From contig JACMPW010000016.1 in NCBI GenBank assembly GCA_014377305.1, positions 1 through 50,780 of the forward strand: a stretch of 50,780 nt of DNA, read 5' to 3'. The position numbers and the translations under genes are program-made. Positions 1-50,780 of the stretch are shown here, in pieces. Below the pieces are notes generated by a model. It saw only the letters and a list, made by a program, of their open reading frames with translations. It had not been told where the DNA came from and ran no database searches. The stretch's first letter is position 1. The number at the start of each line of letters is the position of its first letter. This DNA comes from Candidatus Altimarinota bacterium (GTDB lineage Bacteria; Patescibacteriota; Gracilibacteria; BD1-5; UBA2023).

Positions 1-19
1 GGGAGCCATAAAAATTCCC

Positions 20-51
20 AAAAAACCTTCTCTATTATGGGAAGGTTTTTT
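20..51. terminator. Bidirectional hairpin terminator
   Basis: An 11-bp inverted repeat (AAAAAACCTTC / GAAGGTTTTTT) with a 10-nt loop and a T-run on either strand. It would end a gene lying left of the window. It also argues against starting the ABC-F gene at the ATG at 37, which lies inside the hairpin. Confidence 0.75.
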
Positions 52-63
52 ATAAAAATATCT

Positions 64-1890
64 ATGATCCCATCTCTCATCACTCGTGTCATCACTGCCC
101 ACCCCGACTTCACCCATGATGAGGTCGCTGAAGTGTGTCAGGACTATATGGACTCGATGACGAGTGAGAAGATCAAAGATGAAACCAAGATAAAGCGTCT
201 CATGAAGTACATCGAGAAAGAGTTCGAACTCGGCGAATCCAAGATCGAGAAAACCTCTAATAAAATCTACAATCTAGAGTCTGTTCCCGAGTATCTTTTT
301 TCCGGGGAGTCTCGTATCGTCTCAGCACTCGTCTCTATCACAGGCCTCGTGAAAAATATCGAACAGACCGAGCTCTTCGCGGATGCCGAGATGCAGATCA
401 ACCGTCGTGACAAGGTGGCACTCATCGGCAAAAATGGAGCTGGAAAGACTACTCTACTCAAGATGATCATCGGTCGAGAGGGCGAATATAAGGGAACTAT
501 AGAAAAGGCGACAGGACTCAAGGTGGGATATCTCTCCCAGGATCTCTTCTGGCAGGATATGAGCAATACCCTCAGAGCCGAGATGCTCATGGTATTCCCA
601 GATATCACAGAGCGGATAGTCAGACTCACCGAGATCGAGTGGGACGATAACCAGTGGGAAGAGACGGATGCGATCAAAACATACCTCCGAGACCATGATG
701 GATACCGTAGATATGATCTCCAGACGGAGATACTCAGATATTTCGGATTTACCGATGCGATGCTCGATCAGCACGTACTATCGCTCTCAGGAGGTGAACA
801 GACCAAGGTACAGATCGCGAAGTTCCTCATCACTGAGGTCGATCTCCTCATCCTCGACGAGCCGACGAACCATCTCGATATCGAGGGGATTATTTTCCTC
901 GAGAGATTTTGCAAAATCTGGAAAAAGGCTATCCTCTCCATCTCCCATGATGTCCGTTTCATCGATAATACCTCGGATCGGATCGTGGAGATCTCAGGAA
1001 AAAAACTCAATAACTACCAAGGCAAATACGCGGACTACCTCGTCGAGAAACAAGCGAGATATGATAGACAGCTACGGGCACATACACTGCAAAAAAAAGA
1101 AATAGAAGAGCAAGAAGCGTGGATCAATCGGTTCCGCTATACTCCGTCGAAGTCCAACAGTGTCCAGAGTCGCATCAAGCAAGTGGACAAGATCGAGCGT
1201 ATCGACAAGCCTGAGGGCGAGTCAACAGTCAGGAATATCACTATCAAGGCAGGTAAGCGACTCCCAGAGAAGATCATGACGATCACGGATCTCGCTGTCG
1301 GATACAACACACCGATCATCACGACTCACGGAGAGCTGATAGTGAGAAAAGATGAGAAAATCGGGATCATCGGACGCAATGGTGCTGGGAAGACGACACT
1401 ACTGAAAACCATCCTCGGAGAACTCCGAGCCCTCTCAGGAACCGTCACGACCAATCCAAATCTCATTATCGGATCCTATTCTCAGGTGCTCGCCGACCTG
1501 GACGGGAGTGCGAGTATCATCACCGAGCTCACTCGCAACTCTGGCAACGAGGGCGAGATCCGAGCAATGCTCGGTGGACTCCTCATCACGGGTGACAAGG
1601 TAGATCAGACGATCGCTACACTCTCAGGTGGTGAGCGGGCCAAGGTGGCACTCACGAAGATGCTCCTCACTCATCCTCATGTCATCATCATGGATGAGCC
1701 GACGAATCACCTCGATCTCCACTCCAAGGAAGTGATCAAAAATATGCTCGAACACTTTGACGGGACGAGTCTCATCGTCTCACATGATCGGGATCTGCTC
1801 GAACATATATCGAACCGTGTCTGGCTGATACAAGAGTGAGTACTCATGACTTTCGATGATCCTGAGCGAGGTTTTGTTGAGGTGTTTTAG
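64..1890 (+). CDS. ABC-F family ATPase (translation factor / ribosome protection type)
   Basis: A soluble protein of 608 aa with two ABC nucleotide-binding domains and no membrane segment, the ABC-F layout of proteins that act on the ribosome (EttA, Uup, ribosome-protection factors). Domain 1 has Walker A GKNGAGKTT (~122), signature LSGGEQTK (~241) and Walker B LLILDEPTNHLD (~261). Domain 2 has GRNGAGKTT (~437), LSGGERAK (~521) and VIIMDEPTNHLD (~541). A charged linker joins them. An extra ~100-aa N-terminal segment precedes domain 1. I chose ATG 64 because an earlier in-frame ATG at 37 lies inside a terminator hairpin; a TATAAA box at 51-56 sits 7 nt before it. The TGA at 1837 is read as Gly, which adds 16 residues before TAG. 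No other in-frame TGA occurs, unlike the neighbours. The exact ABC-F subfamily cannot be told. Confidence 0.9.
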
Positions 1891-1972
1891 TTCTATTTTG
1901 TTATACTAAGGTACAGGAGATCTGTCAAAAAAGTAGATTCTTCCTATTGTCAGAATGACAAAAAATAAAAAA

Positions 1973-2000
1973 TTGATCAGTATTGCTATTCGGCTATATC
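1973..2000 (+). promoter_or_regulatory. Promoter of the small membrane protein gene
   Basis: TTGATC, 16 nt, TATATC. The predicted RNA start near 2007 leaves a leader of ~23 nt before ATG 2031. The spacing matches the other promoters of the window. Confidence 0.45.
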
Positions 2001-2030
2001 GAACTATACTGGATTTTTATCATCTCCACT

Positions 2031-2495
2031 ATGATCCACCTCCTCCAAGAGATCCGTATATTGAAACAAGCATGAAAACTGCATACCAAGCTCATATTCC
2101 GTACTCGGATGTTATTTGTCATCGCAATGATACTCCTAGGTATCGTCATATACAACATATTATGGAGAGATATCGATATACTTATATCAGTCAGCCTCGG
2201 TATAGTTGGTTTTATATTGGGACTCTATATATTCAGTGAGATGAATGTAGTCAACTGGAATGAGGAAGAAGAGATACTGAAGTCAGGCAAGATGGATAGA
2301 GTAGGATTCGTCGCACTCGGACTTTATATAGTCTTTGAGATCGGACTCAGAACCTTTTTGAATCGATACTTCCCTACTAGTGTTGTCCCACTCCTCCTCT
2401 CGGGTATCTGTGGCACGATCCTCGGGCGAGCCATCGGCACGCTGGTAGAGATCCACAGAGTCTATCAGATGCAATCATCAGAAAAACATAAGTAG
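2031..2495 (+). CDS. Small multi-pass membrane protein, unknown function
   Basis: 154 aa. A short basic N-terminus (including one TGA-encoded Gly) is followed by four hydrophobic segments at about 27-45, 50-68, 88-107 and 113-135, with an acidic loop NWNEEEEILKSGK between the second and third. Four-helix membrane proteins of this size are common and I do not recognise the family. With the standard code the reading frame would start only at ATG 2109; reading TGA as Gly extends it to ATG 2031, downstream of a plausible promoter. It sits between two ABC-F genes, but each of the three appears to have its own promoter, so a functional link is not shown. It ends with TAG. Confidence 0.6.
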
Positions 2496-2528
2496 GAAAA
2501 GTATATTTTCTTATCAAGATACAGAACC

Positions 2529-2558
2529 AAACTCTTTATCTTGTATAAAGAGTTTTTT
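2529..2558 (+). terminator. Terminator after the small membrane protein gene
   Basis: 11-bp arms AAACTCTTTAT / ATAAAGAGTTT with a 5-nt loop and a T-run. It follows the TAG stop at 2493 and precedes ATG 2574. Confidence 0.7.
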
Positions 2559-2561
2559 GTA

Positions 2562-2567
2562 TATACT
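2562..2567 (+). promoter_or_regulatory. -10 box of a leaderless ABC-F gene
   Basis: TATACT lies six bases before ATG 2574, so the mRNA would begin at or next to the start codon. A weak -35 (TTGTAT, 2541-2546, spacing 15) overlaps the preceding terminator. Confidence 0.4.
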
Positions 2568-2573
2568 TCTCAT

Positions 2574-4352
2574 ATGAATCACCTCAATATCAACATCAAT
2601 ACCTATGAGCGAGACGGTGATATCATCATCGGAGATATCCATATGATCATCAATCAGACCGACAGGCTCGCTCTCATAGGGCCCAACGGTGTGGGCAAGA
2701 GTACTCTGATGCGGATCATCTCTGGAGAGATATCTGAGTATGATGGGAGTATAGAGAATATCGGTGGTATGACGCTCGGATATCTCGAGCAGATACACTT
2801 CATGGATGAGTCCATCACGATACGAGATGAGCTCCGAGATGCTTTCGCAGAGATACGACAACTCGAGAGGATCATAGCAGTCGAAGAGGAGAAAATGGGT
2901 GAAACGGGAGAATTCGAGGCATATACCGATGCTATCGATCGCTACAAGATACTCGGTGGCTATACCTATGAGAACGAGGTAGAGAGAGTCGCCCGTGGGA
3001 TCGGGATATTTGACCTCCTCGAGAAACCACTATCGAATGTATCTGGTGGAGAGCGCACCAAGATTGCCCTGGCGAAGATATTGCTCTCTCGTCCTGACTT
3101 TCTCCTCCTCGATGAGCCAACCAACTTCATCGATCTCGTCTCAGTCGAGTGGCTAGAGCACTACCTCGAGCACACGTGGAAGTGAGGCTATATCATCGTC
3201 TCACATGACCGTGAGTTCCTCGACCGTACCTGTAGTATCACTCTAGAGGTACTCGGCAAAGACGGTATCAATACCTATCATGGTGACTACTCGTATTCAG
3301 TAGAGGAACGCAAAAAAGTGAGCTATATTCAGGATAAAAGATACGAGGAACAACAGATCCATATCGAGAGTGAAAAGAAACTCATCAACCGATTCCGAGC
3401 GGGATCTCGCTCAGGATTCGCAAAAAGTCGAGAGCGTCAACTCGAAAAAGTCGAGATCATAGAGAAGATAGAGACTCGCATCTGAGTCAACTTCATATTC
3501 TCATATGACAAACATGGCCCCGAGACACTCATCAAGATCGAGGATACATTCATCGGACGACATGAGCCACTATTTTTCATCAAGAGTGCAATATTGTCTC
3601 GGTGAGATCGGGTATGAATAGTATGAGAAAACTGAGTTGGGAAATCTACACTCATAAAAACGATACTCGGACAGATGAAACCACTCGAGGGATATCTCAG
3701 TATCCATGAAAATGCTCGCATTCTCTACTTCTCACAACTCCACGAGACACTCGACACGAGTGTGAGTATATATGACAACTTCGCTCGCCATGGACTCCCC
3801 TACTCTCGTGAACGAGTCGGGAGTATCATCTCGACCTATGGGTTCGAGTTCGCAGACTACACCAAGATCGTAGGCAATCTCTCTGGCGGGGAGCGGTCTC
3901 GCCTCCTTTTTGCTATATTGAGTCAAAATACTCTCGCTTGGAAATATACCAAAAAAACTAATAATCCAGAAGATGAATACCTCATTCCAGAATCTTCATC
4001 TCTATCTAATGTCTTAGTTTTTGATGAGCCAACAAACCATCTCGACGCTGATACGAGAGAGTCACTAGAGCGATCGATCCGTCAATATCCAGGTACTGTA
4101 CTATTCATCTCTCATGATCGCTACTTCGTGAACAAGCTCGCAGAGCGTCTCTGGATCATCGAGGATGGTGAGCTCATCATCTCATATGGCAACTACGAGG
4201 ACTATAGATACAAGCGTGAGCGAGGGATCGACCTCGATATGAGCCTATTCAATGTCGATGGCGAGATGGATCTCGTACTCGAGGAAAAGCTAGGTGTAGT
4301 AGAGGCTCGACGAATCAAGGAGAAGTTCGCTAGACGCAAGCTCAAGAAATAA
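2574..4352 (+). CDS. ABC-F family ATPase, second copy (UGA-rich)
   Basis: 592 aa with tandem ABC domains, a second ribosome-acting ABC-F type protein and clearly a different paralogue from the one at 64-1890. Domain 1: GPNGVGKST (~36), VSGGERTK (~156), Walker B with DEPTNFID (~177), where Phe replaces the usual His. Domain 2: GENGVGKST (~351), LSGGERSR (~436), VLVFDEPTNHLD (~479). A basic, helical linker with KKLINRFRAGSRSGFAKSRE joins the domains. Six in-frame TGAs occur. Those at 3603, 3615, 3624 and 3633 encode glycines in and just before the second Walker A, with the frame reading R-G-D-R-V-G-I-V-G-E-N-G-V-G-K-S-T. This is the strongest proof in the window that UGA is glycine. The gene ends with TAA and a strong terminator. 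An earlier ATG at 2541 lies in the terminator loop and was rejected. Confidence 0.92.
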
Positions 4353-4353
4353 T

Positions 4354-4393
4354 AAAAAACTCTCCCCCCGAGTAATCGAGGGGAGAGTTTTTT
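4354..4393. terminator. Bidirectional terminator between convergent genes
   Basis: 14-bp arms AAAAAACTCTCCCC / GGGGAGAGTTTTTT. It serves the ABC-F gene on + and the giant surface protein ending at 4423 on -. Confidence 0.85.
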
Positions 4394-4422
4394 ATGAATC
4401 AGTTTTTATTCAATCCTATCAA

Positions 4423-7400
4423 CTATTGTATCACTGATATATTGTAGACCATAGATGGGAGATCGATAGCCGCTGCAGATACATTGCAGAATTTTGCCTC
4501 GACCGTATTGGCGGCTGACACTCGAGTATATGCTATGATCATACGATCAGCAAGGGCTGATGTAGGTGATATGGTAGCGACTCATCCGACGACAGCATTG
4601 GTAACAGTGAATGTCTGAGCAAGACAAGCAGATGTTGCAATAGATGCTATATCAACAGTAGGTGCCGCCTTGATAAAGGCATTGAGCTGAGTTCCGTTGG
4701 TTCCGAGTTTAAATGTACCAGCTACATCCAGTTTCGATGAAGGACTCACACCGATACCAACATTTCCCGATGTATCGATCCTCATACGTTCAGTATTATT
4801 TGTCGCAAATACGAGTATACCATCTGCAGGAGAGAACATACCACCATCAGTATCTCCAGGAGAAGAAAATAGATATCAGTTTGATCCATTGAACAGTGAT
4901 CATCCGACTGCTCGTATTCCTCCATCTACATCAAGTAGACTCGACGGTATCGGTGTACCGATACCGACAGCTCCAGTACTCGTCATACGCACTACTTCGA
5001 CTGGTGCCACATTGGTCGTTGTACTACGATTGGCGAATACGATATCACCCTGAGTATTCCCCGTAGTACTCGTCGTGATAAATCCTATCTCTGCAGGAGC
5101 ATACCTGGTCGTACCAGCGAGTCCACTATACCCGAATCCGATAGTCTGGATTGCTGTGATCCTATTCTCGAGTCCTCCGATATTGAGATATGGGATACCA
5201 TATGCGACTCCGAGATTGGCATCAGCTCATTGTACTCATCGCTTGATCATCATCTGTGGGACTGCAGAGCTGGTAGAGCCTACAGGAGATCCTGCTACAA
5301 CAAAATGACGATCTGGAAATGAGGTACCGATACCGATCTGCCCTCCTCCCGTGATCGCCTGGAGCTGTGAGTTGAGTCCCGTATTGATATAGAGATACTC
5401 ATTGTGGTTGGCTGGGATCGAGAGGACTCGCTGCCATGGAGCTGGGGTCTGATAGGGTGAGTCATTGGTATAGAGTCATCCAGTACTATTACCATTGAAC
5501 CGACCACTACGAGCAAAGAGTGGAGCATCACCACGAGCACCGAGTGCGAGCTGATAGCCAAATGTATCTCCCTTCGCTGACATGGTGAACGAGTTATATG
5601 GACTCGCGGAGATACCTGTGACAGGATCTGGATCGACACAATCATATGCCCCAGGAGAACCATAGGTACCAGTTATCGAACAGAGTGCATCCGTACCATT
5701 TTCCTTGAAATATGGTCCATTGTTTGATGGTCCATCTCATTTGCTCACGACGAATGACTGCTTACCTGGAATGGCAAAATATTGGTTGAAGTCATAACTC
5801 ACATTGAATGTATTGAGATCAGGATTGGGCGTGGGAGGTGAACTACGGAGAGTACCCGTGTATACGGCAATATTACTGATTGGACTAATCGGAATGACCT
5901 TTCCTGATGCATCGACACCGAGTGCGAGCACATTGTTTGAGGTGAGAGGAGTCGAGAGATTGATACGAGAGAACTTGAGTCCAGAGTCGTTGGCGATACC
6001 AGAGTCGATGACAAACTTGGTAGTGAGACTCACTCCTGTTCCTACACCGATATTGGTCCCATTATCGAATATCTGAGAAGCATAGAGTCCAGTACCTCCA
6101 GTACCAAATTTGGAGATATAGTTCTCTACTCCTCCTGTGATACCTGTAGCTGTTGCACCTGAGAGTGATGATGACCATGTGGCGAGACCGGTAGCATCTG
6201 AGGTAAGGATCTTGCCTACACCTGGCGTACCACCAGTGATACGCACCGTACCAGATACTGTCAGAGTAGTAGTAGGTGCGTTGGTACCGATACCGACGAA
6301 GTTGCCTACATTGTACATCACTGATCCTGTGAGAGCATCTCAAAGTGTAGCATCTGCTCGTGGTATCTGATTTGGGAGAAATCCCAATCCTGAAACACCT
6401 GCCGACCATGCACAGTTGGATCACATCTTATTCACTCCGTTGATCCACATACGACACTCTTGTCCTCCATTCTCAGAGAGAGTGAGCATCGGAGTAGTAG
6501 AGTTCGTACTACCGAGAGATTCTACTGTAATATATCCGACTGTTGCAGCACCTCATAGAATACTAGAGATATCACCTATGTAGAGTTTTCATCCTGTTTC
6601 ATAGAGTTGTGAGTTGCTGATGAGTCCGCCACTATCGAATTTGGATATATAGTTCGGTGTACCACTACTGCGGACGATATTATTGAGACCTGCCCAAGAC
6701 GATATACAGATATCATTGATGCAGAGTCCACTACCCGTATTGAGTATACTCCCTGATCCTCGCATATCGAACATGTACTGTGGATTGATGGTATTCATAC
6801 CGACTCGAGAACCAGTATAGTAGAGTGATGTCGAGTAGAGCCCAGTACCTCCAGCTCAGAAATATGGCATATAGTATCCAGAGCCTCCTATGATCCCTGT
6901 AGCGGTAGTGCTACCTGAGAATCCAGTCATCCAAGTAGCAAGACCGCTCGCATCTGAGGTGAGTATCCGTCCGAGACCAGGCGATCCACCTGCTATACGT
7001 ATCTGATTAGAGAGATACAGATTCTGCCATGGGAGAGCAACCGATCCGATATCACGATACATCGCTGGAGCAGCTGCATCAGGGAGGAGGGATCCTGATA
7101 CCGTCACATTGGCGACAGTACGATTGACTATCGTATCCGTGATGACCTTGCCCTGGACAGTGATGTCACCCGTGATCAGTGCTGATCCTGATACACTCAG
7201 CTTCGCCGATGGAGTCGATGTGCCTATACCAACATTGGATCCTGAGTTATAGATATTGGTCGAGGATACCCAGGTAGTACCGTTGTAGTAGAGAGTAGAT
7301 CCAAGTACTGATCCAGATATCGAGAGTCCTGTAGCAATCGGAGATGTCCAGCTCGCCACACCGAGTGCATCAGATACGAGATAGTATCCACTCGCAGAGC

Positions 7401-9459
7401 CAGTACGGAGACGGATCTGTCAGTTGACATCGAGTGTGGATGTAGGAGTTGTAGTACCGATACCTACTCCTGTACCAGTATCAAAAATCTGAGATGCGTA
7501 GAGTCCTATACCTCAGGTACCGAACTTGGATATATAGTTCTGAGTACCTCCTATGATTCCTGTGGCAGTAGCACCCGAGATGGATGAAGACCAAGTAGCG
7601 AGACCAGTAGCATCTGAGGTGAGGACTTTGCCGAGACCTGGTGTACCACCAGTGATCTTGACTTGTCACGCGACTTCGAGACGAGCTCATGGACTCGCAG
7701 TACCGATACCAACTCCTGTACCAGTATCAAAAATCTGAGAATTGGCTATGATAGATCCGTTCCACTTGGTTACATAGTTCGCGAGTAGTCATGAGCCCGA
7801 TATACCGATAGAATCATTGGAACATATCCAGTTGGACAGTGTACCACTCCAAGCAAGAATCTGTCCAGCAGAACACGGAATATTGTTGGGACGATAGTCC
7901 AGACTGGCCCCTGCTCATCCTATACGCACTGATCCAACAATATCGAGACGAGCTCATGGAATAGTAGTGCCGAGTCATACTCCTGTACCAGTATCATAGA
8001 GTTGTGAGTTGTTGATACCAGTACCCGTAGGGGTATACTTGGCTATATAGTTGGTCGTACCGACGAGTGGACCTGCGAGACCGAGAGTAGTAGTAGATGG
8101 TGCAGCAGCTGGAGTCTGCCAAGTCGCTATACCCGATATATCACTCGTGAGCACTTTACCAGTTCCCTCCGTTCCATCTACGATCTTGATATTTCCTGAG
8201 AGATCGAGTCGAGCCAGTGGATTGAGTACCCCTATACCGATATTCCCATTGTATCCATAGAGTACATTTCCGATATTGATCTGATTCGAGAGGGTATCAG
8301 ATATATTCGGTTGAGTATTGTATCCGATGAATATGTTATTATTCCCTGATGTGAGATTGGATCCTGCAAGATATCCGAGAGCCGTGTTATTGTATCAGAC
8401 GGTAGTATTATAGAGTGAGCTCATTCCGATTGCACTATTCTGGTATCCGGTGATATTACTGTAGAGTGCATTATATCCGTTGGCTGTATTGGTGGGGATA
8501 TTCGAGGCTCATCGTCCCACTGTGATTCAGTTGATAGTAGCGTCTGCGGTAGTGACGAGATTGCTACTAGCACCAGAGAGACGCATCCCCTCGATACTAT
8601 TGCGTCGGAATACGAGATCGACATTATCAGCCGTACCAACATAGTCAGTTGCTGAGGTAGTACCAGAGTTGCCAGTCTGCCGCCAGAATGCTCCAGAGAG
8701 AGCAAAGTCTGCAGTACTCACAGAGGGCTGCCATGAAGCGAGACCTGTTGCATCAGAGGTCAATACTCTCCCTGAGGCAAATCCACCACCCGTGATACGA
8801 ATTGTCCCTGCGATATCGAGCTTGGCCCCTGGAGCTACCGTACCGATACCGATATTGGTACCGTTATCGAAAAACTGAGATGGATAGAGTCCTGTACCTC
8901 CAGTACCAAATTTGGATACATAGTTCGCGACTCATCCAGTGATCCCTGTTGCTGTAGCACCTACTATTGCGGACGACCAATATGCGAGACCCGTCGCATC
9001 GGAGGTAAGTACACGATTGAGTCCAGGAGCTCCTCCTGTGATCTTCATCTGACCGGCTACTTCGAGACGAGCAGTCGGAATAGCGGTACCGATTCCAACA
9101 TTGGTACCATCGTCATAGATCTGAGAATTGTTGATCCCTGTACCAGTAGGAGTATACTTAGCTACATAGTTCGGTGTACCGACAAGTGATCCCGAGAGTG
9201 AGAGTGTAGCACCAGATACTGGCGTGATAGGCAGAGTACTACATATCTGTACTCCTGTCGAGGTGAACCCGATGATGATCTCATTCGAGAAACATATATT
9301 GGAGAATATATTAGTAAAATATGTATTGAAATATCACCCCGTCACCTCACTCCCTCCAGGATTGGGGAGAGTAGGATAGGTCACTGCGTATAGTGATGAT
9401 AGCATGAGACTCGTCGAGAGAGAGATGATGAGTGACAGTCGAGAGAGAGATGGTCGCAT
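4423..9459 (-). CDS. Giant tail-fibre-like surface protein (VGIGT modules)
   Basis: 1678 aa, secreted. The N-terminus is a signal peptide (MRPSLSRLSLIISLSTSLML, then LSSLYA). Most of the protein is about twelve degenerate modules of the type NVGIGT..P.AKL.VAG..KITGG.PG.GK.LTSDATGLA.W, the pattern of phage tail-fibre and bacterial surface-fibre beta-structured shafts. A short stretch with NTAIG-like repeats occurs near 8290-8520. The C-terminal ~75 residues (ACLAQTFTV, then RVSAANTVEAKFCNVSA and a terminal hydrophobic strand) look like a globular cap also seen at the ends of fibre-like proteins; no S74 chaperone is present here. TGA codons restore one continuous frame from ATG 9459 to TAG 4423. 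Likely a trimeric or fibrous adhesin; the target is unknown. The start is 48 nt from the stop of the upstream sister gene and has its own promoter. Confidence 0.85.
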
Positions 9460-9469
9460 GGAGAATGAG

Positions 9470-9497
9470 GATATATACTATAACTATGTAAAATCAA
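9470..9497 (-). promoter_or_regulatory. Promoter of the 1678-aa surface protein gene
   Basis: On the minus strand: TTGATT, 16 nt, TATATC. The -10 ends ten bases before ATG 9459, giving a leader of only a few bases. It lies in the 48-nt gap between the two giant genes. Confidence 0.5.
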
Positions 9498-9507
9498 ATC
9501 TAGTTGA

Positions 9508-12500
9508 CTACTTCGCGAGTCTCGCCTCGATAGCATCGAGTCGTTTTTTGAGTGACTCATTCTCTGATCTGAGGACAACTATATCAGCTTTGTTTGATTT
9601 GACTATGGTAGCGAGTTCTTTGATAGCCTCGATCACTGGAGCGATGAGATGTCCATATTCGACGTTCTTGTATGTTTTTTTGGAGTCTGGATCAGTGTAT
9701 TCTCATACAGCATCAGGGAATATTTTCTCTACCTCTTGGGCTATGAGTCCGAGGTCTTTTTTATCATCTTTTTTCCACTTAAAGTAGTATCCATTCATCG
9801 CTGTGACCTTATCGAGAGATGATGTGATTTTGACGAGGTCTTTTTTGAGACGAATATCTGAGATATAGTAGTAGGCTGGAGAGTTCATATATGCACCGGC
9901 CTGTATGACTGAGTCTACATACATATATTTTCATCCGTAGCTGCGTATCCACGTAGGATCAGTCATCCACCATCCTCATCCATAGGGCTGAGAATACCAT
10001 CCAGCATTCCCATTGGATCTGAACCATCCATTGTTAAATATCTCATTTCCTGTTATAGATCAGTTAGCATTGATATTTCCTATGTTATTCTGACCACCGT
10101 TAGTATCCCAGTATACCATCCAGCTGCCGTATCCATTGAGGAATCAGATCACATTGGAGTTCGCATGGATAGACTTGGGTCATCCGGCTGATTCATCACT
10201 ATCAGGCATAAAGAATTGTGAAGATGTAGTACCCATAGCACCATTGGCGGCCCTAGCACTATCTACACGTACTCCATAAGTATTGGCTCCGTTCCATCCC
10301 ATCAGAGTAGGATAGCTTCATGTCCATTGTGCTTGTGAGTCTGTATTGCTGATACCTCCTCCAGCAGGTGATGACCCAGCAGAGGCATCGATGATAACAT
10401 GACCATTTCCATAATTTTTCCATCTCATATATTGAGAGGTACCGATATCGTTACTCGAGTCGTTACGAGCAGTGTCTCAGAGTGACTTCGCTGTGACTCC
10501 AGCCCATGCTACATTCGTTGCACTATCTGCATTATCGACTCTACCATTAGTATTAGCATCACAGCTACTTCCCCATCCGCCCTCACATCCGACTTCGAAC
10601 ATACGTACTCGACCAGTGACATTGTTTGCGGCAAATGCTGGCGATCCAGTGATACCTGTCCATGGAACTGATGAGGCAGCTCATGGGGTGGCCCAACTCG
10701 CAAGTCCAGATGCATCTGAGGTGAGGACTTTGCCATTTCACTGTGTACCATCTGTGATCTTAATATTACCTACAATATCAAGCTTGGCTCCTGGAGTCGC
10801 AGTTCCGATACCGATATTTCCTACACTATCTACTCTCATACGTTCGACGTTATTTGTTGCAAGCAGGAGAATACCGTCTGCAGGAGAGAACATGCCACCG
10901 TCAGTATCTCCAGGAGATGCAAATGAGTAACCATTGGTCGAGTTGAATACTGATCCACCGAGAGCTCGTACTCATGCACCAGCAGTCATAGATCATGCTA
11001 CTGTTTCATTGCCACTCTGATCCACTTGCCATCTCGCACTTGGTGCAGACCATCCTCCGAGACGGAATACGTTGTCAGGATCGAGACCGAGATTGATAGC
11101 ATATGCACCCGCACGATGGAACGACATAGCAGCCGCACCTCCATCAGTCGAATATGCTTCGAGTCAATAAGTATTATTAGATACAAGGTATGATGTCGCT
11201 CACTTATTCGAGAGGAAATACTTGACTCCAGTGACCGTCTGAAAACTCGAGAGATCGAGAGCATCTGTGATACCATATCATGCTATAGTAGTAGGCTTAC
11301 CAGTCAAACCAGCCCATGCTACATTCGTTGCACTATCTGCGATATCGACTCTACCATTAGTATTAGCATCACAGCTACTTCCCCATCCGCCCTCACATCC
11401 GACTTCTAACATACGTACTCGACCAGTGACATTGTTTGCGGCAAATGCTGGCGATCCAGTGATACCTGTCCATGGAACTGATGAGGCAGCTCATGGGGTG
11501 GCCCAACTCGCAAGTCCAGATGCATCTGAGGTGAGGACTTTTCCGGCTCCTGGGGTACCACCAGTGATCTTGACTTGTCCTGCTACTTCGAGTTTGGCTC
11601 CTGGTGCAGAGGTTCCGATACCTATATTCCCACTCGTTCCATAGATCCAGTTCCCTATGGAGAGCTGATCAGTTGCGGTAGGTGATGCTACCTGAGAATT
11701 GTATCCGATAACAATATTGGATCATCCTGTGGTGATATTGGAGCCTGCACGACTACCAATGGCAGTATTGTTGTATCCTGTCGTATTTGCTACAAGTGCA
11801 TTGAGTCCAATTGCTGTATTTTCAGACCCTACAGTGTTCACCTGTAATGAATATGACCCGACCGCTGTATTCCAATTTCCAGAGGTATTAGACATTAGTG
11901 ATGTTATACCGATTGCTGTATTCCAGTGTCCATTATTGGATCCCAGTGTATAACTTCATATAGCAGTATTATAATTACCAGTTGTGTTATTATTAAGTGT
12001 ATAACTTCATATAGCAGTATTCAGCTGACCAGACGTACCTAAAGTATAAGAACTTATTCAATAACACGTGTTACCCATTCCGCTTCCTGGACATACTTGT
12101 CATGATGTTGCAGTGACCCAACTTGCCAATCCACTCGCGTCACTCGTGAGTACTTTGCCTACTCACTGAGTGCTATCTGCTATTTTAATATTACCTACAA
12201 TATCAAGCTTAGCTCATGGGACAGTAGTACCAATACCGACATTACCACTCGCGAGAGAATAGAGTGACTGATTGAGTGCAACCATACTATCAGCGTTACC
12301 TATTACTATAGGACGATATCCATTCCATCCACCATATGGACTACCTGATGCCGTGAGGAGGAAGTAAGTATTACCACCATCATTGCGGATAAACGAGCCA
12401 TAGTTACCATACACAGCTCGGAGTTGTCATCCTGCACCGATATTGGATGAAACAATCTCACCATCGACTTGGAACTTCGATACAGGATTCGCAACTCCTA

Positions 12501-14283
12501 TACCTATATTTCCACCACTTCCGTAGATCCAATTCCCTATCGAGAGTTGGTTAGATCCTACATTAGATGCTACCTGTGCATTGCTACCTATAGCGATATT
12601 GGATGAGCCTGTAGTGATGTTGCTACCAGCAGAGTTACCAAGAGATGTATTGTTGATTCCGGTGGTATTGGCATATAGAGCCGCATATCCATTGGCAGTA
12701 TTATTGTTTCCGGTGGTATTCCATAAGAGACTCTGATATCCTATTGCAGTATTTCCTACTCCAGTATTCGCACTTGCTGGTGCTGATCCACGAAGACTCT
12801 CATATCCAATGGAAGTATTGGTATTGGTCCATGGAGTGGTGGTATTATTAGCGAAATATTGAGAATTGTATCCGATAGCAACACCATTGGATCATGCTTT
12901 ATTACTAAGTAAGGTGTATGCTCCGTGTGCAGTATTATTGGATCCAGTAGTTAGATCAGGGTCAGCGAAATAACCAAACATGGCATTGGAGGATCCTGTA
13001 GTAACTCCAAATGCCGTATATCTTCCAAAAAATGAATTATAAGAATAATTTCCACCAGTAACACCATATCCGGCATAATCTCAGACAACAGTATTATCAA
13101 CACCTGTTTGATTATAGTATCCTATCCAGTTTCCTATTGCTGTATTTCTTGATCATGTGGTATTTGCACCCAAAGAATAATAACCTGCTGCAATATTCAT
13201 ACCTCCACTTATATTACTAGCAAGAGATCAGAATCATATTGCCGTATTATTAGCACCTACAGTATTATTCGACATACTTGAGAAACCGATGGCAGTATTA
13301 GCATTAGCAGTGTTATTATAGAGAGCGCTGGCTCCATTCGCAGTATTGTACATACCGGTAATATTGGAGCTGAGAGTAGAAGCCCCAATCGCAGTATTAT
13401 TGGTTCCAGTGGTATTGGCCTGGAGGGCTCTATTTCCTATTCCGATATTCCCAAGATTCATACTACTAGCAGATCCGGCACCGAGACCGAGATAGGTATT
13501 ATTGTTATCAGTTCCTCCTATGATCCCTGCTTTGGTTCCATTGACCTGAAATACGAGAGCCTGATTATCAGTTGTACCGATGAAATTGGTTCCAGAATTA
13601 GTTCCAGCATTTCCAGTGAGTCCCCATCCAGATGACGCAGCCGTCGTCCAACTCGCGAGTCCACTCGCATCACTCGTGAGGACTTTGCCTGCCCCAGGAG
13701 TACCTCCAGTGATCTTGATTGTACCTGCTACTTCGAGCTTGGCTCCTGGAGTCGTGGTACCGATACCGACGTTCCCCCCTGCAGCATTGATCGCGACAGC
13801 AGTATATGGAGAGTCTGATTGGATGTTGAATACCCCACTCGCATCGATACCTGTCCAATACTTGCGGACACCACCGATTAGCCATTCTATATAGTTGTAT
13901 GTGGTACCACTTGTCTTGTTGAGTCTGAGGAGATTGTCCTGTGTTCCTGCTATCTCGAGCTTGGCTCCTGGAGTGTTTGTTCCGATACCGACATTGCCTG
14001 CTCCAGTGAAGTATATATTAGTTCCAGCATCAGTTGATGTCCAGTATTGCGTGCTAGCTGATGCGGTACAGAGCAATATACCAGTAGTAGAAAAGCCCCT
14101 AAGAACTTGACCACCACTACATCCGGTTGTGTTAAACATATTTGTAAAGTATCCATTGAACGTACCACTACCCACCTCTCCAGTAGGAGTCGTAGAGGGA
14201 TATGGAATGGCTCATACTGATGGAGTGAGTATGAGTGCTCCGACGAGTGAGAGGAGAGAGATGAGTGAGATATATATTCGCAT
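9508..14283 (-). CDS. Giant surface fibre protein with C-terminal S74-type autocleaving chaperone
   Basis: 1591 aa. Order from the N-terminus: signal peptide (MRIYISLISLLSLVGALILT), VGIGT shaft modules, a long run of NTAIG-type repeats as in YadA-like heads (13490-12560), further shaft, a second NTAIG run (12060-11650), two near-identical in-frame copies of a ~78-residue segment, a Tyr/Trp/Gly-rich region, an S74-type domain (SDIRLKKDL from residue ~1475, later LGLIAQEVEKIFPDAV), and a C-terminal coiled coil ending RLDAIEARLAK before TAG. In known S74 (endosialidase) chaperones the domain trimerises the fibre and cleaves itself off before the Ser of the SDxRxK motif, with Ser and the Lys five residues later as the dyad; both are present. 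Inference: a trimeric fibre whose last ~117 residues are removed after folding. No phage genes are nearby, so this is probably a chromosomal adhesin. Confidence 0.88.
9650..9863 (-). other. S74-type intramolecular chaperone domain of the surface fibre
   Basis: Domain mark within the 1591-aa protein. It starts at the SDIRLKKDL motif (Ser ~1475, Lys ~1480) and runs through MNGYYFKWKKDD and LGLIAQEVEKIFPDAV. This spacing of Ser-Asp-x-Arg-x-Lys and IAQEVE is the hallmark of the family. The boundaries are approximate. Confidence 0.8.
10499..10731. repeat. Long direct repeat, copy 1 (within surface fibre gene)
   Basis: About 233 bp, nearly identical to 11309-11541; only a few substitutions are visible (for example CGACTTCGAAC against CGACTTCTAAC). 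The offset is exactly 810 bp (270 codons), so the duplication keeps the reading frame. Confidence 0.9.
11309..11541. repeat. Long direct repeat, copy 2 (within surface fibre gene)
   Basis: Partner of 10499-10731. The near-identity at nucleotide level means a recent duplication or ongoing gene conversion inside the fibre gene. Confidence 0.9.
11650..12060 (-). repeat. NTAIG-type head repeats, block 2
   Basis: Protein-level repeats of ~14-25 residues around NTAIG / NTAVG with NTTG, YNNTAIGS and similar variants. They lie in the 1591-aa protein, between shaft modules. Confidence 0.75.
12560..13490 (-). repeat. NTAIG-type head repeats, block 1
   Basis: Over 900 bp coding for serial NTAIG / NTANG / NTGVG motifs (for example NTTGTNNTAIGASTL). 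The pattern resembles left-handed beta-roll heads of trimeric adhesins. Several repeats include TGA-encoded glycines. Confidence 0.8.
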
Positions 14284-14326
14284 ACTGGGATAATTAGAGA
14301 AATATGGAAACAAACAAAGTGATGAG

Positions 14327-15709
14327 CTATCTCGACTCGGCGAACCCTGGTGGAGGATCAGTGAGTATCATCGGATCATACTCGATGACCATGACAGCAT
14401 CTTTGATTTTAGCTACACTTGATCTCTGAGTTGGGAGTGATGATTGACTAGTAATGAGAGGATTATAGGTACGGAAGTAGTCCCAGTCATAGGAGTATAC
14501 ATTGGCTTGGTTACATCCAGTCACCAGTGCTGGGCAGATAGGAGGAGTTTGCTGAGATCCACCGATAGTATTTTTGGATGCCATGAGACCTCGGATATAG
14601 AGTTGGTTCTGTGGGATATTCCAGATACCAGTATTGCTATATTTGACTATAGGAGATGCACTCGATGCCTTGTCTCATGAGAATATACTCCCCTCAGCAT
14701 AGAGGTATCCATATATACGCTTGACTCCGTCGCCGATGACGATATTACCACCATTGCCAGCGGCATCCTGCAGTGCAATGAGAGCGATAGTAGGATCAGT
14801 CCAGATATCATTTACTCATGTTTGAGTGATGACTATATCTCATCATATCACTATGAGTGATCTTTTCTTTGCTGTGAGATATGGGGTGAGTGAGGAGTTC
14901 TCAATACGCAGATCAGATCATTTTCTGATAATAAAATTGAACTTGGTATCAGTACTCACTGGATCGAGATCACTATCACTGATATTTCTCGTCATGAGAG
15001 CAATATTGCGACGGATCATATTGAGTATGCTCGCATGATTGATGGTCTTATAGCTATATCAGACATCTTGATTGACGACACCGTTGTTCTGTACAGAGAA
15101 TACTTTGGTGCCCGCTATATTCCCGACGATTGCTATCTTGGAGACAAAGTTTATCGGGACACCTGCGAGCGGGTCGACGACGGTGCTCGGTGTTGGGAGG
15201 AGAGATCCTGATATACTCGTCCACATAGGGATCCATCCGAGTGATCGACTCCATGCCCAACCGGCGAGATTGCCAGTATTGGGATCAAAATATACACCAG
15301 TCCCAACTCCGATATCTCCCTGAGAGAGAGCTATCCATCCAGCGTTCTGACTCCAAGCATATCCACTGGCAGGACACGACTGAGTAGCACCTGTCCAGAT
15401 AGTAGAGGGACAGTTGACTCGAGCGATGCTCGTAGCAGTCAGATCACCATGTGAGAATGTTGTCCATCATACATTACCGAGCCAGAATGCACCCGATAGA
15501 GTACCATCAGATCTGATCTCACCATTTCCAGCATCAAAATTGACTACTCCAGGGTATCCACCACCCGTGAAACTAGTACCAAGATCACCACTCCAGCCAT
15601 TGTGGAGAGGAAATACTCACCGAAGTGAGAATGATGGATTTCATACTGCTAGCAATACCCCAGAGCATACGAGAGAGAGAAGAAGTACGAAGAATATTTT
15701 GCCTTTCAT
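14327..15709 (-). CDS. Secreted protein of unknown function, upstream of the giant fibres
   Basis: 460 aa. The N-terminus MKGKIFFVLLLSLVCSGVLL is a signal peptide, followed after a TGA-encoded Gly by an exported domain rich in G, S and T. The middle holds NAGWIALSQGDIGVGTG and a Trp-rich part. The C-terminal half carries SLTPYLTAKKRSLIVIGGD, IALIALQDAAGNGGNIVIGD and a stretch about NQLYIRGLMASKNTIGG, a pattern I associate with secreted parallel-beta-helix-like proteins of candidate-phyla bacteria, but I cannot name a family. It is the first gene of a minus-strand run with the two giant fibres (43-nt gap to the next), so it may help to export, anchor or assemble them; that is inference. It ends with TAG. 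Confidence 0.75.
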
Positions 15710-15734
15710 AGTATGCTGTATATAATTAAGAGAC

Positions 15735-15762
15735 ATTGTATCTGTCAGACAGTAAAAATCAA
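15735..15762 (-). promoter_or_regulatory. Promoter of the surface-protein run
   Basis: Minus strand TTGATT, 16 nt, TACAAT, with a predicted RNA start ~20 nt before ATG 15709. It lies in the divergent gap opposite lgt. Confidence 0.55.
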
Positions 15763-15817
15763 AAAAAATCACTTCACAAAGAACAATCAGATTGTATTGT
15801 ATAACTCCTGTATTCAT

Positions 15818-16588
15818 ATGTATATCTTCGATCTTCATTTTTACGCTCTCCATATAGCTCCAACTTGGTATGGTCTCTCGTATGCTCTTGGGTTTATTAT
15901 TTGTTACTTTTTTATGAGATACTATTTCTCTTTCAGAGAAATAGGCCATATTGATACACTCCTATCCTACATATTCGCAGGGATCATACTTGGAGGTCGT
16001 ATCGGATATATTGTACTATACAATCTCTCATACTTCATAGAGCATCCGATGAATATGATACGAATATGGGAATGAGGGATGAGTTTCCATGGAGGACTCA
16101 TCGGTACGATACTCGCAGTACTATTTTTTGCATGGAGATATCACTATCCGTTCTGGTCACTCATCGATACGCTCGCTATCGTCATCCCTGTGGCCCTCGG
16201 ACTCGGTAGAGTCGGCAATTGGATCAATCAGGAACTCCCAGGGTATACACCATATGACGGGATATTCCCGATGCAGATCGCCTGAGTAGCACACTTCCCT
16301 TCTCCACTGCTCGAGATGCTCCTAGAGGGTGTAGTATTATTTATAGTGATGCTTATAGCATGGAGATCTTCGACCAAGCGAAATCCCTGATTTTTATCTG
16401 GGATTTTTCTCATCGGATATAGTGTAGCTCGGCTCATAGCAGAACAATATCGGCTACCCGATAGCCATATCGGATATCTACTCTCTACTCATTGGCTGAC
16501 ACTCGGTATAGTCTATACAGTACCTATGATGGTATATGGAGTATATTTAGTTTATACTTCTACTCGATCTCGTCCTGGGAGGATATAA
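15818..16588 (+). CDS. lgt: Prolipoprotein diacylglyceryl transferase
   Basis: 256 aa, multi-pass membrane enzyme. It transfers diacylglycerol from phosphatidylglycerol to the lipobox cysteine of prolipoproteins, the first step of lipoprotein maturation. The Lgt landmarks are clear: N-terminal PTWYGLSYALGFI, the invariant GGMSFHGGLIG (residues ~86-96), and GLGRVGNWINQELPG (~128-142). Gly86 of GGMSFHGG is encoded by TGA, as are two further glycines. I chose ATG 15818 because it aligns with usual Lgt N-termini and leaves the divergent promoter region free. The 3' end overlaps the convergent LemA-like gene by 37 nt. The size is near the family norm. Confidence 0.93.
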
Positions 16589-17061
16589 CCGATGATACTC
16601 CAGTTCTTGATAGTGATGAATCGGTTCCAGGAACGTACCTGAGCATCATATGCTGGGAGCTCTGACCTGATAGTGCGATCATATGACATCACGAACTCAC
16701 GAATATAGATGAAGTAGGCGTCTCTCTGGAGATCAGGAATAGCCATAGAGAGTCGCATGAGAAATCCATATTGATCATTGATACGAGCATTGTGCTCGAG
16801 CAACATAGGGATACTATCATACTCATGGATGATTGCCTCAGAGTGGAGACGAGTCATGAGGTCAAATGCGAGATGCTCATCTACCACATGAGGACGCATG
16901 ACTTCGATCACTGCTGGGATCTTCGCAATTTTCTGGAGATATACATCTATCACTCGTGACTCTCTATCAGCTATACGACGAGAGAGGAGGATATATGTGA
17001 TAAAATAGACCCCGAGGAGTGCAAGGATGAGAACTATGATTGCGAGTAGGATTGTATTCAT
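16552..17061 (-). CDS. LemA-like single-span membrane protein
   Basis: 169 aa. An N-terminal transmembrane helix (about residues 2-26) is followed by a helical domain starting IADRESRVIDVYLQKIAKIP. The C-terminal part YDAQVRSWNRFITIKNWSII resembles the YN-x-x-VRxYN motif and the Phe/Pro-rich end of LemA proteins, whose role is poorly known. The assignment rests on layout and these weak motifs. The frame contains no TGA. The stop TAA at 16552 lies inside the 3' end of lgt on the other strand. Confidence 0.6.
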   Translation of the reverse strand: MNTILLAIIVLILALLGVYFITYILLSRRIADRESRVIDVYLQKIAKIPAVIEVMRPHVVDEHLAFDLMTRLHSEAIIHEYDSIPMLLEHNARINDQYGFLMRLSMAIPDLQRDAYFIYIREFVMSYDRTIRSELPAYDAQVRSWNRFITIKNWSIIGYILPGRDRVEV

Positions 17062-17239
17062 ATGTATAAGTATATAGAGACACCGAGAGAAATCAAGCAG
17101 GAGATCTCTGAAAAACTACGAACTTCTGCGTCAGAAAATAATTTTTCTTGATCACTTACAGATTAGTAAGTTCTCTTCGAGAAACTTTTTCTTCCTTGAA
17201 TTTCTTGTTTTTGAGAAATCTCGAATCCTGACAAACAAT

Positions 17240-17267
17240 TTGCAAAAAGCATACCCCTCTATATAAT
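17240..17267 (+). promoter_or_regulatory. Strong promoter, leaderless start of sugar transferase gene
   Basis: TTGCAA, 16 nt, TATAAT. The -10 ends six bases before ATG 17274, so transcription should start on or beside the start codon. This is the best consensus promoter of the window. Confidence 0.65.
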
Positions 17268-17273
17268 CAGGTC

Positions 17274-18680
17274 ATGTCCAAAGTATATATACAGAAACTC
17301 CTCATAACCAGTATCCTAGAACTCAGCGGTGTTGGATTCGCATTTTTCATAGCGTATTCACTCCGTCTCATGCGGGACTGGATACCACTTATCCAGTTAC
17401 CGATACCATATATCTCATACGAACAGTTCATCCCATTTGTGATATCTGGAGTGATCATATGGTGTATTGTATTCATCCGGGCTGGACTCTACTCACTCAG
17501 GGCACATACTCCTATTGTCGAGGAAATACGACTGATCATGACCTATAGTTTCTTTTGGTTTTTTATATATATCTGATTTGTATATCTCTCGACTGGTTTT
17601 ATTTTTTCCCATGAGATACCTCGTCTCATCATCATATATGCCTATATCATAGCTACTATATTCTCTGTTATTGTCAGATATACTATATATACTACGTATA
17701 GTATACTATACAAGATATGATACATCGAAAAAGAACCAATACTCGTCATATCCAACAACACAGATATATGAGAAATCCAAGAAAATAACTGCTATAGCTA
17801 TAAATATGTAGAACCAGCTGATAGAAAATCAATAGAACATATTATCCGATCCGAACAACTCGCATATATCATCTATCTCGGTGATATGGATGATATCGGG
17901 AATATCGCTACTCTAGCCAAAATATATGGCATACCACTCACCTATCCTCAGGTCTCACGCCATATACCACTATCATCGAGTCGAGAGAGCTGGATATGAT
18001 CTATACCTATGATAGAGCTCAGACCTGTGGCTATCACTGCATGGTGACGGATCATGAAGAGATGAGCAGATATCATCATATCTTCTCTTCTCATAGTCAT
18101 ACTCATACCAGTATGTATGATAGTATCTCTCGGTATATGGATCAACGATAGATCGGGTCCTATCATCTATCGCAATAGACGGATCGGACAACATGGAGAG
18201 ATATTTGCCCTCTACAAGTTCCGATATATGTACTGGCAGTACTGTACCAAGGAAGAATATGGTATCTCAGATGATGCGATGGTCTATGAGGAAAAACTCA
18301 AAAAAGAAAATAATACTCGTATATGACCTCTCTATAAAATAGAAAATGACCCCCGTCGTATGTGGTTCGGTCGTATCATAGAACGACTCTCTATAGATGA
18401 ACTCCCTCAACTCTGGAATGTACTACGGGGAGATATGTCACTCATAGGACCACGTCCACATCAGCCTCGTGAAATCGAGCTCTACGATGAGTCTGACAAG
18501 CAAGTTCTCACGATCAAGCCTGGCATAACTGGTATGGCTCAGGTCTATGGTCGAGATAAGAACACATTCCGAGAAGAGATCACTCTAGATACATACTATA
18601 TTGAGCACTATTCTCTCGCACTCGATATCGCCATACTATTGCGTACTCTCCTCGTAGTTATCCAGAGAGTCTGGAAGTAG
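17274..18680 (+). CDS. Polyprenyl-phosphate sugar-1-phosphate transferase (WbaP/WcaJ type)
   Basis: 468 aa. The N-terminal half has about four membrane helices and a degenerate nucleotide-binding-like segment. The C-terminal half from ~258 is a bacterial sugar transferase domain: KRGADIIISSLLIVILIPV (membrane re-entrant helix), SGPIIYRNRRIGQHGEIFAL, then SIDELPQLWNVLRGDMSLIG followed by PRPHQPRE and KPGITGMAQVYGR. The family moves a sugar-1-phosphate from a nucleotide sugar to undecaprenyl phosphate and starts surface polysaccharide or glycan synthesis. About seven TGA glycines must be read through, including those in the SWIGSI and AWGRIMKRGAD stretches. No other glycan genes are adjacent, so the product sugar is unknown. 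It could also initiate glycosylation of the surface proteins; that is inference. Confidence 0.88.
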
Positions 18681-18687
18681 TATACAC

Positions 18688-18715
18688 TTGCAAAAAATGA
18701 TAAAATATATACACT
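18688..18715 (+). promoter_or_regulatory. valS promoter
   Basis: TTGCAA, 16 nt, TACACT, the same -35 as the preceding gene. The leader of ~45 nt holds a small hairpin (TCTCCC / GGGAGA, 18733-18750), too short for a T-box. Confidence 0.45.
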
Positions 18716-18768
18716 CGTTTTAGTTTTATTTTTCTCCCCTCGATGGGAGATATAAGTTGTTAGCTACT

Positions 18769-21423
18769 ATGTCAGATTTTCCAAAACAATACGATCCAAA
18801 AATACATGAGAAAGCAAGTCAGGCACTCTGGGAAGAGAACAAGATATACCAGCCAAATGTAGATACCCGAAACTCTAAACAAGAGACGTTCTATATTCCT
18901 ATTCCTCCCCCGAATGTAACAGGCAATCTCCATCTCGGACATGCCCTAACTCTCTCGATCGAGGATATCATGACTCGCTACCATAGACTCCGTAGGGATG
19001 CAACCCTCTGGGTACCAGGGACGGATCATGCTGGTATAGCAACCCAGGCTCAAGTCGAAAAGCGTCTCGAGAAAAATGGAACAAGCCGCAAAGCAATAGG
19101 ACGAGAAGCATTTCTCGGAGAATGTTGGAAATGGATCGATGAATACGGAGGAAATATCCAGAATCAGGTCAAAATGATGGGAGCATCAGTGAACTGGGAT
19201 ATGGAGAGATTCACATTCGATGACAAGAACAATCAACTCGTCGAGAAGATATTTGTCGATCTCTATGAGAAGTGACTCATATACCGTGGTGAGTATATGG
19301 TGAACTATTCTCCAGTGCTCGAATCAGTGATATCAGATATCGAGGTCGAGCATCAGGAAGTATCTGAGTATATGTACTATATCAACTACTTTGTCTCTGG
19401 ATCAGACAAGGAGCTCCTCGTGGCGACGACTCGTCCTGAGACCCTCCTCGGAGATATGGCACTGGCAGTCCACCCAAAGGATAAAAGATACAAGAAACTC
19501 ATCGGCAAATCTGTCATCCTCCCAATCGTCAATCGTGAGATCCCGATCATCGGAGATGAGAGTATCGATATGGAATTCGGTACTGGAGTCGTCAAGGTGA
19601 CTCCTGCACATGATCCGAGTGACTTCGAGATGGGGCGTCGACATTGACTCCGTATGGACTACCGTGTCATAGAGAAGACAGGACTCATGAGTGCTGAGGC
19701 CGGAGTATTCGCTGGACTCTCCGCAGTCGGTGAGGCTCGTGATAACATCGTCGAACTACTGCGAAGCAAAGGTAATCTCGTCAGGATCGAACCATACACT
19801 CATACGGTCGGATTCTGTTCTCGAGGCAAATGCCGTATCGAGTCAGTAGTATCTACTCAGTGGTTTGTACGAGCCAGCACAATGGCCGAAAAGGTAACAA
19901 CAGGATACAAGAAATGAGAATTCAAAATAGTACCAGAACGATTCAATAAAACATTCGAAGATTGGATCTACAATCTCCGTGACTGGTGCATCTCTCGTCA
20001 GCTCTGGTGGGGACACCAGATTCCTGCATATTACGATATCAATACGGGAGAGCTCCTCGGAGTGACTCGAGATCCGAGTACTCTCTTTGCTAAATATGGA
20101 GAAGAAAATGTTCGTCGTGACGACGATGTCCTCGACACCTGGTTCTCATCGGCACTCTGGCCATTTGCAGTGCTCGATTGGGATTTTGAGAATCCGAGTG
20201 AGTTCTTCGCGAAGTATTATCCAGCCAATGTCCTCGAAACAGGCTATGATATCCTATTTTTCTGGGTGATCCGTATGCTCCTGATGGGGTATGAATATAC
20301 CTGAGAAACTCCATTCAAAACGATATATCTCCATGGACTCATCCTCGATGAGACAGGACGTAAGATGTCCAAGAGTTGGGGCAATGTCATCGATCCGCTC
20401 TCAGTCATCGAGGCTCACTCGACTGATGCACTCCGTCTCGCTGTCACTCTCGGCAATACTCCTGGGAACAATATGAACTTCTCTATGAGATCGGTCGAGG
20501 AGAACTCACTCTTTCTCAACAAGTTCTGGAATATTATCCGATTCGCCTGGATGAATGTCGGGTATATCACGGATACACGGGAATCCATAATAGAGCAGAT
20601 AACAAAAAATAAATCCGATCTCCTCCCCTACGAGGTATGGATACTCTCTCGTCTCACGGCTATCATGGATCGTGCCACTGAGGGAATGGAGAATCACGGA
20701 TTCGCTGCTGCTGGATCAGACCTGATCACGTTCATCCGGGATGAGTTCGCAGATATAGCTATAGAGGCATACAAGGTAGAAAAAGAATCGAGTAAATATG
20801 GCAAAGAGGTCATATCTCTCTGCGTCCTCGATATCATCACACTGATGCACCCGTATATCCCACACATCACTGAGACACTCTATGGGTATATCACAGAGGG
20901 TCAGCTCCTCGCGACTGCATCCTGGCCGACTCCTGCCATGTCACGAGATATGGGGAGCGAGCGAAATCTCGAACAAATCTGGGAAGTAGTACGGACTATA
21001 CGTAATATCCGAGCTGAGTCAGGCATCAAGCCAGGAGAATATCATGATACTATCATCCAGGCAAAATCAGATATGATAGGTAATCTCGAGAATAATATCA
21101 CTCTCATCTCTGGTCTCGGTCGCGTCAATATCACTCTCAATCCGAGTGGACAAGATCCTCGGGATCATGCGTATGGTATCTGTGGATCTGTCGAGATATA
21201 TATCCACAACGAGATCGATATCGCAGGGATCGAGATAGAGAAGACGAGAATCATGGGACTCATCGAGGAAAAGAGAGACTATATCAGAGCTCTCGAAGTC
21301 AAGCTCTCGAATACTGCATTCACAGCCAATGCTCCTGAGAAGATCATCAGGATCGAGATGGAGAAAAAAAATCTCGCACGAGAACAACTGGAAAAACTGG
21401 AAGAGAAATATGGAAAACTATAA
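18769..21423 (+). CDS. valS: Valyl-tRNA synthetase
   Basis: 884 aa, class I aminoacyl-tRNA synthetase charging tRNA-Val in the cytoplasm. HIGH motif HLGH at 55-58 within [20 protein letters not shown] at 532-536 in [15 protein letters not shown]; editing-domain hallmarks [11 protein letters not shown] and [17 protein letters not shown]-terminal coiled coil ([20 protein letters not shown] and onward). Four in-frame TGAs sit where glycine is expected, for example YEKGLIYRGE after the first catalytic part and RRHGLRMD in the editing domain. An in-frame TTG at 18757 lies upstream, but ATG 18769 gives the usual [10 protein letters not shown] start. TAA is followed by a strong terminator. Length is typical. 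Confidence 0.96.
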
Positions 21424-21424
21424 T

Positions 21425-21458
21425 AAAAAACTCTCTGAGATATTTCAGAGAGTTTTTT
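21425..21458. terminator. Bidirectional terminator between valS and the wall hydrolase
   Basis: 14-bp arms AAAAAACTCTCTGA / TCAGAGAGTTTTTT with a 6-nt loop, between convergent genes. Confidence 0.85.
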
Positions 21459-21459
21459 A

Positions 21460-23442
21460 TTACTTCAATCTAAATTCAAAATCATCCTTCACAAATTCTC
21501 ACTTGAGGGCAGATAAACATCTGATCGTATTATTGTGCCAATTCGAGTTCGATGAGGCATAGATAGCACCACCAGAATTGCCCCAACGAGAGAGCTCAGA
21601 TAACTTGGTATACTTACCGAGGTATTTGTTGTTGAACGTAGCAGTCATCCACTCGAGTCACTCAGCTGGCGATGCGAATGAGTAGGTACTACCACTATCA
21701 GTATTACCGATGTTACCGATATTGTAGGGAGTCTTGAGGTGGTTACCGAGAGTCGTCTCTGCGAGACCGATACAGATCATGAAGCTCGGATCGATATTCG
21801 CTGATAGAGCTGTATCTACCCACATCTGCCACTTATTAAAGTCAGGAGTAGCATAAGTCGCAAGGAGGTATTTTTGTCGTTCTGTCTCATCTTTACCTAC
21901 GAGGTTGAATTTCTTTTTGTACTGAGTTGTATCTGACCCCGTACCTGAGAGCTCTACGATATCAGCAAGGAACTTGTCCTGATAGACTGGGAGTAGACTC
22001 GAGTAGTCCATAGTTGCTATCGAGAGATAGCGAAGTGGATCAACACTCTCACGATTGCTCCATACCTCGAAGTGGAGATGAGCACCACTCGTCATCGGAC
22101 CAGCACCAGGAGTCCCGATGGCTCCACCACTGCGAGCAATCAGTTGTCCCCTTTTGACAAATTCATATTTGGATACCTCTATCTCAGAGAGATGACCATA
22201 TACCGTGAGGAGACCGTCGGCATGTTTGATAGCCATATATGAGTATCAACCTGGAACAGGAGGGAGGATATAGGTCACATAGCCATCAGCTGGAGCGACT
22301 ATCTCAGTTCCCTGTTCAGTTGCTATATCAATAGCCTCATGTTGGCTATGGAGAGCCTGATAGTAGTCAGCATCATGGAAATATGTCGTGATACGACGGC
22401 TCGGGACTGGCCAGTCGAGGATATTCGGCGTATCGACTCTTTTTTCTCATTTGGCGAGCTCTTTTTCATTGATAAAATACTGCCTAATGCGAGCACACTC
22501 AACAATCTGTGTATCAGTTTTCTTGGATTTATTGCAACTATACTTGGCAAGCAAGAGGTCAAATGACTCGCTATAACGATCACTCGCCTCTTTCCAGAGA
22601 ACCTCAACCTGAGCCTGAGCTGTCTGCTGGGATGCAATATACTGTACATAGAGAGCCTCTTGTCACTGAGTGATATCTAGGAGATGAGATCGCTCTACTT
22701 GCTGAGATATGAGAGTAGTATTCTGAATCGCGAGTCCTGAAAGGAGAGTCTCGAGTACAGATTGTTCATTTTGGGTCTGGATACTCGAGAGATAGTAGGC
22801 TCTCACGAGAGATCGGTACTCATCGACGAACTGTTGTCCCATCTGTGTGAGGAGTGTTTTGTAGGTGATATCAGAGAGGGTGAAGTCACTATCCTCAGTC
22901 GTGAGAATCATACTCTTGATGAGATCGATATTACCAGTCGGATCGAGGATAGAGTTCCCTTCTGAGTAGATATTTTTGAGGTAGGCAAGGATGATCTGTC
23001 GATGCTCGCGGATACGAGTCCTGAGAGTGAGTCCATCAGACTGAAGCTGTTGGATTTTTGTCTGTTTGAGCTTGATATCGAGAGTTGTTTGAGTGATAGA
23101 CTCAGTGGTCACGCGGATAGACTCTGCGAGTACTGCGAGTGCTTGTTCGAGTGATACACGGACTTCTCCTATGGCATTTTTTTTTGACTGATAGACTCAT
23201 TGCATTGTCTGGAGCCTATTTCTGAGAGACTCGAGTCAGTTCATAGCATATTCATCCTCGAGTATCTTGCTCGCATCATGGATCTCAAACGGTGATGACT
23301 CGAATAGGATATCAGCCTGTTGTGCCTTAAAATTATCCAGAATACGACCTGATGTCGTAGTATCTATAGCACTCCCAATAGTTGGTGAGAGATATGAGAT
23401 GACGAATAGTAGAGTGAATACTGTTGAGAGAATCTTGTTCAT
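21460..23442 (-). CDS. Modular cell-wall hydrolase: EnvC-like coiled coil + M23 peptidase + lysozyme-like domain
   Basis: 660 aa, exported. Signal peptide MNKILSTVFTLLFVISYLS. Residues ~60-340 are long helices typical of EnvC/NlpD-type regulators. An M23 (LytM) domain follows: HSQHEAIDIATEQGTEIVAP (~372), LLTVYGHLSEIEV and HLHFEVWSN (~456). The zinc-site pattern H...D and H-x-H is present, so it may be an active endopeptidase rather than an EnvC-type activator. The last ~140 residues (SANIDPSFMICIGLAETTLG, YNIGNIGNTDSG, SELSRWGNSGG) resemble the lysozyme/glucosaminidase-like fold with a catalytic-type Glu in GLAETTLG. The enzyme would then cut both peptide and glycan. Six or so TGA glycines, including in PPVPGGYSYM, are needed for one frame. 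Start ATG 23442, stop TAA 21460. Confidence 0.85.
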
Positions 23443-23539
23443 ACATATATGCTAGCACATGACAACAAAAATACCCACTTTCTTGTATATTTTTGTTCTG
23501 GAATTGTATGGATTTTTCATCTAAAATATTTATGATATA

Positions 23540-24829
23540 CTATTTATCAAGACTATGGAAAAATGCTTCTTTTTTCTGCATCCAGCTAGCAGTTTGTCGT
23601 GGGAGCTTGTGAATATCGAGGAGATTTCAGAGGAGCAACTTGATACCCTCTTCGATGAATATCGTATTCTGGCTTCATTTGGCATAGACGATCGTATCTG
23701 TCTGATTCTGTGCGAGATCATCCTTGATATGCTCTCACGCCTCTCGGGATGAGAGATAGAGGAGTGTATGAAAATGAGAGGAGAGAATCGGTGCTACATA
23801 GTCCCTCATCATAGGCCCTACGAGATAAAACGATACACGACTCTCATGTGGTATGATATCACAGATCTCATGAGCTAACTGCTCATGTATCTCTCTCGAG
23901 ACATCACCGAGCTCTCGCATATCCCCGATGAGGAATATGACCCTATGTGAGTGGAGGAATGATCTCATAGAGACAATACCCTCTCTCAATGAGAGATATC
24001 CACCATTGTAGCTGCCATCGATGATCATCGAGTCATGGATACCAGATAGTATCGATGACCGCCCTGTCTCAGGAGATCAATGTGATGCATATAGTGCAAT
24101 ATGAGTAGGATCTATCCTGAGTGCATCTGCGATGGGATAGAGAGGGAGGAGATTTTCTATCTGAAAAGTACCAATAGCAGGGAGTTTTATTGGGTATTCT
24201 TTTTTGGAGTATTGAACTACGGCTCTCGTTCCAGAGATATCCATCTCGATATGGGCTGCATCGATGTCTGAGAGTGCACCGAGAGAATAATAGAGTGCAT
24301 CGAGATCTATATATTGACGCAATGACTCATGGATGATACGTATACTCGCGTGTTCTATGAGTAGGAGCTTATTTGCCCTATAGATATCGAGTGAGCCAAA
24401 TTGTTCGAGATGATTGGGCTCAACCGGCGTGAGGATCGCAATATCTGGAGTAGCTATAGAAAGGAGAAACTGCATCTCTCCAGGATGATCGATCCCATAT
24501 TCGAGAACGAGATATCTCGGATAAGAATGCAAGAGTCGAGAGAGGGCAACTATAAAAACCCAAATCCAAAGAAATGGATTACGACCTGGAGTACGACATC
24601 CAATTATCGTGAGTGGCAGGCCATATTCCCCATTGTAGTGATGGAGGGAATAGCTGACATTTTTGTTCCCATATTGCTCTACGAGAAAGCGAGCAATATG
24701 AGTTGTTATAGTTGTTTTACCGACAGTACCAGTGACACCGATGATATATGGACGATGTCTGGATACGATGAGTCGAGCAAAAAACGCGAGGATGGGAAGA
24801 AGAATATGTTGCATATAGTAGCAAATCAT
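23540..24829 (-). CDS. MurF-like Mur ligase with hydrophobic N-terminus and no N-terminal UDP-binding domain
   Basis: 429 aa. The ATP-grasping centre starts almost at once: IIGVTGTVGKTTITTHIARF at residues ~30-49 is the Mur-ligase P-loop. LVLEYGIDHPGEM, TPVEPNHLEQFGSL and IEMDISGTRA follow the central domain. The C-terminal ligase domain has DGSYNGGYLS, FLIGDMRELG and IVYAKGSQNTIFIEE, the MurF-type KGS motif, whose Gly is TGA-encoded. Mur ligases add amino acids or D-Ala-D-Ala to UDP-MurNAc peptides; here the usual N-terminal UDP-substrate domain is replaced by a ~25-residue hydrophobic segment, so the protein may be membrane-attached and act on another (perhaps lipid-linked) substrate. That is inference. 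TGA reading carries the frame to TAG 23540. ATG 24814 is an alternative start. Confidence 0.82.
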
Positions 24830-24882
24830 AGAGAATAGGAGAAGAAAATCAAGTCAAAGCGATTTGTAGATCGTATTTTTAT

Positions 24883-24910
24883 TTGCGAAATGATAAACAT
24901 TGTATACAAT
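24883..24910 (+). promoter_or_regulatory. Promoter of the 125-aa protein gene
   Basis: TTGCGA, 16 nt, TACAAT, leader of ~29 nt to ATG 24946. Confidence 0.5.
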
Positions 24911-24945
24911 TCAGATCAAGTACAGTACTCCCTAATCCTCCTCTT

Positions 24946-25323
24946 ATGGCTCAAGTCACTCGTGATAACTTCATATTCACTATCCTCGATGAGATCCAGC
25001 TCCAATACACAGAACTCGTCGAGCTCGTACTCGGAAGCGAGTCAATAGATAACAATGAAAAACAATACTGGTTCGATATCCTCCCATCTATGACAGATGA
25101 GCAAGTAGATAGACTGTTCAATATCCTCATGACAGAGCGTCGTCAGCTCGAAGAGCTCAATCTCAAGTATCAAGAAGAGATCAAGACTCTCAATGAGAAA
25201 CATCTCATCGAGTGGCAATCTCTACAGTCACAAAAGGCGAAACAACAGGTACAAAATGCTGAAAAGTCTGATACATCAAAAGCTGATGCAGCCGATACTC
25301 TCGGACTTCTTGGTAATTTTTAG
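24946..25323 (+). CDS. Small helical cytoplasmic protein, unknown function
   Basis: 125 aa, no signal peptide or membrane segment. It begins MAQVTRDNFIFTILDEIQLQ and contains a stretch YWFDILPSMTDEQVDRLFNI, followed by a likely coiled coil (ERRQLEELNLKYQEEIKTL) and a low-complexity Q/K/A/D tail ending LGLLGNF. Short acidic proteins of this layout recur in candidate-phyla genomes, but I know no function. An in-frame TTG at 24883 is part of the promoter, so ATG 24946 is preferred. No TGA in frame; stop TAG. Confidence 0.7.
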   Translation: MAQVTRDNFIFTILDEIQLQYTELVELVLGSESIDNNEKQYWFDILPSMTDEQVDRLFNILMTERRQLEELNLKYQEEIKTLNEKHLIEWQSLQSQKAKQQVQNAEKSDTSKADAADTLGLLGNF

Positions 25324-25350
25324 TATACTGCAAACAAAAAAATAATACGT

Positions 25351-27243
25351 ATGATACAGATAAACGGACTCCATAATAACCATACATCTAGTACGAGATC
25401 AACCAGATCACATATTCTCACTCCACATGATGCAGTGAGTCTTTTTTGTATTATCGACGGAGAGGATGAGTCAATTGTATCGATACTTGAGGATCATATT
25501 CTTGAGAGTATTTCATCAACAGAATGGAATCCGAGAGAAACGAGCCATGATTTTAGTTATATAACAGAGCACTACAATACTTTTGTGACGAGTTTTCCAC
25601 GAGAAGATATCTCAGATATCCGTATCCTCCTCGGTATGTTGCAATGAGAAGATCTCACTCTCTCAACAGTATGAGGGACGCATGGAGTATTTATAGAAGA
25701 GAGTGGTGACTGTATCGATATAACGGTACATGAGAATCGTTCTCATGAATTCCACTCTATAACAAATGGCAAGATTCCAGTAGGAACAACTGTCTATCTT
25801 GCAAATGACGACATAGAACATATCCTCGGATATGATGTACTCACAGAGCTTGCTCGTCTCACTCCAGATATCTGGAGTGAGACGAGCAAGCGTATTATCG
25901 AGAGAGAGATAGCAGTGAATCTCCATATTATCAGACTCTCTCATCGATCATACATAAATCCAACTATCCAAAATGGGAGATGACGTAAGCAATGAGATAT
26001 ACTCAGTAATCGGGGCATAGTATTCATTGAATATATCAGGAGTAAAAAGATGTGGGAGAAAACAAAATGAATCATCCAAAAACTCCCAATACTTTCAGGC
26101 CCAAGGTATCAATTTGCATTTCTCAGTGTTGGCATATTGCTCCTCTTTGCACTCGCCTATTCACTGATATCGAGCATTCTTGGTGTCCTCTCTACCAATA
26201 TGTCTGATAGCAAAAATCTCCTTATCCAAGCAAAAATACTCGTCGATGATGGGCAAAAACTCTCAGGAAATCCTGTAGCATTCAATACGAAAATAACTCA
26301 AGCTGAGAAAATATTATTTGATCTAAGAAAGGAACAGACACACATGGTTGATACTCAGGAGCTACTGAGTAGAATTGCAACGATGAAAAAAGAAGTATAT
26401 GATATTCAATCGATAGATATGACTCAGTTGAATTCTATCATACCATTCAATCCTGCAGAATTTAACCCAGTTGGTGTGATCGAAAAAGATAAAAAGCTCA
26501 TCCTCCTTGGTGAAGAATGAGCTATACTCAATTATGTTACTGGTGATAAAACTATTCGAGTGATTCCATATCCTGGAGGAGAGAGGGTAAAAAGTTTTGA
26601 CTCTGGAGAAGATGGATCGATATATATTCTCACTCTACAAAATCATATCCTATCACCTCGTCGTGACGATTTTGCCTATGTGAATGTCACATGACAAAAT
26701 TCATGGGAAGATGCACTTTCGATAAAAACATTCAACGGGAATATATATCTCCTCGATGCTGCAAAAAATCAAGTACAGAGACACAAGCCGGGAGTCAATG
26801 GATTCTCACAGAAATCAGGGCTCATGGAACAAGTCCAGAGCGCTATATTCGACCTCAGTATCGATGGAGGAGTCTATCTCTATATGGATGATGGTAGGAT
26901 TCTCAGATATGCCGGAGATAAAAATACCATCACACCTATCATACTCAATAAAATACCAGGAGAATGGTCCATAGATACGAGTAAAACAAGCATATTCATA
27001 ACTCGTAGTTATCTCTCATATACATACATCCTCAACGGAGATCATATTTGGATATTTCAACCGGACTCCAAGAGATTCCAAGATGTGAAAGCCTGGAACT
27101 ACATATGACAGTTTGAGCTCAAATCGAGTCATAATGCAAAACATATCAGTGTACCACGAGATGGACTCATCTATGTAACCACTGCGGACTGAGTATATGA
27201 CCTCAAATTTGAGTTCGTTGATGGGAAAATTATTTTTAAATAA
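25351..27243 (+). CDS. Single-span membrane protein with cytoplasmic PP2C-like N-domain and external repeat domain
   Basis: 630 aa. Residues 1-245 are soluble; parts such as DDAVSLF-like HDAVSLFCIIDGEDE and LTLSTVGGTHGVFIEESGD faintly recall PP2C-type phosphatase-like domains, but the metal-binding aspartates cannot be confirmed. One transmembrane helix lies at ~250-280 (FAFLSVGILLLFALAYSLIS). A coiled coil follows (~285-360), then repeated blade-like units (DGGVYLYMDDGRILRYAGDK, DGLIYVTTADGVYDL) that suggest a beta-propeller outside the cell. About ten TGA glycines, several in blade turns, must be read through. It is followed by recO after 22 nt. The function is unknown; the layout suggests a sensor or signal transducer. 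Confidence 0.75.
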
Positions 27244-27265
27244 ATCATACCCACCCAAATAAACT

Positions 27266-27844
27266 GTGTATAAAACCCATGCCATCATCCTCAGTATCAG
27301 TCGAATCCGTGACAATCAGACACGTATTGTTATGGTATCTCAGGAATATGGCAAAATCACAGGTTGGTGGAATAAAAAAAATATCACTGGTATCGATCTT
27401 GGAGATATCATAGAAGTACTCATATCTCGTGATGGTGGCAAGAATCAAATCAAAAATGTCGATATCAAAACTCCAGGCTGGGGTCGTACCTGGAGCTATG
27501 TTAGGATCGTAGCATTCCTCGAGACACTCCGCATCATAGGTAAAATAAGTATAGAATGAATGGAATGTAGATGACTCTATGAGGATATAGCTGAATTTAT
27601 CAAGTATGGAAAAACAGAGGATATAAATAACTGACACAATACTATATTCCAGATGCGTCTTCTCAAGTCTCTTGGTTCCATGGATAGAGAGATGCTCAGC
27701 AATGATCCAATTCTCAGATATATTTATGATAATATATCTCATGCCCCTCTGAGTCGTATACTCTCATCTATAAATATAAAAACAGAACACATATCCCAGA
27801 TACACCAGATCAATCTCCACTCACTCTATATGCTAGAAAGATAA
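27266..27844 (+). CDS. recO: DNA repair protein RecO-like
   Basis: 192 aa. The N-terminus MYKTHAIILSISRIRDNQTR, then IVMVSQEYGKITGWWNKK, matches the RecO OB-fold (TxAIVL...R...Vx.FT.E.GK...KG.). A helical part with FLETLRIIGKISIEGMECRG and the rest fit the RecO C-domain, though it is shorter (RecO is usually ~230-250 aa) and no zinc cysteine cluster is seen. RecO loads RecA through RecFOR in gap repair. The start must be GTG 27266, because an in-frame TAA lies six bases upstream. Three TGAs are read as Gly. pilD begins four bases after the TAA, so the two are surely co-transcribed. Confidence 0.75.
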
Positions 27845-27848
27845 ACAC

Positions 27849-28802
27849 ATGATTTTTTTAATTTTCGGATCTCTTGGACTCATATTTGGAAGCTTCTCCA
27901 CTGTACTCATTGAGAGGTGGCATAGCGGAAAATGAGGTATTATGATGGGTCGTAGTGAATGTCCACACTGTCATCATACGCTCACATTCTGGGATCTGTT
28001 TCCCCTCTTATCATATCTATGGAATCGTAGTAAGTGCTCTCACTGTGGTACAAATATCCCATTATTCTATCCGATGGCAGAGCTCCTTATGGGCTGTATT
28101 TTTGTCATAGGAGCATACGCAGGTATACGTATATGAGTAGATCCTATCAGTGGTGAGATGCTTCTTCTTCTCATATTTATATTCACAACAGGGGTATATA
28201 CTCTCTATGATCTGAGGTATATGGAAATACCTGATCAGATCATGGTACCAGTGATATATATACTTCTTGCTATACCATTTATATCTATCTTATTCGCGTC
28301 ATACTCAGGCTATACTTTTCATACTTTTCATATACCAACTATTGATCGACTATTTGGAGCAATAATACTATATACTTTTTTCTATTTGCAGATATTGATT
28401 CCTGGTTGATATTACCTCATACAACGTAGGGATTGGAAACACTTTTGAGAACTCATTATCGGATATATAACATTCCCGATAATGATGCTCATAGATATAT
28501 GGAAAAAACCAAAAAAAGAAGAATCTCTCGATATACCGACTTGGATCGGTGGTGGCGATCTGCGAATTGCACTATTTATATGACTCACCCTTGGTATAGT
28601 ACACGGCATAGCGAGTTTCGCATTTGCCTATATTATAGGAAGTATCGTATGAATTGGTATACTGTTATATAACATCCTTAGATGAAAACAAACAACATCG
28701 CAGATTCCTTTCGGTCCGTTCCTATCAATAGGATGGATACTGAGTATCTTACTCTATCCAGAGATAATAGTTCTATATAATATATTGGTCACAGGTCAAT
28801 AA
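27849..28802 (+). CDS. pilD: Type IV prepilin peptidase / N-methyltransferase
   Basis: 317 aa, polytopic membrane aspartic protease that cleaves and N-methylates type IV prepilins. The N-terminal domain has the two CxxC pairs of the zinc-binding cytoplasmic loop (CPHCHH ~38, CSHCGT ~64). The catalytic aspartates lie in YDLRYMEIPDQI (~119-130) and in the GGGDLR motif (~235), matching the GxGD family. About seven glycines are TGA-encoded, including one just before GIMMGRSECP. It lies four bases after recO. A pilin-like protein is encoded ~2 kb downstream at 30787 and is the obvious local substrate. Length is slightly above typical (~260-290). Confidence 0.92.
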
Positions 28803-28869
28803 AAAATATCTCGACTTTCGATATAAAACCGATATACTCATTCTCAAATCCATAATCTATATACATACT

Positions 28870-29400
28870 ATGTCCCAAGATAAACAAATAAAAGCTCTCC
28901 GTGATCTCGTGCAGGCAGCTGAAAACTCTATAAGATCAGCTCGAAAGATCCTCGATAGTCTCCTCGGAGATATACCTCGAGATGAATTCGATATCAGTAG
29001 TTCTGACCTCTCGAGCTATCAGTCATGAGATGACAAGATAGTAGAATGAGTATTCACAGGTGATGCTATGTTGGGTCCTGATGGATCAGTATACCCAGTA
29101 CCACAGAACTACTCGTCAAAATCGCTCCTCGTACAAGGAAGTAGACTCAAAGCAACTATCGAGAGTCATGGTGGTATAAAATACAAAATTATAGAGGAGA
29201 TACCATTTGAAACAAGTATAGGTATAGTAACGAAAAATGGAGATAAGTATGAGATCACTACTAATATGAAGACATACAAAGTACTCATGGCGGCAATCAC
29301 ATTTCATAAGTGTAGTGTTGGAGATACTGTGAGTATCCGTACACCCAAGTGAAAAGATGCTACATATGCTGTCATCGAAAGCATCATACCTAAGATATAA
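28870..29400 (+). CDS. Conserved hypothetical protein of candidate-phyla type
   Basis: 176 aa, soluble. An N-terminal helix (ALRDLVQAAENSIRSARKIL) is followed by an all-beta part starting GVFTGDAMLGPDGSVYPVPQ, with LLVQGSRLKATIE and KVLMAAITFHKCSVGDTVSI. From memory, proteins with GVFxGxxMxGPDGxxYPVPxNYxSKS-type sequences recur across CPR bacteria without known function. The repeat-like beta domains recall small barrel or RNA/translation-associated folds, but nothing catalytic is visible. Three TGA glycines. It sits 67 nt after pilD and 26 nt before the next gene. Confidence 0.7.
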
Positions 29401-29426
29401 ATCTATTATATAACATATCCTCTCCT

Positions 29427-30818
29427 ATGTGAAATGACTACTCTCGATCTCGATGAACTACAACGAGCATCCCATGGCTCTGGGTATGAATACTCGGGGG
29501 TATTATTTTAGTCATTATCATAGCAATATCATTTGGTGGAAACAAGAGTATAGATACTGACAGAGCGCATCTGATAATATCACCGCAAACAAGTGCTAGT
29601 AGAGTATTCATAGCTATGACGGAGTCATCCAAAAATCGAATCACAGGAACAGGAGGACAGCCACTCTATGTATGAGATAGATCTATATCAGTCGAAGCTG
29701 GATGAGCAACTGCAACAAATAGTAATATGTATGTAGATCTCGATGAGCGAACAGAGATGATATACGTAGCCCATACGAATACTGGCGATACTCTAAAACT
29801 CACAAAATGAAGAGTCTGGATCAAACAAGTCGGAAATACTACAACTACAGAAACTAAAAATATATCAGTCATCACAGATGCTGGTAATACAGCTATTGTA
29901 GAGCAAAATAATCAAATCTATTCGAGCGTCTACGCCATAGTATGAGATATACGGATTCATACATCAGTATGAGAATATGTTCTCAAGACGGGCAATAGAA
30001 TAATGATATCCGCATCTGATCTTGCCAATCCAGCATTACAACTATCGAGTCTTGTATGAGGAATAGACGAAGGTATATCAACAAATGCTCTTTTCATACG
30101 TAATGATGGTGAAAAACTCCTCAGAGAGCTCCTATGAGTAAGTTCGGCAACTGGAGCCACAGGTACTAATACATGATCGACTATAATACCATCTCAAAAT
30201 ATATCGATAATCGAACCCCTCGACTGATCCATAGCAACGAAATCAACAATTATGGTAAGGTGATCTATAGGATCTAAAGATATCGTACGAGTTACACTCA
30301 ATGATATAGATACAGTAGTGAGTCCCGTGAATTCTACATTCACATTCTCCGGTTTTACCCTTATCGGGGAAATCAACAATATCGTATACAAGGCATATGA
30401 CTCTACTGGTAAACAAGTTGAAAAATGAGTATTGACTGTCTATGGATCAAAACAAGCAATGCAGAATGTAACACGACTCATCCCAAATACTTCACCGATA
30501 TCGAGTAAAGAATTCCAGATCGTGAGCCCAGCGAGTAATCCATATGTAATGACTGATCGATCTATCAAAGTACAGTGAACAGTACCAAAGGATACTGTAA
30601 CCTACATTATGGTTAACGACTACAAGCTCCAGAAATATATACCGAATAGCACCAGTTGGTACTATTTTGCCAATATGGACTCAGGAACCATGCAAAATGG
30701 GATCAATCTCTATACTATCAAATTCTATGGCATAGGTAATAACCTCCTCTATACTCAGCTATTCACGATCATAAAAGAATCAAAAAATGCAACTCTCTCT
30801 GGTGAGGCATCTCGATAA
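29427..30818 (+). CDS. FecR-like single-span membrane protein
   Basis: 463 aa. The second codon is TGA (start MGNDYSRSRG). A transmembrane helix follows at ~19-38 (WLWVGILGGIILVIIIAIS). The external part has LKLTKGRVWIKQVGN, VITDAGNTAIVEQNNQIYSS and VGDIRIHTSVGEYVLKTGN, a pattern like the FecR domain (LxxGxxxxxV...ItTp.Gxxxvxg..f.V...GxxxtV..G.V.V). Then come Ig-like parts (IIEPLDGSIATKSTIMVRGS). Well over ten TGA glycines. In other bacteria FecR domains are sensors or peptidoglycan-anchored structural modules. The end overlaps the start of the pilin-like gene by 32 nt, which implies co-translation and a shared role in surface assembly. Confidence 0.72.
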
Positions 30819-31407
30819 AAATGGAGCCTCTCTCATAGAGATCATGGCTATGATAGCTGTCCTCGGGCTCGCAGTGACTGCTATGTTTTCTACAGTGATT
30901 GGTGGCATTTATTTTGCTCATGACTCTGAGAATAGGATCAAGGCTATCAATCTCGCAAGAGAGGGCATCGAATGAGTGACGAATCTGAGAAATACAAATT
31001 GGCTCAGATTCTCGAGTGATCAGACAAACTGCTGGAAAGTACAATGATATGTGGCAAGTTGTATCGGTGACTCAACATCTACAACAACAAGACTATCCTC
31101 AACAGCATACATACTCGCAAATACCAATGGGGCATGGTATCTCACAGGCACTGTGACAGGATCAGGTCTATGGGTAGATACCAATGGCTACTATATGGCC
31201 AGTGGGGCAACAACACCAATATGCACTATATCCCTCACTACGAACTGTCGATCTCCTTTTACTCGTGAAATACGTATCACCAATGCTACCAATCTCGGAG
31301 CTGGTAGCGGTAGTATCACCGTTACAGCTGTAGTAGACTGGTATGAGAAACGTGCACAAAACGTGACTCTCACAACAACACTCACGAACTGGAAAAGTAA
31401 ATTCTAA
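30787..31407 (+). CDS. Type IV pilin-like protein
   Basis: 206 aa. The N-terminus has a class III signal: KNG, then ASLIEIMAMIAVLGLAVTAM, with cleavage after Gly13 and Glu at mature position +5, followed by the hydrophobic stem helix. The globular part contains four or more Cys (NCWKVQ, ASCIGD, ICTIS, TNCRS), which could form disulfides, and a C-terminal beta-rich part (NLGAGSGSITVTAVVDWYEK). It is the likely substrate of the prepilin peptidase encoded at 27849. It could be a major pilin or a pseudopilin/minor pilin; no pilus motor genes are in the window. Two TGA glycines. It overlaps the upstream gene by 32 nt and is followed by a perfect terminator palindrome. Confidence 0.85.
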
Positions 31408-31423
31408 GTAAACACAATCTAAA

Positions 31424-31471
31424 AAAATAAGAAAATCTCTCTCGAGTACTCGAGAGAGATTTTCTTATTTT
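31424..31471. terminator. Perfect 24-bp palindrome, terminator of the pilin operon
   Basis: Both arms of 24 bp are exactly complementary around CTCGAGT/ACTCGAG, ending in T-rich sequence on both strands. It closes the run that begins at 25351. Confidence 0.85.
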
Positions 31472-31485
31472 GAGATATCCAAAAT

Positions 31486-31514
31486 TTGCATAATCAAATA
31501 GAGTATGATACGAT
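31486..31514 (+). promoter_or_regulatory. Possible promoter of the M23/SLH gene
   Basis: TTGCAT, 17 nt, TACGAT, with ~22 nt to ATG 31537. Confidence 0.35.
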
Positions 31515-31536
31515 AGTGGAAATACAAAAATAAATC

Positions 31537-33105
31537 ATGCAAATCCCGACTATCAAACATATATACGTACAATACGCCGTCATAGGTATATGGCTGGGTA
31601 ATTGTATATTGTGAGGAATAATAGCAATACAACAATCATGGCTCCCCTATATCAGTGCTGGTACAGTAGCCTATTCAGGTATTCATGCTGATCCATTTGA
31701 TGGTATGATGATGCCCATACTCTATATCCCCGACTGGAGTAAGACTGCATATCAAAATAAGACTACCCGGTTCTCTGATATTCCTATTAGTGACTATATT
31801 CCTCTCCCAACATATGATGTGAACTCATTGCTAGATACAACAAATATAAGCAAAAAATCTCTCATCGAACACTATACATATATCACACCATATATGGGAA
31901 GCTATAGGCTCAACTACAAGGAGAATGATGGAAGTCATAATGCTATAGATATCAGATCACCTATTGGTACTCCAGTACTTGCTATAGCTAATGGTGTAGT
32001 TATCCGTACTATTGAGGCAGATGCTACTGGTAATAGATTTGTAGTCGTGAGACACGAGGGTATACCCCTTGCCTGAAGCAAGCAAGATATCTACTCTTGC
32101 TATCTCCATCTCTCAGAGATAACTGTCCAAGAAGGAACCAAGATACGAAAATGAGATATGCTCGGTCGAGTTGGGATGAGTGGTATAGCCACAACTCCCC
32201 ATCTCCACATCCAGATAGATACACAAGACGCCCCTTTTCATCCATATTGGCCATTTACTTCAGCAGATTCTCGTTCTGCGGGACTCGGATTTTTTGACTC
32301 AGTCAATGCCGGAATAGGTCGCGATAACGCTATGAGGTATAGTTTGCATCCGATGAAATTGATACAGATGTTCGCAGGTGGCATCATACCATCACCAGAA
32401 GTTGATACACCTATCAACTCGGTCTCAGAACTACAGAGTGCCCCTCAAATACCGAGAGAACAAGAACTCGTACCAGTGAATGCATCTATCGAGAGTATTA
32501 TTGCAAGTATGAATAATAACTCAAAAAACTCTGCGTGAATACAGGCAATGATAGCAGGCACAGGGAATAAAACATGTGAGAAAAAACGGTTCTCAGATAT
32601 AAGTGCTACGAGTAAAATAGGAAAAACTCTCTATGAACTCATTGATACAAAATGTATGTTTCAATATATTTCTAAATTTGATGGTGGTGCAACGCTCACA
32701 CAGAGAGATGCTATAGTTATGCTGATGCAGTATTATAATATGAGTCCAACTACTGGAACGAGTCATTTTCTCGATATTGCAATAGGTGACCCGTTTCAGG
32801 GTTATGCCATCGCAGCATACCGAAAAGGAGCAATTGATGGTAACTATGCCCTTCCTGGCAAGCTCCTTTCCCGTGAAGACTTCATAGAGCTCCTAGTAAA
32901 AATAGGTAAGTTAGAAAAAAATCCAAGTGGAATAAAGTTATATAGAGATACAAGTCCTATGAACTTCAAGTTCCAGTATATTCAAGACTATGCGTTCAAA
33001 ATACGAGCCAGAGGTGGAAATTTTTATCCACAATCACTTCTCACAAGACAGTGAGCTATAGAACTCATAGGAAATATTTTGGATCAAGATACCAAAAAAA
33101 AATAG
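31537..33105 (+). CDS. M23 peptidase with C-terminal SLH-like repeats
   Basis: 522 aa. An N-terminal membrane anchor or signal (AVIGIWLGNCILGGIIAIQQ) leads to a region with an M23 fold: SHNAIDIRSPIGTPVLAIAN (~133), YLHLSEITVQEG (~190) and PHLHIQID (~222). The zinc-ligand pattern H..D and H-x-H is present, so it may cleave peptidoglycan cross-links. The C-terminal ~170 residues have three SLH-like units starting FSDISATSKIGK, FLDIAIGDPFQGYAIAAYRK and YRDTSPMNFKFQYIQDYAFK, each followed by an LTQRDAI / LSREDFI / LTRQGAI helix. SLH units bind cell-wall polymers. Four TGA glycines, one inside the last SLH unit. Likely a wall-bound hydrolase for growth or surface-layer anchoring. Ends TAG. Confidence 0.88.
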
Positions 33106-33136
33106 TAGATTTTTTTGAGTAAATAGATACTATGAG

Positions 33137-33163
33137 TTGCAAGTGAAAAATACAAAGTATAAA
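33137..33163 (+). promoter_or_regulatory. Possible promoter of the solute-binding protein gene
   Basis: TTGCAA, 15 nt, TATAAA, ~50 nt before ATG 33216. Confidence 0.35.
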
Positions 33164-33215
33164 AATATCGATACATATACTTCTACTTCTACTTTACTTA
33201 CTTATTATTTTTTCC

Positions 33216-34604
33216 ATGTCTCAAAAGAAAATTATTTTTTTTATAATCGTTGGCTGTATTTTGGTAAGTTTGATAACTGCAGTGGCATATGTCTCGAGGC
33301 AGAAAACAACAACAAATACAGTACCAAAATCTCTAAAAATATGGATCACAGATGGTACTAGTGATGCATATAAACCACTAATTGAAGGATTCAAAAAATA
33401 TGCTCCAGAGTATAATAAAACTGATATTATAGTAGAAAAGCAAACAAATGATGCCGATAGATATCGTACACTTATACTCTCAACACTGACTGAGTGAAGT
33501 GGTCCAGATATATTTATGCTCCATAGTGGCGAGGATGCTATCCTCGAGACAAAAATCGAACCAATACCAAGTAATATACTTGATTTTTCTGATTTCGATA
33601 AACGGTATGATGATATTTTTCAGGGACTTGTATCTTCAACTGGATCATGAAAAAACAAAATAAGTACTCTCAAATGAGTCCCTCTTTCATATGAGACTCT
33701 CTGAGTATTTTATAATAAATCGCTCATTCGCGAAATCCCAAAAACATGGAATGAACTCGAGTCCCTCTATAGAGACTCATCCTCAGGAAAATATCCGAGC
33801 AATCTCGGACTCGGACCCACATACACTCCGAATATGGGAGATATATTGCCGCTCTGGCTCATCGATGCTGGTGCAACGAGCTATAGTGATCTCTCTACTG
33901 GAAAAAACGGGCTCTCTGCATACCTCAGTTATGGAGATATCAAGATACCCTCTTCACAATCTGAACCTGCGGATGTCAGTATAGTAGATACTCTCAGGTG
34001 AGAACAACCAAATATGATCTCTACAAAAAATAATACTATCGATATGTTTATCAGGTGAAATATTGCCATGATTATAGGATATCCGAGTTTGATACTCGAC
34101 CTGGAGAAAGCAAACAAACGTGCCGGATCTGCAAGTGCTAGTAGTGTTATTCTCACAGGGCGTATTCCAAAAACAATATCACAATCAGTCATAAATATTG
34201 GAAAATATACTTACTTTGGCGTATCAAAACTCAGTGAAAAATGACAACTGAGTGCAAAATTCCTCCAGTATCTGATGACTCCAGAGGCACAGAGACTCTA
34301 TATGAGTGCATATCCATATCTGATTCCTGCACAGAGCGAGTTTTATGCAAGTATCGAAAATATCTCCCTATCAGATACTCTCACAAGAGCAAAAATATGA
34401 CCATTTATACCAAATATCGGAGACCAATTATCTCTATTCCAATATGGACTCAAATCTCGATTTGACCGATATCTATCGGAAGGTATAGATACGACTAGTA
34501 CGCCAGATATAGAATCAATCACGAGCAAGATATCGAAAGATATAGATTGTGAAATCAAGATATCTATCTGATGAGAGCAGGCTGGAGATTGTCGGGATCA
34601 ATAA
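33216..34604 (+). CDS. Extracellular solute-binding protein (family 1-like)
   Basis: 462 aa. N-terminal helix IIFFIIVGCILVSLITAVAY acts as signal or anchor; IVGC could be a lipobox, but the hydrophobic stretch continues past the Cys, so an uncleaved anchor is more likely. The mature part follows family-1 binding proteins for sugars: SLKIWITDGTSDAYKPLIEG, SGPDIFMLHSGED, VPLSYETLGVFYNK, PKTWNELESLY, IAMIIGYPSLILDLEKA and AKFLQYLMTPEAQRLYMSAY. About ten TGA glycines, for example in LGVFYNK. No permease or ATPase gene of an importer is adjacent, so its partner is elsewhere or it has another role at the surface. The two last TGAs precede a short Cys-containing tail. Confidence 0.85.
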
Positions 34605-34681
34605 AACATCTCTAAAAATACAATGAAAAGTTGCATTTTTTACTTTTTTATGGTAATGTATAGATATATAAATTCTATCTC

Positions 34682-37600
34682 ATGCGAAAAAACTCTCTCA
34701 TAATACTACTCCTCACCGGTGTTGTTCTCTTATTTGGACTCATGGTAACAGATACATTCGCGAGTTGTGGTGGATCATGGTTTTCAAATAGTTGCCCTGT
34801 ATCACCCTATTGTGCAGATGGAAAATGTAGCGTAGAAAATGGAAGACAAGCAGTAGAAATAGCTGTAAATGGCCAAATAACAAATAAGTGAATCACTGAG
34901 TATGCCCAGTCCATTGTGACGTATCTCATGGGATTTATTTCGTTGGTCGCAGTGATATATATCATATATGCTGGATTCCAGCTCATGATCTGAGCTGGGG
35001 ATGAGGAAAAAATGAAAAAAACTCGGCAAATCATACTCTATGTCATACTCGGTATTCTCATCATGTGGCTTGCCTATCCGATCGTGAGATGGACTATCAA
35101 TCTTATCAATCCAAATATTCGGGCTGCCTTCGACTGGACTATAGTACCATGAGCTCAGGCATATACAGAGAGTGACGCCGATACCTATGCCGAGTACAAA
35201 AACAAGATCAAGGAATGAATCAATCAGATGGAAAGTGAACTCCTTCTCAATAGATCAGTCCAAATCAGTACTATACAAAATGTCAAAGCACTCGTCCAGT
35301 GAGGTTTCGATAGACTCCCAGATTATGGGGATGTTGCGAGTATAAATCGAGAGGCCAAACAAGTTGTAGATACGTATCTCAATCTCGCTATCAAAAATCC
35401 AGATAATTCTAATCACGTTGGAAATGCGATCTCTCGAGTAGCCAATTTTGTGGATAAAGTCAATATCTCTCGTATCACCGGAGATATCAGTGCTGGTCCA
35501 GTAGAAGGAAATGCTCCCCTCTCAGTATCATTTCGAGCGGATGGTATCCGTGATCCGTCATGAACTACTCCATCAGATAATAACTATGTATGGTGGACTC
35601 GTGAGAATGGGGGGATACGTCGTGAGCTCAGTCGTGGACCGAGTCTTTCATATACTTTCACCAAAGAAGGTACATATACTATATTTCTCGATGTGATATC
35701 AGGGAGTCGCAATAGTAAAGGTAAAACTGATGTTCTCCCTCTTTCTATATCCAAGCAAATTCTCGTAAAACCAAAACTCGGTGAGATCATCCTCCTTATC
35801 AATGGGGTAAATGTGAGTAATATGACAAGTCTAAAGCTCTCACCCACTGTCGGTAAAATGGGAGTGATTCTAGATGCCTCGGCATCTCGAGCTATCGGAA
35901 ATGGTACAATTGCTGAAACAAAGTGGGAATTTGGTAATGGGAATGACTCCACTAATCGTGGTGGACCTATCGTAGAGAGACAACTCTATACGAATCAATG
36001 AGGCTATGTGCTCAAGCTCACGATGAAAACAAACGACGGACAATCGATATCAAAAGAAATCCAACTCCTCGTACGTGATCCTGCCGCTATCATCAAACTT
36101 GATTCTGATACTGGAAAAATTGGAGAAGATATCTCTATGTCAGCTACCTCATACTTCGCAGATACGAGAAATGTAGAATACTCATGGCAGATACAAGATG
36201 AAAATGGTAAAAAGATAGTAAAGGTTGGGGAAGGTATCAATTTTAAACATAAGTTTGAAACAGTTGGATCCTATATTGTTTCACTCACTGCAAAAAGTCC
36301 AAATGGTACTATTGATAGAGATTCTAGAGTTATAACTATAGAGTCTCGTGATCCAGTTGTTACGATCGATACACCTCGACCTATAAGCCCAGAAAAACCC
36401 AATGTTATAGTATTTGATGCATCAAAGAGCTATGATCCAGATACAAGTTCTCGGAAAAATCTGAGCTATACATGGAGAATAGACTGAGAAAAAGTATCTC
36501 TGAGTAATATTGAAAATGATGGGGCAAAATGAAATTATACATTCGATAACAAGTGAGCTCACACTATATCAGTCACTGTAGCAAATACCTACGGCAAGAT
36601 AGCAACTGTAGAAAAAGAATTTGAAGTAACATCGACTCTCGCAGTCAATATGATCATAACACCTAAAGTGGTCCAACGAGGTTCAACTGTCACTATTATA
36701 GGACAGTCATCAAATGCCGAATTTTTTGAGTGGAATATGGGAGATGGAACTCCTCTCATAAATGGAACTACTCGATCGGTACAACACGTATACAAGCAAT
36801 CGGGTGTCTATAGTATTGTACTGAATGTGAATCGAAACTGAGGTGCCGAGACGAATACTATAACACGCAAGGTCTACGTATCTGATACCGATAGTCCATT
36901 TGCAATCATCGATGCCACAAACTCATCCAATAGTATCATCGAAGAAAAATGAGTCTGTAATGGTCTCGATGCTCTAGTGATCAATAGGGCAGATACTACT
37001 ACGTTCAATAGTAGTAATTCGATGAATGTGGATGGCTCAACAAATGGTCTCACCTATACTTGGAAATATTTTGGTAAAGCCCGGACAACACCTCAAATCT
37101 CTGAGAAGTTCAATGAACTCGGATGTTTTCCTATAGAGCTCACTGTCAGATCGAATAAAAATGGAGCAAGTCACACTACTACTCAATATATCAAACTTGC
37201 CAATCATCCACCAGAACTCACGAGTCTCACGAGTAGTATAGATTCAGCCAAAAAAGATAGCCAAAAAATCCTTGTGAAGGTACAAGCCAATGGGGCAACA
37301 GATATTGATGGAGTTATTACATCATATATCTGGTACTATACTACTGAGTCTGATCCGGAACCACAAAATGTACAGATCACACAGAAAAATGGTATCACTT
37401 TCGTACTTCCAAATATCACTGAAAAATATTTTTTTGGTGTAATTCTCGAAGATAACGATGGAGCCAAGATGAATACTATGGAATCAGGACAAAGTCCGAC
37501 TCCGCTCATCGTGGACAACTCCAATGGGAATATCAATCTCCCGCTCATCAATCTCTCAGTATCAAAATCGACTACTAATGTTGGCGAAAAAGTACTCTTC

Positions 37601-39880
37601 TCAGCTGATGTAAAAACGATCATACCAGGAGTCAATATAGCGAACAAATCTGAATATGCATGGGACTGGGATGGAGACGGTCGTATCGATGAGAAAAGTA
37701 ATACATCGAGTATGGAACATATCTATACGAGATCTGGTGACTATAATATGAAAATCAGAGTGACTAATAATGGGGTATCAAATAGTAAATATCAGACAAT
37801 CCACGTCAAAAATAAACTCAAGGCAGCAGTATATGGATATAGACTACCGGATAATAAAATTTTTCTGATGAATGCATCAGAAGGATCATATGAAGCAGCT
37901 CATTGGGAAATAGGATCGATAGTATCAGAGTCCCCTACATCCATAGTGATCGAGGATACTGTGGGTCTCACAACAGGGAAACTCACTATCTCGAGCAATA
38001 CAAATGACACGTCTACAGTAGATATAGATCTCACACAACTCGAAACACTCTCAGGAACAGGACTCATCTATCAGTCATATCCACATGCTACCAATGATAC
38101 CATCACAGTAAAAAATCCAGGTGATAGAGTACTACTGTCTATGTATGGTAATACAGCAACGAACTATGCTATAGATATAGATGCGATGATAGATGCGAGT
38201 CTAGATGGCATACCAGATAACGATGTAGATAACAAGCTCGATACCTCATACAATGATGGTTCTATATATTCATTGAGTGAGCTATCAGGTACAAACAAGC
38301 GTGAGCATAAGATAGTATTGTCTCTCATATCGAGTGGGTCTGTAGTCAGTACTCGTATGATTACTATCATACTCGATTATATTGCGAGTACGAGCGAATC
38401 TGATATCTCACTCACGGGTAGTACTGCATGACTGAGTGACTGAGATAGAGCAAAACTCGAGGAACTCTCAAAATTGATTCGAGAACTCACAGATAGTGAT
38501 CGAATCATCCTGATGCAAAGATACAATACCCTCGTAGAAAATTGGAATAATACATTTGATAAAGCAAAATCACTCATAGATATCCAGGAAGGTATCGAGA
38601 GTGGAGCTATGAATAATGAGCAAAAAACGAAGCTCTCAAAAGTAGTAGATGACCTATTGGTAGGTGATTCTCAAGTTACTGATGAGGTAGGGATAGCAGT
38701 ACGTCTCATCAGGGATCTCATCCCTGCAGAGAGTCCGAACCATGACATACTCATAGCCAAACTCGCAGATATAGAGTCTCATCCAACCCTCCTCACCGAG
38801 AATAAAAAACTCGGTAAAGAGATGCTCGTACTCATCGAGACTGACTCATCTATCCCTGATAAGTACAAGGTCCATATCAAAAACCAACTCTCTATCATCG
38901 TAAATGGTGGGTCTGCGAGTGTTTCTACAGAAACGAGTGGCTCAGGTACAACGATAGATACTGTCTCAACATGAGGTGGAATACTGGGGTTTATTAGTGG
39001 ATTTATCAAAATATTCTTTATCATAGTAGGTATAATTCTGTTTATCGGAGTTATAGGATTTATGTTCTATAGACTCTCTCGCAAAGATGATAATATCTGA
39101 TTTCAGGACTTCTTGATTGACTCAGTATTCCATAGTCGCAAGGCGACTCCTATAACTGTTGACACTACCAATACAAATGTAGTTATCAATGGAGCACCTC
39201 CTCTACCAAAAGAAGATCCACTCGTGAACTATATAGCACCAATATCGACCCCTGGATCATCCATCAAATCAGCTCCTGTAGATCCACTAGGGACAGTAAA
39301 TCCTATAGTATTGGAACCCATAATAGCGGTCTCCCAACCTATAGAAATATCTCAGACAACAAATGATAGTGTGCCTGACTGGCTCAAGGCAACATCGAAC
39401 ATAGAAAAAGAAAAACCAAAAATAGAATCTACTCCAATCGCACATCCTATTGACTCTATGTCTCCACTTTTTGAGGTAAATATAGCAGAACCGGTAGCGA
39501 TAGATCCAACCCCAACAACAGTCCTCTCAGATGATGGTATCCCTGATTGGATCAAAAATAGTCCCACTACAGAAACAACTCAAATTCTCGATCCCCTAGT
39601 ATCTCCTTCGGATACTGAGATATCATCTCAGAGCAAATCTGAAGTATCACCAACATCAGAACGTCTCCCTGACTGGCTCATGAACTCAATCCAATCAGAT
39701 ACAATTCCTGAGATAGATATAGTCGATACTTTTCCAGAGACTCCGATGATGACTGAAACAGCAGAAACCAATATTGCAGTAGTCAAAAAAAGTCAAAAAA
39801 AGTCAAAAAAAACACAAACTATTCAGTCTGAAGGCACAACAACTACTGACGCGAGTGATATACCAAATTGGCTCAAATAG
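34682..39880 (+). CDS. Giant VirB2-like / PKD-repeat membrane protein with PDWL-motif tail
   Basis: 1732 aa, with about sixteen TGA glycines. Layout: signal peptide 1-27 (possibly lipidated Cys after TFAS); a Cys-rich stretch; two transmembrane helices at ~73-103 and ~113-142 in the arrangement of TrbC/VirB2-type pilins (YAQSIVTYLMGFISLVAVIY, then GAGDEEKMKKTRQIILYVIL); a helical spacer; then a long chain of PKD/Ig-like domains (VILDASASRA ~396, VFDASKSYDPDT ~577, FFEWNMGDGTP ~680, YAWDWDGDGRID ~995); a helical region ~1260-1420; a last transmembrane helix ~1433-1458; and a cytoplasmic tail with four copies of a (V/I/L)P(D/N)W(L/I) motif at prolines 1565, 1621, 1663 and 1728, the last ending the protein. 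It may be a surface stalk or secretion-linked protein with internal docking sites. The function is unknown. Confidence 0.85.
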
Positions 39881-39883
39881 AGC

Positions 39884-39915
39884 AAAAAGGATAGTACACA
39901 TACTATCCTTTTTTT
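39884..39915 (+). terminator. Terminator after the giant PKD protein gene
   Basis: 13-bp arms AAAAAGGATAGTA / TACTATCCTTTTT with a 4-nt loop and a following T-run. Confidence 0.85.
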
Positions 39916-39930
39916 GAAAACCGTTTATTT

Positions 39931-39959
39931 TTGACGATATAGCTATATTTTGCTATACT
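39931..39959 (+). promoter_or_regulatory. Promoter of the second PKD membrane protein gene
   Basis: TTGACG, 17 nt, TATACT, ~19 nt leader before ATG 39985. Confidence 0.55.
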
Positions 39960-39984
39960 GATACTATATCATATTTACTCTTCT

Positions 39985-42294
39985 ATGGATACGCAAGCAG
40001 CAGACACGAGCACTCTACCACCTGAAAACAGACCTCCTCCATCACTCCTGGATCAGATTATCAAAAAATCACATGAATCATCTCATGGAGATAGAGATAT
40101 GGCAGTCCAGATGAGCGGGGCCATACCTCCAGTTATCATATCCAAAAAGTCTCGAGACCCTATGACAGCAGGAACAGTACTCAAGCTTATTGGATCACTC
40201 CTTCTTGTAGCTGTGATATTTTTTGGGAGTTTTCTTGCATACGTTGTATTCAACCCTGATCAGGCTGCTTTTTTTGTGAATATATTCGGTATAGATCCAA
40301 ATGATATACAGAATCTATTAAAGTGATTAATAAATGGAAGCTTTGGTATTACAGTACTTATTTTCTCTATTGTATGGATAGGGAGTCTATTTCGAGCTAT
40401 TTGGACGCCTCGGGATCAAAAAAGAAGGCGACTTATCACTTGGCTGACTGCTGGTATCGTAGGAATTTTTCTTTTTAGCATACTCGCACTTTGGGCATTT
40501 TTATTCAAAACAATAAATGCGACTAACTATACCAATCTTGGTGGTGATGTAAGTGTCTACGATAATGATCTCTATACCCATGCGGAGTCCCTTCCCTTTG
40601 CTCGTGTTGACTCTACTACGAGTCTGGTGGGTCCGATCAGTCTCAGATATGATATCTCGACCAATGCTCGTACTATAGCAAAGAAGAATCTGATAACTAT
40701 AACTAGTTATGAGATCAACTTTGACGGAGCAAAATGTGCCAATGACAAATCAGTCATGAACGGATCAGATCCAACTACAGAACAAGGACTAATATGTATT
40801 TTTGATCAGGTACGTACCTACGATATCAGAGGATCATATACCGGTAAAAATAAACTCGGTGAGACTGTACAGATAGAAATACCTCTCTCAACTGTAGAGA
40901 TAAAATGACTCATCGAAATCAACACGAGCACAAACAAAGATGGTAAAAAAATAATGACAATCAGTGCTGCAAAAGTAAAAAATCTCTGAAATCCAAGATG
41001 GAAATATGCAACTAGTGGAAGTAGTGAGGAAGCAAAATCATCAATCACTGAAACCATATCAGCAACACCACTTCTCGTGTGTCTGAAGTTATTTTGAACT
41101 GCTTGTGATAGATATTTTATTATTAGTGACATTGATACTCGTAGTACAGAGTGATCTATCCTATTCCAACAAGACTCTATCAATCCCCTATCGGTGACCA
41201 TGTCTCTGACAGGCGTGACTCTCCCAGCTAATGAGATTGTCAGCATAGACTGGATATCGAGTGATGGTACTCGCCTATGCCAATGAGTAGCTGAAAATTG
41301 TAGCTATTTGTTCCCAAATTATGGATCCAAAACCATAACAGCAACCGTACGTCTTGCAAATAAAACAACCTACCCTATAGAATGATCTATTGTCATCAAT
41401 GAACCTCTCATCATAGCCAGACATGCTCAGATACAAGACCAGGATGGGAAGATACTCAATAGTACTGATACCTACGATCCAACTATAAATGGCTATGTGA
41501 TACGTGATCTCATTGCACCTACTCGTATCACACTTGATGCTCAAGGTGTCGTGAGTGAGAACCTCGGATATAGAGTGACAAATATAGTCTGGAAAATATC
41601 AAATGGTGCGACTACTACAGAACTCGTAGGTGATAAAGTGACATATGAGGTGACCCGAACGGAACGATACACAATAGAGGTCATATATACTCTCGAGAAA
41701 AATATCGTAACCAATACTCAAGATACACGTACGGCTCGCGATCTCATCGTACTCGATCTCGAACGCAAGTCACTCGAACCAATACTCAAGATACAACAGT
41801 CGAGTGACTATACTCCATCAAAGGTGACATTCGATGCATCGAGTTCTCGTAGTAAAAATGGAACGATACAAAAATTTATTTTTGACTTTGGAGAAGATAA
41901 ACCAAAAACAGAATGAGATGCTGTACAGGTATATGAATACCGCACTCCTGGACAGAAAAAAATATCTCTCACCATCATCGACAATAATAATGAACAAGTT
42001 ACCATAAGTAAGTATATAGTTCTCAAAGATACTCCGAAAAATATAGCATTCACAACGAGTATGTCACCTGGAGTCATAGCTATGCCTATAACATTCACAG
42101 CAGAGGGAGCCACAGGGCAGATCGAAGAATATATATGGAACTTCTGAGATAATACTCCAATTAGCAAATGATATGAGATAGATCATACATTTGTTCGAAC
42201 TGGCAAATATAGTATCAGCCTCACTGTCAGATATACTGACGGTACTGAGAAGACAACAACACAATCATTACAAGTAGACCAATCGCTTGAATAA
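39985..42294 (+). CDS. Membrane protein with PKD-type external domains
   Basis: 769 aa with ten TGA glycines. A Pro-rich cytoplasmic N-terminus (~1-62, LPPENRPPPSLLDQIIKK) precedes three transmembrane helices at about 66-90, 116-136 and 150-172. The external part has PKD/Ig-like domains, the last two clear: VTFDASSSRSKNGTIQKFIF with FDFGEDKPKTEGD, and ITFTAEGATGQIEEYIWNFG with DHTFVRTGKYSISLTV. It follows the 1732-aa PKD protein but has its own promoter and terminator. The shared PKD domains suggest the two act in the same surface structure. A domain-level function cannot be given. Confidence 0.78.
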
Positions 42295-42315
42295 TCTCAA
42301 TTCCACATAGACATC

Positions 42316-42352
42316 AAAAAATATCTCTCAAATAATTTGAGAGATATTTTTT
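42316..42352. terminator. Bidirectional terminator between PKD protein and pyrH
   Basis: 17-bp arms AAAAAATATCTCTCAAA / TTTGAGAGATATTTTTT with a 3-nt loop, between convergent genes. Confidence 0.85.
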
Positions 42353-43080
42353 TATTTTTTATGATTCTTGGTATGGACATATGTCCCTCGGATCTCGTCA
42401 GATCCGATGAGATGAGTGTCCTCGATCCGACAGACGAATATAGGCATATCCTCATCATGAGCAAGGGCTATAGCCGTCTGATCCATGATCCTCAGATTCT
42501 TGTGGAGAGCCTCTTCGAGAGAGAGTATTTCATAGTGCACAGCATCCGCATGTTTCTTGGGATCCTTGTCATATATACCATCTACCTTGGTGGACTTGAC
42601 TACACAGTCACACTGGAGTTCGAGTGCTCGTAGTACTGATGCGGAGTCAGTAGTAGCATAGGGATTGCCAGTACCCCCGACGCAGATCACGACCCTCCCC
42701 TTTTCTATATGACGGAGTGCTCTGCGAGCGATGAAGTCTTCGGCAACTCTATGTGTCGGAACTGCAGACATTACCCGTACATCAACTCCAGCTGCCTCGA
42801 TCGCCTCACCTATAGCGAGTCAGTTGATGATTGTTGCCATCATCCCCATCTGATCTCCGATCACCCGATCAAATCAACCTTCTTCGAGCTGTATACCTCG
42901 GAATATATTCCCACCACCGATCACGATCGCGATCTCGAGTTTACGAACTTGTACGAGGTATACGATTTTTTCTGCTATATAGGTAAGGAATTCTGGATCG
43001 ATCCCGTATCATTGCTTTCACTGGAGGGCTTCACCAGAGAGCTTGAGGAGGATTCGTTTGGGAGTGTGATATTGTTTCAT
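42352..43080 (-). CDS. pyrH: UMP kinase
   Basis: 242 aa, amino-acid-kinase fold. It phosphorylates UMP to UDP with ATP, the entry to UTP and CTP. Motifs: KRILLKLSGEALQGKQGYGI at the N-terminus, VIGGGNIFRG, DQMGMMATIINGLAIGEAIE, VCVGGTGNPYATTDSAS-type segment (VICVGGTGNPYATTDSASVL), KVDGIYDKDPKK and NLRIMDQTAIALAHDEDMPI. Four TGA glycines are needed, for example the Gly in INGLAIGEAIE and in ALQGKQG. The first 106 nt overlap the end of the upstream HTH protein in another frame. Stop TAA lies in the shared terminator. Confidence 0.95.
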
Positions 43081-43691
43081 ACTTTGAGTGAGAGATTATT
43101 ACCGAATAAGACAAATATAACAGAGAATCAGAGGACAAGGATAAATAGTATCACGAGCGTGATGATAGCAGAGTTACGCTTGCCAACCTCATTTTCGAGT
43201 AAAATAATTTTCTTACTCAAAGTATCCGTATCATGATCAGATTTGGATTTGGCTGATTCGAGGAGGAATGTATTTTTTTTGTATTCGAGGGCTGGTATCG
43301 AGTTCGAGAGCTCTACCTCTGCTTTTCCGAGCTTGTATGAGAGCTCCTGTATAGTAGCATCCTTGCGGGCAATCTGCTCCTGAGCATCCTCATAGATTCG
43401 TACGATCTCAGAGAGTGCCATATTTGTCTGCTTGGGATCTGTTATCTGCATTTCTTTTGTCACGATCTCGGGTATCTCACGCTCTGGAGTATCATCGTGG
43501 ATCACGATATAGTCCTCCTCACGTCGAGCAGGATCTGCCATGCGGAGTGTCTCGATATCGTCCTCCTCAAGATACATCTTTTTGCCGATACGACGCGTAC
43601 GGATACGCCCAGCCTGGATATGTCGATCGATCGTCCGAGATGAGACTCCGAGACGACGCGATGCCTGATCTCTATCGAGGGAAAAAGCCAT
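42975..43691 (-). CDS. Membrane-tethered HTH (MerR/excisionase-like) protein
   Basis: 238 aa. Residues 1-50 are a helix-turn-helix of the excisionase/MerR kind (RDQASRRLGVSSRTIDRHIQ, then AGRIRTRRIGKKMYLEEDDI). A charged linker and a coiled coil (~90-160, EQIARKDATIQELSYKLGKA) lead to one transmembrane helix (~171-196, ITLVILFILVLGFSVIFVLF) and a short Ser/Asn-rich tail. The Gly in the middle of that helix (residue 188) is TGA at 43128; with the standard code the protein would stop inside the helix. Under code 25 it runs on to TAG 42975 and so overlaps pyrH by 106 nt. HTH in the cytoplasm, tail outside: a CadC-like membrane regulator or a DNA-to-membrane tether is possible. Target unknown. 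Confidence 0.75.
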
Positions 43692-43719
43692 ACAAAAATA
43701 GTAAGATATGAATGCAATG

Positions 43720-43747
43720 AGTGTATAAAAAAACAGGCAAAAATCAA
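43720..43747 (-). promoter_or_regulatory. Promoter of the HTH protein - pyrH pair
   Basis: Minus strand TTGATT, 16 nt, TACACT, ~22 nt before ATG 43691. It lies just after the tmRNA terminator. Confidence 0.5.
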
Positions 43748-43751
43748 ACAA

Positions 43752-43786
43752 AAAAATAACCCCGATTGCTCAGGGTTATTTTTTAT
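43752..43786 (-). terminator. tmRNA terminator
   Basis: Arms of about 11-12 bp with core AATAACCC / GGGTTATT and A/T runs on both sides, 15-20 nt beyond the tmRNA 3' end on the minus strand. Confidence 0.8.
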
Positions 43787-43800
43787 TTTATATCAAAAAC

Positions 43801-44243
43801 TGGTGGAGATGGCGGGCACCGCCCCCGCGTCGAAAAAGGTATGTCGTATATATCTACTGTGTATAGCTCAGTTCTAGTATATCTGAGAATAGAGAATGAG
43901 CAAAAATCTCTCAGAAAAACACGATCTCCATATGAACTCTTTGCGAGAATTGTGTCAACGAGGCAAAGGTAAAACTCATAAATATGATACCACTCTATCA
44001 GTTTCAAGTGGTAAAAGTTGTAGTAGGCCATCCGGCACTCATCCGCCTAGGCGGAGACTACACTATTGGAGCAATTAAGCAGCGATAGCGAACGCAGGAG
44101 TCATAGACTTCTTGAAAGAAGCTGCGAGTCGAGCGAGAGGTGATGTATTAGCATCTGTTTATTGCCCTTTGATAACGAGGCGAGCCGCCCCAACACAGCA
44201 TATATGGCATACGAGTCTTTTCCTCGAATCCTATATCATCCCC
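43801..44243 (-). ncRNA. ssrA: Transfer-messenger RNA (tmRNA)
   Basis: One-piece tmRNA of about 443 nt, which rescues stalled ribosomes. The 5' end GGGGATGATATAGGATTCGA is the family hallmark and its first seven bases pair with CATCTCC near the 3' end (one G-U pair). The 3' end reads CATCTCC, A, CCA, with CCA encoded. The tag frame starts with GCT at 44152 and ends with TAA at 44075; it encodes 25 residues, beginning ANTSPLARLAA and ending PAFAIAA, the usual kind of hydrophobic AA-ended proteolysis tag. A TCCGCC/GGCGGA pairing lies downstream in a pseudoknot region. Odd: the T-arm stem GCGGG/CCCGC closes a loop GGCGGTG in place of the usual TTCGANT-like loop. A weak upstream promoter (TTGCTT, 15 nt, TATTAT) would give a ~25-nt 5' leader to be trimmed. 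Confidence 0.92.
44075..44152 (-). other. tmRNA proteolysis-tag reading frame
   Basis: 26 codons including TAA. Residue order: A-N-T-S-P-L-A-R-L-A, then ASFKKSMT, then PAFAIAA. It is longer than the 10-15 residues of most tags and uses no TGA. Confidence 0.88.
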
Positions 44244-44542
44244 GAGTATGTTAATGAACTGAGATATAATAGTGAAAAAAGTGAAAAAAGCAAACGAGTT
44301 TCACCAGATTTTCACGGAGTTTTGGAGTAGCTATTTTCTGTGGTTTCCATTTTTATTTGCGAAGAGTATAGATCTGTCAGAAAGAAATCAGTCAAAAATA
44401 AGAAATTCGAGGCAGAAAAATTTTTTCGATAGGAGCTTACAACAAGTAAGTGCACCCCAAGGGTATTTCCTCAGCTCCGCTTCGGGGCACTGAGAAATAA
44501 ATTTTTATAACGATGAAGTTCGCCGTTTTTCACTTATTTTGC
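44244..44542. other. Gene-free gap with one structured element
   Basis: No convincing gene on either strand under code 25. It holds the tmRNA promoter region (near 44250-44300) and a hairpin-like element at 44449-44491. The rest is A/T-rich with GTGAAAAAAG-type direct repeats at 44272-44290. Confidence 0.4.
44449..44491. other. Unassigned stem-loop element
   Basis: Outer stem AGTG/CACT and CCCC/GGGG separated by a CA bulge, enclosing a 25-nt loop with CCTCAGCTCCGCTTC. It has no poly-T tail, so it is not a terminator, and no match to SRP RNA, RNase P or 6S signatures could be made by eye. Confidence 0.3.
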
Positions 44543-44586
44543 AAAAAAAATCCCCTATAAAAGCGAATCCAAACGCTATAGGGGAT
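44543..44586 (-). terminator. Terminator of the small TM protein gene
   Basis: Arms TCCCCTATA (44551-44559) and TATAGGGGA (44577-44585) with an inner AGCG/CGCT stem; eight T's follow on the minus strand. Confidence 0.8.
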
Positions 44587-44607
44587 AACACGGATGAGGG
44601 TGAGACT

Positions 44608-45072
44608 CTATCGACTATGGAGTGTTGCAAGTACAGTCTTGGCTCGATCAGATGAGAGATCTCATTCGATCATAGCTATACCGTTGGGCAGGCGAGAGTA
44701 GGTGCGAGGACTGTTTCATGTATTTTTTGCCTCTATTTCTTGTATAGACAATGTAGAGTAAAAAGATACTCGAACCGAATCTCGATCATAGACGAGTCCA
44801 TCACCTGGACGGATCTCTACCTGATCGACTCCACCACTTCCCTGTCTGTTGTATGTATCTCATGTGACACTGGTGAATCCATATCCGATCTTATCATTCC
44901 AATAGATGGAAGTCAGGATAGCTGGCTTCGCCGGGACATCTCTGAGGGATACGATGTTACTACTATAGGTAGTAGAGTAGACATATATACCTGAGAGTAC
45001 CATGAGCGTACATACAGCCTGTATGAGCTCGACTCCACTGCGACGGGGTCTCTGGGACTGAGTATGTTTCAT
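44608..45072 (-). CDS. Small secreted or membrane-anchored protein, pseudopilin-like N-terminus
   Basis: 154 aa. The basic N-terminus MKHTQSQRPRRSG is followed by the hydrophobic helix VELIQAVCTLMVLSGIYVYS and an external beta-rich part (GGVDQVEIRPGDGLVYDRDS, IAMIEGDLSSDRAKTVL). The R-R-S-G then VELIQ layout recalls a class III pilin signal, but Glu is at +2 and Gln at +5, so processing by the prepilin peptidase is doubtful. Three TGA glycines. It has its own promoter and terminator, so it is monocistronic. No family recognised. Confidence 0.68.
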
Positions 45073-45095
45073 ACCTTTACAAAAAGAACAAATAA

Positions 45096-45124
45096 ATTAT
45101 AGCATATAAAAATAGAGAAGTCAA
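45096..45124 (-). promoter_or_regulatory. Strong promoter of the small TM protein gene
   Basis: Minus strand TTGACT, 17 nt, TATAAT, near consensus, with a ~17-nt leader to ATG 45072. Confidence 0.65.
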
Positions 45125-45229
45125 TTATTTTTGATTAAAAAATATATATGTCAAATATAGTTTTGATTTTGTATCGATATTTATCTGATTTTGAGTATAG
45201 TGAGCTATATTCTCACTCAGATACAACAT

Positions 45230-46753
45230 ATGTCCCTCCACCTCTACAATACTCTCACTCGCACGCTCGAACGATTCAAGCCCCTCCGCCAAGAAGAGGT
45301 CAAGGTCTACTACTGTGGACCAACTCCCTACAACTATGCCCATATCGGCAATCTGCGAAACTATCTCATGGATGATATCATCGTGCGAACGATGCGATTC
45401 CTCGGGTACAAGGTCCGAACAGTGATGAATGTGACTGATATCGATGACAAAACCATCCGTGACTCTCAGAAATCAGGAAAGAGCCTCAAAGAGCTCACAG
45501 AAAACTATACAAACGAGTTCCTTGCTGACTGTACTCGGCTCGCTATCATCCCTGCGGATACTATTGCTCCGATATCGACTCTGATTCCAGATATGGGAAC
45601 AATCATCGACGGACTCATAGCGAAGTGATATGCCTATCTCGCTGATGATGGGAGTGTGTACTATAGCGTAGCAAAATTCCGGAAGTACGGCGAACTTGCT
45701 CATCTTGATACAAAATGAATGATATCGAGTGTCCGTATCGACAATGATGAATACGAAAAAGAACAGGTGGCAGACTTCGCACTCTGGAAGGCGTATGATG
45801 CTGAGGCGGATGGCGAGAACTCATGGGAGATCGAGGTCACAATAGACTGAGAGAAGAAGATCCTCAAGTGAAGGCCAGGCTGGCACATAGAGTGCAGTGC
45901 TTGTAATATGAAATTTTTCTGAGCACAGATCGATATCCATATGGGTGGCTGTGATCTCATATTTCCCCATCATCAGAACGAAGTGGCTCAGACGGAGGCA
46001 TACACTGGCAAAAAATTCGCCAACTATTGGCTCCATGGCGGACACCTCCTCGTAGATAACAAGAAGATGGCAAAAAGTGCGAAGAATTTCTATACACTAG
46101 GGGATATATTTGAACAAAATAAAGATATCCCAGAAATTCTGATTGCAAGAGGATTCCGTCTGATGGCACTCCAGAACCAATATAGAGAGAATTTTAACTT
46201 CACATTCGAGAGACTCGGTGCTGCGATCAACACGATCCGCGGGCTCGATGAGATGATGAAACGACTCGGTCGATATCGAGATCTATTGCTCCGAGACAAA
46301 GTAGAACTCTCAGATGAGGACCTGACCCTCACGGCGAAGTGACGGATCAAGTTCCATGATATCACTCGCGAGTTCCGTGAGAACCAGCAATCCTATATGC
46401 AAGAGTTCATAGAAAAGCTCGAAGACGACTTCGACACACTTTCAGCTATGGCGACAGTATACGAATATCAGACCTACATCAATACAGGTATCGATGATAG
46501 CCTCTTCACCGCCTGAGAGTGCAGCTCCCTCATCGGACTCATGCAGAGTTGGAATGAGGTAGTCTCGATTTTTGATTTTGATCTCCTCACCTCAGAGTCT
46601 CTCCCTGCAGATATATCTCGCCTTGCGGAGGCTCGCATACTGGCAAAAACTCTGAAGGACTGGGCAGAATCCGACCGTATACGTGATGAACTCGTCTCTC
46701 TCGGATACAAGATGATCGATGAGAAAGATGGATGGAGGATGGAGAAGGTGTAG
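45230..46753 (+). CDS. cysS: Cysteinyl-tRNA synthetase
   Basis: 507 aa, class I synthetase charging tRNA-Cys. Motifs: VYYCGPTPYNYAHIGNLRNY (zinc Cys and HIGN in the HIGH position, ~38), NVTDIDDKTI, RPGWHIECSACNM, IDIHMGGCDLIFPHHQNEVA (zinc ligands Cys, His, and Glu near), NYWLHGGHLLVDNKKMAKS with KMAKS in place of KMSKS (~279), and a C-terminal DWAESDRIRDELVSLGYKM helix. Seven TGA glycines fall at sensible places, for instance in LKGRPGWHIECS. Start ATG 45230; an in-frame ATG at 45191 gives an atypical extension. No Shine-Dalgarno. argS follows after 49 nt. Confidence 0.95.
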
Positions 46754-46802
46754 AAAATATATTTTATTCAATTTTTGTCAGTTTCTGACTTTACTAGCTC
46801 GC

Positions 46803-48605
46803 ATGCAAAACTTACAATCCATCATCTCTTCTCATATCTCGACTCTATACTCGGATATCTTATTCTCCGCTACCCTATCGGCTCCGCCAAAACCTGAACA
46901 CGGAGAATACTGTTTCGGAGTTTTCACACTCGCGAAGCCTCTCAGCAAGTCTCCAAATCAGATTGCTGAAGAGATCGCGAGCAAACTCCGTGAGGATACT
47001 ACTCACTTCACGCAAGTGAATGTGATCGGTGGATATGTGAATCTCTCATGTGCTGCGAATGTATGGATGGATATCCTCTCACAAGTAGAGAATCAGCAAC
47101 AAGAGAAGAAAAATCAAACAATCGTCGTCGACTATATCGGTGCTAATGCTGGGAAGCCACTCCATATCGGACATATCTGTACTCCATCTATCGGTCAAGC
47201 AATCTGCAATATCTATCGTCATCTCGGATATTATGTGATCTGAGATTCTCATTTTGGTGATTGGGGAGGGATTTTTGGGAAGTTAATTTGGTCATTCAAG
47301 AATGATTGAATCGCAGCATTTAGTACAGAAAGTGATAAAATAAGTTATAGGAAAGCATTTCTAAATAATTTATCTATTGATAGTTTACTTGAATTATATC
47401 AATCATTTCATATACCGATATTAGGCAATGAAGATGATGCAAAAATAAAACAAGAAGATAGAGAAAATGGTGCACGAATTGAATTTAAAAAACTTGTGAG
47501 TTGAGATTTTGAAAATGTAGAACTTTGGAAAAAATTCACCGCCATCTCAATCACTGAGATAGAAAAAAAACTCGGTGTTCTCGAGATCAAAGCAACTTAT
47601 AATATCGGTGAGAGTTTTTACGAATGACTGAACTTACCTCGTCCGAACAACGAAGACTATCCAAATCTCGAATTCAATATGAAGGATATAGTCCGCGAAC
47701 TCATCGAGAAGTGAGTAGCAACTCAGAATGAGGATGGTAGTGTAGGAGTCGTATTCCCAGAGGAGTCCAAGATACCATCGTGTATCCTCCAGAAAAAGGA
47801 TGGAACAGGACTCTATCTCACGAGTGATCTCGCAGCGATCAAGTATAGGATGACCAACGGATGGAATCCATCGAAGATCATCTATTGTGTCGATGTCCGA
47901 CAACAGCTCCACCTGAGACAAGCAATCTGGATCGCAAAGAAAGCATGGGGACTCGAGAATGTCGAACTCTTTCATGCGTTCAATGGATTCATCAAGCTCA
48001 AGGAAGGAACGATGTCGACTCGTCATGGTACAGTGATATTCCTCGAGGATCTCATCACAGAGGGGGAAGAAAGGACGAGTCAGCTCCTCGCAGAGAAGTG
48101 AAGAACTGGAGACAATGCACTCTCGCCAGAGGATATCGAGGCGATCACGATCGGTGCCATCAAGTATAGTTATCTCTCACAGGATCGTGAGAAGGACGTC
48201 ACTTTTGATTGGGACAAGGCTCTGAGTTTTGAGTGAAACTCTGGACCATATATCCAGTATGCCTGTGTGCGAGCTGCGAAAATCGTAGGAACCATAGAGA
48301 TAAAAAAATATGACTATTCGCAAATAGAGTGACTCTCCCCATACGACACTGCCCTCATACGCACACTCGCTGAGATGGAAGCGAAAATCCAGATAACCGC
48401 CGACACATACAAGCCTCATACTCTCGCACTCTACTGTTATGATCTCGCTGTATGCTTCAATAGTTTTTATGTCCATACGCCCAAGATCCTCGAAGAGTCT
48501 GATGCCGATCTGAAAAATCTCCGACTCACTCTCTGTCGTCTGACTGCCGATAAGCTCACTCTCTGATTCGACCTCCTTGCAATACAGATGCCAAGTGAGA
48601 TGTAG
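46803..48605 (+). CDS. argS: Arginyl-tRNA synthetase
   Basis: 600 aa, class I synthetase charging tRNA-Arg. It has an Add-1 type N-domain ([20 protein letters not shown]), the catalytic [20 protein letters not shown] (HIGH at 121-124), [52 protein letters not shown] (degenerate KMSK region with MSTRHG, normal for many ArgRS), and the anticodon-binding domain with [14 protein letters not shown] and [17 protein letters not shown]. Nine TGA glycines, e.g. in [11 protein letters not shown] and TLGFDLL. A stretch at 47270-47560 is more A/T-rich than the rest of the gene. The TAG at 48603 is the last host feature before the foreign segment apart from an orphan promoter. Confidence 0.95.
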
Positions 48606-48615
48606 GGATTTCCTT

Positions 48616-48643
48616 TTGATTTTGTTACAATCTCTCATATTAC
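48616..48643 (+). promoter_or_regulatory. Host-type promoter with no gene behind it
   Basis: TTGATT, 16 nt, TATTAC, of the same kind as other promoters in the window. It points rightward into the 3' end of a foreign minus-strand gene starting at 48671, so its true gene seems to be missing. Confidence 0.4.
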
Positions 48644-48670
48644 TAAAGGTTGTGTTGGCGAGTTAGAGTA

Positions 48671-50257
48671 TCACGGGCCGACAAGTGTATTGGTACTCAT
48701 AAACCTACGGTTGAGGTTGTCGCCAAACTCCACCCGAGTCGACGCGGTATAGGGTGCAGTGGGCGAGCAAAACAGCGTTGCGTTAATACCCTTTGGGGTG
48801 GTGTAGTTAGGGTCTAGAGCAATAGATACAGGTGTGGTGTACCACGCTGCGGTAGTTGCCACATTATTCGGACAGAGCTGGGCATACGTCAACGGTGCAA
48901 GGCTAGAGAACATACCAGCAGTCATCTCTGACGGTGAGAACACACGACCTGCCAGCGTGATAGTTTGCGTGGTGACGAGAGTAGTGCCTTTGTAGATTTT
49001 TACTGTGTACTGCGTGCCAGCGGGTATCTCTGTCGATGTGAGGGCGTTGGGCAGGCGGAGCACGCTATCTCCAACGGTGGTGAGTCCGTATTGCGTCACG
49101 ATAGTTTGCAGATATGACAAACCATTGTCTTTGAGCCTCACGATTCCATCAGGTTGAGACGCTGTACCCAGCCCACTCACGGTGGCATTGTCATATTCAG
49201 TAGAAGTAGGCATGTACAACACGAGGCCTGTTGAGTACTGCATGAGACTCCCTACCTGTGATTGAAATGCTATGGCATTTATTTGGAATTGTTTTATGGT
49301 TGATACGGGTGGATTGAGTTCGTTGATTGACTCTTTAATCATCCCAACGATAGTTGTAGGAAATGATTTTACAGTTGCTTCACTATAAAAATTTTGGTTT
49401 AAATAAACTGCTTGGAAATTATGCAAATTACTATCAGTACCACCTTCTGGTAGTTCAGCAGTAGCAACTAAAACAGCAGTAGTTTTTCCATTTTGATCAA
49501 TGCATGGATAAGCACATGCAACGGCATTGAATTTTAACGGCTTATAGTTGACGTACGAAGAGGTTAGTGAGCTAATCGCCACCTGCCCAACAAAAACAGC
49601 GTAATCATTAGAGTGACTTAAGTAGCGATTATGTGGGGTAGATGCTGCAACGGATGCAACTCCAACTATACGAAGCCGTTGTAACAAATCAACAATACTT
49701 GCATCTCCATTCGTGATCGCTTCATTTAGTAAGATGGCATATGCTGCTTCCACATAAAAATTTCCCTGTGAATGTGCCACAAGGACTAATTTTTTATTTG
49801 TTGCTGCTTGAATTTCTGTTTTAATTCTGGTAACAAGCCTATTTACTACTTGCAAAACACTTCCGGGCGCATTCACGGCATTTTTATATCTTTCACCAAG
49901 TGTTTTGTAATAGTTAAATTTTTTGCTCGCGTCCACCGCAATTTCTGAAGCGTAGTAACCATTTGCTGATAAAGCCAAATTACTTTGTGTTGCTTGCCAA
50001 GTGAGTTCAATTTGGTCGCTAATATTTGGGTCTTTATTATTATAAAATGCACTATAACTATAATCGGTTTTTCCAACTACATTAGCCAAATTATTCATTG
50101 ATGAACAGGCTTGATCAATTGAATTGTCAATGCCATTAACAAATATAATTTTTACATTGCTTAATGGTTTATTAATGACATTACATGAACTTGCTTCACT
50201 AGTTTTAATAAAAAATAATTGCCCTACGAGCATTAATAATATTAATGTTTTTTTCAA
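48671..50257 (-). CDS. Secreted alpha/beta-hydrolase (lipase/esterase-like), proteobacterial type
   Basis: 528 aa under the standard code; it stops at TGA (48671-48673), which would be glycine in the host code. TTG 50257 is the start, preceded by an AGGGG Shine-Dalgarno-like sequence at a suitable distance. Signal peptide MKKTLILLMLVGQLFFIKTS, then EASSCN. The KIIFVNGIDNSIDQA strand and KLVLVAHSQGNFYVEAAYAI nucleophile elbow (A-H-S-Q-G, Ser ~160) mark an alpha/beta-hydrolase. The C-terminal ~200 residues are a separate beta-rich domain (IPAGTQYTVKIYKGTTLVTT) ending NRRFMSTNTLVGP. Codon use (GGC, GCG, CGC) and the lack of any in-frame TGA differ from all genes to the left. The C-terminus may be cut by the junction. 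The lipoprotein gene lies 16 nt upstream. Confidence 0.75.
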   Translation of the reverse strand: MKKTLILLMLVGQLFFIKTSEASSCNVINKPLSNVKIIFVNGIDNSIDQACSSMNNLANVVGKTDYSYSAFYNNKDPNISDQIELTWQATQSNLALSANGYYASEIAVDASKKFNYYKTLGERYKNAVNAPGSVLQVVNRLVTRIKTEIQAATNKKLVLVAHSQGNFYVEAAYAILLNEAITNGDASIVDLLQRLRIVGVASVAASTPHNRYLSHSNDYAVFVGQVAISSLTSSYVNYKPLKFNAVACAYPCIDQNGKTTAVLVATAELPEGGTDSNLHNFQAVYLNQNFYSEATVKSFPTTIVGMIKESINELNPPVSTIKQFQINAIAFQSQVGSLMQYSTGLVLYMPTSTEYDNATVSGLGTASQPDGIVRLKDNGLSYLQTIVTQYGLTTVGDSVLRLPNALTSTEIPAGTQYTVKIYKGTTLVTTQTITLAGRVFSPSEMTAGMFSSLAPLTYAQLCPNNVATTAAWYTTPVSIALDPNYTTPKGINATLFCSPTAPYTASTRVEFGDNLNRRFMSTNTLVGP

Positions 50258-50273
50258 TTCAAACCCCTATTTT

Positions 50274-50768
50274 TTAAATACAAACTGGTAGTTCTTCAAG
50301 ATCAAAACCACCGTCCGTTAGTTTTACTATTTTTGATAAAATATCTTTTCTACTAGCTGTATCAAAAACAATATTGCTTACAGCGTTTGAAGATTGCCCA
50401 TAAGCAACCCCAGTACCTGATGCACAGGCTATTTCTCCGTATGCCTTTAAAGCCTCTGCCCTCGTAGTAGGCAATGGTTTTGTTAACATCAACTGATGGG
50501 CTTTTGCGACTCTAATGGTTGTCGAGTACTGCTGATCACTTGCAATCACTTTGGACAAAGCAATCTCCACCTCATCACGTACCCCGTTATTGTTGGTATC
50601 GACACCCGCAACCGTTGCAGTGGCAGCCGCTCCAGGGTCTGGCGGTAGATTTCTAGAACTAGTCGTACTACCTCCACTACCCACGCCACCACTACTGCCT
50701 CCACCACACGCCGAGAGGAATATAGGCAACGCCAATATTCCTAAAATCAATAATTTATTTGGTTTCAT
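50274..50768 (-). CDS. Lipoprotein, proteobacterial type
   Basis: 164 aa. A lipoprotein signal peptide MKPNKLLILGILALPIFLSA ends in LSAC, followed by a GGGSSGGVGSGGS linker. The mature part has LPPDPGAAATATVAGVDTNN (then NGVRDEVE), an EF-hand-like calcium loop often met in lipoproteins and surface proteins of Gammaproteobacteria, then a helical part with a Cys (GEIACASG) and a second Cys near the end (EELPVCI). No function can be given. It starts at ATG 50768, 12 nt from the window end, and ends with TAA. It and the following hydrolase gene form a likely operon. Both were read with the standard code. Confidence 0.72.
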   Translation of the reverse strand: MKPNKLLILGILALPIFLSACGGGSSGGVGSGGSTTSSRNLPPDPGAAATATVAGVDTNNNGVRDEVEIALSKVIASDQQYSTTIRVAKAHQLMLTKPLPTTRAEALKAYGEIACASGTGVAYGQSSNAVSNIVFDTASRKDILSKIVKLTDGGFDLEELPVCI

Positions 50769-50780
50769 AATCTGAGGTTA

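Follow-up and report, generated by a model that had tools for sequence, protein, structure and literature searches.

A gene interrupted by six TGA codons

The window, the whole stretch of 50,780 nucleotides analysed here, is contig 13 of a source genome of 917,877 bases, assembled in 16 contigs at 93% completeness. The genes that bear on its genetic code are as follows:

37..1890, plus strand: first ABC-F ATPase gene, with one TGA close to the C-terminus
2574..4352, plus strand: second ABC-F ATPase gene, 592 aa, with six in-frame TGA at codons 204, 304, 344, 348, 351 and 354
3603..3635, plus strand: four TGA around the second Walker A motif of that gene (RGDRVGIVGENGVGKST), read as glycine, the last two being P-loop glycines
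15713..16588, plus strand: Lgt (prolipoprotein diacylglyceryl transferase), 3 TGA
18769..21423, plus strand: ValRS, 4 TGA
27849..28802, plus strand: PilD-like frame, 317 aa and full-length, 7 TGA, identity by sequence inspection only
42352..43080, minus strand: PyrH (UMP kinase), 4 TGA
45230..46753, plus strand: CysRS, 7 TGA
46803..48605, plus strand: ArgRS, 9 TGA

The second ABC-F frame (2574-4352) ends in TAA, and its six TGA codons are its sole interruptions. Translation with table 11 cuts the gene at 3185 and resumes with a fragment at 3675; once TGA is opened, the same interval yields a single 592-aa ABC-F protein. Standard-code annotation fragments most genes of such genomes, and the genetic code must be set before function is read. 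Direct reading of the letters around the second Walker A motif gives cgg-TGA-gat-cgg-gta-TGA-ata-gta-TGA-gaa-aac-TGA-gtt-ggg-aaa-tct-aca, with TGA codons at 3603-3605, 3615-3617, 3624-3626 and 3633-3635, which confirms the four in-frame positions (3603, 3615, 3624 and 3633) reported in the initial annotation. Its assignment of the last two to the P-loop also holds, as codons 351 and 354 are glycines 1 and 2 of GxxGxGKST.

In-frame TGA codons correspond to glycine

Across the 23 window genes that were counted there are 192 in-frame TGA codons and no internal TAA or TAG, a pattern that is not attributable to chance. Read as glycine, TGA makes up 192 of the 1274 glycine codons of the window (15%).

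Every TGA was masked as X before homologue searches were performed, so that the answer could not steer the alignments. At the four Walker A sites of the second ABC-F protein, the solved homologues EttA and YheS both carry glycine at all four positions, and YbiT carries Gly, Ala, Gly and Gly. The four TGA sites of ValRS are all glycine in ValRS from T. thermophilus, and two of the three sites of Lgt align with glycine. CysRS has glycine at three conserved TGA sites, with residues other than glycine at its variable ones; in ArgRS, glycine occupies four conserved sites, and the best match, 4oby, has Arg, Asn and Val at three further ones. The first TGA site of PyrH is glycine in all homologues displayed, and further sites are glycine in some. 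The proposal that reading through TGA completes Lgt, ValRS, CysRS, ArgRS, PyrH and PilD with TGA at conserved glycines therefore stands for the conserved sites of the first five proteins; the aligned residue is not glycine at one Lgt site, the three ArgRS sites and the variable CysRS sites. For PilD it extends to a full-length frame, which had no NCBIfam match.

Substitution scans, in which a residue was placed at TGA and the protein scored against NCBIfam models, also favoured glycine. With all 20 residues tried in ABC-F, glycine scored best at 355.6 bits, followed by Ala at 344.0 bits; with ten residues each, glycine was best in CysRS (396.6 bits, Ser next at 389.0) and in PyrH (272.7 bits, Ser and Asn next at 270.7). 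The reassignment of UGA to tryptophan (code 4, as in Mycoplasma) is well known in bacteria (PMC8629427), yet tryptophan was among the lowest scorers, at 335.5 bits in ABC-F, 385.2 in CysRS and 261.8 in PyrH. Tryptophan was also not found in the TGA columns of a ValRS alignment, and the tRNA-Trp of the genome, one of 29 tRNA genes in its bin, has the anticodon CCA, so that code 4 is extremely unlikely.

The ValRS alignment was made at the codon level from the window sequence and 28 relatives (29 sequences), nearly all of them named Candidatus Gracilibacteria. Residues opposite TGA are glycine encoded by GGN in 62% of cases, and GGN codons are reciprocally found opposite TGA. The use of TGA among the relatives is very uneven, ranging from 1 TGA against approximately 50 GGN to 33 against 14.

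Code 37, in which UGA is glycine and both CGA and CGG are tryptophan, must be weighed because it is used by Absconditabacteria, a near lineage, and because CGG has been predicted to encode tryptophan in some Gracilibacteria (PMC8629427). CGA and CGG are, however, common in the window (135 and 42 codons, respectively), and in the ValRS alignment they stand opposite Arg (58% and 42%) and Lys rather than Trp, with no CGG seen at conserved Trp positions of ValRS. The ABC-F signature SGGERSR is moreover encoded with CGG at a site that is Arg or Lys in homologues. CGA and CGG thus stay arginine, which separates code 25 from code 37 and leaves the latter very unlikely.

Release factors and the tRNA for UGA

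The genome carries a single release factor gene, which scores under the prfB cut-off and possesses the PET and GGQ motifs of RF1. A profile search at the NCBIfam prfB cut-off did not find RF2 in this genome, and the absence of RF2 anticipated in the initial annotation is borne out, with RF1 as the sole release factor. Of the genomes sampled, none of the 20 from this order exceeds the cut-off, compared with 93 of 125 from the rest of the class. An alternative reading is that the organism uses the standard code and the frames are broken by gene decay or sequencing errors; no evidence in favour of this was found, and the 192 in-frame TGA codons without any TAA or TAG, the interchange of TGA and GGN in 28 independent genomes and the absence of RF2 render it vanishingly improbable.

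The anticodon UCA is absent among the 29 tRNA genes of the 93%-complete bin, and a covariance model search of the bin was also empty. An initial anticodon-loop pattern gave zero matches in the genome, and the four matches to a looser pattern were rejected as chance by ARAGORN and inspection. A 79-nt tRNA with this anticodon is, by contrast, conserved in the same genus (genomes G008 and G011) and throughout the order. Its acceptor, with G1:C72, C2:G71, G3:C70 and U73, conforms to the rule for glycine identity used in PMC8629427, and its covariance model reaches 102-110 bits in 31 genomes belonging to the order, with scores elsewhere of at most 57 bits. The tRNA-Gly(UCA) that had been expected from the codon reading is therefore missing from the genome's own bin and present in its congeners and the order. 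The bin also lacks tRNA-Met, tRNA-His, tRNA-Ser(UGA), tRNA-Ser(GCU) and tRNA-Arg(GCG), and in G008 tRNA-Gly(UCA) adjoins tRNA-Arg(GCG) and an Elp3-like gene, neither of which is in the bin. These absences suggest that tRNA-Gly(UCA) is probably missing through an assembly gap, with the tRNA locus left unassembled.

ARAGORN labelled the UCA tRNA as tRNA-SeC from its anticodon; this label was rejected given the length of 79 nt, the short variable loop, and the tRNA-Gly acceptor with U73. The tRNA-Gly(UCA) of the order (L037-L058; same genus, L041 and L042) forms an anticodon stem of 6 bp, its D-loop lacks the usual GG, and its structure is backed by two-sided changes in five of 22 pairs.

The organism uses code 25

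TGA stands at conserved glycines, RF2 has been lost, RF1 is kept, and CGA and CGG encode arginine. It is nearly certain that the organism belongs to Candidatus Gracilibacteria and uses NCBI code 25, in which UGA is glycine and UAA and UAG are the only terminators. By extension from relatives, a UCA-anticodon tRNA-Gly bearing the glycine identity elements would be charged by GlyRS and decode UGA.

The assignment to code 25 made in the initial annotation is upheld by the glycines at conserved TGA columns, the absence of RF2 and the Gracilibacteria lineage, and its remark that the code was already known is equally correct. UGA as glycine in Gracilibacteria has been predicted and proteomically validated in a BD1-5 bacterium (PMC4032931), BD1-5 genomes have been found to lack prfB and to possess prfA (PMC6851277), and the reassignment has been recovered by genome-wide inference (PMC8629427). 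The present genome shows no essential difference from code 25 in Candidatus Gracilibacteria (BD1-5), sharing UGA as glycine, the absence of prfB and the presence of prfA. The G+C content of the window, 42%, lies inside the published range of 0.21-0.53 (PMC8629427), and TGA accounts for a minor share of the glycine codons. Absconditabacteria (SR1) likewise read UGA as glycine and lack RF2, but differ in that CGA and CGG are arginine in the present genome. The reading of UGA as glycine in the window is thus correct but already published, and the window adds one more Gracilibacteria genome to a known case.

A genome that may lie between codes

A lead of greater consequence than the window itself is G087, a genome of the same class but of another order, of which it is the single representative in the collection searched (956 kb read). 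Its relevant features are:

L140:6984-8006: RF2, 463.6 bits, above the NCBIfam cut-off, with SPF and GGQ motifs
L140:10886-12130: PilB-like gene, 5 TGA
L105:236-312: tRNA(UCA), surfaced in the covariance search, with an acceptor that follows the glycine rule
L203:14308-15417: PilT-like gene
L155:6773-7651, L200:1159-1869 and L142:17628-18929: genes ending in TGA

Opening TGA raises the coding cover of G087 from 0.704 to 0.789, although some gain is expected in any genome: among standard-code controls, a genome of 52% G+C also gained and one of 43% G+C barely did (0.813 to 0.819). The 606 frames of at least 150 aa contain 672 TGA against 15,236 GGN, and 466 of them are free of TGA against 254 expected under even use, so the use of TGA is biased towards a subset of genes. 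This subset includes PKD-domain proteins, pilin-type proteins and pilus ATPases, and the DnaK, RF1 and PolX genes on C31 (named by inspection) have no TGA. For TGA codons in conserved neighbourhoods, the aligned residue is glycine in 10 of 11 comparisons, which cover only five TGA sites, including the first glycine of a PilT Walker A motif. In the PilB-like gene, a residue scan at TGA placed glycine best of ten. The natural end of a WecG-like, an RluF/RsuA-like and a PurA gene is apparently at TGA; in PurA another stop lies two codons past the TGA, so this end is of little weight.

On these sequence features, there is about an even chance that G087 is in transit between codes, with an intact RF2 and a tRNA-Gly(UCA), UGA decoded as glycine in part of its genes, and a few genes still terminated by UGA. 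Mixture of organisms in the bin was rejected as the sole cause of this pattern, as approximately 3 kb of a single N-free contig separates RF2 from the TGA-containing PilB-like pilus ATPase gene; a chimeric contig may nevertheless have joined the two. A literature search did not find a case combining RF2, tRNA-Gly(UCA) and in-frame TGA. If G087 is indeed such an intermediate, a tRNA reading UGA as glycine can arise before RF2 is lost, with UGA carrying two meanings in the meantime. A genome of this type would allow a direct test of how a stop codon changes to a sense codon with its release factor still in place.

Other observations

A further family of the same class, f13, is RF2-less and dense in in-frame TGA (for example G140: L102:260-333, L109 and L110). 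Its tRNA(UCA) is unlike that of the window's order in sequence and has a 5-bp anticodon stem. The family may correspond to Absconditabacteria, and its data may fit either one origin or two for the reassignment of UGA.

At the right end of the contig, two ORFs of 528 and 164 aa (window 48671-50768, minus strand) contain no TGA among 47 glycines, all encoded by GGN, for which the chance is 0.85^47, or approximately 5e-4. The first of these ORFs ends in TGA, and readthrough would overlap ArgRS in antisense. The pattern points to foreign DNA in the standard code or to a chimeric end of the contig. Neither ORF had a Pfam match, and the 528-aa ORF had no match among plasmids.

The window also encodes two very large proteins:

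4423-14400, minus strand: two giant proteins of 1678 and 1630 aa

No Pfam match was found for the first; the second (1630 aa) possesses Gp34_trimer and Peptidase_S74 domains and resembles a phage tail fibre. A PKD-domain protein of the window (34682-39880) ends in DIPNWLK, and a PKD protein of G087 (L156:6279-9575) carries DIPEWLK, a common C-terminal motif.
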